From Planctomycetota bacterium (GTDB lineage: Bacteria; Planctomycetota; UBA1135; GCA-002686595), in the NCBI GenBank assembly GCA_020853575.1, contig JADYYP010000071.1:1-64000 (forward strand): a DNA stretch of 64,000 nt. The letters are read 5' to 3'. Under the pieces are notes generated by a model. That model was not told where the DNA came from. It saw only the letters and a list, made by a program, of their open reading frames with translations, and made no database searches. This document shows, in pieces, positions 1 to 64,000 of the stretch (within the stretch, counting starts at the first letter, position 1; every line of letters starts with the position of its first letter). A program made the position numbers and the translations under genes.

Positions 1-153
1 ACCCAGCCAGTTTTCCAGCCGCTCCACGCCTGATCTGCCAACCGCGTAGCGCCGCTTTTCCAAGCACCCCCAGGTGGACCAGCTTCACCCGAACTGAGGT
101 GGACCTGAACAGGCGAGCCTTGACAAGAGACCTACGGACCGGCTGGGGCGCGC
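1..153. other. left edge, no confident gene; direct repeat
   Basis: No convincing reading frame covers these bases. The words aggtggaccagcttc and aggtggacctgaac recur about 30 bases apart near 70-110. Such ggtggacc direct repeats are reminiscent of the terminal regions of IS21-like elements, but no transposase is present in the window. The resemblance is from memory and is weak. Confidence 0.25.
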
Positions 154-372
154 TTGACCGAGGTCGGCAAGGACCTCTGCCTGATCCCCGGCGCGGAGGT
201 AGCGATCCTGAACATACTCGGCACCGACAACGCACGGCTGGGGCAAGTGACGTTGCCCCTGGACTCGTTCATCGGGTTTCACGAGGACGACCCTGCCCGC
301 CGTGCGATGGCGGCGGCCATGTGGAGGACGAACGCGCCGATGCTACTCGAACAGGCGATCCGCAAGCAGTAG
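154..372 (+). CDS. small hypothetical protein (72 aa), possibly a remnant
   Basis: Short frame opening with TTG and ending in TAG. The product is about 72 residues, mixed acidic/hydrophobic, and contains a run LPLDSFIGFHEDDP. Third codon positions are G/C-rich, as expected for real coding sequence here. I recognise no family. It is convergent with hsdR, with one copy of the island palindrome between them. It may be the 3' end of a gene degraded at the island border, or spurious. Confidence 0.3.
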   Translation: MTEVGKDLCLIPGAEVAILNILGTDNARLGQVTLPLDSFIGFHEDDPARRAMAAAMWRTNAPMLLEQAIRKQ

Positions 373-428
373 CCGCAGGGGTTCGCCAAGAGGTAGCTCC
401 GCAGCGCGCGGCGCGAACGCAGGTAACC

Positions 429-445
429 GTAGACACTGTGTCTAC
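429..445. repeat. 17-bp palindrome, island copy 1
   Basis: GTAGACACTGTGTCTAC is a perfect palindrome around a single central base (8-bp arms). It starts 27 bp beyond the hsdR stop codon. It is one of six related copies, all within the first 15 kb, each lying between genes. It could be a recombination site, an operator or part of a terminator; the sequence alone does not decide. Confidence 0.8.
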
Positions 446-471
446 GGGGGGGCACGTCGCGCTGCGCGGGC

Positions 472-3400
472 TCAGCTCGCTGCCTTCTTCTCGTACGTCA
501 GGCCGAAGACCGTGTCGGTCAGCCAGCGGCGGAACGACTCGTTGTCGCTGAACTGCTTGAACAACTCGGTGTCGTCCTTGAGCACGGCCGTCATCACGCG
601 CGCGAGCGCTTTGTCGTGTTCGATGCGCGCGTTCTGCTTGTCGGAGTTCTCCTTGGCGTTCTGGTAGGCCGCGTCGGCCGAGACCTGGGCGGGGATCTCC
701 TGCGTGATGAGTCGATGCACTCGGTCAGCGTCCGTCCACGGGATCTTGCCGAAGTGATCGTTGAAGCTCTTCACGATGTTGGACAGCCGGTCGAGTTCGG
801 GCTCGGGCTTCCGGCCGCCGCCGGTTGTCGGGACCGGCTCGATCTCGGCGTCCTGATCTGGGAGCTGGATCTTCATCGCGGTCTGCTTCTCGATGCGGTA
901 GCTGTCCATGTCGATCGAGTCGAGGATGCCCTTCGACAGGTCCTCCTCCTTCGGAGCGGGGAGCTTCGACACGAGGAAGTTCAAGAGCATCGAGAGCTTC
1001 TCCCAGTCGGCGTTCGTGTACGGAAGGATCGAGGCCAGGAACCCGTACGCGCGCAGGAACGCTTTCGCCTTGCCTTTGAAGTCAACCTGCCCGTCCTCGT
1101 CGAGGTGCGCGACGTACTGCGCAACGCACGCATCGAGGATCGGGTCCAGCTTGTCGCGATCGGCACCGTTCACGTAGAGATCGACGAACGTCTCGACCTG
1201 AGCGCTCGCGTAAACCTGATAGCCGTCGAGCGCGGCCTTGAGGTCGTGCAGCTTGTTCGGGTCGGTCTCCTCGCTGAGGATCGTCGTGCGGTAGTAGTCG
1301 GCGAACGCGGCCTCGATCGTGGCCGAGTCGTTCTGGAAGTCGAGCACGAACACGTCGTGCTTCTCGGGGTGCGCGCGGTTCAATCGCGAGAGCGTCTGCA
1401 CGGCCTTGATACCCGCGAGCGGCTTGTCCACGTACATCGTGTGGAGGAGCGGCTCGTCGTAGCCGGTCTGGAACTTGTCCGCGCAGACGAGGATGCGGTA
1501 CGGGTCCTCTTGGATCGTGTCGGCGATCTTGTTCGAGGGGAATCCGTTGAGCGACGCCTCGGTAACCTTCGCTCCGCCGTACTCGTGCTCGCCGGAGAAG
1601 GCGACGATCACCTTCCAAGGGCTCTTGCGCTCGGCGAGGTAGTCGCGCATCGCGTGGAAATACTGGAGCGCGCGCTCGATGCCGTTGCAGACGACCATCG
1701 CCCGCGCCTTGCCGCCGATCTTGTTCAGGCCGAGCACCTGCTCGTGGAAGTGATCGACCATGATCTCGGCCTTGAGTCGGATCGCGTGTTCGTGACTTTC
1801 GACGTACCGACGCAGCTTCTTCTTCGCGCGCTTGGTGTCGAACTCCGGGTCCGCTTCAACCGTCTTCACGAGCCTGTAGTACGAGTTGACCGGCGTGTAC
1901 TGCTTGAGCACGTCGAGGATGAAGCCTTCCTGGATCGCCTGCTTCATCGTGTAGGCGTGGAACGGCCGGTGCTTCACCACGCCGCCGTCGCTGTACGCCT
2001 CGCCGAAGAGTTCGAGGGTCTTGTTCTTCGGCGTCGCCGTGAACGCGAAGTAGCTCGCGTTCGCGAGGAACTTCCTCGACTCCATGATCCGGTTGATCTT
2101 GTCCTCGGTCGTCTCGTCCTCTTCCTGTCCGCCCGCCTCCGAGAGCGCAGTGCTGAGCGCGGCGGACGTGCGACCGCCCTGACTGGAGTGCGCCTCGTCG
2201 ATGAGGATCGCGAAGCGGCGGGACCTGTGCTGGCTTCCGATCTCTTCGAGGATGAAGGGGAACTTCTGGACCGTCGAGATGATGATCTTCTTGCCGCTCT
2301 CGATGAACGTCTTGAGGTCACCGGAGTTCTTCGCGTGGCCGACGGTCGCGCCGACCTGCGCGAACTGCTTGATCGTGCTACAGATTTGTTGATCGAGGAT
2401 CGTGCGGTCCGTGACGACGAGGATGGAGTCGAACACCTCGGCGTCGGACTTGCGCAGCCCGATGAGTTGGTGCGCGAGCCACGCGATGGAGTTGCTCTTG
2501 CCGCTGCCTGCCGAGTGTTGGATCAGGTAGCGCTTGCCAGCCCCGCGCGTCGCCACGTCGGCGAGGAGCTTGCGCACCACGTCGAGTTGATGGAAGCGCG
2601 GGAAGACCTGAGTGGTCTTCTTCCGGCCTGACTTCTCGTCCTTCGACTCGACGACCTGAGCGTAGTTCTCCAGGATGTTCGTCAACCCATCCGGCGTGAG
2701 CACGCGCCTCCAGAGGAAGTCCGTCTTGATGCCATTCGGGTTCGGCGGATTCCCAGCGCCGTCGTTCCAGCCCTGGTTGAACGGCAGGAACCACGACGCC
2801 TTCCCCTTGAGCTGCGTGCAGAAGCGCACCTCGTGATCGTCCACCGCGAAGTGAACGACGCAGCGCTTGAACTGGAAGAGCAGCTCGCGTGGATCACGGT
2901 CCCGCTTGTACTGCTCGACTGCATCGGCGACCGTCTGCTTCGTCAGGCTGTTCTTGAGTTCAAACGTGGCGATCGGCAGGCCGTTGATGAACAGGCACAG
3001 GTCGAGCGCGAGCTGCGTCTCGTCGCGGCTGTAGCGGAGCTGCCGCGTCACGCTGAATCGGTTCTGGGCGAAGCGTTCCAGTGCCTTCGCGTTGCCGGGG
3101 CTCGGGGTGCCGTAGAAGAGCGCGATGTGGTGCGGGCCGTGCTTGACACCGTGTCTGAGCACGTCGATCACGCCGCGCTTCGCGATCTCGCCTTGGAGTC
3201 GTGCTAGGAACTTCTGACGCACGGGGCTCGCGTGGTCGAGGTCGAACGCTTCGACAAGGCTGAGCTGCGTCGCGGCGACGAAGGCGCGGAGCTGGACGAG
3301 ATCGACCGCGTACTCGCGGTCGTAGTCCTTGGCGTCGCCGAGCAGCCACCCGGTCCCGTAGGTTGCCGGACGTTCGGCCACGCGGTCGCCTTTGGCCGGC

Positions 3401-3477
3401 GGAGGGGGCGGCGGCGGGGCCGTCATGGCCGCCACGATCAGGCTCTCCAGGCCCTTCTCGGAGGTGTCGCTCTTCAT
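472..3477 (-). CDS. hsdR: type I restriction enzyme R subunit (HsdR)
   Basis: About 1001 aa. This is the restriction and DNA-translocation subunit of a type I restriction-modification complex. The N-terminal nuclease region has Asp at about 159 and FELK at about 172-175, matching a PD-(D/E)xK site. The motor has Walker A (SAGSGKS, about 322-328) and DEAH (about 427-430), followed by helicase motifs including the TATP stretch. The ATG at 3477 is preferred over an earlier in-frame ATG at 3522 because a purine-rich GGGGGGAG lies just upstream of it. It is last in the minus-strand operon, 136 bp after the AlbA_2 gene. Length and domain order are normal for HsdR, and no inactivating lesion is visible. 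Confidence 0.95.
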   Translation of the reverse strand: MKSDTSEKGLESLIVAAMTAPPPPPPPAKGDRVAERPATYGTGWLLGDAKDYDREYAVDLVQLRAFVAATQLSLVEAFDLDHASPVRQKFLARLQGEIAKRGVIDVLRHGVKHGPHHIALFYGTPSPGNAKALERFAQNRFSVTRQLRYSRDETQLALDLCLFINGLPIATFELKNSLTKQTVADAVEQYKRDRDPRELLFQFKRCVVHFAVDDHEVRFCTQLKGKASWFLPFNQGWNDGAGNPPNPNGIKTDFLWRRVLTPDGLTNILENYAQVVESKDEKSGRKKTTQVFPRFHQLDVVRKLLADVATRGAGKRYLIQHSAGSGKSNSIAWLAHQLIGLRKSDAEVFDSILVVTDRTILDQQICSTIKQFAQVGATVGHAKNSGDLKTFIESGKKIIISTVQKFPFILEEIGSQHRSRRFAILIDEAHSSQGGRTSAALSTALSEAGGQEEDETTEDKINRIMESRKFLANASYFAFTATPKNKTLELFGEAYSDGGVVKHRPFHAYTMKQAIQEGFILDVLKQYTPVNSYYRLVKTVEADPEFDTKRAKKKLRRYVESHEHAIRLKAEIMVDHFHEQVLGLNKIGGKARAMVVCNGIERALQYFHAMRDYLAERKSPWKVIVAFSGEHEYGGAKVTEASLNGFPSNKIADTIQEDPYRILVCADKFQTGYDEPLLHTMYVDKPLAGIKAVQTLSRLNRAHPEKHDVFVLDFQNDSATIEAAFADYYRTTILSEETDPNKLHDLKAALDGYQVYASAQVETFVDLYVNGADRDKLDPILDACVAQYVAHLDEDGQVDFKGKAKAFLRAYGFLASILPYTNADWEKLSMLLNFLVSKLPAPKEEDLSKGILDSIDMDSYRIEKQTAMKIQLPDQDAEIEPVPTTGGGRKPEPELDRLSNIVKSFNDHFGKIPWTDADRVHRLITQEIPAQVSADAAYQNAKENSDKQNARIEHDKALARVMTAVLKDDTELFKQFSDNESFRRWLTDTVFGLTYEKKAAS

Positions 3478-3613
3478 GCGGAGTGGGCTCCCCCCGGGGG
3501 CGTTGCCGGTCCCATCAAACACCCGTCAAGCAATCGAGGCGGCCCTAACCCTCGGGTCCTGCCTACGTTGTGGCCCCCGAGTCCCTCGGGAGCGGCCTCA
3601 GAGCGGCACCGCA

Positions 3614-5110
3614 TCAAGCAACACCCCCTTGGTGCGACGCCGGGGCAGCCCAGAACGGCAGGTAGCGCCGGACCTTCGTGCCAACCTCGGCGTCCTGGAC
3701 GACGATCAGCCCAGACTCGACGGCCTCGTTGAGCAGGCGCGAGGCCGTGGCCGCGTTCTTCTCTTCGATCCCGAAGCGCTCGCGCAGCGAGGTGTTCGTC
3801 ATCGGCTGCCGGGTCACGTACCGCAAGCAGGCGTGGAGGTAGCAAGCTCGCACGCGGTCGGCCTTCTCCATGTCCTTCAACGCACGGTGGCCGAAGAGCA
3901 CGATGCGCGTGGACTCGCCCGGCGTCTCGAACAGCGGCGCGGGAAGCTGGAACAGCTCGATCTGGAACACGACCTTGTCGATGCCGCTGCCGCGCTCCTC
4001 GCAGATGCCGAAGCGCCGCATGAGAGCCGCGAGCTTCTCGTTGCGCGATCGCGGCGGCTGATCGAGCATCCGATCGGTCGGAACGAGCGGCCGACCGGGG
4101 TTCGTGATCTCCATGCGGTCGTCGAACACCTCGATCATCGGCCCAGCGCCTGTGACCGCGAAGTCTTGGTGAATGAGCGCGTTCGCGACGACTTCACGCA
4201 CGACGAGAGGCGGAAACATCGGAACGGTCTTGCGAAGCGCCTGCTCGATCACCTCGTTCGTCGGGAGGACAGCCAGAACACTCTGAACGAGCGCCTCGAA
4301 GCCCGCCGCGTAGCCAGTGGACACGACCTGCTCCTTCGTCGTGAGGATGCGTCCTTTCCCCGCATACTGGACGATGCGCACGACCTTTCGCCGCAGCCCA
4401 TCGAACTGCGACAGGTCCTTGGCGAACAGGACAGCGCCGAGGTTCGTGATGCTCCACGCGCCTCCTTCCGATCGCTGCACGAGCCCATCGGCTTCCAAGG
4501 CGGCGAGAGTTCCCGTTCGGTCAGACGGAAGTGGAACGCGCAAGAGATCGAAGTAGGACGGGAAGGCGAGCACTTGGAGCACGTCGTCGCCGGACATCCG
4601 CTGCGCCGCGATACCGTCCTCGAACGCCGTCGTCGAGAAGCGCTGCCAAAGAGCGCGCTCCTTCTCGGAGTGGTCCTTGAGCTTCTTCTTGTAGGAGCCG
4701 ACGCGGATGTACTCCTCGCCGTTGAAGCGGACGGGTTGGTGCAGAGCGCTGTCGATCTCCAGGACCACCACGCGCGCTCCATCGACTTCGGCGGTGTGGA
4801 AGCGGAAGGGAACCTGCGGCTGGAGGAGGCGCGTGAGCCAGTTCTCCAAGTCCTCGTTGCCTTGCTTCGTTCTCGCGGGCTCGAACGTGGTGCCAAGCAC
4901 TCTCCTCGTCCCGTCCTCGATGCCCCACACGACGAAGGCCCGAGGCTTGTCGAGTAGCGCGGCCGAGTTCGCTAACGCCGAGATGTACTCGCCGATATCG
5001 GTCGGGTTCGAGTTGTTGACCTTGAACTCGACCCACTCGGTCTCGCGAGGCAAGGTACGCAACTCTAGAACGAGCGCGGAGGCGTCAGCGGACGAGCGCA
5101 ATTCGCTCAC
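3614..5110 (-). CDS. AlbA_2 (Schlafen-type) / GHKL-ATPase-like DNA-binding protein
   Basis: 498 aa. The N-terminal AlbA_2 domain carries the usual E-x-EFK signature (EFK at 28-30) and a VVWGIED strand. The C-terminal half resembles the HATPase_c_4 module of putative RecG-like regulators: REVVANALIHQDF at about 305-317, ITNPGRPL at about 335-342 and EERGSGIDKV at about 371-380. A winged-helix-like tail follows. These proteins are often found next to type I restriction-modification genes; their role there is not settled (regulation or accessory defence). It starts with GTG, and that GTG overlaps the hsdS stop (GTGA), so it is translationally coupled to hsdS. Confidence 0.85.
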   Translation of the reverse strand: MSELRSSADASALVLELRTLPRETEWVEFKVNNSNPTDIGEYISALANSAALLDKPRAFVVWGIEDGTRRVLGTTFEPARTKQGNEDLENWLTRLLQPQVPFRFHTAEVDGARVVVLEIDSALHQPVRFNGEEYIRVGSYKKKLKDHSEKERALWQRFSTTAFEDGIAAQRMSGDDVLQVLAFPSYFDLLRVPLPSDRTGTLAALEADGLVQRSEGGAWSITNLGAVLFAKDLSQFDGLRRKVVRIVQYAGKGRILTTKEQVVSTGYAAGFEALVQSVLAVLPTNEVIEQALRKTVPMFPPLVVREVVANALIHQDFAVTGAGPMIEVFDDRMEITNPGRPLVPTDRMLDQPPRSRNEKLAALMRRFGICEERGSGIDKVVFQIELFQLPAPLFETPGESTRIVLFGHRALKDMEKADRVRACYLHACLRYVTRQPMTNTSLRERFGIEEKNAATASRLLNEAVESGLIVVQDAEVGTKVRRYLPFWAAPASHQGGVA

Positions 5111-6546
5111 ACTCGAACCTCCTCGGCGTCATCCACTAGCTCGTCGTCGTGAAGGGCCTCTTCGGATTCACCACTCACGCCAAGGGTAGGTGAACTGAGC
5201 CTCGTGGCTGGCACTCGTGCTGCGGCGTCGCGTCCGTCAAGAGCCCCGAACACCATGTCGCGAGTCAACCGATCCATGTACTCGCGCAAGAGGTGGATCT
5301 CCACCTCCGCGCGACCGATCGTTGCCGCAAGCGTCCGGGTCAGCGACGTGCATCGCTCGACGAGAGCGCGTTGCTCCGTCAGGGGTGGCACCGCAAACCG
5401 GAAAGCGCGGAGCGCGGAGAGCGGCAAGTTGTTAGCGAGCCCCTCTGCGCCACTGATCGCCTGCTCCACTTGCTCACGGTAGTAGCGACTGTTCATCGCA
5501 AGGACCATGAACTCCGGGTCCACGCTGTCGTTGAACACGGGCCGGAACGTCTTGTCAGACAGCACCAATCGAAACGACAGACTGCGAACGCGCCCGACGG
5601 AGCCGACCAAGTTCGGCGACCCGCAGGCACGTGATATGAGTGTGTCCCCGGAGTTCACGACGATCTGTGGGTCGATCACGAACCCTGGCGGCAATCGCTT
5701 GTGCTCGCGCTCCCTGAACACACCGCGATTCACACATCCAGCCTTGAGGACACCCCAGGCGTCGCCATCGGCCAAGTAGCTCTCGGCCTGCGGACTTACG
5801 CCTTGGTCGATACGGTGAACGAGGGTCTTGAGGCGTCGAACGCTCCAGTTGTGAGGGATGCTCCCGATCGCGCGAAGCTCCGATGGCACTCGCCGCTCGG
5901 CCGCAGTGAAAGCACCTGTGACCGCTTGGTGGATCAGCACCTGCCTTTGCTCTTCGACACGCCGGATGATCGAGCGCTTTGCGTTGATGGCGGATCGCAT
6001 CCGCCGTTCCGCGTGTTCAAGGAAGCGGACGATCGCGCGCTGCTCCTCCAGTGGCGGTGTCGGTGTCGGAATCTGCTTGAAGGCTTCCCAGTACAGCCTG
6101 TTTCGGTCCTTGACGATCCCGCGCGAGAACGTGTCGATCTCCCGCAGGTACTCTGACGTGCGGAACACGCGCGCGATGTAGGCGGCGTCCACATCCGGCA
6201 CGGGCGCGGCGACGACGTACGCGGGGCTCACGAGTCCATCGACCGGCGCGACACCGACCGCGCCCTGCCACATGCGCATCGTGTTGTAGGCGAGGTCCCC
6301 AGCGCACGCCTGCTTGTACTTGGTTCGGTCGGACATCACCTGCTTCCGTCCGCCATCTTTCATGTCCCGCACGCGCACGCCCGATCGCAGCGACACCTCA
6401 AGGATTGGGAGATCGCTGTGCCCCGTCTTGTTGCGCTGCGTGAACAGTCGGCCGTTCCGTACGACCGACCACGACGCCGGGATCTTCGGCAGCCACGGCA
6501 GCCCGGAGTCCTTGTACTTCGGGTACGGAGGCAGATTGTCGATCAC
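5107..6546 (-). CDS. hsdS: type I restriction-modification specificity subunit (HsdS)
   Basis: 479 aa. It sets the DNA target of the HsdM/HsdR complex. Two target-recognition domains can be seen, each ending in a conserved proline-rich junction and a coiled coil: PTPPLEEQRAIVRFLEHAE at about 162-180 with the helix to about 213, and PPLTEQRALVERC near 395-410 with its helix. The duplicated layout and the length are normal for HsdS. Translation starts at GTG, and that codon overlaps the last base of the preceding kwaB-like stop (TAGTG). The modification genes are therefore interrupted by two non-RM genes without any loss of translational coupling. Confidence 0.92.
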   Translation of the reverse strand: MIDNLPPYPKYKDSGLPWLPKIPASWSVVRNGRLFTQRNKTGHSDLPILEVSLRSGVRVRDMKDGGRKQVMSDRTKYKQACAGDLAYNTMRMWQGAVGVAPVDGLVSPAYVVAAPVPDVDAAYIARVFRTSEYLREIDTFSRGIVKDRNRLYWEAFKQIPTPTPPLEEQRAIVRFLEHAERRMRSAINAKRSIIRRVEEQRQVLIHQAVTGAFTAAERRVPSELRAIGSIPHNWSVRRLKTLVHRIDQGVSPQAESYLADGDAWGVLKAGCVNRGVFREREHKRLPPGFVIDPQIVVNSGDTLISRACGSPNLVGSVGRVRSLSFRLVLSDKTFRPVFNDSVDPEFMVLAMNSRYYREQVEQAISGAEGLANNLPLSALRAFRFAVPPLTEQRALVERCTSLTRTLAATIGRAEVEIHLLREYMDRLTRDMVFGALDGRDAAARVPATRLSSPTLGVSGESEEALHDDELVDDAEEVRV

Positions 6547-7460
6547 TACTCGTTCCTCCCCAGCGCCCCGAGTTTCGATCGGCTCGCTGCGCGATAGGTC
6601 TCGGGCGATCCGGGCACCAAGTCGATGCGGTAACGACGGCGATCAAGCACTTCAAGGAACCCCAGCACCTCGTCAGGTGGAACTACAAACTTGCCATCCT
6701 TGACGGAGATCGTGACGCCCGTCTGCTTGCAGCACCGCTTGAGAGCTGTCTTGTCGATGTTCGCAGACTCGCCTTGGGATCGAATCGACGCGAGGTAACG
6801 GGCCGCGCGAGGGTGCTTGGATGCGTAGGTCTCGATCGAATCGAACTCCACGAACGCCATCGACCGGCGAATCTCGGCGACGTTTGCCGGAACGGCGTCC
6901 AGGATGGCTCCCTGTAGATGGGCCGCGAACTCGAAACCGCTTGGCCGAAGGATGTGGATGCGCTCAGCGTCCACCAAGACATCGAAGTCGTTGTCCAACT
7001 TGAACACGTGGTCTTCGACGAGATGGAGGGCGTCGTTCACGACCTGGAGCAGCCGCTTCTTGAGCACGCCCTTGAATTGGGTTGCACGTCTCAGAGCCGT
7101 GAGGCGGCGACCTTGTGCGTCCGTGAACCGGGCGAAGTATGCGAACACGTCCGCTGGATTGGAGAGCGCTCGCGCGTTGACGGGAAGATTCGCGGCCTCG
7201 TGAAGCTGCCGCAGGTCGGACGCGAGCGCATCGTCGAACGCAACCGCGACGTACTCCTGGCTCGCGTACTTCTCAGAAGGCTCGTAGATTGAGGGCTCAG
7301 ATGCGCTCGCGAGCATCGCATCCACAGTTGCGGCAGCCATTTCCTTGAGCGCGCTCTGAACGCTGGCTTCAACCGGGACATAGAAGTAGGCGGAGGCGCT
7401 CTCGTGTCCAACGCCGAACTCAGTGGTGCGGACGCTGTTCAGGTCGAATGCGAGCGTCAT
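6546..7460 (-). CDS. kwaB: Kiwa protein KwaB-like (DUF4868)
   Basis: 304 aa, soluble. The core from about 115 to 292 matches what I know of DUF4868. A helix (FKGVLKKRLLQVVNDALHLV) is followed by FKLDNDFDVLVDAERIHILRP and then a F-to-A-x-S pattern. Next come RAARYLASIRSQGE and a DGKFVVPPDEVLGFLEVLDRRRY segment close to the C-terminus. KwaB is the soluble partner of the membrane protein KwaA in the Kiwa anti-phage system. A compact polytopic membrane gene lies directly upstream and overlaps by ATGA, exactly as expected for kwaA-kwaB. Family assignment is from memory of the domain, not from a search. Codons are less GC-extreme than in the chromosomal genes further right. Confidence 0.75.
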   Translation of the reverse strand: MTLAFDLNSVRTTEFGVGHESASAYFYVPVEASVQSALKEMAAATVDAMLASASEPSIYEPSEKYASQEYVAVAFDDALASDLRQLHEAANLPVNARALSNPADVFAYFARFTDAQGRRLTALRRATQFKGVLKKRLLQVVNDALHLVEDHVFKLDNDFDVLVDAERIHILRPSGFEFAAHLQGAILDAVPANVAEIRRSMAFVEFDSIETYASKHPRAARYLASIRSQGESANIDKTALKRCCKQTGVTISVKDGKFVVPPDEVLGFLEVLDRRRYRIDLVPGSPETYRAASRSKLGALGRNE

Positions 7461-8023
7461 TCGGCCTCCTCGAAGTAGATGGTGTCGCTAAGTCTGTAGG
7501 CGCTCAAGGTCTGCCCAGGAGACAACGCCGGACGACGGGTGATGACGACGAATCTCTCGCGCCCGCTCAGCGAGTTGTTGTCGATGGGTGGCTGTACGGT
7601 GAAGACGCGGAAGCCCTGGAGCGCGAACAGGATGTTCATGTAGTGCAGGTTCAGGTGCCAGAACAGAAACACGATGAACACGATTGCGGCGGCCGTTGCG
7701 GAGATGTCTCGCCACGTCCCCAGCGGCACCGTGTAGAAGGGCAGCAAGAGCGCAAACAGATAGACGAGTACGTGGTCGCGATGATCTTCGGCGACGCCAA
7801 TGGTCAGGGTTCGTAGTTCTCGGTTCTTGCGCGCCGCTCGCTTGCGCAGGATCAGCGCGAGGTTTGGCAGTACGACCATGAGGATGCAAGCAGGGACGAA
7901 GTAGCGGTCGGCGATGAACTCGTTGCCCCGTAGCGCCCAGAGCAGGAACAGCGGCGACATGCTGCTCAGGACCATGAGCAGCCGGGCAATTCTCAACCCC
8001 TCGCCATGCGTGGAGGGAATCAC
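7457..8023 (-). CDS. kwaA: Kiwa protein KwaA-like membrane protein
   Basis: 188 aa with four predicted membrane helices at about 13-31, 41-59, 84-102 and 108-136. A roughly 50-residue soluble tail ends in DTIYFEEAE. The sequence is too divergent to name on its own. The call rests on size, four-helix topology and an immediate four-base overlap with a DUF4868 gene, which is the known Kiwa arrangement. KwaA is thought to sit in the inner membrane and respond to phage infection together with KwaB. Translation starts at GTG 8023, overlapping the hsdM stop (GTGA). The gene is thus wired into the restriction-modification operon between hsdM and hsdS. Confidence 0.7.
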   Translation of the reverse strand: MIPSTHGEGLRIARLLMVLSSMSPLFLLWALRGNEFIADRYFVPACILMVVLPNLALILRKRAARKNRELRTLTIGVAEDHRDHVLVYLFALLLPFYTVPLGTWRDISATAAAIVFIVFLFWHLNLHYMNILFALQGFRVFTVQPPIDNNSLSGRERFVVITRRPALSPGQTLSAYRLSDTIYFEEAE

Positions 8024-10440
8024 GGCGCGCTCCCTCTGACTGCCGACTCGATGCGGCGCGCTCGCGAGGTGTCGTGTTCGTCCGACGGTGCAGGCGAACG
8101 CTGGGTTGTCCCGACGATCTCCGCGATCAGTCCTTCGCTCTCGCGTTCCAGCGCGAGAATGTCGGCGCGGATCTCATCCAACGTGCGCAGCGGCTGGGGC
8201 TTGTAGAAGTGCCGCGTGAAGCTGACCTCGTACCCGATCTTGGTCGCCCCCTCGTCGATCCAGGCGTCGGGGGTGTGCGGCAACACCTCACGGCGGAAGA
8301 ACGCTTCGATGCCACCCGGTTCGAGCAACGGGATCTGCTCGGAGTCACGGAGATCGGCGTCCGGCTCGTACTCGACGATCGCGCGCTTCCCGTCCACCGT
8401 CGTCTCGTAGCGCCCGTGCAGCGGATCGACCGACGACTTGCTGGGCTTGTGAACGCTCTTGATGACCGGCGGGGCAGTCTCGACCGTCCAGCTCACGGCG
8501 CGGAGCAACGCCTTCTTGTCGGGAGCGCTGAGCGCGAGCCCGAGCTTCTCGAGCGCTGCATCGACCCGAGCGCGGAACTCGTTGTGGTCTTCGTACAGCC
8601 CGTCGCCCAGCTCCTCGCGGAGCGCGTTGGCGACTTCGACGAGCTGTGAGTCCCGCGCCCACGTCTTGGCTTCGAGTAGCTTCTTGCGCTTCTTCTCCGG
8701 GATCGAGCGCTTCGTGGTCTCGCCGTTCTCCTCGTCGTCATCCTCGGACTCGCCCGCGCTCCACTTGTCGAGTAGTGCTTCGACCTTCGAGCGTACGCTG
8801 GCGAAGTTCTCGAAGATCGCTTCGCCGACGCTGTCGTACAGCTCGGTGCGGAGGTCGGGATCACCTGAGGTGAACCGCAGCGACTCGATTGCCTTGCGCG
8901 TCAACTGGCTGTGGAGGCGAAGCGGGCGCTCGACGCGGATCTTCCAGTAGCCGAAGGCTTCGTTCTGGAAGACCTTCGAGCACTCGGCGTCCTCGAAGCG
9001 CATGAACGTGTCGCAGATGCGCGCGATGTGCTCCTCGGCGAACTCGCAGTTCTTCTTCCCGAGGTTCTTCGGCAGCGGACGGAACCACCCAGTCGCGTCG
9101 ATGAGCTGAACCTTGCCGCGTCGGTGCTCGGGCTTGCGGTTGGTGAGCACCCACACGTAGGTAGCGATGCCCGTGTTGTAGAACATGTTCAGGGGCAGGG
9201 CGACGATGGCTTCGAGCCAGTCGTTCTCGATGATCCACCGGCGGATGTTGCTCTCGCCTTGGCCTGCGTCGCCCGTGAAGAGCGACGATCCGTTGTGAAC
9301 CTCGGCGATGCGGCTGCCGAGCGGCGTGCCGTGCTTCATCTTCGAGAGCATGTTCGCGAGGAACAGCATCTGGCCGTCGCTCGTGCGCGTGACGAGCGAG
9401 AACTCGCTGTCGCCGTCGTGCTCGATGAGGAAGCGCGGGTCCTTGAGTTCGTCCTTGCCGCCAAGGCGTTCGAGGTCACCCTTCCAGGACTTGCCGTACG
9501 GCGGGTTCGACAACATGAAGTCGAACTCGCGCGAAGGGAACGCATCGCTCGCGAGCGTCGAGTGCTCGGGACCGCCGACGATGTTGTCTGCCGCGTCGCC
9601 CTCGCCCTTGAGGAGCAGGTCGGACTTGCAGATCGCGTAGGTCTCGGCGTTGATCTCCTGCCCGTACAGGTGCGTCGCCACTTTCTTGCCGTGCTGCTTC
9701 GCGAGTTCCTGGAGCGTCTCTTCGGCAACCGTCAGCATCCCGCCGGTGCCGCACGCGCCGTCGTACAGGAGGTAGGTGCCCGACTTGATGCGATCGGCAA
9801 CCGGCAGGAAGATCAGCCGCGCCATGAGCTTCACGGCGTCGCGCGGCGTCCAGTGCTCGCCTGCCTCCTCGTTGTTGTCCTCGTTGAAGCGACGGACAAG
9901 CTCCTCGAAGATCGTGCCCATGCCGTGGTTGTCGAGACCCGGCTGCTTGATCGAGTTGTCCGGGTTGCGAACGGCCTGCGGGCTGAGGTTGACGGTGGGG
10001 TCGAGGAACTTCTCGATTAGCGTCCCGAGCGCGTCCGCCTTCGAGAGGCGTGGGATCTGGTTGCGGAACTCGAAGTTGTCGAGGATGTCCTGGACGTTCG
10101 GCGAGAACCCGTCGAGGTACGCCTCGAAGTCGGCCTTGAGCTGCTCGCGATTGGAGCGCGAGCGCAGGTCGCGCAGCGTGAACTTCGACGTGTTGTAGAA
10201 CGCCTGCCCGGCGGCCTGTCGTAGCGCTTGGTCCTGATTCGCGATCTTCGCCTTGTCCAGGTTGGCCTTCATGTCGAGGACGGCCTTCTTCGTCGGCTCC
10301 AGCACGGCGTCCAGGCGGCGGAGCACGGTGAAGGGCAGGATCACGTCCCGGTACTTCCCCCGGACGTAGACATCGCGCAGCACATCGTCCGCGATGTTCC
10401 AGATGAAGTTGGCGATCCAGGAGAGTTGGCCTTGATCCAT
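8020..10440 (-). CDS. hsdM: type I restriction-modification DNA methyltransferase subunit (HsdM)
   Basis: 806 aa. Adenine-N6 methyltransferase subunit, which with HsdS protects host DNA. HsdM_N helical domain from about 1 to 145; SAM-binding motif ACGTGGM at about 229-235; catalytic NPPY at about 312-315, typical of N6-adenine enzymes. The C-terminal 280 residues, beyond the usual methylase core, are charged and include an acidic stretch (EDDDEENGE). Extended HsdM forms of about 700-800 aa are common. The start at ATG 10440 (MDQGQLSWIANFIW) is chosen because family members begin at this helix. The longer upstream frame is Arg-rich and unlike HsdM. Confidence 0.95.
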   Translation of the reverse strand: MDQGQLSWIANFIWNIADDVLRDVYVRGKYRDVILPFTVLRRLDAVLEPTKKAVLDMKANLDKAKIANQDQALRQAAGQAFYNTSKFTLRDLRSRSNREQLKADFEAYLDGFSPNVQDILDNFEFRNQIPRLSKADALGTLIEKFLDPTVNLSPQAVRNPDNSIKQPGLDNHGMGTIFEELVRRFNEDNNEEAGEHWTPRDAVKLMARLIFLPVADRIKSGTYLLYDGACGTGGMLTVAEETLQELAKQHGKKVATHLYGQEINAETYAICKSDLLLKGEGDAADNIVGGPEHSTLASDAFPSREFDFMLSNPPYGKSWKGDLERLGGKDELKDPRFLIEHDGDSEFSLVTRTSDGQMLFLANMLSKMKHGTPLGSRIAEVHNGSSLFTGDAGQGESNIRRWIIENDWLEAIVALPLNMFYNTGIATYVWVLTNRKPEHRRGKVQLIDATGWFRPLPKNLGKKNCEFAEEHIARICDTFMRFEDAECSKVFQNEAFGYWKIRVERPLRLHSQLTRKAIESLRFTSGDPDLRTELYDSVGEAIFENFASVRSKVEALLDKWSAGESEDDDEENGETTKRSIPEKKRKKLLEAKTWARDSQLVEVANALREELGDGLYEDHNEFRARVDAALEKLGLALSAPDKKALLRAVSWTVETAPPVIKSVHKPSKSSVDPLHGRYETTVDGKRAIVEYEPDADLRDSEQIPLLEPGGIEAFFRREVLPHTPDAWIDEGATKIGYEVSFTRHFYKPQPLRTLDEIRADILALERESEGLIAEIVGTTQRSPAPSDEHDTSRARRIESAVRGSAP

Positions 10441-10513
10441 GCGCGTCAGGTCCGGGTGCGAGGGAGACGAACCGCGTTGGCGGTCGTTCCGGGAGCGGGG
10501 GCGTCGATGTGGC

Positions 10514-10711
10514 TCACGCGCGGGCCTTCTTCTTCGCGCGGTCACGGACCTGGGCGGCGACCCAGCTCTCGACATCGGAGCGACGAAACCGCCACGCCGA
10601 GCCGAGCCGGAAGGACGGCAGCTCGCCGCTCTTCGCTAGGCGGTAGGTTTTCTTCTCCGACACGCGGAGCAGACGGGCGACTTCGGGGATGGTCATGACG
10701 CTGAGGGGCAT
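10514..10711 (-). CDS. small HTH DNA-binding protein (excisionase/HTH_17 type)
   Basis: 65 aa. The sequence contains a MerR/excisionase-type helix-turn-helix: TIPEVARLLRVSEKKTYRLAKSGELPSFRLGSAWRFRRSDVESWV. It ends in a Lys/Arg tail. Proteins of this class usually bind DNA as small regulators or recombination directionality factors. It is first in the minus-strand operon, 73 bp ahead of hsdM, and reads away from the divergent lipoprotein gene. A role as local regulator of the restriction-modification/Kiwa operon is plausible but inferred. A second in-frame ATG lies 15 bases further in. No integrase accompanies it, so an excisionase role is less likely. Confidence 0.8.
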   Translation of the reverse strand: MPLSVMTIPEVARLLRVSEKKTYRLAKSGELPSFRLGSAWRFRRSDVESWVAAQVRDRAKKKARA

Positions 10712-10832
10712 GGCGGTACAGCCTGCGGGGTGAGGCGAGCCTCGGCTGCCATCATGTCCAAAACGTCCAAGGATCGCCAAGTGGAAGCTGGCTGCCCTGC
10801 GGGTCGCGGGCGGGGGAGAGGCCCGGCCGCTG

Positions 10833-10849
10833 GTAGACACGGTGTCTGC
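10833..10849. repeat. 17-bp palindrome, island copy 2
   Basis: GTAGACACGGTGTCTGC, one mismatch from the perfect palindrome. It lies almost midway between the divergent starts of the HTH gene (10711) and the lipoprotein gene (10955), where an operator would sit. GC-rich partial inverted repeats (cccggccgc before, gggggccgg after) extend the symmetry. Confidence 0.75.
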
Positions 10850-10954
10850 GGGGGCCGGTGCCACTCGCGGGTTCGGTCGCTGCGCAGGCCGGTCCCCCCG
10901 ACAGCGGGGCGGGGAACGCTCAAGGATCGTCCGGGGCTCGCCGATGTCGAAGGG

Positions 10955-11794
10955 ATGCTTCCCCTCCGCGCTTGGCCCTTCGTACTCGCTGCCGTCGCCA
11001 GCTCCTGCTCGGCGGTCGGTCCAAAGCTCGACCTGCCGACGCCGGTCGTCGTCAACGATGTCCGCGTCGAGCTGACCGGCGTGCTCACGCAATACGGACG
11101 CGGCGGAGTGGGCGGGTTCAGGGGAGCTGCAACCAACACGTCCGACGAAGCGCTCACGTACTGCGTCATCACGTTGGAACTGCTCGACCCGTCCGGCGCG
11201 AAGATCGGCGACGCGATGGCGACGACCACGCATCTAGACGCCGGACAGACGTGGCGCTTCGACGCTCACAACGCCAACACGATCTCCTCGCCCGTCGAGC
11301 GGGTCCGAGTAGCGCAGGTGCAGACCAACCGGAGCCTGCTCGCGGGGCTCGTGAAGCCGAGAGGGAATCCTGGTGCGTCCAGCGGCCGAAGCGGGGTCGA
11401 TGCTACCCAGACACCGAAGGTCGATGCCCTCGCAGCTCCCTATGCGGATGAGCAGGCCGACCGCGTCGAGCGCGCCATCCTCCGCATCGGAGAGACCCGC
11501 CCGGTCGCCGGTGCTGCCACCGAGCCGTTCACCTTCACGATCCAGCTCGCGAAGCCGAAGGATGACGGCAGCTTCGCCGCCAACTTCCAAGCGGTCGCGT
11601 TCGTTCACACCGTCGCGGGGAACATCGAGGATGGCCTCGCGCTCTACCGCGTCGGACTCGTCGCGGGCGAGCCACGGATCGTGCTGCGTGGCCAGATCAA
11701 CTCGCGGCGCTACGAGGTGTTGTGGGAGTCCTGGCAGGACGGCTGGCGGCGCGCTGGGAGCCCGGTCTCCCAGTGGATCGAGTTCGATGACTAG
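10955..11794 (+). CDS. lipoprotein with FxLYD domain
   Basis: 279 aa. A short signal sequence ends in a lipobox-like VASSC, so the mature protein is probably a lipid-anchored envelope protein. Residues about 30-100 fit the FxLYD fold: GVLTQYGR, AATNTSDEALTYCVITLELLDPSG and LDAGQTWRFDA are the typical strands. The C-terminal half (about 155-279) is a separate beta-rich region ending WRRAGSPVSQWIEFDD that I do not recognise. It lies alone between palindrome copies 2 and 3. The Shine-Dalgarno-like gaaggg is unusually close to the ATG, so the start is not certain. Confidence 0.7.
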   Translation: MLPLRAWPFVLAAVASSCSAVGPKLDLPTPVVVNDVRVELTGVLTQYGRGGVGGFRGAATNTSDEALTYCVITLELLDPSGAKIGDAMATTTHLDAGQTWRFDAHNANTISSPVERVRVAQVQTNRSLLAGLVKPRGNPGASSGRSGVDATQTPKVDALAAPYADEQADRVERAILRIGETRPVAGAATEPFTFTIQLAKPKDDGSFAANFQAVAFVHTVAGNIEDGLALYRVGLVAGEPRIVLRGQINSRRYEVLWESWQDGWRRAGSPVSQWIEFDD

Positions 11795-11842
11795 GTGCCG
11801 AGACGGCTCGCGCTGCGCTGGACCGATGACATGGGGTCAGCG

Positions 11843-11859
11843 CTAGACACCGTGTCTGG
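11843..11859. repeat. 17-bp palindrome, island copy 3
   Basis: CTAGACACCGTGTCTGG, 48 bp after the FxLYD lipoprotein stop. It is followed by cgagcc, similar to the caagcc after copy 4. The 183 bp between copies 3 and 4 hold no gene; they include a half-site (gctagacaccgag) at about 12014. Confidence 0.7.
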
Positions 11860-12042
11860 CGAGCCCCCGGTTGCCACCCCGCCCTCAGGGTCATAGGGCA
11901 CACGGCGCGTCTCGGCGATCGGCGGGCCGAACAGTCTCATGCTTCCGCTTGCAGAGAGACTGCGGCTCCCAGAGACCCTATCCCCCCGGTCGAAAAGCAG
12001 GCGGCGGGAGACGCTAGACACCGAGCGGCAGGGACATTCCTC

Positions 12043-12059
12043 GTAGACGGCGTGTCTGG
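12043..12059. repeat. 17-bp palindrome, island copy 4
   Basis: GTAGACGGCGTGTCTGG, the most degenerate copy. It lies 11 bp beyond the stop of the HU-like gene and is followed by caagcc, like the flank of copy 3. Confidence 0.6.
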
Positions 12060-12070
12060 CAAGCCTGCGG

Positions 12071-12532
12071 TCAGGACTGGGCCATCTGCGTCGCGATCGA
12101 CTGGCGGATCTCAGCGTTCGTCATCTCGGGAAGCGATCCGCGACCCGTCGTCGGCAATCGGAGCGCGTGGTTGCTCCGATGCTTGGCAAGTCGGCGCTTC
12201 GCCCACGTCGTTGCCGGGGCGGAGTATCGCACCCGCTCGTTGAACGAACGCGATGGCGAGAACTTCGGTTGGCATCGCGCCGATGGATCGCGAGCAAGGG
12301 CGGAGGGCGACTCGATGAGCCACGCCGCGAACGCACCGAACTTCTCGATCGACACGACGTGTCCGTTCGCGACTTCGTCCACGACTTCCTCCAGGAATGC
12401 GGCGACGACGGCTTCGACCTGCTCGCGCTCCATGTCGAGGCGATGCGAGGTTGCGGTCAGCGCGCGCCGTAGGGGTTCGCCGCTTGCCTTCTTGGAGAAG
12501 CAGGAGAGATTCACGACGGTGATTATCGACAA
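12071..12532 (-). CDS. divergent HU/IHF-like DNA-binding protein
   Basis: 153 aa. Residues about 20-100 follow the HU pattern: an N-terminal helix pair (PLRRALTATSHRLDMEREQVEAVVAAF), EEVVDEVANGHVVSIEKFGAF, then a strand region with PSARCQPKFSPSRSFNERVR in place of the DNA-binding arm and final helix. The C-terminal extension of about 50 residues is Arg-rich and unrelated to HU. The start must lie upstream of the first helix; TTG 12532 is used, and GTG 12514 is an alternative. It lies 30 bp after the metallopeptidase-like lipoprotein gene, so the two are probably co-transcribed. A specialised rather than general nucleoid protein is likely, given its divergence and island location. Confidence 0.6.
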   Translation of the reverse strand: MSIITVVNLSCFSKKASGEPLRRALTATSHRLDMEREQVEAVVAAFLEEVVDEVANGHVVSIEKFGAFAAWLIESPSALARDPSARCQPKFSPSRSFNERVRYSAPATTWAKRRLAKHRSNHALRLPTTGRGSLPEMTNAEIRQSIATQMAQS

Positions 12533-12562
12533 CGCAGTGCCCGGATGGAAGGCCGCCTGGAT

Positions 12563-13267
12563 TCAGGGACGCGCCACGTGCGGCGGCAGCGTCGAGCCTT
12601 CGATCCAGGCGATCGGAACGCGCTCGCGCCCCTCGCGTTGCGCACGTTCGCACAGCTCGCGCAGGCCCTCGATGCCGAACCGCTGGACGATCTCGAAGCC
12701 GACGGCGTAGGCGTCGGAGCGGACCTCTCGGGGCGTCGTCGCCCACGTGCGTTCGCTGACTGCCAGCGCTTGCTCGCGGCGCTCGGGCGTGATTGAAGCA
12801 AGTCGGCGGTCCAACTCGGCGATACGTTCGTCGCGGAACTCGGGCGCAACGTGGACGGCGATGTAGTCCGCGAGTCCCTCCTCGATCGCGTGCGGCAACC
12901 GATCCCACGGCGCGCTCGCGTACCAGTGGACGAGTTCGTGCGCGACCGAGAAGCGCGCTTGGTCGCGCAGGGCCGCGTCGCCGATCACGATTCGACGCTC
13001 GACGATCTCGTCGCCGTCGCGCCACACCGCGAGCCCGAGACTCTCGCTGCCGGACACGTGGTAGATGACGAAGGGCGGCTCGGGCTCGACGCCGAGCTTG
13101 GTGCAGACCTCGGCTGTGAACAGGTTCCCAATCATCGCGAGCATCCGCGCGTCGTTCGGATCGTCGGCGCGGGCGACTCCTGAGGGAGAGCGGTGCTCGA
13201 ACTCCGGCATCGAGCTGCACGAGGCGAGCGCGAGCTGGAGGACAAGGGAGAGCGTGAGGTGTCGCAT
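12563..13267 (-). CDS. metallopeptidase-like lipoprotein (HExxH)
   Basis: 234 aa. A signal sequence ends in LALASC, with the predicted lipid-modified Cys at 17. The zinc motif HELVH (110-114) is followed by IEEGLADYIA (about 128-137), whose glutamate is well placed as the third ligand. This is the layout of gluzincin or peptidase MA-like enzymes. The protein is probably an envelope-anchored protease of unknown substrate. It precedes the HU-like gene by 30 bp on the same strand, and palindrome copy 5 lies upstream. Nothing suggests a defect. The specific family cannot be set from sequence reading alone. Confidence 0.75.
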   Translation of the reverse strand: MRHLTLSLVLQLALASCSSMPEFEHRSPSGVARADDPNDARMLAMIGNLFTAEVCTKLGVEPEPPFVIYHVSGSESLGLAVWRDGDEIVERRIVIGDAALRDQARFSVAHELVHWYASAPWDRLPHAIEEGLADYIAVHVAPEFRDERIAELDRRLASITPERREQALAVSERTWATTPREVRSDAYAVGFEIVQRFGIEGLRELCERAQREGRERVPIAWIEGSTLPPHVARP

Positions 13268-13352
13268 CGAGAGGGTGGCGGAACAGGGGGCGATCGTAGA
13301 ACCTGAACCCGTGTCGGAAATCGTCAGGGAGCGCTGTGGTCATGTCCTCCGC

Positions 13353-13369
13353 GCAGACAACGTGTCTAC
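13353..13369. repeat. 17-bp palindrome, island copy 5
   Basis: GCAGACAACGTGTCTAC. It lies between the start of the metallopeptidase-like lipoprotein gene and the 3' end of the replication-protein gene, 78 bp beyond the latter's stop. Confidence 0.7.
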
Positions 13370-13447
13370 GGGGTGATCTTGCTTCGCAGCCTCCGACGTG
13401 AGTGCGTCGTCGCAGGTCCAGACGGGCGAGATCGGGGAGGACCGGCG

Positions 13448-14569
13448 TCAACTCGGACCGAGGAGGTCGCCGGGAACCGTTCTGCGGGGCGATCCATAGC
13501 AGATGTTGAGCAGAGAATCCGGGATGACGCTCGCGCGCTCCAGCAACCGTTTGATCTTCCCGTACTCGCGGTACGTCTTGGGGTCGCACGTCGCGCGCAT
13601 CGCGGCGTCGAATGTCGCGCATCGAGCCATGTGCCCAGCGATCGTCTCTCGTCGCGTGTGGAAGACCTCGATCGGCGGATCGAGCTGCGCGATCTCGTAC
13701 GCCAACGCGGTGTGCAGCGCGCGGTGGTCGAGGTAGTGAGAGACGGCGAACACCCCGTTTCGGCAGGACTCGACGAGTCGAATGCGCTCCGGCCTGTAGC
13801 CGGTCGGCGCGAGCAGCTCGGCGAGGCGTGCCAGTGTCTCGGGACCGCGCCACTGCCGCTCGACTCGAAGAACTGTCCCAGGGTCTGGGGCACCCGAGCA
13901 GCCTCGGCTCCTCATCTCCAGACCCTTGTCGTACACGGTCAGTCGGTTGTCCGTTCCCGCCCATGCGAGACCTCCCGTCCACCGCTGGGGAGCGGAAAGG
14001 GTGCGAGGCCACTTCGACAGCTCGTATCCACGCAGGACCCGCTGCACGTCCGTCTCGCGGTCGAGTGCCAAGGCGATCTCCGCGACGGCCCATTCGCGAT
14101 CGCCGAACTGAGCCTTGTGCGTCGTGATCGGGAAGAGGTCGCGGGTGATCGCCTGTAGCGCCGCGACGACATCGGCCTCGCTCAGCTCGTGCAGTCGATC
14201 GTTCGTGAGTCCGAGGAGTCGAGGCAGGGAGGCGGTGACCGCCAACTTGCGTTCGTGGACGAACAGTCGGCACCCGTCTTCGCGTCTCAGGTAGCGCTCT
14301 GCCCCCGGCTCGATGTCGAAGAGCTGATCGTTCGGGCCGCGCTTGCAACGCGCCGCTCCAGCGACGGGCTCGAATCCGTTGTCTTCGAGCTGCCTTCGAT
14401 CGCGCCCGTGCAGGGGTTGCAAGAGCGAGACGCGAACGCTGTCCACGATTCCGTGAGACGGAAGGTGGAGCCCACGCGATGCGACGAACTCAGCGAGCAG
14501 TGTCGATCGGTCGCGAATCGCCTGACGACGTGCTGCTTGTTCTGCGTGCGCCGCTGCGCGATGGCGCAT
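13448..14569 (-). CDS. phage/plasmid replication protein, gene II/X-like
   Basis: About 373 aa. The central part follows the filamentous-phage gene II/X replication family: a VAEIALALDRETDVQRVLRGY segment, then GGLAWAGTDNRLTVYDKGLEM with the characteristic vYdKg-E motif. RVERQWRGPETLARL, the R-x-E strand and helix, comes next. The tail (KTYREYGKIKRLLERASVIP) is also typical of such Rep proteins. These start rolling-circle replication by nicking a hairpin origin; I cannot point to the nucleophilic tyrosine with certainty. The start is unclear: ATG 14569 is used, and the frame stays open to 14773. No coat or assembly genes accompany it, so it looks like an orphan of a plasmid or phage. Confidence 0.55.
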   Translation of the reverse strand: MRHRAAAHAEQAARRQAIRDRSTLLAEFVASRGLHLPSHGIVDSVRVSLLQPLHGRDRRQLEDNGFEPVAGAARCKRGPNDQLFDIEPGAERYLRREDGCRLFVHERKLAVTASLPRLLGLTNDRLHELSEADVVAALQAITRDLFPITTHKAQFGDREWAVAEIALALDRETDVQRVLRGYELSKWPRTLSAPQRWTGGLAWAGTDNRLTVYDKGLEMRSRGCSGAPDPGTVLRVERQWRGPETLARLAELLAPTGYRPERIRLVESCRNGVFAVSHYLDHRALHTALAYEIAQLDPPIEVFHTRRETIAGHMARCATFDAAMRATCDPKTYREYGKIKRLLERASVIPDSLLNICYGSPRRTVPGDLLGPS

Positions 14570-14786
14570 CCAAGGAGGGGAGTTCTTCCCTTCCGTGCTT
14601 CCGATAGAAGGACCGCGAGCCGCGTGTCCCTCGCGCTCCAGACTCCGCGAGGAGCGTTGGGACGCTTCGTTTAGACGGCGTAGCTCGGGCCGAGCACGAT
14701 GCGCCGTCGCCGTAGGGGACGCGCGTTCTGTAGGGGCGTGGACGCGCGGCACAGTTCGTCGGTAGACTTTCACTCGTCAGTCCTCC

Positions 14787-14831
14787 GACTCTCGCGTGGC
14801 ATCCGGTTCCAACGTCGGCCGCGCGAGAGTC
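14787..14831 (+). terminator. hairpin followed by a pyrimidine run
   Basis: gactctcgcg (14787-14796) pairs perfectly with cgcgagagtc (14822-14831), with a 25-base loop, and is followed by ttcttcttgg on the plus strand. The shape resembles an intrinsic terminator for plus-strand transcription, but no plus-strand gene lies immediately upstream, so the role is uncertain. Confidence 0.3.
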
Positions 14832-14960
14832 TTCTTCTTGGTGTTGATGGTGGGTGGGGATCGCCGTGTTTGGTGACGCGGCGTTCGGTGGCGACTGGTT
14901 CCGTCCTGACGGCGCGCCGGGCGCTGCGATGCGCATCGAACATCCCTCGCCCGTCTGAGG

Positions 14961-15018
14961 GGCCGGTCCGCTTCGACCTCGCACGTTGCTGGACACGGTG
15001 TCTACCGGAGGACCGGCC
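14961..15018. repeat. palindrome copy 6 inside a longer inverted repeat
   Basis: The core CTGGACACGGTGTCTAC (14989-15005) is one of the six island copies. It is enclosed by a perfect 9-bp inverted repeat, ggccggtcc (14961-14969) and ggaccggcc (15010-15018). It is the rightmost copy; none was noticed from here to the end of the window. Confidence 0.7.
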
Positions 15019-15296
15019 GACGCGGGGCCACGTGGCGGGAACGCACACCGGCTCGTCCACCGGGCGCGCGATGGGACCAAGTCCGTGGATCGCCCGGTTG
15101 CCGACCCCGTACGCTCGTGGGGACACGAAGCTGGAGCCGATGGCGGCGGGCAGGTTCGGGAGGCCGGTGCCGGGGCGGGGCGGGCGGATCTTCATGCCGC
15201 CAGCAACCTGCGCAGGGCCAGCGGATCTAGTTGCGCCGCCCCCTGCACAAAGAGTTCAATCCGCGTCTCGTTCCCCCGACCATCCTCGCAGCGCGG

Positions 15297-15383
15297 TGCG
15301 CGCGGGATGGTGCGCGCGGGATGGCGCGCGCGGGATGGCGCGCGCGGGATGGCGCGCGCGGGATGGCGCGCGCGGGATGGCGC
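15297..15383. repeat. 14-bp tandem repeat, about six copies
   Basis: The unit GGCGCGCGCGGGAT repeats with exact 14-bp spacing (ggatgg at 15305, 15319, 15333, 15347, 15361 and 15375). The array lies 23 bp beyond the stop of the DUF454 gene. Near-identical copies suggest recent slippage. Confidence 0.9.
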
Positions 15384-15406
15384 GACGAATGGGAGCTCCC
15401 GAGACC

Positions 15407-15793
15407 TCACGCGCGCGGAACGGCCGGCAGTCGCGCGATCAGCACGGCACCGAGAGCGCTGGTCGAGATCAACAGCACTTCGTGCCAGGGCTCGAGGTGA
15501 CCGATCCACAGGCTCGCGGCGACGGCGCATCCGAGCACTCCGATGGCGGACAGCTTGGTGTGCAGGCGTACGCCGCGATGTCGCTCCCAATCGTCGAGCA
15601 TCGGGCCGAACACGCGCGACGCGCGCAGCCGTGCGTGGAGCTCTGGCGAGGAGCGCACCAAGCACCAGCTCGAGAGCAATACGAACGGCGTCGTGGGCAG
15701 GAGCGGGAGGAACAGGCCGACGAAACCCAGCGTGAGCGAGAGGGCGGCGGCAGAGAAATAAAGCGCGCGCACGGCGCCGCCAGTCTGGCCCAC
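15407..15793 (-). CDS. DUF454 (YbaN-like) inner membrane protein
   Basis: About 128 aa. The signature GFVGLFLPLLPTTPFVLLSSWCLVRSSPELHARL is the diagnostic N-terminal helix and loop of DUF454/YbaN. It is followed by a LDDWERHRGV loop and two further membrane helices, for about three in total. The function is not known in any organism. The start is a GTG at 15793 with gaggag just before it; a GTG at 15772 gives a 121-aa form. The open frame extends far upstream but is Arg/Ser-rich noise. It reads away from the plus-strand TPR gene at 16104. Confidence 0.8.
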   Translation of the reverse strand: MGQTGGAVRALYFSAAALSLTLGFVGLFLPLLPTTPFVLLSSWCLVRSSPELHARLRASRVFGPMLDDWERHRGVRLHTKLSAIGVLGCAVAASLWIGHLEPWHEVLLISTSALGAVLIARLPAVPRA

Positions 15794-16103
15794 GCTCCTC
15801 GCCCGCTCCAGTGCGCGATGCTCGAAGGGATCGACATTGCCCGAGGCGTCCAAAGCGTCGCGGAGCGCGTGGCTGCGCGATCGCTCTGGATCCTCCCGGC
15901 CAGAGCAGCGCTCGAACGCACACTTCCGCGCAGTGCCGCGGCCCCTGGCGCGGCAGCACTTGCGGGATGCAACGCTGAGCTGCGCGGCACACGAGCTCGA
16001 TGCGCGCAGCGAGCGCCGTGGTGGCGCAGTGCGCGCACGCGACGGCTCGCGCGGCGCCGCATGCTGCTGTAGAACCGCCGCGGCAGCTCCACTAACCCAA
16101 GCC

Positions 16104-18683
16104 ATGATCTGGACCCCTCTGGCCTTGACCTTGGTCGCGTCCCTCCAAGCTCCGCGCTTCGACGACGCCCGCCAAATCCACTGGCAACGCTCGCTCGAGG
16201 ATGCGCTGCTCCTGGTGCGCGAGACCCAGCGCCCGTTGCTGGTCGCGATCAACGCCGATGGTGAGTCGGGTTCCGAGCGCATCGTGCGCGAGCGCTACCG
16301 AGCTCCGCAATTCGTCGCTTCGACGCGCCCGTTCGTGTGCGTCGTGGGCAGCGTCTTCCGCCACAATCCGAGGGACTACGACGCGAGCGGCGCACGCCTG
16401 CCCTGTCCGCGGCTGGGCGAGGTCACCTGCGGCGAGCACATCGCGCTCGAACCGCTGCTCCACGAGCGATTCCTCCTGGGTGAGCGCATCGAGCTCGAAG
16501 GCGAACTCGTCGAGCGCATCTCACCGCGCCACGCATTGGTGCTCCCGGACGCCACGAAGGCCTGGGATTTCACGCTGCTCTTCGACCTGGGCACGCTCGA
16601 TTCGGCGCTGCTCGACGCGGGCCGGGGCCTCGAGCCTCTCGATGCCGCTACGTTCCGCGATCCCGCATTCGATGTGCGGCTGCGCGCGCGACTGCGAAAC
16701 GAGCAGAGCTTCGTGGAGTTGGTCGCGCGGCAGCACCAGCAGCTTTCGCAGCACGCCCCGACGCTCGCGGTGGACGGGCTCGCGGATGCGCTGCGGCGCG
16801 ACCTCGCGCGCGTGGATTTCGGAGCGCACGCAACCGGCGCGCTCGGCGAGGACGAACTCGCCACACGGCTCTTCGACCTGGCGGCAACCGCCGGCGAGCT
16901 CGCGCAGACCGCGTGGGCGTTGCGCGACGCATGCGCCGACCCGAGCGCGCCCGAGCGCGCCGCCGAGTTGCTTCCGGCGCTCGCCGTGCTCGCTTGGGAC
17001 GACATCGGCCAGCGCACGTTTCTCGAGTCCTACGGCGTACTCGCAGACCGAGATTTGGCGCGCGCCGCGCGTGCCGCGATCGCGCGCGCGGACCGGAGCG
17101 CCGGGACCCTAGAAGCGCTCGGCGAGCCCTTCGACGTGCTCGAGGTCGCGGCCGCACGTGCCGTCGAAGGCGTCGAGCCCGTGCGGACCGAGAAGCCCAA
17201 AGCGGAGCTACCCCCGGTGGAGGAGCTCGAGCGCGCACTGGAGCACGCCGACCTCGCCGCGGCTGGCGATCGTTCCGATCCGCAGCGGCAGCTGGTCCTC
17301 GGCCGCGCGCTGCTGCTGCTCGCGCGCCGGCTGTTGCAGGACGGTGGCCGTCGCGTCGACCTGATGCTCGAGGACGCCAAGCTGGCGCTGGCGGCCGCGA
17401 GCGCGGCCTACCCCGGCGATGTCCAGCTCCTGTTGGATCGCGCGCGCGTGGCCAATTACCTGTTCGATTTCGAGGACCAACAGCGGCTGGCCGAACGCGC
17501 CCTCGCGGTCGGCGGGGCGGATTTGCGCTCGCGCGAGCCGCTCAACGACGACATGACCGAGGCCGCGCGCTGGCTCGGAGACGCGTGCGCGCGGTCACTG
17601 GCCGCGCGCGCCGGTGGCGAGGTGGAGAGCGCCATGCGCGGCATGCTCAGCGGGGCCATGGCGCTGACCAAGGCCGCATTCGGCCCGGAGCACGATGCGA
17701 ACGATTGGTTGAGCCTGGCGAGCTTCTATGGCGCGTTGGGTCGGACGCGCGAGCGCGTCGAGCTCGGCTACGCGGGGCTGATGCAGTACCCGGGCAACGC
17801 GGCCCTGCGCAGCGAATTCCTGAACGCGTGTTGGTCGATCGGCCGCCCCGAGCTGTTCGCCGAGCGCTCGGAAGCGCTGGCCGCGCGCTCACCCGAGATC
17901 GCGGAGTGCGCGTGGTACGCCGGATACGCGCGCGTGCTGCAGGCCGAGTGGGCGCGCCGCGGTGAAGATCCCGATCGCGCCGTCGAGCTCTACGCTCGGG
18001 CCGAAGGACACTTCCGGCGAGCCCTCGCGCTCGAGCCCAGCTACCGCGAATCGAGTGAGCATTATCTGGGCATGTGCGCGCTCGGCCGCGGCTTCGCGCA
18101 CTTGCTGGCGGAGCGCCGCGCGCAGGCCGCGGACGCACTGGTCGACGCCGTTGCGGTGCGTCCGCAAGCGCTGCTCGTGCGCGACGGCCTCGATCGCGAG
18201 GGACTCGATCTGATCGACGGCGCGCTCGAATGGCGCTCCAGCGGCGCGAGCTCGGTCGCTGCGCTCGAGCTGCTCGACCGCTTGGAGGCGGCCCATCCCG
18301 GCGAAGCGCTCTACGCGCGAGCGATCTCCGACGGCGAGTTGCGCGAAGCACTGCGCGCCTTCGGACGCTCCGACGACGCGGCGGGGCTCGCCTACCTCGA
18401 GCGCGCGATCCTCGCCGGTCGACGGGCCTGCGCGCGGGTCGACGACGAGCGCAACCGCCGCGCGTTGGCGCAAGCGGCGACGATCCTGGCCGAGCACGAG
18501 CTCGAGCACGGAGGCGATCTCGCGCGCATCGCGGGCGCGCTCGCCGAGGCCGCGCCGCTGGTCGGCTACGCGGGAGAGTTGCCGCGCGTCGAGCACGCTT
18601 CACTCGAGGAACTGAATGCTCTAGCACGCGAGCTGCGCGCGCGCCTGGGACTCGCCCGGCCGGTGTTGCGCGCGGGTCGCTGA
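16104..18683 (+). CDS. secreted TPR-repeat protein with thioredoxin-like N-terminus
   Basis: 859 aa. It opens MIWTPLALTLVASLQAP, a short signal-like segment. Residues about 20-75 (LEDALLLVRETQRPLLVAINADG) resemble the thioredoxin-7-type fold used to hold a partner, but the CxxC pair is absent, so redox activity is unlikely. From about 380 to the end the protein is Ala/Leu/Arg-rich helical repeat of TPR type (for example ALEPSYRESSEHYLGMCALG). It stands alone on the plus strand. It is followed by a 6-bp GC hairpin (18684-18698) that could slow RNA polymerase. The role is unknown; scaffolding in the periplasm is the usual expectation. Confidence 0.7.
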   Translation: MIWTPLALTLVASLQAPRFDDARQIHWQRSLEDALLLVRETQRPLLVAINADGESGSERIVRERYRAPQFVASTRPFVCVVGSVFRHNPRDYDASGARLPCPRLGEVTCGEHIALEPLLHERFLLGERIELEGELVERISPRHALVLPDATKAWDFTLLFDLGTLDSALLDAGRGLEPLDAATFRDPAFDVRLRARLRNEQSFVELVARQHQQLSQHAPTLAVDGLADALRRDLARVDFGAHATGALGEDELATRLFDLAATAGELAQTAWALRDACADPSAPERAAELLPALAVLAWDDIGQRTFLESYGVLADRDLARAARAAIARADRSAGTLEALGEPFDVLEVAAARAVEGVEPVRTEKPKAELPPVEELERALEHADLAAAGDRSDPQRQLVLGRALLLLARRLLQDGGRRVDLMLEDAKLALAAASAAYPGDVQLLLDRARVANYLFDFEDQQRLAERALAVGGADLRSREPLNDDMTEAARWLGDACARSLAARAGGEVESAMRGMLSGAMALTKAAFGPEHDANDWLSLASFYGALGRTRERVELGYAGLMQYPGNAALRSEFLNACWSIGRPELFAERSEALAARSPEIAECAWYAGYARVLQAEWARRGEDPDRAVELYARAEGHFRRALALEPSYRESSEHYLGMCALGRGFAHLLAERRAQAADALVDAVAVRPQALLVRDGLDREGLDLIDGALEWRSSGASSVAALELLDRLEAAHPGEALYARAISDGELREALRAFGRSDDAAGLAYLERAILAGRRACARVDDERNRRALAQAATILAEHELEHGGDLARIAGALAEAAPLVGYAGELPRVEHASLEELNALARELRARLGLARPVLRAGR

Positions 18684-19348
18684 GCGCCGCGTCGGCGCCT
18701 CGTGCGCTGGCTCCGAGCACCTGGAACTTCCCGCGCTTTATCCGCAGGTTCGCGGTCCGCGGTCGCCGATCCATGCACTCTGCCCGCGGTCCACGGCGAA
18801 AAAGGCCGTGTTTTCTCTTCGCGGACGGCCGGCTTTCGGGCATGCTCCAACCCATCGCCCGCGTGCGCTCTCGCCGTGGGCCCGGGGTCGGACGCCACCG
18901 CGAGACGGTGTGCAGGCAGACCTCGAATCCGCTCAGATCCGGGTCGCACGTCCCGAATCCGATCGGTTGACCGAGCTCGCACTTGGCTTGATTCCCGTAT
19001 TGGCTGTTTCTCGTGAGGCGCGGAGCAGGCGCCTGGGCCGCGCGCCCACCGACTCCTGCCCGCACTCGAGCGCCGCGTGCCGCTCGAGACGCTCGCGCTT
19101 CACACGAATGGCTCGCACACGAGCCGCGTTCGCTCCGAGTGCCGCCCAGGCGCGTCCGCGCGCCCGAGGCGAGAACTCGCGGCAACGCAACGCGTCGCAG
19201 GTCCGACCGGGCCTCGGGCGCTTCGGCTGGTGTGCGTGCGGCGCGCGTCTGCAGTCTCGGCGCAGCGCATGGAGCACGGCTCCGCGCTGACCAGGCTGCG
19301 ACACAACTTCGCACGCTCGAAAGAGAGCGCCCTCGCGGCGCAGTACCC
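18684..19348. other. long leader/intergenic region before rho
   Basis: 665 bp without a supportable gene. A relatively AT-rich patch (cttgattcccgtattggctg, near 18990) is the best place for a promoter. The remaining distance to the rho start, about 350 bases, would be a long untranslated leader. rho is autoregulated in several bacteria through such leaders; here this is only inference. Confidence 0.4.
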
Positions 19349-21436
19349 ATGACTGTGAACGACCGTTCGACCCCGAAGAACTGGGAAGACATTCCGTTCG
19401 GCGCCCTGGATGTGCCCGCGGGCTACGCGCCCCCGAGCCCGAGGCCCGCGGCGCCCAAGCCCGAGGCTCCGGCTCCGTCAACCCCCGCGCGAGTTGCTCC
19501 GGCCCAGCCCGGAGCGAGCCACAGCGCTCGCGATCAGGGCTCGACGCGCGAGGCGCCCGGATCGAGGGATCCCGCCGGTCCGCGCGAGCCGCAAGGCGAG
19601 GGGCGCGATTGGCGCCGACCGGAAAACCGCCGCGGTCGCGGTCGCCGCGGAGGTCGGCGCCGCCGTCACGATGAGCAGCACGACGGCGGGGAGCCGGATG
19701 GTGGGGAGTTGGGCGGCGCGGAGCAGGGTGGGGGAGCGGATCAAGGCGGCGGCGACGAGCACGGTCGCGGCGACGGAGGGGCACAGCTGGATGCGTCCGC
19801 GAGCCGACGCGCTATCGCGAAGCACGAGCAAGGCGCGGGCGCGCCGCAGTCCGCTCATCCCGGGCAAGGGGATTTCGCTTTCCACTCGAGTCCAGCCGAC
19901 GAGTTCTCCGCTCGCGACGACGATGCCGATGGCGGTGACTCTGGGCACGCTGGTGCGTCCGCGGACTCCGCGACAGCCGCAGGCGCCGCGGGAGGCTCGG
20001 AGTTCGAGCAGGGCGGCTGGCGCGATGGCGGTCGGCGCCGCCGGCGCCGCGGTCGGCGCGGACGCGGCGGTCCGGGTGGTCCGGGTGGACAGGTTGGTCA
20101 GGGCGGACAGGGCGGACAGGGCGGGGGCGGATCGGGCCACCCCGGAGCAGGCCCCCAGGCGGCGACGGGCGACGGCGCGCAGGCTGTGTTGCACGAGCGA
20201 CCGCACCACGGGCAACGGCATGGGGGACAGGGGCATGGGGGACAGGGGCACGGGGGACAGGGGCATGGGGGACAGGGGCATGCCCGGCACGGCGACGCGC
20301 GCTCCGCGGACCCGCGCCATGCACCGCAGGTGCTTTCCGGCATGCTCGTCACCGAGAAGGGCGGCCACGGCGTCCTGAGACGCATCGAGGCACAGTTCCT
20401 CCCGAGCAAGGAGGACATCTGGGTCCCTCCGCATTTGATCCAGCGCTTCAAGCTGCGCGAGGGCTCGTTGGTCAGTGGCCCGTGCACCAAGGGCCAGCAG
20501 CATCGCTATCAGCTCAACCAAGTCGATCAAGTCGACGGCAAGGACCCGCGCGAGGTGCTCAACCTCGTACCGTTCAAGAAGCTCACCAGCATCGACCCCG
20601 ACTTCCACTACGGGGTTGGTGACATCCAGGGCGACGTGTCGATGCGCGTGCTCGACGTGGTGTGCCCGGTCGGGCGCGGCTCTCGCGGCTTGATCGTCGC
20701 GCCGCCGCGCTCGGGCAAGACGATTCTGATGCGCAAGTTCGCCAACGCGATCACCGAGGGCTACCCCGACGTGCACTTGATGGTGCTCTTGATCGACGAA
20801 CGCCCCGAGGAGGCGACGGAGTGGAAGCGCACCACCAAGGGCCAGGTGTTCGTCAGCACCAACGACGAGGACACGCGGAACCACGTCGAGCTCGCGGAAG
20901 TCGTTTTCAAGCGCTGCCAGCGCTTGGTGGAGCTCGGTCAGGACGTGGTCCTGCTGCTCGACTCGATCACGCGCTTGGCGCGCGCCTACAACAACCACCT
21001 CGGCACCTCCGGCAAGACCATGTCGGGCGGACTCGATTCGCGTGCCATGGAGCGCCCGCGCGCGTTCTTTGGCATGGCGCGCAATACCGAGACGGCGGGT
21101 TCGCTGACGATCCTGGGCACGACCTTGGTCGACACCGGATCGCGCATGGATCAGATGGTGTTCGAGGAGTTCAAAGGCACCGGCAACATGGAGATCGTGC
21201 TCTCGCGCAAGCTCGCCGACCGGCGCATCTTCCCCTCGATCGACATCGAGCGTTCGGGCACGCGCAAGGAAGAGAAGCTGCACTCCGCGACACGCTTGCG
21301 CCGCGTGCAGGTCCTGCGCCGCGTGCTGCTCAAGATGAACTTCGTCGAGGCCATGGAGCTGTTGATCGCCAAGCTCGAGGACGTCGAGAAGATCGACGAC
21401 TTCCTCAAGCGCTTCGACGTCGACCCCGACGCCTGA
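19349..21436 (+). CDS. rho: transcription termination factor Rho with long disordered N-terminal insertion
   Basis: 695 aa, much longer than the usual 420. The catalytic core from about 330 is canonical: RNA-binding OB region (FLPSKEDIWVPPHLIQRFKL), Walker A PPRSGKTIL (about 451-459), the NNHLGTSGKTMSGG loop and the C-terminal LSRKLADRRIFPSID segment. Residues about 1-329 are low-complexity: Pro-rich, then Arg/Gly clusters (GRGRRGGRRRR, GGRRRRRRGRRGRGG), then a GQGHGG repeat. The start MTVNDRSTPKNWEDIPFG is used because the frame upstream is Arg-rich noise. Large N-terminal insertions are known in Rho of actinobacteria and others, where they add RNA-binding or condensation ability. Confidence 0.96.
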   Translation: MTVNDRSTPKNWEDIPFGALDVPAGYAPPSPRPAAPKPEAPAPSTPARVAPAQPGASHSARDQGSTREAPGSRDPAGPREPQGEGRDWRRPENRRGRGRRGGRRRRHDEQHDGGEPDGGELGGAEQGGGADQGGGDEHGRGDGGAQLDASASRRAIAKHEQGAGAPQSAHPGQGDFAFHSSPADEFSARDDDADGGDSGHAGASADSATAAGAAGGSEFEQGGWRDGGRRRRRRGRRGRGGPGGPGGQVGQGGQGGQGGGGSGHPGAGPQAATGDGAQAVLHERPHHGQRHGGQGHGGQGHGGQGHGGQGHARHGDARSADPRHAPQVLSGMLVTEKGGHGVLRRIEAQFLPSKEDIWVPPHLIQRFKLREGSLVSGPCTKGQQHRYQLNQVDQVDGKDPREVLNLVPFKKLTSIDPDFHYGVGDIQGDVSMRVLDVVCPVGRGSRGLIVAPPRSGKTILMRKFANAITEGYPDVHLMVLLIDERPEEATEWKRTTKGQVFVSTNDEDTRNHVELAEVVFKRCQRLVELGQDVVLLLDSITRLARAYNNHLGTSGKTMSGGLDSRAMERPRAFFGMARNTETAGSLTILGTTLVDTGSRMDQMVFEEFKGTGNMEIVLSRKLADRRIFPSIDIERSGTRKEEKLHSATRLRRVQVLRRVLLKMNFVEAMELLIAKLEDVEKIDDFLKRFDVDPDA
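20219..20278. repeat. 15-bp tandem repeat inside rho
   Basis: Four copies of CATGGGGGACAGGGG (the third has cacg) encode the HGGQG repeat of Rho's N-terminal region. The unit is a multiple of three, so copy-number change would lengthen the linker without a frameshift. Confidence 0.9.
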
Positions 21437-21734
21437 GCTGTGCGCGCGGCGCTTTTCCGCGATCCTTAGAGCGGCACGGCCTGCCGCTGGCGCGTCGTTC
21501 TCGACTCGACTCGCACCCGCGTGCGACGCTGGGCCGCCAGCGCGAGCGCCTCGCGCGGCGCGACCCCCGATCGAGCGCGCCAGGGAAGCGGAGATCAGGT
21601 CGCGCGGAATGCGCATGATGATCCGTGGGCAGCCCCGGTGGGCGACCGCTCGCGCGCGACTGTCCCTCGAGCTCGGCCTGAGACCGCGGTTGTCGCTCGA
21701 CAAGCAGGGTGCGCGAGGCGACGCTTCAAGTCGA

Positions 21735-23450
21735 ATGTCCGCACGCCGCTCGATGCTCGCGATCGTGGTCCTCGCGCTCCTCGTGCGCGTGCTGCCGATC
21801 GACCACGGACTTCCGCGGCGCTACGTGCCCGATCACCACATGATCAAGCGCGCGCTCACGATGGCCAGCGAGCGCTCGCTCGCGCCGCGGATGACCGCGG
21901 AGATGTCGTATCCGTATCTCGTGCCCTACCTGCTGTTGCCGACCTACGCCGCGGAATACGCGCTCGGGCGCGTCGCGGGCGCTTGGGGCGGGAGCGCCGA
22001 GTTCGCTCAGGCGGCGACCTTGCGGCCGGGGCTGGTGCACCTGCCGGCGCGCGCGTGGATGGCGCTGTTCGGCGCGCTGACCGCATGGGCCGTGTACCGA
22101 GCCGCCCGCGCCGCGGAGTTGGGCTCGGGCGCGTTGTTCGCGAGCTATCTGGCCGCGACGTGCCTGCTCAACGTCCAACTCTCGACGCACGAGCGACCCT
22201 GGGCCGCGACCCTGTTCTTCGGCGCGCTCGCGGCGTGGGCCGCGGTGGTCCACGCGCGCAGCGGAGCACGCCGGGCGCTGCTCGCCTGCGGCGCCGCCGT
22301 CGGCTTGGCGTTCGCCTGCCACCAGTCGGGTCTCGCCTTCGCGGTCTTGCCCGCGCTCGCCTGGGGCTACGCCCCCAACGCGTGGCGCGGCAGCGAGCTG
22401 CGCCGCCGCTTGCTCGAGGGCGCGTGGTGCGCGCTCGTGTTCGCGGTCGTGGGCTTCGTCGCGGGGCATCTGTACTACCTGCACGGTCGTCCGAGCGGCG
22501 AGCAGGTCATCGGCGGCGGCGCGCACGACCACGCGGTCTCGATCGGCGGACAGACGATCCGCACCGACATCGAGCTCGACGCGATCCCGCGCATGTTGGC
22601 CGCGGTGCTCGGCTACGACGCGCTGCTTTCGCTGCTGGGCGTCGCCGGCCTGGCCCTCGCCTGGCGCATCCGCTGGCTCGCGCCGCTCGTGCTCGCGGCC
22701 TCGATCGTCGCGCTGGCGGCGTTGGTCAATCCGAGCGACCACGTGCGCTACTTGTCGCCCGCGCTGATGCTGCTCAGCTTGCCCGCCGGCGTGCTCGTGC
22801 AACGTCTGTGGGAGCGGCGCGCCCTGCGCCCGCTCGTCGCGCTCGCGCTGGCGCTGCCGCTCGTGCAAGCGCTGCGCTTCGACTGGGTCGTGCGCGCCGA
22901 GGACACGCGCGCCGCTGCGGAGCGCGTGCTCACCGAGCTCCCGCCGGGGTCGGTGGTCGCGATCGACCACTATGGTCCGCAGGTCGAGCTCTCGCGCGCG
23001 GCGCTGGAGCGTCTCGCTCGCCTGCGCCCGTTGTATGCACGCGAGGAGTTGCGCCGCAGCTACTTCGAGGCCGGTGTCGAGCCTCCCAACGGCGCGGGTC
23101 TGGATGCGATCCAGTGCGAGGACCTGTTCGGCATCGACCCTCGAACGCTGGAGTACACCGTCAAGGACGACCCGCGCGTGCGCGCGTTGGGAAGCACGCC
23201 GCGCGAAGTGTTGGCCGCGTTGGGCGTGACACACCTCGTCCTCGCGCGACGTCGACCCGGTCGCGAGCAGCGCCCGCTCGAGTCGCTCGTCGCTGGAAGC
23301 GCCGCGCTGCGCGTGGTCGATCCGTCCGCGGAGCCCGACGATCCGTGCCGCGAGGCGTTCTTGCCGACCGAGATGGACTTCGCCCTGGCCGCGCTGTGGC
23401 AAGTGGAGCGCCCCGGTCCGCGGCTCGAGCTCTACGCGCTGCTGCGCTAG
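21735..23450 (+). CDS. GT39-type polytopic membrane glycosyltransferase (dolichyl-mannosyltransferase-like)
   Basis: 571 aa with about ten hydrophobic segments. After the first helix comes LPIDHGLPRRYVPDHHMIKRAL, placing acidic and His residues in the first external loop, as in the PMT/ArnT class where an Asp there is catalytic. A large soluble region occupies about 410-571 (after VQALRFDWVVRAEDT) and contains YGPQVELSR. Such enzymes move a sugar from a polyprenyl-phosphate carrier to protein or lipid. The start ATG 21735 (MSARRSMLAIVV) directly precedes the first helix. Substrate unknown. It lies alone between rho and a protease gene. Confidence 0.65.
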   Translation: MSARRSMLAIVVLALLVRVLPIDHGLPRRYVPDHHMIKRALTMASERSLAPRMTAEMSYPYLVPYLLLPTYAAEYALGRVAGAWGGSAEFAQAATLRPGLVHLPARAWMALFGALTAWAVYRAARAAELGSGALFASYLAATCLLNVQLSTHERPWAATLFFGALAAWAAVVHARSGARRALLACGAAVGLAFACHQSGLAFAVLPALAWGYAPNAWRGSELRRRLLEGAWCALVFAVVGFVAGHLYYLHGRPSGEQVIGGGAHDHAVSIGGQTIRTDIELDAIPRMLAAVLGYDALLSLLGVAGLALAWRIRWLAPLVLAASIVALAALVNPSDHVRYLSPALMLLSLPAGVLVQRLWERRALRPLVALALALPLVQALRFDWVVRAEDTRAAAERVLTELPPGSVVAIDHYGPQVELSRAALERLARLRPLYAREELRRSYFEAGVEPPNGAGLDAIQCEDLFGIDPRTLEYTVKDDPRVRALGSTPREVLAALGVTHLVLARRRPGREQRPLESLVAGSAALRVVDPSAEPDDPCREAFLPTEMDFALAALWQVERPGPRLELYALLR

Positions 23451-23812
23451 GGGATCTTGTTCCACGGAGCGAGCCGCATCCAGGCGCAGCCCTGGGCGAG
23501 CGGGAGCACGAGCTTCCTGTGCATGAGCCTGCGCCTGAGTTCATGGGCGCTCAGAACGCGGGCGGTACGCTCGGTCAGCGCGACGGCGAGCTCGCGCGGG
23601 ACTGGAACGCGTTCAAGGCAACCAGTCCAGCGGCCTTGGACTCGCCGCGCAGCGCGAGTCGAGTGTTCGCCGCCCTGAGTCGATTGCGCGATCCGCTCGC
23701 AGCCAAGACCGTCGGCCTGTCCAGCGGCTTGGAGCTCACGCTGCTCGAGCCGCAGCGACGCGCGTTCGGGGATGCTGCTGCCGAGCCGTGCGTCGGCGTA
23801 GGATGCGCGGCG
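23451..23812. other. intergenic region, no confident gene
   Basis: 362 bp. Frames are open on both strands, but none has a recognisable product or a start with a ribosome-binding site. A TAGGAT hexamer at 23799-23804 lies just ahead of the protease start; no matching upstream hexamer is seen. Confidence 0.4.
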
Positions 23813-25285
23813 ATGTCACGCCTCGTCGTTTGCTTGCGGTCGTCCCTGGTGGTTGCGCTGGGCTTGGGTGCGTTTGCATGTTGGCGCGGCGCGCCCGCGG
23901 CGCTCGAGCTGCGCCCCAACGAGGCCTGGAAGGGCGAGCTCGAGTTCGCCACGGGCGGCCAGCGCGAGTTCGTGCTCGACGTGCCCGTCGATACGGTCAG
24001 CGCGCGCATCACCTTGCGCACCGAGATCCCCGACCTCGAACTGCTCGCGCGACCGCGCCGCCGCGTGGGCTCGCCCGCGGATGCCAGCGAGCGCGCCGAC
24101 GGCTCCGAGGGCCCGCCCACGATCGTGCTCGACCGATTTGGAGCGGAGCGCGTCGCGGGCGAGCGCTGGTTCTTCGCCGTGCGCTGGCCCTACGAGGGAC
24201 TGCCGCACATCGGTGACGAGCGCGTCGAGCGCACGGCGATCGAGCTCCAAGTCGAGACCTTCGCGGCGCGCGTCGACGGAGAGCTCTCCGGCGGCGTCGC
24301 GCTCGCATCCGCGCTCGACGCGGACTCCGGCGGCTTTCGCACCTTCAAGGTCGTCGTGCCCGACACCGCGCGAACTCTGCGACTGGACTTGTTCGACGTC
24401 TCCAGCGACCTGGACCTGTACGCGCACGCCGGGACGCAATCGCTGGAGTGGAACGATGACGTCGCCTTCGCCGAGAACAACTGGGGCCACGAGACGCTGC
24501 TGATCGACGCCGACGGAACGCCACCTCTGGTACCGGGCGCGTGGTTCGTCGACGTCTACGATTCGTTCGGACCGACGCGCACGCTGCCGTTCAAGATCGT
24601 GGCCAGCTTCGATCGCGAAGTACCCGAGCGCTTGCGCGGTTTTCCGGCGCTGCCGCCGCCGCACGGCGAAGTCGGGCTCGCGCGCGCGCTGCGCGCCGTG
24701 GTCGAGATCGCGACCGCCAACGGGCTGGGCAGTGGAACTTTGCTCACGCGCGACGGGTGGATCCTGACCAACGCACACGTGGTGGGCGATCAAGGCCAGC
24801 CCGAGATCGTGGTCTCCCTGACGCTCGATCCGACCTCGCCCGCGGAGGAGCTGTTCCGCGCCGAGCTCGTGAGGCTCGATTTCGAGCGCGATCTGGCGCT
24901 GATCCGCGTGACCAGCGGGATCTACGGTCAAGCGCTTCCGCGCGAGCTCCAACTCCCGACGCTGGAGCTGGGCGACGCGCGCGCGCTCGCGATCGGCGAT
25001 CCCCTGTGGCTGGTGGGCTATCCCGCGACCGGTGGCACGGGCAGTCGCGTCACGATCAGCGCCACGCGCGGCATCGTGGCGGGTTTCGAGCGCGCCGACT
25101 TCGGCGTGTTGATCAAGACCGACGCCGAGATCACCAGCGGCAACTCCGGAGGCGCGGCGCTCGACGAGCACGGGACCTTGATCGGCGTGCCGAGCTCGAC
25201 CGTCGAGAACGGTTCGGGGCAGATCGGCTACGTGCATCCGATCGATGCGCTGCCGCAGGCTTGGCGCGCGTTGCTCGCGCGCTGA
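23813..25285 (+). CDS. secreted trypsin-like serine protease (S1C/HtrA-like) with PPC domain
   Basis: 490 aa. A hydrophobic N-terminus ends AFACWRG, a possible lipobox. Residues about 165-260 resemble a bacterial pre-peptidase C-terminal (PPC) beta-domain (FKVVVPDTARTLRLDLFDVSSDLDLYAHAG). The catalytic domain from about 300 has all three triad sites: His in ILTNAHVVGD, Asp in ERDLALIRV and Ser in TSGNSGGAAL. No PDZ domain follows, so it is not a full HtrA/DegP. It probably acts in the periplasm or at the surface on unfolded proteins. It is convergent with the following minus-strand gene, 10 bp away. Confidence 0.85.
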   Translation: MSRLVVCLRSSLVVALGLGAFACWRGAPAALELRPNEAWKGELEFATGGQREFVLDVPVDTVSARITLRTEIPDLELLARPRRRVGSPADASERADGSEGPPTIVLDRFGAERVAGERWFFAVRWPYEGLPHIGDERVERTAIELQVETFAARVDGELSGGVALASALDADSGGFRTFKVVVPDTARTLRLDLFDVSSDLDLYAHAGTQSLEWNDDVAFAENNWGHETLLIDADGTPPLVPGAWFVDVYDSFGPTRTLPFKIVASFDREVPERLRGFPALPPPHGEVGLARALRAVVEIATANGLGSGTLLTRDGWILTNAHVVGDQGQPEIVVSLTLDPTSPAEELFRAELVRLDFERDLALIRVTSGIYGQALPRELQLPTLELGDARALAIGDPLWLVGYPATGGTGSRVTISATRGIVAGFERADFGVLIKTDAEITSGNSGGAALDEHGTLIGVPSSTVENGSGQIGYVHPIDALPQAWRALLAR

Positions 25286-25295
25286 CCCACGCAAA

Positions 25296-26081
25296 TCACT
25301 TCACGAGCCGTGCGAGCTCGGCTTCGAGCGCCGTCTTGCCCTGGGCGTCTCCGAGCTCGGCCGCCAGGACGAGAGCACGGCGCATCACGACCTCCGCGCG
25401 TTGCTTGGCACCCGCCGCAACCAACGCCTGGCCGAGAGCGCGCAACGCGTTGTACTCGTCACCCGCGAGCTGCAGATCGCGGTAGATCAAGGCCGCCTCG
25501 CCCAAGGGCGCGACCGCGCTCGCGTGCTCGCCCTTGGCGACCAACGCCGCACCCAGCGCGGAGAGGCCCATCGCGTGTCCCCACCAATCGCCGAGCGGGG
25601 CGGCGTGCTCGATGCACTCGCGCGCCTTGCTCTCCGCGCTGGCGAAGTCCTTGGCTTTGAGGGCCTTGCGCGACTCGCCGTGCGCGCGCTGTCCGGCGCG
25701 GAAGTGCTGCTTTTGTTCCTTCGACTGGCCGGCGAACGCGCTGGCGTAGTCCAGGAAGATCGGATGCCCGCTGACCTCGCTCGCGATGCGCGCACCCCAC
25801 AGCGCTCGCGCGTGGTGCTCCGCGATCGCCTTCGCGTCCGGCGTCTCCGGCGATTTCTCCCAGGTCGCGAGCGCGCCCTCCAGGTCCTCGTCGATGGTGT
25901 AGAGCACCTCCCGGGGATGCGCACGCCACAGTGCGGCGCAGCCCTGCTCGTCCCGCGCGGCGAAGAGCGCGACGAACTGCTCGCGCGTCGAGCGCTCCTG
26001 CGCGCGGACGAGCTCCACCGGTGCACGAGTCGCCGAGGACGGGTTGGGGCAGGCGAGCAGCAAGCTGAGGGCGACGATCAT
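25296..26081 (-). CDS. TPR-repeat lipoprotein
   Basis: 261 aa. MIVALSLLLAC gives a short signal with a likely lipobox Cys at 11. From about 130 the helices (AKDFASAESKARECIEHAAPLGDWWGHAMG, GEHASAVAPLGEAALIYRDL, and a third ending AELGDAQGKTALEAELARL) are TPRs. Its ATG overlaps the stop of the Nudix gene (ATGA), so the two are translationally coupled. The role is unknown; the chemistry of a Nudix hydrolase gives no obvious link to it. Confidence 0.7.
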   Translation of the reverse strand: MIVALSLLLACPNPSSATRAPVELVRAQERSTREQFVALFAARDEQGCAALWRAHPREVLYTIDEDLEGALATWEKSPETPDAKAIAEHHARALWGARIASEVSGHPIFLDYASAFAGQSKEQKQHFRAGQRAHGESRKALKAKDFASAESKARECIEHAAPLGDWWGHAMGLSALGAALVAKGEHASAVAPLGEAALIYRDLQLAGDEYNALRALGQALVAAGAKQRAEVVMRRALVLAAELGDAQGKTALEAELARLVK

Positions 26082-26677
26082 GGGTGGTGCGCGAGGGTCG
26101 GTTCGACGACGTCGAAGAACATGTAGAGCGAGAGAGAGCTGAAGGCGTCCACGATGCGGCCCGAGCGCAGGAGCGCGCGCACCTCGTCGCGGGTGAAGAT
26201 CGCCACCACGATGCGCTCGCTTGCTTCGTGCTCGGTCGAGCGCGCGATCCTGCAGTCGAGCGCGACGAAGGCGTGCGCGTAGTGATCGCTGATGCCGTTG
26301 ATCGGGTAGAAGCCGGGCAATGCGACGAGGCGTCCAGCGACACAACCGGTTTCCTCGCGCAACTCGCGCTCGGCGCCTAGGCGCGGATCCTCGGCCGGAT
26401 TCAGGCGCCCGGCGGGGAGCTCCCAGTGGGTCTCGCCGTGCGGATAGCGGTACTGGCCGATCAACACGAAGCGCCCGTCGGCGAGTCGCGGCACGACCAC
26501 GACCGCGTCGCTGATCTCGACCACGTGGTGCACGCCGCTGGTTCCGTCGGGGAACACCACGTCGTCGGCGCGCAGGCCGCACCAGCGCGACTCGTAGATG
26601 CGCCGCGTCGCCGTCACCGCGAACGGCGCGAACGGCGGAGGATCGTCGGGAGTGGGGGACGTGGAGGAGGTGCTCAC
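26078..26677 (-). CDS. Nudix hydrolase, ADP-ribose pyrophosphatase type
   Basis: 199 aa. The Nudix box is perfect: G at 90, E at 96, then REL-x-EE-x-G from 104 to 111 within ERELREETGC. The preceding GQYRYPHGETHWELPAGRL and the following PINGISDHYAHAFVA are typical of ADP-ribose or nucleoside-diphosphate-sugar pyrophosphatases. The GTG start at 26677 gives a product of normal length with a short Ser/Thr/Pro leader. The much longer frame upstream has no family resemblance. It is coupled to the downstream TPR lipoprotein by a four-base overlap. Confidence 0.9.
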   Translation of the reverse strand: MSTSSTSPTPDDPPPFAPFAVTATRRIYESRWCGLRADDVVFPDGTSGVHHVVEISDAVVVVPRLADGRFVLIGQYRYPHGETHWELPAGRLNPAEDPRLGAERELREETGCVAGRLVALPGFYPINGISDHYAHAFVALDCRIARSTEHEASERIVVAIFTRDEVRALLRSGRIVDAFSSLSLYMFFDVVEPTLAHHP

Positions 26678-27250
26678 GGCAACGGGAGGGCGGCATGGTA
26701 CGGGCTCGCTCCACACGCCTTCGAGTGCGCCGAGGCCGTTTCCCCAGTTCGATCGCAGTCCAGGCCTTCCGATCGTCCTCGGCGGCAACGCGTGCGAGGC
26801 TCGGCACATTCGGATTGCGCCGAGGGAGACGGCCGCCTCCGTGACGGCTCGCGCGGCCGGGCACGGCTCTCCGCGGCGGACGCAGCGGCGCTCGGGCCGT
26901 GCGCGGTGGTCGCGCTCGAGCCCGCGCGGCGCGTTGCGGTCGCCGGGATGGCGCAGGCGCACCGACCTGGAGCTGGGCTCACTCCCGCACAGCTCCCCCG
27001 GACGCCAAGCCATGCCCGGGATGGCTCGACGCCGCGGGCCAGCTCCCATAGATTCGAGGGCCTCGCTCCAAGCGCGTCCGGCGGCATGGACTCCGCGGCG
27101 GACCGCGGGCGAATGCGGAGTTCCGGAGTTCCTCACCCAAGTTCCTGGAGCCCGTCGCCACACTCGCACGAGCGCGCTGCAGCTTTCCGTGGTGCGCGTT
27201 TCGAGTCGTCTCCTGAAGCCCCTCTTTTCCCAGCCCAAAGGTCTGCAACC
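26678..27250. other. intergenic region between divergent genes
   Basis: 573 bp between the Nudix gene (minus) and the S74 protein (plus), expected to hold both promoters. No gene or conserved RNA is apparent. Frames through it are Arg/Pro-rich without family resemblance. Confidence 0.4.
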
Positions 27251-29659
27251 GTGAGCTTTCCCCGCGCTGCATTCGTGTTCTCCGCGCTGTCCTTGGTCGC
27301 GCGTCCAGCCGTCGCGCAAAACGGTCTCGAGCTGCTCTCCGAGCCGCACTTGCAGTGGGCCGATGTCGATGGCGATGGACGTTGGGACGCGGCGCTCGTC
27401 GACGGCCAGGGGCGCGTGGGCCTGTACTTGGGTTGGGGTGACGGGCGCTTCGAGGACATCACGCAGGCCAGCGGACTGGCGGCGCTCGAGGGCGCGAGTT
27501 GCGTTCTGCTGGAGGACTTGGACGGCGACGGGGACGTGGACCTGTTCGCCGGCTCGGCCACGCAGCGCGTGTGGCTGAACGCGGGCAATGCGTTGTTCGA
27601 GCCGAACCGCTGCGGGTTGGAGCACGAGGCCTTCGACCTCGCCGCGCGAGCGCTCGACTTCGACTCCGACGGTCGCGCGGACCTGTGGCTGCGCACCGAG
27701 ACGGGCGAGATGCTCGCGCGCAACCTCGGTGGTGCGCGCTTCGAGGCACTGTCATTCCCCGCGGGAGGCGGCGCGTACGCGGTGCAGCCTGCGGCACTCG
27801 CTTCGGGCGAGCCCAGCGATTCCGCGCTGACCAGCGGCATCGCTTCCACGAGCCCCGGAGTGCGGCGGCTCGCGCGCTGGCGAGCGGCGTTGGCGAGCGC
27901 GAGCAGCGCCTCACAGCTCTCGTCCAGCCCGAGCATGGCGATGTCGGGTTCCACGGGGATCGGGAACCTGCCGATGGCGAGCTCGCCGACCTTCATCTGC
28001 GCGGGGACGATCGTCGACCAGGGCACCAACCAGTGCATCGAAGCCAGCTCGGTCCCGACCCTGGGCGAGCTCTATCCGCTCTCGACGAACCTCAACGTCT
28101 CAGCCGCCGGCAATGTCGGGGTCGGCACGCTGACACCGGGGGCCAAGCTCGACGTGAGCGGCTCGGTGCGCGCCAGCGGACAGCTCGTCTCGACCCAGGC
28201 CACGGGCTCGGCACCGCTGCTGGTGAGCTCGACGACCAAGGTGAACCAGCTCAACGCGGATCTGCTCGACGGCCTGGACGCGACGGCGTTCTCGCAGCTG
28301 GGGAGCTCGATCAGCTCGAGCGAGATCGTCGACGCCACGATCGTCGATGCGGACATCAGCGGCACGGCGGCGATCACGGGGACCAAGGTGATCCCGAACT
28401 TCGGCAACCAAGACATCGTGACCAGCGGCGAGTTGGCCGTGTGGGGAATGCGCACCGAGCGCAGCGGAACCATCACGCCGAACGTGATCGGCGGCGGCGA
28501 CAACAACACTGCCTCGGTCGTCAACGGCTGCACGATTGCCGGAGGCGGATCCGCCGGGGGATTGGGCGGTGCCAACGCAGTCACGGACTCCTTCGGCACC
28601 ATCGGTGGCGGGAACAGCAATACCGCTGGCAACGCGGACGCCGATCCCTCCAACGCTTGGTTCGCGACGGTCGCCGGGGGAAGTCAGAACTCCGCCAGGG
28701 GCGCGCACTCCGCGGTGATCGGCGGCAAGCAGAACTCCGCCGACGGTGACTTTGCCGTCGCGTTGGGCGGACACTCCAACTCCGCTTCGGGAGACTACGC
28801 TTGCGCCGCTGGCAAGAACGCCTTCGCTGGCCACTCGGGCTCCTTCGTGTGGTCGGACGCTTCCGGCGCCGCCGCCTCGACGGCTCCCAATCAGTTCCTG
28901 ATCCAAGCCTCGGGCGGTGTGGGAGTCGGCACGACGACGCCCGAAGGGCCGCTGCACGTGGCCGAGGGGAGCGCCGGATCGATCTCGGCGAATGCGAGCG
29001 CCGCGGCGGTTCTCGAGCGCAACGCCAGCTGCTTTCTGCAGCTCTTGGCGCCCGATGCCAACGAGTCCGGCGTGCTGTTCGGCAATCCGTCCGACGGGGC
29101 CGCGGCCGGCGCGATCGTCTACAACTCGACGGCCGCCAACGGGCTCGCATTCCGCGTCGCGGGCAACAGCACGAAGATGGTGATCGACGCCAGCGGCAAC
29201 GTCGGCGTGGGCACGACGGCTCCGACTTTCTTGCTGCACGTCAATGGCAGCGCGGGCAAGCCGGGCGGCGGCTCGTGGTCGGTGGCGAGCGACGCGCGCC
29301 TCAAGACGAATGTCGCAGAGCTCGACGGCGCGTTGGCCAAGCTGCTCCGGCTGCACGGCGTGACTTACGAGTACAAGGACCCCTCGGCGATCCACGAGCT
29401 CGAGGGCGAACAGACCGGCTTCCTCGCGCAGGAAGTCGAACGCGTGTTCCCCGAGTGGGTCGAGACCGGCGCCGATGGCTACAAGCGGCTCTCGATCCGC
29501 GGCTTCGAGGCCTTGACCGTCGAGGCGCTGCGCGAGCTGCGCGGCGAAGCTGCTGAGCGCGCCGCGCGCGACGCCGCGCGCATCGCGAGCTTGGAGGCGC
29601 AGATGGCCGAACTGAAAGCGCTGGTGCACGCCAGCCTGGCCGCGGGCAACGCGCGCTAA
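27251..29659 (+). CDS. secreted FG-GAP / YadA-head / peptidase S74 autoprocessing protein
   Basis: 802 aa with a GTG start and signal peptide (FVFSALSLVARPAVAQN). Residues about 33-170 hold FG-GAP/VCBS-like Ca-binding repeats (ADVDGDGRWDAAL, EDLDGDGDVDLF, DFDSDGRADLW). About 400-520 carry YadA-head-type GGxxNxA repeats (TIGGGNSNTAGN, VAGGSQNSARG, VIGGKQNSADG, ALGGHSNSASG). The C-terminus (about 679-765) is a peptidase S74 intramolecular chaperone, SDARLKTNV to QTGFLAQEVERVFPEWV, followed by a coiled coil. S74 domains trimerise phage tail spikes and then cut themselves off at a Ser. A trimeric surface fibre is the best guess. It is followed by a strong terminator. Confidence 0.85.
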   Translation: MSFPRAAFVFSALSLVARPAVAQNGLELLSEPHLQWADVDGDGRWDAALVDGQGRVGLYLGWGDGRFEDITQASGLAALEGASCVLLEDLDGDGDVDLFAGSATQRVWLNAGNALFEPNRCGLEHEAFDLAARALDFDSDGRADLWLRTETGEMLARNLGGARFEALSFPAGGGAYAVQPAALASGEPSDSALTSGIASTSPGVRRLARWRAALASASSASQLSSSPSMAMSGSTGIGNLPMASSPTFICAGTIVDQGTNQCIEASSVPTLGELYPLSTNLNVSAAGNVGVGTLTPGAKLDVSGSVRASGQLVSTQATGSAPLLVSSTTKVNQLNADLLDGLDATAFSQLGSSISSSEIVDATIVDADISGTAAITGTKVIPNFGNQDIVTSGELAVWGMRTERSGTITPNVIGGGDNNTASVVNGCTIAGGGSAGGLGGANAVTDSFGTIGGGNSNTAGNADADPSNAWFATVAGGSQNSARGAHSAVIGGKQNSADGDFAVALGGHSNSASGDYACAAGKNAFAGHSGSFVWSDASGAAASTAPNQFLIQASGGVGVGTTTPEGPLHVAEGSAGSISANASAAAVLERNASCFLQLLAPDANESGVLFGNPSDGAAAGAIVYNSTAANGLAFRVAGNSTKMVIDASGNVGVGTTAPTFLLHVNGSAGKPGGGSWSVASDARLKTNVAELDGALAKLLRLHGVTYEYKDPSAIHELEGEQTGFLAQEVERVFPEWVETGADGYKRLSIRGFEALTVEALRELRGEAAERAARDAARIASLEAQMAELKALVHASLAAGNAR

Positions 29660-29697
29660 ATGGACTGGGGCGTTTGCGCGCCCGAGGGATCATGAAA

Positions 29698-29735
29698 GCG
29701 CGTCCCCGTCGGCGTTGGCCCCGACGGGGACGCGC
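29698..29735. terminator. bidirectional intrinsic terminator
   Basis: A perfect 15-bp stem, gcgcgtccccgtcgg (29698-29712) with ccgacggggacgcgc (29721-29735), encloses an 8-base loop. On the plus strand it is followed by cgtctttcg. It lies between the convergent S74-protein gene and pyruvate dehydrogenase gene, 38 and 24 bp from their stops, so it can serve both. Confidence 0.85.
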
Positions 29736-29759
29736 CGTCTTTCGAATCTCGCGCCGCGC

Positions 29760-32666
29760 TCAGTGCGCCGCGTGGCCCGCCTCGGGCCACAGCTCGCGCC
29801 AGTCGCGCTGCGGACTTGCGCGGCCGGCGAGGCGCTCGAGCCAGTCGCGCGGCACGCGCAGGTCCTCCAACGCCGTTTCGGCCAGGGCCTTCCCGCAGGC
29901 TTCGACGACCGACTCACTGTCGAGGTGGTGCAGCTCGTACACCTGGTCGGGGCGACCGCACTTGGAGAACTTGCGCACGGCGAGCGTCGTCTGCTTGACT
30001 CCGACGATCGAGCCGATGTTGTCGACCAGGCCCGCTTCGCCGTCGCACATGGCGACGATCGGCACGCGCCGACCGGCGAGACCGACGAGCTCGGACTCGT
30101 CGTCGACTTCGCGCGCGACCAGGTGCAGGTCGCCGTCGATCGCGAGGCCTTGTCGTAGGTGCGCGTAGCCGTCCCGGTCGCCCAGGATGCCGAGCAGCAG
30201 CTCTGGACTCGAGATCACGATCACGTTGGCGAACACGCCGCGCTCGAGCAGCTTGCGCGACGCCTCGACGGCCTCGGTCGCGACCGAGCCCATCGCGAAC
30301 AGCTGCACCACGTTGTCGCCCGGCTCGTAGCCGGCGTAGCCGCGCCAGTCGACCAGGTAGTAGCCGCCGGCGAGGCACTCGTGGCGCACGCGCTCGAGCA
30401 ACTCGTCGTCGGGCTTGGTCGCGACCAGCGCTTCGTCCGTCGCGCCGCTCTGGCTCGAGCCCTTCGGCGCGAGCGCGCCGGTCCACGCACCCTCGACTTT
30501 CGAGCGCGCGTGCCTGCGCACGCAGTCGAGCAAGAGCCGCTGCGGGATGGCGCGCGTCACGGCCCGGATCAACACTCCGCGCCGGCCCTCGTTGGTGTCC
30601 TGCATGTGGCGCGCGATGGCGTCGGACAGGATCCAATCGACCTCGACCGCGAACAGCGGCTCCCAGGTGATCAGGTTGGGGATCTGGATGTCGCTCTTCC
30701 ACGAATGCTGCGCGCCTTCGCTGGAGAGCGTCACGCCGCTGGGCGTGCCCATGATCACGAACTCTGCGCCCCAATAGAGGTTGTAGTAGAGCTGGTCGAG
30801 CGCGCGTTTGATGAAGAAGTCGTACACGGTCATGATCGGGAAGAACGGCAGGCCCGTGTAGTGGGCCATCTTCCCGAAGCTGGCCGCTGCGCTCATGCAG
30901 TTGGCCTCGGCGATCTCGAAGCGGATGTGGCGCGTCCAGACCTCCTCGTGCGTGATCAGCGAGGGGTGGCGGATTTCCTTGGGCAACTCGGCGTCGGGCT
31001 TCTGCTCGGGCGTCGGCCCGTAGATGCGCTGGTCCATCACCGGCGAGACGTTGGTCGAGGTGCCCACGTCCGGCGACAGCGTCAACACGAAGTCCGCGGC
31101 CGTCTTCCAGCGCTGCTCGTGCTGGGTCAACTCCTTGGAGCCCGACATCTTCGGACCGCCCTCGTCGGCGGTGCCGATGCGCACCAGCTTGCTCGCGAGT
31201 TGGCCCCACATCCACTGCGTGTGCGCCAAGGGGAACAGCGACAGGTCGATGTCGAGCGCGTGCGGGATCTGTCCGTCGCGGTCGATCTGCTCGCGCACCC
31301 AGGCTCGATTCTTCTCGCGCAGCTCCCGGTGCGCCGCCATGCCCGCGCGGAATTTCTGCGAGCGCGCGGCCAGGTAGCGGCCCTCGTCGCTGTGCGGGTC
31401 GAAACGCTGGAACGGCTGGTCGAAGCCCAGCCCGACGCGCTCGAGCAGGCGCTTGACCTCTTTTTCATCGGGCAGGGCCGAGTGATTCGAGGGATCGGCG
31501 GCACATTCCAGCGCCCAGCCCTTGAGCGTGTGCGCGATCACCAGGGTCGGCTGCGTGCGCGAGGTGCGCGCCTCGCCCAGCACCTCGATCAGCTTGGCCA
31601 GGTCGTGGCCGCCGAAGTCGGCGAACGAGCACAGGATCTCGTCGTCGCTCATCGACTCGACCAGCACCTTGCAGCGCGGCGCGAGTTGCACCGCGCGCCT
31701 GCGGATCTCGCCGGCGTCGCCGGAGAGCAGCAGCACCTGCAAGTCGTGGTCGGTCAAGAGCTTCTCGAAGAACTCGCGGTAGGCCTCGCCACCCTCGCGC
31801 TCGAAGAAGCTCTCGCGGAACCAGCCGTGGCGCACTTGCACGACTTTCCAGCCGTTGGCGCGCGCCGTGTTCTCGATGCGATCGCAGTCGGCGCCGTGCA
31901 GCCCGCGCTCGTTGGGAATGCGTGTGCCGTCGAGGTTCTGGCGGTTGTAGTCGATGATCCAAGTGACGTTGCCGAGCTGACGTTCCGCGACGTCGGGCAG
32001 GCACTCCAGCAGCGAACCCTCGCGGAACTCGCTGTCGCCGATCAGCGACCAGAAGTGCGCCCCCGCGGGCACCGACCAACCGTGGTCCTTGGCGTAGCGG
32101 TAGGCCAGCGCGAGGTACACGCTGACCACCGGCGGGATGCCGACCGAGCCCGAAGGCAGGAAGTGGAACGAGTCGGGATCGGTGCGCGCGTGGTAGCTCT
32201 GGAAGACGTCCGGGAACTCACTCGACTTGAAGGCGCGCAGCGTGTGCATCGCGCGCATCGACTCAGGCTCACTGAGCCACGTGCCGTCCTCGCGCCGGAA
32301 CAAGTCGAGCAAGTGGTGCAGCGCGTGGTCGACCGGCGATGCGTGCGGCTTGCAGCACACGTAGTCTTCGGGCTCGCGCACGGCGAGGTGCAACGCGGCG
32401 AGGATGTGGTAGGCGCTGGCACACGACGCCGGATGTCCACCGACCTTGGGGTCGCCCGAGCGCTTGTCCTTGCGGTGATTGGCGTGCCAGATCATCGCCT
32501 GTGTCTGCGCGAAGGCGCGGTTGGTGATGCTGGTGAGCGTGCGGACATCGGCGTGGGCCAACGTGCGACCGGCGAGGTTCTTCATCGTGGACGGAGCGGG
32601 CTCGGCCGGGCGCTGCGGGAGCAGCGGGCCAGGACGGAGTGGTTGGGCGCGCAGATCGTGGGTCAT
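29760..32666 (-). CDS. aceE: pyruvate dehydrogenase E1 component, homodimeric type
   Basis: 968 aa. This is the thiamine-diphosphate-dependent E1 that decarboxylates pyruvate and acetylates the E2 lipoyl arm. The ThDP motif is complete: GDSEFREGSLLECLP followed by IIDYNRQNLDG. The N-terminal region (KVGGHPASCASAYHILAAL) and transketolase-like Pyr domain (ITHEEVWTRHIRFEIAEANCMSAAASFG) follow the AceE order. It is about 80 residues longer than the enterobacterial enzyme, partly because of an N-terminal leader; a second ATG lies at MKNLAGRT. No E2 (aceF) or E3 (lpd) gene is adjacent, unlike the usual aceEF order. A related 2-oxo acid E1 role cannot be fully excluded. Confidence 0.85.
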   Translation of the reverse strand: MTHDLRAQPLRPGPLLPQRPAEPAPSTMKNLAGRTLAHADVRTLTSITNRAFAQTQAMIWHANHRKDKRSGDPKVGGHPASCASAYHILAALHLAVREPEDYVCCKPHASPVDHALHHLLDLFRREDGTWLSEPESMRAMHTLRAFKSSEFPDVFQSYHARTDPDSFHFLPSGSVGIPPVVSVYLALAYRYAKDHGWSVPAGAHFWSLIGDSEFREGSLLECLPDVAERQLGNVTWIIDYNRQNLDGTRIPNERGLHGADCDRIENTARANGWKVVQVRHGWFRESFFEREGGEAYREFFEKLLTDHDLQVLLLSGDAGEIRRRAVQLAPRCKVLVESMSDDEILCSFADFGGHDLAKLIEVLGEARTSRTQPTLVIAHTLKGWALECAADPSNHSALPDEKEVKRLLERVGLGFDQPFQRFDPHSDEGRYLAARSQKFRAGMAAHRELREKNRAWVREQIDRDGQIPHALDIDLSLFPLAHTQWMWGQLASKLVRIGTADEGGPKMSGSKELTQHEQRWKTAADFVLTLSPDVGTSTNVSPVMDQRIYGPTPEQKPDAELPKEIRHPSLITHEEVWTRHIRFEIAEANCMSAAASFGKMAHYTGLPFFPIMTVYDFFIKRALDQLYYNLYWGAEFVIMGTPSGVTLSSEGAQHSWKSDIQIPNLITWEPLFAVEVDWILSDAIARHMQDTNEGRRGVLIRAVTRAIPQRLLLDCVRRHARSKVEGAWTGALAPKGSSQSGATDEALVATKPDDELLERVRHECLAGGYYLVDWRGYAGYEPGDNVVQLFAMGSVATEAVEASRKLLERGVFANVIVISSPELLLGILGDRDGYAHLRQGLAIDGDLHLVAREVDDESELVGLAGRRVPIVAMCDGEAGLVDNIGSIVGVKQTTLAVRKFSKCGRPDQVYELHHLDSESVVEACGKALAETALEDLRVPRDWLERLAGRASPQRDWRELWPEAGHAAH

Positions 32667-33063
32667 GGTGCGGTTGCCGGACCGGCGGCGTTCGTGCGAG
32701 GGGAGCGCGCGGCGGTGCATGCGCCTCGCTCCGTGCCGCGGTCCGGACGGGGCGCGCATCCTACCAGCGCCGTGGCTGGTGCTCGACGGACTCCCCTTCG
32801 AGCTCGAGGCGCCATGGCGCAGCCCGCTCCACGAGCATCCGCCGGCATGGCGCACGCGAGTCGGCCGTGGGATCCGCGCGCAAGCGCGTCAGGGTTGCAG
32901 CGTGACGTGCAGCGCGTCCGTCCACCCGACGGGATGCGGCACCGAGTACGGATCGCGCGACGCAGCGCGCGGTCGGCGCCGCCGGCGCATCGTCAGCCGC
33001 AGGCCGCGCGCGAGCCTCTGGGCCGACCTGCGGCGTTGAGGCGAAAGCAGGGGGTCGGGCCGC
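32667..33063. other. intergenic region upstream of aceE
   Basis: 397 bp. It probably holds the aceE promoter. A TAGGAT hexamer on the minus strand (32758-32763) is a possible -10 box, without a clear -35. No gene is supported. Confidence 0.35.
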
Positions 33064-34167
33064 TCAGACGGCGTCGATCAACGCGCGATAGCTCGCGACC
33101 ATGTGCGCATGGGAGTAACACTGCGCGACGCGCTCGCGGTTTGCGCTTCCCAACTCGCTGCGCACCTCGCGCGAGGCGGCGAGCTCCATCAGGATCCGCG
33201 AGAGCGCGGCGTCGGTCTGGTCGTCGAGACTGGCAACGTAGCGCTGCTGCGACTGCGGCAACATCGCGCGCACGTCCCCGACGTCCGTCGCCATCACCGG
33301 CAGGGAGCTCGCCATGGCTTCCAGCAAGGCGATCGGCATCTGCTCGGTGTCCGAGGTGAGCGCGAACACGTCCATGGCGCGGTAGTGCTCGCGCGGGTCG
33401 GCGTGGTAGCCCGCGAAATGCACGCGGCCGGAGAGCTCCGGCACGCGCGCGAGCTCCTCCAGACCCGCGCGCTCGGGACCCTCGCCGAGCACCAAGGCGT
33501 GCACATCGCAGCGCGGCGCGCAACGCGCGACGGCGCGCAGCAAACGCGCGACGTTTTTCTCTGGCCGAAGATGACCGACCGCGCCGACGACGACTGCGTC
33601 GCGCGCGATGGCGTAGCGTTCGCGCAGCGCGGGCCGGCCGTCGGCCGCGGAGAAGCGCTCGATCTCGATGCCGTTGGGAATGAAGTGCAGGCGCTGCTCG
33701 GGCACGCGCCACAGCTCGCGCGCGATGCGCTGCAGGTTCTGCGAGATCACCACCACGCGCGTCGAGCCGCCGAGGGCGAGGCGCCGCATCCACACGCGCC
33801 GGCGCTTGAAGCCGCGGGCCTCGTCGGGCAGGAAACCGTCCTCGTGGTGGATCACGGCGAAACCGGCGCTGCGCGCCGCGAACACCGTGTCGATCGCGCC
33901 GAAGTTGTAGGTCAGCACCAGATCGGGCGCGAGCTCGCGCAGCACGGCGCGCATGCGTCGCGCGGTCGCGAGCGAGCCCGCCTTGGGCGGTGGATCGACG
34001 TAGCGAACGTCCAATGCGGGATCGAGCAACTCGCGCGCGCTCGTGCGGCCGTCCATGGCGACGATCGTGTGGCGCAGCTCCGGACCGAACGCCGCCAAGA
34101 GCTTGGCCGTGCGCACCTGAGGTCCGGCGGGGACGAACGTCGAGAAGACGTGGACCAGGTGCTTCAC
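33064..34167 (-). CDS. GT4-family glycosyltransferase
   Basis: 367 aa. GT-B fold enzyme that moves a sugar from a nucleotide donor. The N-terminal VHVFSTFVPAGPQVRTAKLLAAF is the usual glycine loop. The C-terminal domain has HFIPNGIEIERF, VGAVGHLRPEKN and SDTEQMPIALLEAMASSLPVMATDVGDV; the E-x7-E nucleotide-sugar signature falls in this last segment. It is typical of lipopolysaccharide or exopolysaccharide assembly. It starts 7 bp after the oxidoreductase-epimerase stop on the same strand, so the two form an operon, probably for surface glycan synthesis. Confidence 0.85.
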   Translation of the reverse strand: MKHLVHVFSTFVPAGPQVRTAKLLAAFGPELRHTIVAMDGRTSARELLDPALDVRYVDPPPKAGSLATARRMRAVLRELAPDLVLTYNFGAIDTVFAARSAGFAVIHHEDGFLPDEARGFKRRRVWMRRLALGGSTRVVVISQNLQRIARELWRVPEQRLHFIPNGIEIERFSAADGRPALRERYAIARDAVVVGAVGHLRPEKNVARLLRAVARCAPRCDVHALVLGEGPERAGLEELARVPELSGRVHFAGYHADPREHYRAMDVFALTSDTEQMPIALLEAMASSLPVMATDVGDVRAMLPQSQQRYVASLDDQTDAALSRILMELAASREVRSELGSANRERVAQCYSHAHMVASYRALIDAV

Positions 34168-34174
34168 GCGCGCG

Positions 34175-39886
<5,712 letters not shown>

Positions 39887-40001
39887 CGCGGAAGAGCGCA
39901 TTCGCGCCGTTCGGCGGGACGCACGAAATGGCGCGACGTCGCTATCCTGCCTCGCCCGTCCCGGGGTTCGCCGCGCCTCCTCGCACCGATCGCCTCGAGC
40001 C

Positions 40002-42800
40002 ATGACAGACCAATCCTCCGACGCCACCGGCCCGGCGCCGCGCGTGATCGACCAGCGCTACGAAGTGGTGCGCCGCCTCGGCAAGGGAGGATTCGGCGAG
40101 GTGCACCTGGTCCGCGATCGACTGCACAACGGCGAGTTGCTGGCGATCAAGACACTGCGTCCGGTGGGCGGGATCGCGGAGGGCTTCGAGGAGCGCTTCC
40201 TGCGCGAGATCCGCATCCTGCGCGAGCTCTCGCACGAGGGCATTCCGCGCATCTACAACGACGGGCGCACCGCGGATGGCGACTACTTCTTCACCATGGA
40301 GTTCGTCGACGGCGTGACGCTCTCGAGCGTCTTGCGCCGCAAGCCCGGAGTACCGCTCGAGTCCGCGCGCATCGTGCGCATCGTGCGCCGCGTGCTCGAG
40401 ATCCTGGACTACGCGCACCAGCGCGGCGTCGTGCACCGCGACCTCAAGCCCGGCAACATCATGCTGGTGCGCGAGGGGCAGGCCGACGAGGACGTGCGCG
40501 TGCTCGACTTCGGCATCGCCAAGGCGCTGCGCGGCGCCAACGCGAACCTCGACATGCCGACCCTGACCGCGGCCACGGGCATCGGAACGCCGCACTACAT
40601 GGCGCCCGAGCAACTGCGCGGCACGCAGATCGACCAGCGCGCCGATCTCTACTCGCTCGGCGTGATGCTGTACCAGATGTGCTCTGGGCGCCTGCCGTTC
40701 GAGGGCGACACCGATCTGCAGATCGCCACCGCGCGGCTCGTCGAGGACCCCAAGCCGCTCGATCCGGACGTGACGCCGCCGCAGTTGCGCAAGCTGGTGT
40801 TCGACTTGCTCGCGCGCGATCCGGCGCAGCGCCCGCGCACGCGCGAGGTGCTCGGTGTCTTGCTCGAGGCGCACGGCGCGCGCGGCGCGGCCGAGCGGAT
40901 CGGCAACGAAGCGACGATTCCCAACGGGATCGCCCTGGGCGACGTGCGGCGTTCCGACGCGCGTCGTACACGGCCTTGGCTCGTGGCCTTGATCGTGCTC
41001 TTGGCCTTGTCCGGCGCGAGCGCCTGGGCTTGGAAGGCCGGTTGGTTCGGAGCGCGCGAGCAGCCTCACGCGCGACTCGAGCCCGCGCCCGCGCCGAATG
41101 ACGGCGCAGCGTCGGGTGCGAACGCTGCGCCGCACGCGGATCCAACGCCGAACGAGCCTCCGTCGAACATGTCGTCGTCGAGCGAACCGCCGTCGAGCGA
41201 GCCGCCGGCGTCGACCTCGGGCTCGAGTTCCGCCGCGCGCGACGCGGACGGTGATGGGGTCCCGGACGCCGCCGATCTCTGCCCGCAGGATCCGCTCAAG
41301 TCCGCGCCCGGTGCGTGTGGCTGCGGCGTGCCCGACCACGACCGCGACGGCGACGGCACCGCCGACTGCAAGGACGGTTGTCCCGACGATCCGGCCAAGA
41401 CCGACGAAGGGGTCTGCGGTTGCGGAACGCCCGACACCGACAGCGACTCCGACGGAACGCCGGACTGCCACGATCGCTTCCCGTCCGATCCCAAGCGCAC
41501 GCGCGCGGACGAGTGCGACTGCGGCCGGCACCACGGCGACTCCGACGGCGACGGGACGTTCGATTGCGCCGATGGTTGCCCGCAGAACGCGCTCAAGACC
41601 GCGCCCGGCGCGTGTGGCTGCGAGCGCAGCGATGTCGACACCGACGGCGACGGCACGGCCGATTGCGTCGATCTGTGTCCGCTCGATCCGCAGAAGCTCG
41701 CTCCCGGTGCTTGCGGGTGCGGAGTGAGCGAGGCCGACAGCGACGGTGACGGAGTCGCCGACTGCAACGATGGTTGCCCGCTCGATCGCAACAAGACCAC
41801 GCCGGGGATGTGCGGTTGCGGCGTGTCGGACGTCGACTCCGACGGCGACCGCACGGCGGATTGCGTCGACGGTTGCCCCGACGATCGCTCCAAGACCGCT
41901 CCCGGGGTGTGCGGCTGCGGAGTTCCGGACGTCGATCTCGATGGCAACGGCGCGATCGACTGCACCGAAGTGAAGAAGCCCGCCAAGGTCGAGCCGACGC
42001 AGCCGCCACAGCGTCTGACGGAGCCCGAGCGGCCCGCGCTGAGCTGGGCCGAGGTGCTGGCGCAGGCGCCGGATCCTGCGGTCGTCACCGACGAGGACTT
42101 GCGCCGCCGCATCGGCGCCACGGGTCTTCCCTGGCGTGTGCGCGATCGCCGGACGGGGATCGAGCTCTTGCTGGTGCCACCCGGGCGCTACACACGCGGC
42201 GCGGATCGCAAGAGCGATCCCGAAGCCGACAAGTACGAGCAACCGCCGCATCCGGTCGAGCTCACCAAGCCGTTCTACCTCGGGCGCTACGAGGTCACCG
42301 AGGCACAGTGGAGCGCGGTCGGCGCGGGGAACGCGGCGAGCGCGGACCTCGGGCTCCCACAGGCCGATGTCACTTTCATCAAGGCCGGTGAGTGGCTGGC
42401 GCGCTCGGGCGGCTTGCGCTTGCCGACCGAGGCGCAGTGGGAGTACGCGGCCCGCGCGGGCACCACCACTCCGCGCTATGGCGAGCTCGATCAGGTCGCC
42501 TGGTACAAGAAGAACAGCGGCGGAGCGAAGCACGAGGTCGGCACCAAGCGCGCGAACCCGTTGGGCTTCCACGACATGCTCGGCAACGTGCGCGAGTGGT
42601 GCGGCGACAGCTACGTCGCCTATCCGCGGACGCCCGATCTCTTGGTCGATCCGGCGGGCCCCCCCGATGGCAAGGGCTACGCGTTGCGCGGCGCGTGCTG
42701 GCTCAGCGACGGCGGCAATTGCCGCGCCTCGTTCCGCAACCGCTGGTCGCCGAAGGACGGCGGTCCGGGCGACGGCCTGCGCGTCGCGCGCGATCCGTGA
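40002..42800 (+). CDS. transmembrane Ser/Thr kinase fused to TSP3-like repeats and an FGE-sulfatase domain
   Basis: 932 aa. Kinase at about 19-290 with Lys50, HRDLKPGN (145-152) and DFG (169-171), so probably active. One membrane helix lies at about 325-345. Residues about 415-655 are seven Asp/Cys-rich repeats of the thrombospondin type 3 kind (DADGDGVPDAADLCPQDP, then DGDGTADCKDGCPDDP and so on), expected to bind calcium outside the membrane. From about 710 the C-terminus is an FGE-sulfatase/SUMF-like domain (GIELLLVPPGRYTRGA, RLPTEAQWEYAARAGT, DMLGNVREWCGDSYV, with the final GL-RVAR strand). Fusing kinase and FGE-like domains is a planctomycete habit; the TSP3 spacer is less usual. Confidence 0.9.
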   Translation: MTDQSSDATGPAPRVIDQRYEVVRRLGKGGFGEVHLVRDRLHNGELLAIKTLRPVGGIAEGFEERFLREIRILRELSHEGIPRIYNDGRTADGDYFFTMEFVDGVTLSSVLRRKPGVPLESARIVRIVRRVLEILDYAHQRGVVHRDLKPGNIMLVREGQADEDVRVLDFGIAKALRGANANLDMPTLTAATGIGTPHYMAPEQLRGTQIDQRADLYSLGVMLYQMCSGRLPFEGDTDLQIATARLVEDPKPLDPDVTPPQLRKLVFDLLARDPAQRPRTREVLGVLLEAHGARGAAERIGNEATIPNGIALGDVRRSDARRTRPWLVALIVLLALSGASAWAWKAGWFGAREQPHARLEPAPAPNDGAASGANAAPHADPTPNEPPSNMSSSSEPPSSEPPASTSGSSSAARDADGDGVPDAADLCPQDPLKSAPGACGCGVPDHDRDGDGTADCKDGCPDDPAKTDEGVCGCGTPDTDSDSDGTPDCHDRFPSDPKRTRADECDCGRHHGDSDGDGTFDCADGCPQNALKTAPGACGCERSDVDTDGDGTADCVDLCPLDPQKLAPGACGCGVSEADSDGDGVADCNDGCPLDRNKTTPGMCGCGVSDVDSDGDRTADCVDGCPDDRSKTAPGVCGCGVPDVDLDGNGAIDCTEVKKPAKVEPTQPPQRLTEPERPALSWAEVLAQAPDPAVVTDEDLRRRIGATGLPWRVRDRRTGIELLLVPPGRYTRGADRKSDPEADKYEQPPHPVELTKPFYLGRYEVTEAQWSAVGAGNAASADLGLPQADVTFIKAGEWLARSGGLRLPTEAQWEYAARAGTTTPRYGELDQVAWYKKNSGGAKHEVGTKRANPLGFHDMLGNVREWCGDSYVAYPRTPDLLVDPAGPPDGKGYALRGACWLSDGGNCRASFRNRWSPKDGGPGDGLRVARDP

Positions 42801-42879
42801 GCGCCGGGCCTCGGTCGCGCGAGCGACGCGGGCCGCCACCACGGTTGCGATAGGCCGCGATTTGCGGAGAATCCGCGGC

Positions 42880-45297
42880 ATGGCACCCAAGACACTGCTC
42901 GCGGGCGTGTGGATCGCGTTGCTCGCCGCTCTCGCGCCCGCTCAAGGCGCGAGCGACTCGCTCGAGCGTTGGCTCGAGAACGTGCGCGGCACGCTCGACG
43001 CCAAGGACTGGGGCGCGGCGCTGGAGCGGGTCACGCTCGGACTGGAGTACTATCCGGACGAGTCGCGTCTGTTGGAGCTGGCCGCCAGCGCGGCGCAGGA
43101 GAACGGTGAGTCCGATCTCGCGCTGTGGTACGCCGAGCTGGCGCTCGAGGCGCTGGCCGACGAGGTCGACCCGAAGGCCAAGGAAAAGCCGCAACGCGTG
43201 GTCGAGCTCGAGCGCATCGTCGAGCTGGTCGATCCGCTGCAGCGCAAGGGCGACCTGGTGATCGGCGAGTATCGCCAGGCGATGTTCGATGTCGGGCGCT
43301 CGATCGGCAAGCGCAAGCTCTACGCCAACGCGGTCGACCTGCTGTCGCGCAGCCGTGCGTTGGGCCTGGGCGCCAACGCGGACGAGGAACTGGCCAAGAT
43401 CTACGACAACAAGAAGGCGGTCGAGGCGCTGCTCGAGACCGGGCTCGACGTGCCGCTCAAGGCCAAGAAGAAGCGCAAGTCCGCCGAGGCGCTCGCGAAG
43501 GAGGACCTGAAGCGCTCGGTGTGGGAGCAGGCCTACGAGATCAAGGGCGACAACTACACCATCAAGACCAACATGGGGCTGGAGATGGCCGAGTCGATGT
43601 CGCTCGCCATGGAGCAGGTCAATCGCTTCTACCGCAAGGTGTTCAAGGTCAAGGAGCGCGGCGGCAACACGGCACGCGTCGTGGTCAGCGTCTACAAGAG
43701 CCGCGCGGAGTTCGAGAAGTTCGAGAACTTGAAGGAGGACCAGAAGAACATGCTGGCCTTCTTCGTCCCCAACCAGAATCGCGTCGCGGCCTACGACCTG
43801 CGCGAGCACGGCTATGCGATCGGCGAGCTGTGGTCGACCCTGTTCCACGAGGCCAGCCACCAGTTCACGCACTTGGTCTCGGCCGACTTGATCCCGGGTT
43901 GGCTCAACGAAGGCACGGCGAGCTACTTCGAAGGCGCGCGGCTCCTGCCCAACGGATCGGTCGAGATGAACCTGATCCCCGAGGAGCGCCTGTTTTACCT
44001 GGAGAAGTCGCTGCGTGCGGGCGCGCCGACACTGCAGGAGGTGGTCTCGTACTACCAGCCCGGTTCCTACGACGGCGAGTTCTATCCCTTCGGCTGGGGC
44101 CTGGTGTACTTCCTCCTCAACTACGAGAACGAGGCCTGCGAGCGCATCTACGTGCCGGTGTACCAGGACTACATGGCGGCCTATGGCACCGGCGGCAAGC
44201 ACGATCCCTTCCAGCGCTTCGTCGACTTCTTCGTCGTCAAGGCCAAGGACCCGGCGATCAAGAGCTTCGCGGACTTCGAGGCGCGCTGGAAGGGCTGGAT
44301 CCTCGCGTTGCACGGCCTGTATTTCGGCGACGCGAGCCAGGCCGACGTGTTGATCGCGCGCGCGCGCAAGCAGGCCGCGGCGAAAAAGCTCGAGGCCGCC
44401 GCGGAGAGCTACCGCTGGGCGCTGAAGAAGCGACCGGGCGACGTGACGGCGCTGGTCGAGCTGGGAGACCTGCTGGCGCGCGACAAGGCGCTCGACGCGG
44501 CGCTGTACTTCTATCGACAGGCCTTGGTCGGCGCGCGCGGCGTGGCGCAGGCCTCGGCGCCGATCGCGGAGCGCTCGACCAAGCAGATCGCGGCTCTCGA
44601 CGAGGACCTGGGCAAGGCCTTGGCGGCGGCGGAGGGCAAGCTGTTCTCGGCCTGCGATTCGACGGCGGCGCAGTACATCGAGAAGGACTTCCCGCGCGCC
44701 GCGCTGCGCATGCTCGATCGCGCGGCGCTGGCCTGCGGTGGATCGGCGCGCCTGTCCGAGACGCGCGCCAAGATCGCGGCCGAGCACGAGGTCGACACGC
44801 GGCGCTGGCGCCGGCCGCTGCTCGAGCCCGGGCTCTCCCAGTGGCGCGCGAGCGAGCTGTGGAAGCCCGACGGCGACGCGCTCTTCGCCAAGATCGAGCG
44901 CACCCAGTTCGCGACTTGGAACCCCGTCATGCCCGCGCGCTATCGCGTCGAGGTGCGCTGGAAGGACGTCGTGTTGGAACCCGGCGGCTTCATCGCCTTG
45001 ACCTTCGGCGCCGCCGACGGCGCGCTGCAGTACTTCGGCGTGTCGGACGACGGCCTCGCGGAGGTCGGCCGCATCGTCAAGACTTGGGAGCCGCTCGAAG
45101 AACTCGGGCTGATTCCGTTGCGCGCGCTCGAGTCGGTGACGATCGCGATCGACGTGGCGCCGGAGAAGACCGTGTTCAGCGTCGACGGCAAGGTGGTGCA
45201 CGAGCGCGCGTATCTGCCGGACGAGCTCGCGGGACGCGTGGGAGTGGTGCTCCAGCGCGGCTCCGCGGGCTTCGAGGGACTGCGCGTGCGCTACTGA
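42880..45297 (+). CDS. secreted DUF1570-like metallopeptidase with TPR region
   Basis: 805 aa with a signal peptide (LLAGVWIALLAALAPAQG). N-terminal TPR-like helices lie at about 25-190. A gluzincin-type centre follows: HEASH at about 324-328, then GWLNEGTASYFEG, where the glutamate is the likely third zinc ligand, as in DUF1570 proteins of Planctomycetota. More TPRs lie at about 490-560 (EAAAESYRWALKKRPGDVTALVELGDLL). The C-terminal 170 residues form a beta-sandwich-like region (VRWKDVVLEPGGFIALTFG, VFSVDGKVVHERAYL), reminiscent of a laminin-G/DUF1080-like fold. Substrate unknown. It is convergent with the beta-helix gene. Confidence 0.75.
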   Translation: MAPKTLLAGVWIALLAALAPAQGASDSLERWLENVRGTLDAKDWGAALERVTLGLEYYPDESRLLELAASAAQENGESDLALWYAELALEALADEVDPKAKEKPQRVVELERIVELVDPLQRKGDLVIGEYRQAMFDVGRSIGKRKLYANAVDLLSRSRALGLGANADEELAKIYDNKKAVEALLETGLDVPLKAKKKRKSAEALAKEDLKRSVWEQAYEIKGDNYTIKTNMGLEMAESMSLAMEQVNRFYRKVFKVKERGGNTARVVVSVYKSRAEFEKFENLKEDQKNMLAFFVPNQNRVAAYDLREHGYAIGELWSTLFHEASHQFTHLVSADLIPGWLNEGTASYFEGARLLPNGSVEMNLIPEERLFYLEKSLRAGAPTLQEVVSYYQPGSYDGEFYPFGWGLVYFLLNYENEACERIYVPVYQDYMAAYGTGGKHDPFQRFVDFFVVKAKDPAIKSFADFEARWKGWILALHGLYFGDASQADVLIARARKQAAAKKLEAAAESYRWALKKRPGDVTALVELGDLLARDKALDAALYFYRQALVGARGVAQASAPIAERSTKQIAALDEDLGKALAAAEGKLFSACDSTAAQYIEKDFPRAALRMLDRAALACGGSARLSETRAKIAAEHEVDTRRWRRPLLEPGLSQWRASELWKPDGDALFAKIERTQFATWNPVMPARYRVEVRWKDVVLEPGGFIALTFGAADGALQYFGVSDDGLAEVGRIVKTWEPLEELGLIPLRALESVTIAIDVAPEKTVFSVDGKVVHERAYLPDELAGRVGVVLQRGSAGFEGLRVRY

Positions 45298-45379
45298 GAG
45301 CTTGCGACGGAAGGCGGGCACGAGCTCTCGAGAAGCTGGGTGCGCCGGCGCTCGCGGGGCGCTGTGCGTCGAGCGCGGA

Positions 45380-46633
45380 TCAGGGAGCGCTGGTGAGGTT
45401 CGTGCCGGGCGGCGCGCGGTCGAGCAGCGGCGTCAACGCGGGGCGCGCCAGTGACACGACCAAGTTGCCGCGCGCGACGCAGCCCCGCGCGTGAGCTTGC
45501 AGGTACACGGCGGCTTGGCCGCTCGCGCCGGACTCGTTGCCATCGACGATCGTGTTGTCCTCGATGCGCACGCCGATCGAGTGACCGACCGAAATCGCGC
45601 TCATCCAGGAGTCTTCGATCACGTTGCCCTGGATCACCGCGCCGTCGTGGTTGTCGACCACGATGCCGTTGAGCCCGCAGGAGCGAATCGAGTTGTGGGC
45701 GACCACGACGTGCGTGCGGTGCTCGGGTTGCACGTTGGCGAGCTGGATGCCGCCGCTGGTCGCCGGATTGGCCACGTTTGCGCATCCGCGGATGCGGTTG
45801 TTCGCGATCAAGACCCCGTCGGTGGCGCGCTGCGCATCGTTGGATCCGCACAGGATCCCGGGCCCGACCCCACCGACGACGACGTTCGAGCTGCACACCA
45901 GGTCGACGTTGGAGAGCAATAGGATGCCGCTGCCGACCGTCAGCCCGTTGCTGGCGACGTGACCCACGCAGTCGCGTACCACGTTGCCCGCGACCACCGC
46001 GCCGCTGCAGTTGGAGAGATACAGCCCGGCCTTCGAGCCGCGCACGACCGTGCAGCTCTCGATGCGTACGTCGCTGCTGTCGGCGATGGCCAAGCCGTCG
46101 GCGTCCGCGTCGCTGACCGTCACCCCGCGCACGAGCACGTCCTCGCAACGCCACAGTTGCACGAGCCCGTGCGCCAACCTGCGGCCGATGCCGCCGGTGC
46201 CGCGAACCTGGAACGATTCGAGCCGCACGCTCGCGGCGTTCTGCACGCGCAGGAGCTGCACCGCGGGTGTCGCGGTGCGCAATTCGGCGCCCGGAGTGCC
46301 GACGATTCGAACGGGTCCGTTGACCAACAAGCACTGCGTTTTGCCGGGCGGCGGATTGACCAGGATCGGAAACGCAGGGAGCAACAGCGTGCGGCCGCGC
46401 GCCGCGTCGAGCGCGCGTTGGACGTGTGCGGTGTAGTCGACATTGCCCGTGAGCGAGGCGCCGGCCGGCAGGAAGCTCGCGACGTCCAGCGGCGTTCCCG
46501 GCGGAACGACTTGGACCGAGGACGCGGGCGGGAGCGCGACGACGCCGACGACTGCCAGCGCCAGCGCGCAGGCCAGAACGATGGTCGAGGTGGGACGTTT
46601 GAGCACGCGGACTTGATCGACGCGACGGCGCAC
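45380..46633 (-). CDS. secreted right-handed parallel beta-helix protein
   Basis: 417 aa with a GTG start and one N-terminal hydrophobic segment (TIVLACALALAVVGVVAL) that may be a signal or anchor. From about 130 the chain is made of roughly 22-residue beta-helix coils with Val/Ile/Asn ladders: VLVRGVTVSDADADGLAIA, VLIANNRIRGCANV, HVVVAHNSIRSCGLNGIVV and VRIEDNTIVDGNESG. This is the pectate-lyase/NosD-like architecture, often carbohydrate-active. No catalytic residues can be assigned. It stands alone between two convergent or divergent neighbours. Confidence 0.8.
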   Translation of the reverse strand: MRRRVDQVRVLKRPTSTIVLACALALAVVGVVALPPASSVQVVPPGTPLDVASFLPAGASLTGNVDYTAHVQRALDAARGRTLLLPAFPILVNPPPGKTQCLLVNGPVRIVGTPGAELRTATPAVQLLRVQNAASVRLESFQVRGTGGIGRRLAHGLVQLWRCEDVLVRGVTVSDADADGLAIADSSDVRIESCTVVRGSKAGLYLSNCSGAVVAGNVVRDCVGHVASNGLTVGSGILLLSNVDLVCSSNVVVGGVGPGILCGSNDAQRATDGVLIANNRIRGCANVANPATSGGIQLANVQPEHRTHVVVAHNSIRSCGLNGIVVDNHDGAVIQGNVIEDSWMSAISVGHSIGVRIEDNTIVDGNESGASGQAAVYLQAHARGCVARGNLVVSLARPALTPLLDRAPPGTNLTSAP

Positions 46634-46832
46634 GCGACTCCACTCGCTGGCGGCGTCGCGCGCGTCGGTCGCGGAATCAGGCTCGATTTCGGCTCAAGAG
46701 CCCGCTCGTCGGGCTTTTGGTGCGCCGTGGGTGGGCGCTGAGCGCCTTCCTTGAGTACGCTGCGCGGATCGCGGCCGTGTGCGCAGGCCGCCACTCGACA
46801 GCACCTCGAAACGCGCGCGACCGGAGCTCCCC

Positions 46833-47831
46833 ATGCGTCTGCTGATTGGAACCACCCTCGGACTGGCCCCGATCCTCGCCCCGCTTCCGCTCGGCGACGA
46901 GCTCGAGTTCAAGGTCAAGGCCGACACGCGGCTCGAGAAGACCTTCGACAGCGAGCTCGCGCTCGAGCTGGCCGAGATGAAGATGAAGTTCGGCGACGAG
47001 GAGCTGCCCGCGGATCACACCGACGGCCTCGAGATGCAGATCGTCTCCAAGGACCATCTGGTGTTCGTGGATCATTACCGCGCGCTCGCGGACGGCCGGC
47101 CGACGAGCTTGGTGCGCACCTTCGAGGCGCTGGAGAGCAGCGAGTCGCAGAAACAGAGTTTCGACGGCGAAGGCGACGAGAGCACCACCGACAAGGAGAG
47201 CAAGCTCGAAGGCAAGTCGGTGCTGTTCCAATGGAACGAGGAGCAGTCGGAGTTCGCCGTGAGCTTCCACGAGGACGAGGGTGACGCGGAGCTGCTCACG
47301 GAGCTCGTCGAGGACACCGACTTGCGCGCTTTCTTGCCGGGGAAAAGCGTCGCCGCCGGCGACAGTTGGCCGGTCGAGGCGCGCGCCTTCGACGCCATCT
47401 TGAGTCCGGGGGGCGACCTGGCGCTGCTGTCCGGCGAGGAGGCCGACGACTCCGAGGAGGTCGACGATCAGCTGGACCAGAACCTCTCAGGCGAGATCAA
47501 GGTGACTTTCGTCGAGACGCGCGACGAAGCGGGCACGCGCGTCGCCGTCTTGCACGTCGAGGCGGAGCTCGCGACACACTCCGAGAGCACCTCCGAGGAA
47601 GACGGCGAGTCGAGCGTCGAGACCTACCGGATCGAGCTCGACGTCGAGGGCGACATCCTGTGGGACTTGGCCCACGGTCGTCCCTGGTCGTACGCGATCG
47701 AGGGCAAGTCCCAGGTGGTGGTCGAGACCAAGTCGGAAGTGGCGCTCGAGGACACGCAGCTCTCGATGTCGCAGACGCTGCGGTTCGAAGGCAAGTACAG
47801 CGCGAGCGGCCGCTGGACGAGCGCCGAGTAG
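46833..47831 (+). CDS. acidic secreted protein of unknown function
   Basis: 332 aa. The leader LLIGTTLGLAPILAPLPLG is probably a weak signal peptide. The mature chain is very acidic, with runs such as EEADDSEEVDDQLDQNLSGE and TSEEDGESSVET, and alternates beta-type strands (LEMQIVSKDHLVFVDHYRALAD, YAIEGKSQVVVETKSEVALED). I recognise no family. The ECF sigma factor gene begins 8 bp after its stop, so the two may share a transcript. Confidence 0.65.
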   Translation: MRLLIGTTLGLAPILAPLPLGDELEFKVKADTRLEKTFDSELALELAEMKMKFGDEELPADHTDGLEMQIVSKDHLVFVDHYRALADGRPTSLVRTFEALESSESQKQSFDGEGDESTTDKESKLEGKSVLFQWNEEQSEFAVSFHEDEGDAELLTELVEDTDLRAFLPGKSVAAGDSWPVEARAFDAILSPGGDLALLSGEEADDSEEVDDQLDQNLSGEIKVTFVETRDEAGTRVAVLHVEAELATHSESTSEEDGESSVETYRIELDVEGDILWDLAHGRPWSYAIEGKSQVVVETKSEVALEDTQLSMSQTLRFEGKYSASGRWTSAE

Positions 47832-47839
47832 CGCGCACC

Positions 47840-48571
47840 TTGGCCGCGGTCGAGCCGACCGGAGAGGAGTTTCGCTCCACGCGTTGGAGTGTCGTGGCGC
47901 GTGCGCGCGGTCCGGCGACGCGCGAGGCGCGCGAAGCCCTGGGCCTGCTGTTCGAGGCCTATTCCTACCCGTTGTACGTCTTCGCGCGCCGCCGAGGCCT
48001 GGCGCCCGAAGACGCCCGAGACGCCGTGGCGGAGCTGTTCGCCCAGGCGCTCGAGAAGGACTCGCTCGCGGGCGCTGATCCACTGCGCGGTCGCTTCCGT
48101 GCCTACGTGCTGGGAGCGCTCGAGAACTTGCTCGCCAACCGCCGGCGCTCGTGGAACGCGCTCAAGCGCGGCGGCGGCCGTTCGACGATCTCGCTGGACG
48201 TCGACGACGCCGAGCGGCGCTGCGCGCGCGAGCCCGCGGGTGGCACGGATCCGCGGCGCGTGTACGAGGCGGCCTGGGCGCGGACCGTGATCGAGCGCTC
48301 CTTCGAGCGCGTGCGTGGCGACTACGCGGGGCGCGGCGAGAGCGTGCTCTACGAGCGCCTGCGCGCGCACCTGATCGACGACGCAGCGCCGGCGCGCCAA
48401 GCGCAACTGGCCCTGGAGCTCGGCAAGTCCGAGGACGCGATCAAGGTCGCACTGCACCGCCTGCGCAAGCGCTTCCGCGTGGCTCTCGAGGCCGAGATCG
48501 CCGAGACGGTCGAAAGCCCGGCGGCGATCGAGGACGAGCTCAACCACCTGTTCGAGGCCCTGGGACGCTGA
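47840..48571 (+). CDS. ECF-type RNA polymerase sigma factor (planctomycete type)
   Basis: About 243 aa. It begins FRSTRWSVVARAR, the opening typical of ECF factors linked to planctomycete kinases. Region 2 follows (LLFEAYSYPLYVFARRRGLAPEDARDAVAELFAQAL, then GRFRAYVLGALENLLANRRR). After NALKRGGGRSTISLDVDDAE comes region 4, SEDAIKVALHRLRKRFRVALE. The start is TTG 47840; no ATG or GTG fits and no ribosome-binding site is clear. A membrane Ser/Thr kinase gene lies 124 bp downstream on the same strand. In such pairs the kinase is thought to control the sigma factor, which has no anti-sigma gene here. Confidence 0.85.
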   Translation: MAAVEPTGEEFRSTRWSVVARARGPATREAREALGLLFEAYSYPLYVFARRRGLAPEDARDAVAELFAQALEKDSLAGADPLRGRFRAYVLGALENLLANRRRSWNALKRGGGRSTISLDVDDAERRCAREPAGGTDPRRVYEAAWARTVIERSFERVRGDYAGRGESVLYERLRAHLIDDAAPARQAQLALELGKSEDAIKVALHRLRKRFRVALEAEIAETVESPAAIEDELNHLFEALGR

Positions 48572-48695
48572 GGCTCCGGGCCGCGCGCGCCGGCACGGCA
48601 GCGCGACCCGCGGAGCGCGCCGAAATCCGTGCGCGGGGGCTGTAACCTCCGCGCACCGGCAGGTCAGGCGTCCGCGGACGGAGACCTGTGACCCA

Positions 48696-50426
48696 ATGGA
48701 AACTGCCAGGACCTGTGCGCGCTGCGGCGCGCTGCTCGCCGCCGACCAAGCCGCGGATCAACCCTGCCCGCGCTGCTTGCTGCGCATCGGCGTGCAGAGC
48801 TCGGCGGGCGCACCGACCGGCGCGCGCGCGCCTGCGCCCAGCCTGGCGGAGCTACAGCCTTACTTTGCACGGCTCGAGTTGCTGGCGCTCGTCGGCGAGG
48901 GCGGCATGGGGGCGGTGTACAAGGCGCGCGACAAGGAGCTCGAGCGTGTCGTCGCGCTCAAGATCCTGACCGTGCAGGAAGGCGAGCGCGCGCAGTTCGA
49001 CGAGCGCTTCGCACGCGAGGCGCGTGCGCTGGCGCGGCTCGCGCATCCCAACATCGCCGGCGTGCACGACCACGGACGCGCGGGGCCGTGGAGCTACCTC
49101 GTGCTCGAATACGTCGACGGCGAGAATCTCCGACGCGTGATGCGCTCGCGCGGCGTGAAGCCCGCCGAGGCGCTGCGTTGGGTGGGGGAGATCTGCTCGG
49201 CGTTGCAGTACGCGCACGACAACGGTGTCGTGCACCGCGACATCAAGCCCGAGAACGTGCTCGTCGACGCGGCGGGGCGCATCAAGGTCGTCGACTTCGG
49301 GCTCGCGAAGTTGAGCGACCGCCGTCCAGGCGAGGCCACGCTGACCGGCACGCAGCAGTCGCTGGGGACGTGGCACTACATGGCCCCGGAGCAATACGAG
49401 CGGCCGCAGACGGTCGATCACCGTGCCGACATCTACTCGCTGGGAGTTGTGCTGTACGAGTTGCTCACCGGCGAAGTGCCGGTCGGGCGCTTCGAGCTGC
49501 CGTCGCAGAAGATCCAGGTCGACGTGCGCGTCGACGACGTGGTCTTGAAGTCGCTCGCGCGCGAGCCCGAAAAGCGCTATCAGGCGATCGGCGAGGTCAA
49601 GCGCCAGGTCGACGACATCGAGCGCGGCGCGCCACCGGTCGCGAGCGCTCCGCCGTCGGGCGTTGCGCGTCGCGCGGCGCTTTGGCCGTGGCTGCTCGCG
49701 GCGGCCGGCATCGTCGCGGTCGGGGGCGCGCTCGCCCTGCTGTTCATCGGCGCGCGCACGGCACCGATCGCGGCGAGCTCGGCGCCCTCCGTCGCGCCCA
49801 CGGGCGTGTCCGGGATCGGAGCCGCGAGTTGGGCGGCGCTCGCAGCGCTCCCGATCCTGCTTTCGATGGTGCTCGCCGGCGTTGCCGTGGTGTTGGCGCT
49901 GCGCAGCTCCGCGTCCAAGCGCGGCCAGCGTGAGCCTGCGCTGGGTGCCGCTCACTCGGGTGTCGCAGCGTCGCGTGCGCTGGGCCGGAGCTCGCCCTGG
50001 ATGGTGCTCGCGCTCGTCCTCGGCGGCTTAGCGCTGCTGGCGGGTCTGGCCGTGTTGGCGTGGATCGTCGCCGTCCCATCCGGGCCGCCGCCGGTCGACC
50101 TCGGAGCGTCACCTGCGCCGCAGCCGCCGGCCACGGCGTTTCCCGCCGTGCGCACGTTGCTCGCGGCCGTCGTGCCCGTGGTGGTCCTCGGGGGCGCGTT
50201 GCTGGTGCTCGCCGTGGTGTACGTGCGGCGCTCGCGCGCTGGCGCTGCGAGCGCTGCGGTCGCGCGCGGAGGCACGTGGCTGGCGGGCCTGGTCGCGGTG
50301 GTGGTGATGGTCGCGGCGCTCTTCGGTTGTCTGGGGTATTGGTATCTGAGCGACGCCGAGTTCGCGCGCAACGACGTGCCGCGCGCCGCCGAGTCGTCGT
50401 CGCCACCCACGCCCGACGTGCGCTGA
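48696..50426 (+). CDS. membrane Ser/Thr protein kinase with N-terminal zinc ribbon
   Basis: 576 aa. Two CxxC pairs (CARC at 7-10, CPRC at 24-27) form a zinc ribbon ahead of the kinase, a common planctomycete design. The kinase domain (about 60-330) has GEGGMGAVYKA, VALKIL, HRDIKPEN near 179 and VDFGLAKL, so it should be active. About five membrane segments follow (328-350, 375-400, 430-455, 485-510 and 525-550), with low-complexity loops. It follows the ECF sigma factor, its likely regulatory partner, and precedes a small membrane protein. Confidence 0.9.
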   Translation: METARTCARCGALLAADQAADQPCPRCLLRIGVQSSAGAPTGARAPAPSLAELQPYFARLELLALVGEGGMGAVYKARDKELERVVALKILTVQEGERAQFDERFAREARALARLAHPNIAGVHDHGRAGPWSYLVLEYVDGENLRRVMRSRGVKPAEALRWVGEICSALQYAHDNGVVHRDIKPENVLVDAAGRIKVVDFGLAKLSDRRPGEATLTGTQQSLGTWHYMAPEQYERPQTVDHRADIYSLGVVLYELLTGEVPVGRFELPSQKIQVDVRVDDVVLKSLAREPEKRYQAIGEVKRQVDDIERGAPPVASAPPSGVARRAALWPWLLAAAGIVAVGGALALLFIGARTAPIAASSAPSVAPTGVSGIGAASWAALAALPILLSMVLAGVAVVLALRSSASKRGQREPALGAAHSGVAASRALGRSSPWMVLALVLGGLALLAGLAVLAWIVAVPSGPPPVDLGASPAPQPPATAFPAVRTLLAAVVPVVVLGGALLVLAVVYVRRSRAGAASAAVARGGTWLAGLVAVVVMVAALFGCLGYWYLSDAEFARNDVPRAAESSSPPTPDVR

Positions 50427-50469
50427 GGAGCGAGCGGGAATCGAAGTCCATGTTCCAGGAGTTGCAGTC

Positions 50470-50694
50470 ATGAGTGACGGGGACCGCAAGGGGTTGGGGA
50501 CCGCAGCGTGGATCGCAATCGTCGTCGGCGGGTTGATCGTCGTCGCGCTCGCGGCCGGTTGCGTGTTCGCGATGTTGTTCGGCGTGCGCTTGCGGTCGCA
50601 GTCGCTGTCGGGGACGTCGGTGACAGCGCCGGCGGGCTCGAGCGCGCCGGTGTCGCCCGCGCCAGCACCCGCGCCGCAACCCAGCTCGCGCTAA
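50470..50694 (+). CDS. small single-pass membrane protein
   Basis: 74 aa. A ggag lies about 9 bases before the ATG. There is one membrane helix (AAWIAIVVGGLIVVALAAGCVFAMLFG, about 12-38), then a Ser/Pro/Ala-rich tail. It lies 43 bp after the kinase gene and may be co-transcribed with it. Its stop overlaps tail to tail with the stop of the minus-strand gene below (taa/tag). No family recognised. Confidence 0.6.
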   Translation: MSDGDRKGLGTAAWIAIVVGGLIVVALAAGCVFAMLFGVRLRSQSLSGTSVTAPAGSSAPVSPAPAPAPQPSSR

Positions 50695-51035
50695 CGCTTG
50701 TTGAGCGCGCGCGTGACCAACGGTCCGATCAGGCCGCCGATCACGAGCAGCACCGCGAGCAACAGCGCGATGCGCACGAAGGCGCGGCCGCCGCGCGGCA
50801 AGGTCGTCGCGAACAACCCGACCACGGCCGCGCCGAACATCACCAGGCCGCAGATCAGGACCCAGCCCTGGCTGAAGAACAGGCGCAAGTCGCGCACGGC
50901 GTGCTCGCCGTCGTCATCGAGCTTCCAACCTCGCGGCAAGGCGGCGCGCAGCTCCGCCGGCGTCGGTGGACGTCCGTCGCCCCGAATGCGCGAGCGGTCC
51001 ACGAGCTCGTCGACGTGCACTCGGCGCTCGCTCAT
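50691..51035 (-). CDS. small two-helix membrane protein coupled to gatB
   Basis: 114 aa. A soluble N-terminus (MSERRVHVDELVDRSRIRG) is followed by two membrane helices at about 55-78 and 87-107. The ATG overlaps the gatB stop (ATGA), so it is translated with the GatCAB genes. I recognise no family and see no reason for a role in tRNA amidation; it may simply be the operon's last cistron. Confidence 0.65.
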   Translation of the reverse strand: MSERRVHVDELVDRSRIRGDGRPPTPAELRAALPRGWKLDDDGEHAVRDLRLFFSQGWVLICGLVMFGAAVVGLFATTLPRGGRAFVRIALLLAVLLVIGGLIGPLVTRALNKR

Positions 51036-52486
51036 CCCGCGCTCCCGCGCTCCGCGATCAGGCGGCCCAGCAAGTCGCGCACGGCCTGCGGCTTGGCCTT
51101 GCCGCCGGAGAGCTTCATCACCGGCCCGATCAACGCTCCCAGCGCTTTTTCGTTGCCGCCGCGCACCTCGGCGACGATCCGCTCCGAGCCCGCCAGGACC
51201 TCGCGGCACCAGCGCTCGAGCTGCGCCGTGTCCTCGATCTGCTCGAGGCCCAGATCGCGCAACAGCTCGCGCGGCGCCTTGGGCGTCGAGCACATGGCGC
51301 GCAGGATCGTGCGCGCTCCGGCGCGGTTGGTCTTGCCGGAGTCCGCGAGCTCGATCAACTGCGCCAGATCGAAGGGCTTGAACGTCAGCTCGTCGACAGC
51401 GCGGACGCCGCTGGAGGGGTCCTTGAAGAGAGCCAGCACTTCGTTTCCCAGCCAATTGGCGACGTCCTTCGCCGAGCTCGAGAAGCGCAGCGTGGCCTCG
51501 AAGTAGTCGGCCAGCGCGCGCGAGCTGGTCATCACGCCCGCGTCGTACTCGCACAGGCCGAGCGTGTCCGTGTAGCGCTTGCGGCGCGCCGCCGGCAGTT
51601 CCGGCAGATGCGCACGCGCGCGCTCGAGGTGCTCGCGCGTGACGTGGAACGGCGGCAAGTCGGGGTCGGGGAAGTAGCGGTAGTCGTGTGCGTCTTCCTT
51701 GGCGCGCATCGTGCGGGTCTCGCCGCGCTGCACGTCGAACAGGCGCGTCTCCTGCACCGGCGCCCGCGAGGGCTCTCCACTTTCGTAGGCCTCGATCTGT
51801 CGGCGGATCTCGTACTCGAGCGCCGCGACGACGTGCGCGAACGAATTCAAGTTCTTCAGCTCGACCTTGGTGCCGAGCGGCGTGCCCGCGCGGTGCACGG
51901 AGACATTCACGTCGCAGCGCAGGGAGCCCTTCTCCATGTCGCACTCGCTGACCCCGGCGAACTGCAGGATCTCCTTGAGCGCGCTCAAGTACTCGTGAGC
52001 TTCGGCGGGCGTCGAGATGTCGGGCTCGCTGACGCACTCGATCAGTGGCACGCCGGCGCGGTTGAGATCGACGAGAGTGACTTGGCCACGATCGTGGATC
52101 GCCTTGCCCGCGTCCTCCTCGAGATGGATGCGCTTGAGCCGCACGCGCTTGCCCGTCGCGAGCGTGAGGCCGCCGCCGCTGCACAGGGGTTGGTCGTACT
52201 GTGAGATCTGGTAGCCCTTGGGCAGGTCGCAGTAGAAGTAGTGCTTGCGGTCGAACTTGCTGCGCGCGGCGACCTCGCACCCGAGCGCCAGCGCGGCGCG
52301 CAGGCCCAGCTCGAGCGCCTCGCGGTTGAGCACGGGCAACGCGCCCGGCTGTCCGGTGCACAACGGACACACCAGCGTGTTCGGGGGCTCGCCGAAGGCG
52401 TTGCGGCAGGCGCAGAACAGCTTGGAGGCCGTTGCGAGCTGGCAGTGCACCTCGAGCCCGATCACTGCATTCCACGCGGCGTTCAC
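51032..52486 (-). CDS. gatB: Asp/Glu-tRNA amidotransferase subunit B
   Basis: 484 aa. Binds mischarged Glu-tRNA(Gln) or Asp-tRNA(Asn) and phosphorylates it for amidation. The opening VIGLEVHCQLATASKLFC is diagnostic. The zinc site has CAC followed by CPLC (VCPLCTGQPG). KFDRKHYFYCDLPKGYQISQYDQP and DLNRAGVPLIECVSEPD are further signatures, and the C-terminal YqeY-like tail is present. The GTG start (52486) has a gccggagg ribosome-binding site and overlaps the gatA stop (GTGA). Confidence 0.96.
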   Translation of the reverse strand: MNAAWNAVIGLEVHCQLATASKLFCACRNAFGEPPNTLVCPLCTGQPGALPVLNREALELGLRAALALGCEVAARSKFDRKHYFYCDLPKGYQISQYDQPLCSGGGLTLATGKRVRLKRIHLEEDAGKAIHDRGQVTLVDLNRAGVPLIECVSEPDISTPAEAHEYLSALKEILQFAGVSECDMEKGSLRCDVNVSVHRAGTPLGTKVELKNLNSFAHVVAALEYEIRRQIEAYESGEPSRAPVQETRLFDVQRGETRTMRAKEDAHDYRYFPDPDLPPFHVTREHLERARAHLPELPAARRKRYTDTLGLCEYDAGVMTSSRALADYFEATLRFSSSAKDVANWLGNEVLALFKDPSSGVRAVDELTFKPFDLAQLIELADSGKTNRAGARTILRAMCSTPKAPRELLRDLGLEQIEDTAQLERWCREVLAGSERIVAEVRGGNEKALGALIGPVMKLSGGKAKPQAVRDLLGRLIAERGSAG

Positions 52487-53898
52487 GCGACACCTCCGGC
52501 GACGAGCGGCGGCAACCTGCGGTGATGCTCGGTCGCCGCTTGGTAGCAGCGCGCCACGCTCAACACGCGCGCGTCCTCGAAGGCTGGGCCGATCAACTGC
52601 AGGCCGACAGGCAACTCGACGCCGTCCTCGGCCGCGCAGCCGCAGGGCACGCTGATCGCCGGCAGTCCGGCCAGGCTCGTCGGCACCGTCAGCACGTCGC
52701 ACAAGTACATGGCCAGCGGGTCGCTGAGCTTCTCGCCGAGACGGAAGGCCGGCGTCGGACTGGTCGGGGCTGCGAGCACGTCGACGCGCTCGAACGCGGC
52801 CTGGAAGTCGCGCAGGATCGCGCGCCGCACCTTGAGCGCGCGCAGGTACCACGCGTCGTAGTAGCCGCTCGAAAGCACGTAGGTTCCGAGCAGGATGCGA
52901 CGCAGCGCCTCGGCACCGAAGGCAGCGCCCCGCGTGGCCGCGAACATGCCCTGCAGCGAGCCGTCGCCCGCGATTCGCGCCCCGTAGCGCACTCCGTCGT
53001 AGCGCGCGAGGTTGCTCGAGGCCTCCGCGGTCGCGACCACGTAGTACGCGGCGATCGCGTGGCGCGTGGTGGGCAAGTCGAGCTCGACGAGCTCGGCGCC
53101 CAGCCGTCGCAAGTCGTCCAGCGCCTGCTCGAGCGGTTGTCGGACGCGCCCATCGAGGTCCGCGGGGAAGTACTCGCGCGGCAGCCCCACACGCAGCCCG
53201 CGCAGGTCGGTGCGGGCGGGCGCGGGCTCGAAGGGCGCGCGCAGTGCGCTGGTCGCGTCGCGCTCGTCGGCTCCGCTGATCACGGCCAGCACGCGCTCCA
53301 CGTCCGCTGCGCTGGTCGCGAGCACCCCGACCGCGTCGAGCGACGAGCCGAACGCGATCAGTCCGTGGCGCGAGACCACGCCGTAGGTCGGCTTGTAGCC
53401 GGTGACGCCGCACAACGCGGCGGGTTGGCGCACCGAGCCGCCCGTGTCGCTGCCGAGCGCGAAGGGCACCATGCGCGCGGCGACCGCGGCAGCGCTGCCA
53501 CTGGAGGACCCGCCGGGAGCGCGCGACAGATCCCAGGGATTGCGCGTCGAGCCGAAGCTCGAATTCTCGCCCGACGAGCCGAAGGCGAACTCGTCCATGT
53601 TGGCGATGCCGATCGGCACCGCGCCCTCGTCGATCAAGCGCTGCACCGCGCTGGCCGTGTAGGGCGCGCGATAGCCCTCGAGCATGCGGCTGCCGCAGCT
53701 CGCGATGCGTCCCTCGATGCACATGTTCGCCTTGACCACGAAAGGCATCCCGTGCAGCGCGCCGTGCGACTCGCTGCGGTCGAGCTCCGCGGCGCGCGCT
53801 GCGGCCCCCGCGGCGTCGACCTCGAGCAAGGCGCCGATGTCCTCGTCGTAGCGCTCGATGCGATCGAGCGCGGTTGCGAGCGCTGCACGGGCGCTCAT
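52483..53898 (-). CDS. gatA: Asp/Glu-tRNA amidotransferase subunit A
   Basis: 471 aa. Amidase subunit that releases ammonia from glutamine for GatB. The Ser-cisSer-Lys triad is visible: Lys56 in PFVVKANMC, the cis-Ser in PGGSSSGSAAAVAA, and the nucleophile in GSDTGGSVRQPAALCG. Length is normal. It overlaps gatC by four bases and gatB by four bases. Presence of GatCAB implies that glutaminyl- and/or asparaginyl-tRNA is made by the indirect route in this organism. Confidence 0.96.
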   Translation of the reverse strand: MSARAALATALDRIERYDEDIGALLEVDAAGAAARAAELDRSESHGALHGMPFVVKANMCIEGRIASCGSRMLEGYRAPYTASAVQRLIDEGAVPIGIANMDEFAFGSSGENSSFGSTRNPWDLSRAPGGSSSGSAAAVAARMVPFALGSDTGGSVRQPAALCGVTGYKPTYGVVSRHGLIAFGSSLDAVGVLATSAADVERVLAVISGADERDATSALRAPFEPAPARTDLRGLRVGLPREYFPADLDGRVRQPLEQALDDLRRLGAELVELDLPTTRHAIAAYYVVATAEASSNLARYDGVRYGARIAGDGSLQGMFAATRGAAFGAEALRRILLGTYVLSSGYYDAWYLRALKVRRAILRDFQAAFERVDVLAAPTSPTPAFRLGEKLSDPLAMYLCDVLTVPTSLAGLPAISVPCGCAAEDGVELPVGLQLIGPAFEDARVLSVARCYQAATEHHRRLPPLVAGGVA

Positions 53899-54203
53899 GC
53901 GTCACCGCCGATGACCTTTGGAACCGCGAACCAATCGCCCACGCGCTGCGGGGCGTTGGCGAGCGCGGAATCGGGCGACAGCCCGGTCCTGGCCCGGTCC
54001 TCGCGCGTCACGTCGTGCGCGGCGGTCGGCGAGCTCAGCGGCTCGAGGCCTTCGACGTCGAGCTCCGCCAGTCCGTGGAACGCGCTCAAAATGGCCTCGA
54101 AGTCGCGCGCCAACGCGGGAACCGCGTGCTCCGGCAGCGAGAGCCTCGCCAAGCTCGCCATTCGACGTACGACCGCTTCCGATTCTCGCGCGCTGGGATC
54201 CAT
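53895..54203 (-). CDS. gatC: Asp/Glu-tRNA amidotransferase subunit C
   Basis: 102 aa. Small subunit that stabilises GatA-GatB. It shows the usual VVRRMASLARLSLPEHAVPALARDFEAIL N-terminal helices and a tail of the TREDRAR...LANAPQRVGDWFAVPKVI type (normally LRxD...N.P....F.VPkv). The ATG at 54203 gives the normal length of about 100 aa; the frame is open further upstream but without resemblance. First gene of the gatCAB operon. Confidence 0.93.
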   Translation of the reverse strand: MDPSARESEAVVRRMASLARLSLPEHAVPALARDFEAILSAFHGLAELDVEGLEPLSSPTAAHDVTREDRARTGLSPDSALANAPQRVGDWFAVPKVIGGDA

Positions 54204-54348
54204 GGATCGCGCGAGCCTACGGGAGCTCCGGCGCCCAGGGAACATCGCGCCGGTGAGGATCGACGCCACCACGGCTCGCGCAAAGTGCGGCGCGAGCTCG
54301 GCGCAAAGTCCGCATGCGCTTGTTCGCGCGCGCGCGCGAGTTAGCTTC

Positions 54349-54990
54349 ATGGAGGTGATGACTCGTACGTCCGATCTCGCCGTGGAGCAGGCCTTTGCGC
54401 CCGACTGGGCTGGCTTGGGCTACGTGCTGGCGATCGTCGGCTGTTTCTTGCTCGCCAACGGCATCCTGTTCCGCAACCCGCGCGCGTTGGTCGCCGAGCG
54501 CCTGGGGCGCGCGCCGCAGCACCTGCGGCGCATCCGCGAGTTCATCTTCCACCGCGTGCAGATGGGCCTGGGGTTCGCGTTCTTGGTGGGGGGATTCGCC
54601 TCGATGCTCGGCGGCCGCTACCAGACAGTTCCGCCGCAGGGCTCGCTGGTGATGTGGATCGGGCTGGTGATCGTGCTCGCGGTGCTCTTGGAAGTGGTCG
54701 GTTGGTGGTGGTCGACGCATTCGCTGCGCAGCCACGTGCGCGACTTCCTGCGCGAGAATCCGCCCGAGTTCGAGACCGACCCCGCCTTGGCGCGCGAGGT
54801 CGGTGAGCTGTTCGGCGTCGAGACCCGTGCCGACGAGACGGTGCAGTCCTATGCGGCGCGTCTGCGGCATTCGCTCGGGTTGGCCGTCGCGGCGTCCCGC
54901 GGCTCTCGCTCGCGGGCGGACGAACCCGTTCAACGCGGGCGGGCTGCGATGTTCGGCGAGGACAGCGAGCCGGGGTTCGAGGAAACCTGA
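54349..54990 (+). CDS. three-helix membrane protein of unknown function
   Basis: 213 aa. Three membrane segments at about 23-42, 70-90 and 102-125, then a charged C-terminal cytoplasmic region (LRENPPEFETDPALAREVGELFG). The ATG at 54349 is used; a second ATG three codons later follows a ggagg very closely. Divergent from gatC. No family recognised. Confidence 0.6.
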   Translation: MEVMTRTSDLAVEQAFAPDWAGLGYVLAIVGCFLLANGILFRNPRALVAERLGRAPQHLRRIREFIFHRVQMGLGFAFLVGGFASMLGGRYQTVPPQGSLVMWIGLVIVLAVLLEVVGWWWSTHSLRSHVRDFLRENPPEFETDPALAREVGELFGVETRADETVQSYAARLRHSLGLAVAASRGSRSRADEPVQRGRAAMFGEDSEPGFEET

Positions 54991-55060
54991 GGCACGGCGC
55001 GCGTCGCGCGCGAGTTTCTCCGGGATTGCCCGCAACTCTGGGCGCGGTCCGACGGTCGTC

Positions 55061-56164
55061 GTGGGCGTGGGACTTCCTCAATGGTGGCGTGAAGCGTGGC
55101 GTGACACCGTGGACGCGGTGTACCCGCCGATGTGCTCGCTGTGCGGCGCTGCCGCGCACGGGCGCGTGGCACTGGACGAGGGAACTGGGCTCACGGACAG
55201 CGTCGGACGCGCGCCGTCGTCTGTCGTTCTTTCCTCGGCCCGCGCCATGTCCGCCGAGCGAGTCCGCGTCGACGCTGCGGGGGATGACGCTGCGGGGGAT
55301 GACGCTGAGCGGGATGACGCTGAGCGGGATGACGCTGAGCGGGATGACGCTGAGCGGGATGACGCTGAGCGGGACGTCGCCGGGACGGCTAGCGACCCGG
55401 ATGGCGACGATGCGGGGGCCGACGATCAGCAGTTTGCGTGTGCGCTGCATGCGCTCCCACGCAAGCCCCGCGGGGTTCGTTGTTCGCGCTGCGCGGCACG
55501 CATGCCGCGAGCACTCGAGGGCGCGCCGCGCTGCGCCGAGTGTGTTCGAAAGTCCCCGGGGTTCGAGCGTCTGGTGGTGCTCGCCGATTACCGCCGACAA
55601 CCCGCGATCCGAGAGTGGATCCTGGCCTTCAAGCACGGTGGGCGACGCGATCTAGCTTTGCCGCTGGGGACGGCCCTGGCGCGCTGCGCCGGTCCGGAGT
55701 TGCGCGCGCGCGGCGAGCGTGTCGTGCTGGTGCCGGTCCCACTGCATCTCGCGCGGCGCATCGAACGCGGCTACGACCAGGCGGCGCTGCTCGCCGACGA
55801 AGTGGGCGCCGCGACCGGCATCCGGGTCGTGCGCGCGCTCCGGCGCCAGCGTCCGACCGCAGTTCAAGGGGAGGTCGGCGCCGTTTCTCGGCGTGCCAAC
55901 GTCCGGGGTGCGTTCGCCCCGCGTGCGCGCTGGGTCACCGGGCTGTCGAGGGGCCGCTGGGCCGAGTTCGATCGCGTGTGGTTGGTCGACGATGTCGTCA
56001 CCAGCGGAGCAACGCTGCGCGAATGCGCCCGAGTGCTGCGACGCATGGGCGCTCGACGCGTGTCGGCCCTGGCAATCGCTCGCGCGGCCCGCGATCCCGG
56101 AGAAGAGGAGGGCCAAGAGTGGCGAGGAGAGGGTGGCGGCACCGAGGAGCGCGGGAAGGAGTGA
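55061..56164 (+). CDS. comF: ComF-family phosphoribosyltransferase-like protein with repeat insertion
   Basis: About 367 aa against 220-240 for most ComF. The N-terminal zinc finger begins DAVYPPMCSLCG and continues at RCSRCAARMP and RCAECVR. Between the first and second CxxC pairs is an extra stretch of about 90 residues with seven DAERD/DAAGD units. The PRTase domain follows: FKHGGRRDLA, VPVPLHLARRIERGYDQAALLA and WLVDDVVTSGATLRECA (the PRPP loop). ComF proteins act in DNA uptake or replication restart in several bacteria. The GTG at 55061 or 55067 is the likely start. The insertion lies in the finger, so the catalytic fold should be intact. Confidence 0.85.
   Translation: MGVGLPQWWREAWRDTVDAVYPPMCSLCGAAAHGRVALDEGTGLTDSVGRAPSSVVLSSARAMSAERVRVDAAGDDAAGDDAERDDAERDDAERDDAERDDAERDVAGTASDPDGDDAGADDQQFACALHALPRKPRGVRCSRCAARMPRALEGAPRCAECVRKSPGFERLVVLADYRRQPAIREWILAFKHGGRRDLALPLGTALARCAGPELRARGERVVLVPVPLHLARRIERGYDQAALLADEVGAATGIRVVRALRRQRPTAVQGEVGAVSRRANVRGAFAPRARWVTGLSRGRWAEFDRVWLVDDVVTSGATLRECARVLRRMGARRVSALAIARAARDPGEEEGQEWRGEGGGTEERGKE
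55271..55375. repeat. 15-bp tandem repeat inside comF, seven copies
   Basis: Unit GACGCTGAGCGGGAT (the first two copies have gcggggg). It is in frame with comF and encodes the DAERD repeat. The copies are almost identical, which suggests recent expansion. Confidence 0.9.
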
Positions 56165-56318
56165 GCCCGATGGAAGAGCAGCGCTGGGCCCCACTCGGCT
56201 CGACTCCGACGGCCTGCTCCGGCCCATTCTGATCTCGCGGTCTGAGGCCCCACGGGCGCCGCTCGAAACCGTGAGGGAGCGCTGCGGTTGGCTCTTTGAC
56301 AATCAGGGTGTCGCGAGT

Positions 56319-56360
56319 GCGAGCTGTGGCCTGCGAGCTGTGGCCTGCGAGCTGTGGCCA
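56319..56360. repeat. 14-bp tandem repeat in the comF/panD convergent gap
   Basis: Three copies of GCGAGCTGTGGCCT, followed by a shorter aggccaacggccaacggcc run. The array lies between the convergent comF and panD genes, 24 bp beyond the panD stop. No clear terminator hairpin is formed. Confidence 0.85.
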
Positions 56361-56384
56361 AGGCCAACGGCCAACGGCCTCCGC

Positions 56385-56774
56385 TCAGCGGTACAGCTCG
56401 CTCTCCAGCTTGCCTTCCTGCTCCTCGGGGTGTTCGAGCTTGCGCGCGGCGCGGTTGCCGTTGCTCAAGAGCACGACGGTCGGAGTCACGGGCTTCTCCA
56501 CGGCCTCGAAGGTCATGATGATGACCTCGTCGCCCGGTCGGATCAGGTGCGCGGCCGCGCCATTGATGCAGATGCAGCCCGAGCCCCGCTGTCCGGCAAT
56601 CGTGTAGGTCTCCAGTCGCGTGCCGTTGGTGTTGTCGACGATCAGGACCTTCTCGAACGGCAGCATGTCCGCCAGGTCCATCAGGTCTTCGTCGATCGTC
56701 ACGGATCCGACGTAGTCGAGGCGCGCCTCGGTGACGATGGCCTTGTGGAGCTTGGATCGGAGGAAGATGCGCAT
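56385..56774 (-). CDS. panD: aspartate 1-decarboxylase
   Basis: 129 aa. Makes beta-alanine from aspartate for pantothenate and coenzyme A. The self-cleavage site is Gly23-Ser24 in YVGSVTID, where Ser becomes the pyruvoyl group. The downstream [28 protein letters not shown] block is the family signature. Normal length; all visible key residues are present. It reads alone on the minus strand; the aminotransferase gene upstream is on the same strand, 126 bp away. Confidence 0.95.
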
Positions 56775-56900
56775 GCGGCGGACGGGGTGAAGGACGGAGC
56801 CGAGGGGCCGTTGCTGGAGCGCGGGGCTTGGAGAGGCAGCGGTGTGGTCGGCCTAAGTGCGGGTGAGCCTAGGTGCTGGTGTTTCAATCTGCCGGAGCAT

Positions 56901-58022
56901 CTATGTGCCGGAGTAGGTCTCTCGGCCGCGGTCGAGCCGGGCCAGCGACTCTTCGAGGTGCTCGGGCGGGACCCCACAGCCTAGCCTCAGGTACCCCCCG
57001 GCACCGAAGTACTCTCCGGGGACGACTCCCAGATCCTCGGTTTCGGCCAGGTGCCTAGCCAGGGCGCGGGTGTCGCGCACGCCCTCGGCCCGCACGAAGG
57101 CGGTCAGCCCGTGGCCGTAGCTCCGACCGCGGAAGAGCTTGGATGCTGCGAGCCAGCGGTCGAACATCGGCTTGGAGCCGGACTCGATCGTCCCCAGCGG
57201 CCGGCGCAGCTCCGCCTCGACATCGAATGCCCGCAGCGCCGCGCGCAGGCTGGCCGTCGGCAAGTCGACGCAGTCCAGAAACAGCGCGTCCTCGAAGCGC
57301 GCGCGCCAACGCGACAGCTCGGATCCGAGCACCACCCAGCCGACGCGCAGCGCACCCAGCCCGTAGGCCTTGGTCAGGCTGCCGATGGAGAGCGCCGCTC
57401 CGAGCTCGCGCGCCGCACGGAAGGCCCGTTCCGGCGGCACGAACTCCTCGTAGATCTCGTTGGAGATCAGCGCGCCCCCGGTGCGCGCCGCCATCCGAGC
57501 CAATTCGCGGAGATCCGCGGCGGCTGTGCGCTGGCCGCTGGGGTTGTGCGGGGTGCTCAGGAACACGAATCCTGGGCGTGCACCCTCGAGCGCACGGGCC
57601 GCGCGCTCGAGATCGAGGCTCCAGTCCCGCTCGAGCGAGCGCTCGAGCTCGACCACCTCGGCACCGCTGCGCCGCGGGAGCGCGCGCAAGGGCTCGTAGG
57701 AAGGGCACTCGACGGCGACGCGGACCCCAGGGCCGAACAGCGCCGCTGCGACGATGGCCATCGCTCCGCTGGCGCCGGGTGTAACGAACACATCCTCCGC
57801 GGCGACCGCATAGCGCGCGGCGATGCGCTGGCGCACTTGGGGCAGCAGCGAACTGCCCGCGTACTCGAGATCGATCGAGCCGACGGATTCGAAGAGCGCG
57901 CGGTCGGCTGCCGGCATGCCCGACCCGCACAACGAGAAGCGGCTGCTCATCGCTTCCCGGCGAGCGAAGCACATGTAGGGGAACCAGCGCTCGTCCATCG
58001 CTCTCTCGAGCTTGCTCGACAT
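56901..58022 (-). CDS. class I/II PLP-dependent aminotransferase
   Basis: 373 aa. Fold-type I aminotransferase. The pyridoxal-phosphate lysine is in SIGSLTKAYGLGALRVGWVV. Other landmarks are TPGASGAMAIVAAALF (cofactor phosphate loop), FLSTPHNPSGQ and ISNEIYEEFV (the Asp/Tyr region, here N-E-I-Y). The C-terminal YLRLGCG supplies the substrate-carboxylate Arg. The start at 58022 (MSSKLERAMDERW) has gagg nine bases upstream; a longer frame begins at 58067. Substrate unknown. Its position 126 bp upstream of panD might hint at aspartate/beta-alanine metabolism, but this is weak. Confidence 0.85.
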   Translation of the reverse strand: MSSKLERAMDERWFPYMCFARREAMSSRFSLCGSGMPAADRALFESVGSIDLEYAGSSLLPQVRQRIAARYAVAAEDVFVTPGASGAMAIVAAALFGPGVRVAVECPSYEPLRALPRRSGAEVVELERSLERDWSLDLERAARALEGARPGFVFLSTPHNPSGQRTAAADLRELARMAARTGGALISNEIYEEFVPPERAFRAARELGAALSIGSLTKAYGLGALRVGWVVLGSELSRWRARFEDALFLDCVDLPTASLRAALRAFDVEAELRRPLGTIESGSKPMFDRWLAASKLFRGRSYGHGLTAFVRAEGVRDTRALARHLAETEDLGVVPGEYFGAGGYLRLGCGVPPEHLEESLARLDRGRETYSGT

Positions 58023-58234
58023 GCCGCGAAACCTCGTGGTTTTCTGAGCGGATTGCGCGTGGAACACGACCTGCGCGCCCGCTAGGATTCGCGTCGTTCT
58101 AGCACGTCCGCCGCGTTTGCGGACGTGGCTCGTCGAGGGCGACCGCCGCGAGCGGTGCGCGCGACGCGGGTCGAGGGGCTCTCCGAACGGAACGACAGGA
58201 GAGATCGAGTTTCCTTAGCGCCACGGTTCCATCC

Positions 58235-59539
58235 ATGAAGATTCGACGTTCGCCCATTCGAGATTGGACGCGTTCGCTCGTTGCTGTCGGATGTCTCTCC
58301 GCGCTTTCGTTCGCGCAGGCGAGCGCCGCGAGCGCGCCCGTGCCGACGCCCACCGACGCGGGCCAAAAGCCCGCCGAGGCTGCCAAGAAGTCGCAAAGTG
58401 ACGAAGTCAAGTTCATGCGCTTCGTGCGCGCCGCCGCGAAGGGCGCGAAGGTGCGCAACATCTACGACGCTCAGGGTGTCGTGGTCGGCAACATTCCCGC
58501 CGAGGGGCTGCTGGCGGTATATGGCGAGCGCGCCGGTTGGCTCGAAGTCGAAGCGCCCGAGGGGCTGCAGGTGTGGGTCTACGGCGAGTACGTCCGTGCC
58601 ACCAACGACCCGGGCCTGCTCGAGATCACCGGCGACAACGTGCACATGCGTCCGTTGCCGTCGCGCGAGACCGATGCGATGCCGCTCAAGCAGGCGCTGC
58701 GCAAGGGCGAGAAGGTGCGCCTGATCGGTCGCAAGGACGTCGCGCTCGATCTCTCGAAGGACTGGGTCAACGTCTGGTCTCCGGTGGGCACGCGAGCGTG
58801 GGTCGCCGCGAGTGAGACCGAAGCACTCCCCGCGGGTTCCGACGGAGCCGCGTTGTGGGCTGCCGCGGTATCTCGGGCGCGCAAGCTCTCCGGAGCAACG
58901 CCCGCCACGAGTCCGACGAGCGACGGCAAGCCCGTGCAGGCCGCGAGCGGTGCTCAAGAGCCGCGCTCGGTGAGTGAGGCGCTCGACGTCGCCGATCGCA
59001 AGCTCGCCGACGCGCGCGCCGCGGCGATGAAGGGCTCCGCGCCCGACATCGAAGGCGTGCGCCAGGCCTACCAAGGTGTGCTGGCGATGTCGCCGTCCGA
59101 GGCCGTGCGTTCGACCGTTCAGGATCGCCTGCGGACCTGCGACGCGGTCGCGGAGCTGTGGGCCATGACCGTGCAACTCGAGGACGCCAAGACCACCAAC
59201 GCGGCGCTGCAGAAGCAACGCGAAGACGAGTTCAAGAAAGCTACCGAGCGCCTGTCTCCCGACGCGCGTTTCGACGGTCGCGGATGGCTGACCAAGCGCA
59301 ACTACATCGGAGCGGACGCGCCGGTCTACGTGCTGGTGTTCGGCAACGACGTGATCGCCGAGGTGCGTTGCACCAGCGGGCGCTTCGACCTCGAAGACTT
59401 CGTCGACTGCGAGATCGGCTTCAACGGCACCCAGGCCAGTGGTCCGACGCGTTCGGCCCAACCCGGTCAGTCCCGTGCGGCTTCCTACGATGTCTCGCGC
59501 ATCGAGGTGATCGCTCTGCGCGCCGCCAAGAAGAACTGA
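58235..59539 (+). CDS. secreted protein with bacterial SH3-like domains
   Basis: 434 aa. Signal peptide (SLVAVGCLSALSFAQASAA). Two SH3b-like units are visible at about 70-128 (GAKVRNIYDAQGVVVGNIPAEGLLAVYG to VWVYGEYV) and about 133-192 (GDNVHMRPLPSRET to WVNVWSPVGTRAWVAA). A helical middle region and a C-terminal beta segment (YVLVFGNDVIAEVRCTSGRF) follow. SH3b domains usually bind cell-wall or surface ligands. The start follows a weak ribosome-binding site. A small cysteine protein gene follows 9 bp downstream. Confidence 0.75.
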   Translation: MKIRRSPIRDWTRSLVAVGCLSALSFAQASAASAPVPTPTDAGQKPAEAAKKSQSDEVKFMRFVRAAAKGAKVRNIYDAQGVVVGNIPAEGLLAVYGERAGWLEVEAPEGLQVWVYGEYVRATNDPGLLEITGDNVHMRPLPSRETDAMPLKQALRKGEKVRLIGRKDVALDLSKDWVNVWSPVGTRAWVAASETEALPAGSDGAALWAAAVSRARKLSGATPATSPTSDGKPVQAASGAQEPRSVSEALDVADRKLADARAAAMKGSAPDIEGVRQAYQGVLAMSPSEAVRSTVQDRLRTCDAVAELWAMTVQLEDAKTTNAALQKQREDEFKKATERLSPDARFDGRGWLTKRNYIGADAPVYVLVFGNDVIAEVRCTSGRFDLEDFVDCEIGFNGTQASGPTRSAQPGQSRAASYDVSRIEVIALRAAKKN

Positions 59540-59548
59540 GGCTGGGCG

Positions 59549-59701
59549 ATGTGGCGAGCGATCGTCGACTTCTGGCGACGCTTGGCTGCTCTCGGACCCG
59601 CGAGTCCGCTGTGCGACACGTGCAAGTGGGACTACGGCGGCGCGTGCAAGCGCCCCGAACGGCCGAACGCCACGCGCTGCCCTGATTACAAGCGCCGCTG
59701 A
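59549..59701 (+). CDS. 50-aa four-cysteine protein
   Basis: 50 aa. gagg seven bases before the ATG is a good ribosome-binding site. The start lies 9 bp after the SH3-protein stop, so the two are likely co-transcribed. After an amphipathic N-terminus (MWRAIVDFWRRLAALG) come four cysteines: CDTC, then GGAC, then RCPDYKRR at the end. The spacing suits a small metal-binding or disulfide knuckle. Short genes of this size are easily missed in annotation. No family recognised. Confidence 0.6.
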   Translation: MWRAIVDFWRRLAALGPASPLCDTCKWDYGGACKRPERPNATRCPDYKRR

Positions 59702-59823
59702 GGACGCCCGGAGCCGGCGGGCTCGAGCGGTACGCGGACGCGATCGCGTCGCACAACCGGAGTCCTGGGTCCGCGGCGCGCTGGATCTGGGAGTTGCCCT
59801 TTCGCGGCAGGCCTCGCGCTTGA

Positions 59824-59896
59824 TTCAACTTCCGGAGCCGGTTCAGCTCCCGGAGTGTGGTTCAGCTCCCGGTGCTGGTTCAGCTTCATTCAGAGG
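59824..59896. repeat. 18-19-bp degenerate tandem repeat
   Basis: Four units beginning ttcarctyccgg (59824, 59842, 59861 and 59879) run head to tail in the gap between the four-cysteine gene and tgt. The last unit is the most divergent. No hairpin or gene explains them. Confidence 0.75.
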
Positions 59897-59983
59897 AGAC
59901 CGCGGTGAACTCACGGTCTCGAGGCTCGGCGCCCTGAGGGCGACGGTGCAGTCGACATCCCGAGAGCCCTTATCCGCGTTGCT

Positions 59984-62399
<2,416 letters not shown>

Positions 62400-62403
<4 letters not shown>

Positions 62404-63491
62404 GGCGCTGCACCACCACGCTCGAGACCGACACTCTCCGGGTCGAGCCCCAGTGCCTGGCAACCCGCTCGCGTGATCAAGCGTCCGCGGCTCGTGCGTT
62501 CGATGAAGCCGCAGCGCAACAGGTGCGGCTCGAACACTTCCTCGATGGTGTCCTCGGCTTCGCCGACCGCCGCGGCGATGGTCTTGAGGCCCATCGGCCG
62601 CACGCCGCCGCGCGCCAAGCAGCTCAAGATGCGACGGTCGAGCTCCTCCAGCCCAAATTCGTCCACTCCCATGCGTCGCAGAGCCTCGCGCGCGTGCGGC
62701 TGCGTGGCGCTGTCGGCTCCGACGACCTGCACCAAGTCGCGCACGCGGCGCAGGAAGCGATTGGCGACGCGCGGCGTTCCGCGGCTGCGTTCGGCGATCA
62801 CGCGCGCAGCCTCGTCGTCCAACGCGAGCCCCAGGATGCGCGACGAGCGCAACAGGATCGCGATCAGGTCCTCGCTCGGGTAGGGGCTCAAACGCTCGAG
62901 CAATCCGAAGCGACCGCGGAACGGAGCGGAGAGCAAGCCCTCGCGCGTGGTCGCGCCGACCAGCACGAAGCGCTCGAGCTTCAAGGGCAGAACGCGCGCG
63001 TTCGGTCCCTGATCCAGGGTCAAGTCGACGGCGAAATCCTCCATCGCGGAGTAGAGGTACTCCTCGACCGCCGGAGGCACGCGGTGGATCTCGTCGATGA
63101 ACAGCACGTCGCCGCGCTTGAGCTGCGTCAGGATCCCGACCAAGTCGCGCGCGCGTTCCAGCGCGGGTCCGGTGGTCGAGTGCAACGTCGTGCCCAACTC
63201 GATCGCGATCAACTTGGCGAGACTCGTCTTGCCCAGGCCGGGCGGGCCCGAGAGCAGAACGTGGTCGGGAGCTTCGTCGCGCGCGCGAGCGGCCTGGATC
63301 GCGACGCGCAGGTTCTCGACCGACTGCCGCTGGCCGACGAACTCCTCGAAGCGCTGCGGGCGCAGCGTGTTCTCGAACTCGATTTCACGCGCGACAGCGG
63401 CCGGCCCGAGCAACGACTCCAGGCTCGCGCCGATCCGCTCAGCGTGGAAGATCGAGGTCGGCGCGTCCTCCGAACCGGCGTCGCGGGTCAT
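62400..63491 (-). CDS. ruvB: Holliday junction branch migration DNA helicase RuvB
   Basis: 363 aa. Hexameric AAA+ motor that moves Holliday junctions with RuvA. Walker A GPPGLGKTSLA, Walker B LFIDEIHR, sensor 1 region VGATTREGLLSAPFRGRFG and the arginine finger region LERLSPYPSEDL are all present. The winged-helix domain ends near GFIERTSRGRLIT. ATG 63491 is preferred to an upstream GTG. First gene of the minus-strand operon here; ruvA and ruvC are not in the window. Confidence 0.97.
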
Positions 63492-64000
63492 CGGCACAGA
63501 GTAGCCCTTCGCCCGCGGCTGGCGAAGCCTCCGCGGAGCGGCGCCGCGTGCGTGCGCCGGGGTAGCGGGGAGCGCTCGTCCTCCGGCTCCAGCTCTCGCG
63601 GCGCCGCGCGCCGCGGGGAGGGGCGAGCGTGGAAGCGTCGGTGAGCTGGCGCCGCGCTCGACCGGCGCGCCGCCCTGCCCAGCCCGACGCAGCTGAAAGA
63701 AAGCGTCCTTCGATGCGTGCTGGCTAGCGAGCGCGCTGCGGACCGCGAAGAATCCCCATCTGGAGCGGTTGCAACTTGGCCTTGCGAGAGTAAAACCAGC
63801 GCAGACGAGCCTGGCCGAATCCCCGCGGGGATTTCTCCGGGATCCGATCCCCCGATCGAGGACGTTGTCCGTGGTGAGCCCCCGCTCGCCGCGCGCGGCA
63901 TGGCGGCGCCTTCCTTCGGTTTTCGGTTCCCTCCTTCGGCGCTCGTCCGTCTTCGGTGCATCCCCGCCAAGTCTCGGGCGCGACCCGTGACCGCGCAGGG
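63492..64000. other. region upstream of ruvB, no confident gene
   Basis: 509 bp to the right edge. No frame has recognisable features. It probably holds the ruvB promoter on the minus strand. Confidence 0.4.

What the first reader, a model, noticed from the sequence alone, without database searches (positions are those of the whole stretch)
5107..10440. Complete Kiwa-like pair (kwaA-kwaB) embedded inside a type I restriction-modification operon between hsdM and hsdS
Seen: a four-helix membrane gene (7457-8023) and a DUF4868-like gene (6546-7460) lie between hsdM and hsdS. Each junction overlaps by 1-4 bases (GTGA, ATGA, TAGTG). Known: Kiwa is normally described as a stand-alone two-gene anti-phage system. 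Inferred: the overlaps mean the five proteins from HsdM to the AlbA_2 protein are made in fixed proportion, so this is probably a co-evolved composite defence system rather than a chance insertion. HsdS or HsdM could gate Kiwa, or Kiwa could act when restriction is blocked.
Basis: partly seen in the sequence, partly recalled or inferred. Interest (0 to 1): 0.87.

Follow-up and report, generated by a model that had tools for sequence, protein, structure and literature searches.

The report
Kiwa defence pair inside restriction operon
A complete two-gene membrane anti-phage system (Kiwa) sits between the methylase and specificity genes of a bacterial DNA-restriction operon, a variable slot that other bacteria leave empty or fill with other defence genes, so the operon most likely carries two independent layers of phage defence that are switched on and moved together.

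Summary
The minus-strand operon reads HTH_17 – hsdM – kwaA – kwaB – hsdS – AlbA_2 – hsdR. Intact KwaA and KwaB match PADLOC Kiwa models (E 1.9e-85, 5e-132), and their predicted folds match the solved Kiwa structures. This is not one odd genome: 14 of 19 members of this Kwa clade (PADLOC model PDLC00228) sit in type I restriction operons, in at least six named phyla, against 3 of 23 other Kiwas (Fisher p = 1e-4).

The clade accompanies very different HsdM backbones (window HsdM at most 25% identical to the others; KwaB 47-62%), in different operon positions, and also occurs alone. The window's HsdM backbone is common without Kwa: its hsdM/hsdS junction is empty in an Enterobacter plasmid and elsewhere holds GmrSD, Fic, PRTase-CE or HATPase genes. 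Best reading: an optional, self-sufficient Kiwa cargo in a recurrent slot, giving layered, co-expressed, co-mobile defence. A co-transcribed type I RM–KwaAB–DarTG unit is already published in Shewanella (PMC12016545), which lowers the novelty. Gating between the two systems remains possible but has no positive evidence.

The parts
10514..10711 (-). HTH_17 (excisionase/regulator-like) gene directly upstream of hsdM
   Evidence: Pfam PF12728 2.5e-17; start MPLSVMTIPEVARLL read from the sequence
8020..10440 (-). hsdM, type I DNA N6-adenine methyltransferase subunit
   Evidence: Pfam N6_Mtase 2.6e-50 and HsdM_N 5.3e-24; PADLOC MTase_I PDLC03029 856.9 bits; motifs DGACGTGG and NPPY
7457..8023 (-). 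kwaA, membrane subunit of Kiwa; overlaps hsdM by 4 bp
   Evidence: PADLOC PDLC00218 1.9e-85; hydropathy peaks; model matches solved KwaA 9mrg/9mrx, Foldseek E 1e-4, prob 1.00
6546..7460 (-). kwaB, DUF4868 subunit of Kiwa; overlaps kwaA by 4 bp
   Evidence: Pfam PF16162 over cut-off; PADLOC PDLC00228 5.1e-132; model matches solved KwaB 9nyu/9mtn/9mrx, Foldseek E 4e-11 to 3e-10
5107..6546 (-). hsdS, type I specificity subunit; overlaps kwaB by 1 bp
   Evidence: Pfam Methylase_S 1.3e-06; PADLOC Specificity_I 1.2e-71, residues 5-443
3614..5110 (-). Schlafen AlbA_2 + HATPase_c_4 protein, a common accessory of type I RM operons; overlaps hsdS by 4 bp
   Evidence: Pfam SLFN_AlbA_2 1.9e-19, HATPase_c_4 2.1e-23; the same gene type in the RM operons of L008, L009, L013, L119, L124
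472..3522 (-). hsdR, type I restriction/translocase subunit
   Evidence: Pfam HSDR_N 5.5e-20, SWI2_SNF2 3.4e-28; nuclease and motor motifs intact
429..445 (.). 17-bp palindrome GTAGACACTGTGTCTAC just outside the hsdR end of the operon
   Evidence: 9 matches on both strands in the window against 0.07 expected
10833..10849 (.). second palindrome, GTAGACACGGTGTCTGC, just outside the HTH_17/hsdM end; with 429-445 it brackets the operon

Best explanation
A bona fide Kiwa (KwaA membrane tetramer plus KwaB DNA-binding dimer) is carried as optional cargo in the hsdM-hsdS slot of a mobile type I restriction-modification operon. It most likely works by itself as E. coli Kiwa does (KwaA senses phage attachment or injection at the inner membrane and brings KwaB to the entering DNA, where replication and late transcription are blocked), while HsdR/M/S cuts unmethylated DNA. 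The operon gives one transcription unit, translational coupling at the overlaps, and joint transfer, so the cell gets two complementary layers: phages that evade restriction (modified DNA, anti-restriction proteins) still meet Kiwa. Shown here: identity of the genes, fold, recurrence, backbone swapping, empty and differently filled slots. Inferred: co-transcription, activity and mechanism in this organism.
For: Kiwa identity by profile and fold; solved E. coli Kiwa chains are the top PDB profile hits. Same Kwa clade in type I operons in 14 of 19 tree members against 3 of 23 outside. Unrelated HsdM backbones (window at most 25% to the others while KwaB is 47-62%) and different slots: M-AB-S (window, L016), M-S-AB (L003, L008, L009, L015, L017, L060, L074), R-AB (L010, L011), M-AB (L006). 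Same Kwa without type I genes on its strand in L005, L007, L012, L084. Window HsdM backbone without Kwa: 32 of 236 genomes of the window's phylum carry it (E at most 1e-60), but only the window genome of 392 carries this Kwa; 813 plasmid records match HsdM, but only two distant Kwa records exist. Empty junction in L117 and L127; other cargo in the slot: GmrSD (L123-L125), PRTase-CE (L120), Fic (L128), DUF4062-HATPase (L126). Island GC 62-64% against about 70-72% further on. Published parallels: co-transcribed type I RM-KwaAB-DarTG protects E. coli against T1, EEP, T4, T7 (PMC12016545); TgvAB inside a type I operon defends without HsdR activity (PMC11411939). Kiwa mechanism as reviewed in PMC12904381.
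Against: The strong clade bias (14/19) could mean more than convenience, since other Kiwa clades are rarely RM-linked. Precise 1-4 bp overlaps on both sides suggest selection for coordinated expression. Three further Kiwas sit beside Eco57I-type methylases (L014, L067, L073), hinting at a link to DNA methylation. Nothing was tested in a cell.
Confidence: 0.66

Rival explanations
1. Guard model, as in EcoprrI-PrrC: the HsdRMS complex (or its state) holds Kiwa in check, and phage anti-restriction proteins release it as a second line.
For: PrrC is encoded inside a type IC locus, silenced by the RM enzyme and activated by T4 Stp (PMC2610378 and PMC12707154). Strong clade-level linkage of Kwa to type I operons.
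Against: No single RM partner: several divergent HsdM backbones and varying slots; Kwa members of the same clade exist alone (L005, L007, L084); the window's RM backbone occurs without Kwa in many genomes. Canonical Kiwa needs no RM partner (PMC12904381).
Confidence: 0.14
2. Methylation-licensed Kiwa: the operon's methyltransferase marks self DNA so that this KwaB clade binds only unmodified incoming DNA, making Kiwa a second restriction arm of the same recognition system.
For: Kwa linked to methyltransferases of more than one class: type I HsdM (clade), fused HSDR_N_2-N6_Mtase plus HsdS (L069, L075), Eco57I-type methylases (L014, L067, L073). In L069 kwaAB directly follows hsdM-hsdS with no separate hsdR within about 10 kb.
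Against: Clade members without any methylase on their strand (L005, L007, L084); L069 and L075 carry a nuclease domain fused to the methylase, so no case of Kwa replacing the nuclease was found; E. coli KwaB binds DNA without a dedicated methylase (PMC12904381).
Confidence: 0.1
3. Neutral hitch-hiking: Kwa genes are repeatedly dropped into RM operons by recombination around hsdS, with no functional benefit from the arrangement.
For: HsdS fragments adjoin kwa or hsdS in L006, L015, L060, and the slot accepts many unrelated genes, as expected of a recombination hotspot.
Against: The identified cargo is defence-related, frames and 1-4 bp overlaps are kept in at least eight loci, and Kwa sequences are conserved; pure chance would not put 14 of 19 clade members into type I operons.
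Confidence: 0.1

Closest known systems
Kiwa (KwaA-KwaB)
   Same: Both genes, order, overlap, profile match and predicted fold.
   Different: Only 11-15% aligned identity to the solved chains; separate PADLOC clade (PDLC00228/PDLC00218); lies inside a type I RM operon.
GItrmA defence unit of Shewanella putrefaciens CN32 (type I RM-KwaAB-DarTG, co-transcribed; PMC12016545)
   Same: Type I RM and Kiwa in one transcription unit on a mobile island; active against phages in E. coli.
   Different: By locus numbers the Kiwa genes follow the three RM genes rather than lying between hsdM and hsdS, and DarTG is added; the roles of the single modules were not separated in the passages read. Which Kwa clade it belongs to was not tested.
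TgvAB (GmrSD-like) inside the V. cholerae VPI-2 type I RM operon (PMC11411939)
   Same: Two-gene defence cargo embedded in a type I operon; complementary layers.
   Different: Type IV restriction of modified DNA, not a membrane system.
DarTG2 inside the EPEC type I RM operon with RptR (PMC12255303)
   Same: Defence module embedded in a type I operon with a small upstream regulator.
   Different: Toxin-antitoxin cargo between hsdS and hsdR; RptR was not compared with the HTH_17 gene seen here.
EcoprrI-PrrC
   Same: Extra defence gene within a type I hsd operon.
   Different: PrrC is an anticodon nuclease physically gated by the RM enzyme; no such domain or gating evidence here.

Membership tests
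Kiwa | KwaB with DUF4868 (PF16162) | tested here: met
   PF16162 37.1 bits over cut-off 26.3; PDLC00228 437.8 bits
Kiwa | KwaA, small membrane protein with four helices | tested here: met
   PDLC00218 283.3 bits; hydropathy peaks near residues 22, 51, 94 and 110-126; NCBIfam KwaA 55 bits, under its strict cut-off of 100
Kiwa | Fold of solved KwaA and KwaB | tested here: met
   KwaB model: only the KwaB entries 9nyu, 9mtn, 9mrx at E<0.001, TM 0.56-0.59; KwaA model: only the KwaA entries 9mrg, 9mrx, 9mrr, TM 0.46-0.55, model confidence modest at pLDDT 70
Kiwa | Adjacent kwaA-kwaB, same strand | tested here: met
   ATGA overlap at 7457-7460
Kiwa | Membrane supercomplex, DNA binding by KwaB, anti-phage activity | not testable with these tools
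   needs experiments
Type I restriction-modification system | HsdM, HsdS and HsdR with intact motifs | tested here: met
Type I restriction-modification system | Site-specific methylation and restriction activity | not testable with these tools
   needs methylome and plating tests
PrrC-type RM guard | Anticodon nuclease domain in the embedded gene | tested here: not met
   embedded genes are KwaA and KwaB
PrrC-type RM guard | Silencing by the RM enzyme and release by anti-restriction proteins | not testable with these tools
   no experiment; comparative evidence of a single fixed RM partner is absent

The most novel reading that the evidence does not exclude
The PDLC00228 Kiwa clade is functionally tied to restriction-modification: the operon's methylase or specificity subunits license or gate KwaB, so Kiwa acts as a membrane-based second arm of the RM system, explaining why this clade and not other Kiwas lives in type I operons.
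Probability: 0.13. Interest if true: 0.82.

Novelty: new variant of a known kind. Interest (0 to 1): 0.45.

Why it matters
It defines one Kiwa clade that is repeatedly housed in type I RM operons across phyla, and identifies the hsdM-hsdS junction as a variable cargo slot with empty, Kiwa-filled and otherwise filled versions of the same backbone. That makes the question of whether embedded defences are merely co-expressed or truly coupled directly testable, and the slot can be scanned to find new defence genes.

Tried and rejected
Kwa as replacement for HsdR: considered because L069 has hsdM-hsdS-kwaA-kwaB and no hsdR within about 10 kb, but its HsdM carries a fused HSDR_N_2 nuclease domain; L075 is the same, with its contig ending upstream; rejected. 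Phages and viral contigs as carriers: only one viral contig (L084) encodes a near relative and it has no type I genes beside Kwa. Single-sequence search of solved structures gave nothing useful; profile search did. The Kiwa structure paper itself is not held. No held paper describing this clade's RM linkage was found, but the preprint on embedded defences (Payne et al. 2024) and the Kiwa paper could not be read, so priority is not excluded. The palindrome pair on contig C81 was looked at; it shares no other sequence with the window.
Full report
What is there. The left 10.7 kb of the window is one minus-strand operon: HTH_17 gene, hsdM, kwaA, kwaB, hsdS, an AlbA_2/HATPase gene, and hsdR. KwaB matches Pfam KwaB over its cut-off and PADLOC KwaB PDLC00228 over its whole length (5.1e-132). 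KwaA matches PADLOC PDLC00218 over its whole length (1.9e-85) and has about four hydrophobic peaks. Profiles of the family hit the solved Kiwa chains first in the PDB (E 1e-4 to 7e-4), and AlphaFold models hit only KwaB (9nyu, 9mtn, 9mrx) and only KwaA (9mrg, 9mrx, 9mrr) at E<0.001. HsdM, HsdS and HsdR are full length, and the HsdM and HsdR motifs are intact.

Is it more than chance? A scan of one genome per species found 16 relatives, and PF16162 searches of four other phyla gave further Kiwas, fetched with about 10 kb of flank on each side where the contig allowed. The tree of KwaA+KwaB puts the window in a group of 19 rows (support 94/95); 14 of these are in type I RM operons and one is beside an Eco57I methylase, against 3 type I cases among 23 other rows (Fisher p = 1.0e-4; 2.4e-4 after removing the near-identical L010/L011). 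The RM-linked hosts include Armatimonadota, Verrucomicrobiota, Pseudomonadota, Synergistota, Bacillota and Bacteroidota. The Fisher test ignores relatedness, but the tree itself needs at least seven changes of the RM-linked state, so linkage has been gained or lost repeatedly. The clade coincides with PADLOC model PDLC00228.

Co-evolved or cargo? Window HsdM is at most 25% identical to every other HsdM of the set, while its KwaB is 47-62% identical to those of the clade; conversely L015 and L016 share 75% in HsdM but 41% in KwaB. The pair lies between M and S (window, L016), after S (L003, L004, L008, L009, L013, L015, L017, L060, L074), after R (L010, L011) or after M (L006). An RM gene overlaps kwaA by 4 bp in the window, L004, L008, L013, L017, L060 and L074, and the Eco57I methylase does so in L014. 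The same Kwa occurs without type I genes on its strand in L005, L007, L012 and L084. So the partners are exchanged, not co-inherited.

The empty site. The window's HsdM backbone is common: 32 of 236 genomes of its phylum and 813 plasmid records carry a relative, yet only the window genome of 392 sampled carries this Kwa, and plasmids hold only two distant Kwas. In the Enterobacter plasmid L117 hsdM and hsdS overlap by 1 bp, and in L127 by 4 bp: nothing between. Elsewhere the same junction holds GmrSD (L123, L124, L125), PRTase-CE (L120), Fic (L128) or a DUF4062-HATPase (L126). In a different backbone (L118) the hsdS-hsdR gap holds a SIR2 gene. The hsdM-hsdS junction is therefore a recurrent cargo slot, and kwaAB is its content here.

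How it works. Canonical Kiwa acts alone at the membrane: KwaA tetramers with KwaB dimers gather at the injection site and KwaB binds the DNA, blocking replication and late transcription (PMC12904381). Given the conserved fold, the stand-alone members and the exchange of RM partners, the likeliest arrangement is two independent layers sharing one transcript and one mobile island. Embedded TgvAB works without HsdR activity (PMC11411939). In Shewanella putrefaciens CN32 a 9.9-kb type I RM-KwaAB-DarTG fragment is co-transcribed and protects E. coli (PMC12016545). A PrrC-like guard (PMC12707154, PMC2610378) or methylation licensing cannot be excluded, but nothing here points to a fixed partner. The overlaps support coordinated translation; 'fixed proportion' does not follow, since purine-rich Shine-Dalgarno-like stretches precede kwaA, kwaB and hsdS.

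Novelty. Embedding of defence genes in type I operons is known (PrrC, DarTG2, TgvAB), and one RM-Kiwa transcription unit is published. New here, as far as the held papers show, are the clade-wide, multi-phylum linkage, the exact insertion between hsdM and hsdS, and the demonstration of empty and alternative fillings of that slot. Two key texts (the Kiwa structure paper and the embedded-defence preprint) were not available.

Limits. Several loci end at contig edges (L004, L013, L017, L075), so their operons are seen only in part. The window's own phylum is not named by the tools. Control Kiwas were sampled from four phyla. No activity was measured.

Noticed in passing
window 429-445, 10833-10849, 11843-11859, 13353-13369, 14989-15005: A 17-bp palindrome GTAGACACNGTGTCTAC recurs only in the first 15 kb (9 strand matches against 0.07 expected); two copies bracket the hsd-kwa operon. 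Two more sites lie 10.2 kb apart on another contig (C81) of the same genome. Possibly recombination sites of a cassette-like island; not identified.
   Followed up: partly
window 1-15000 versus 15000-30000: GC is 62-64% over most of the operon and about 66-68% from 10.5 to 15 kb, against about 69-72% beyond: the RM-Kiwa operon lies in an acquired island.
   Followed up: partly
window 13448-14773 (-) and 12071-12532 (-): A 441-aa ORF without Pfam hit that by eye resembles replication-initiation proteins of small phages or plasmids (a lead, not tested), next to a small HU-like DNA-binding gene, in the same island.
   Followed up: partly
L014 5665-9414, L067 11189-14365, L073 5208-8597: Kiwa pairs directly downstream of Eco57I-type methylases (with a SIR2, PHP-SMC or SNF2/PLD partner gene nearby) in three separate lineages.
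   Followed up: partly
L069 5108-10303, L075 610-6855: Divergent Kiwas joined to fused nuclease-methylase (HSDR_N_2 + N6_Mtase) plus HsdS operons in Bacteroidota.
   Followed up: partly
L006 9145-9429, L060 9365-9643, L015 8036-8353: Fragments of HsdS lie against kwaA, kwaB or hsdS, as if Kwa entered by recombination at hsdS.
   Followed up: partly
L120-L128: The hsdM-hsdS slot of this RM backbone holds GmrSD, Fic, PRTase-CE or HATPase genes in other genomes; scanning this slot could reveal new defence genes (e.g. the unassigned ORFs L125 3872-4351 and 8450-9325, and L123 5623-6483, which lies after hsdS).
   Followed up: partly
L016 11397-13025: HsdS with a fused nucleotidyltransferase-like N-terminal domain.
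   Followed up: no
L084 10001-10909: A viral contig (IMG/VR) carries a 55% identical KwaB with KwaA.
   Followed up: partly
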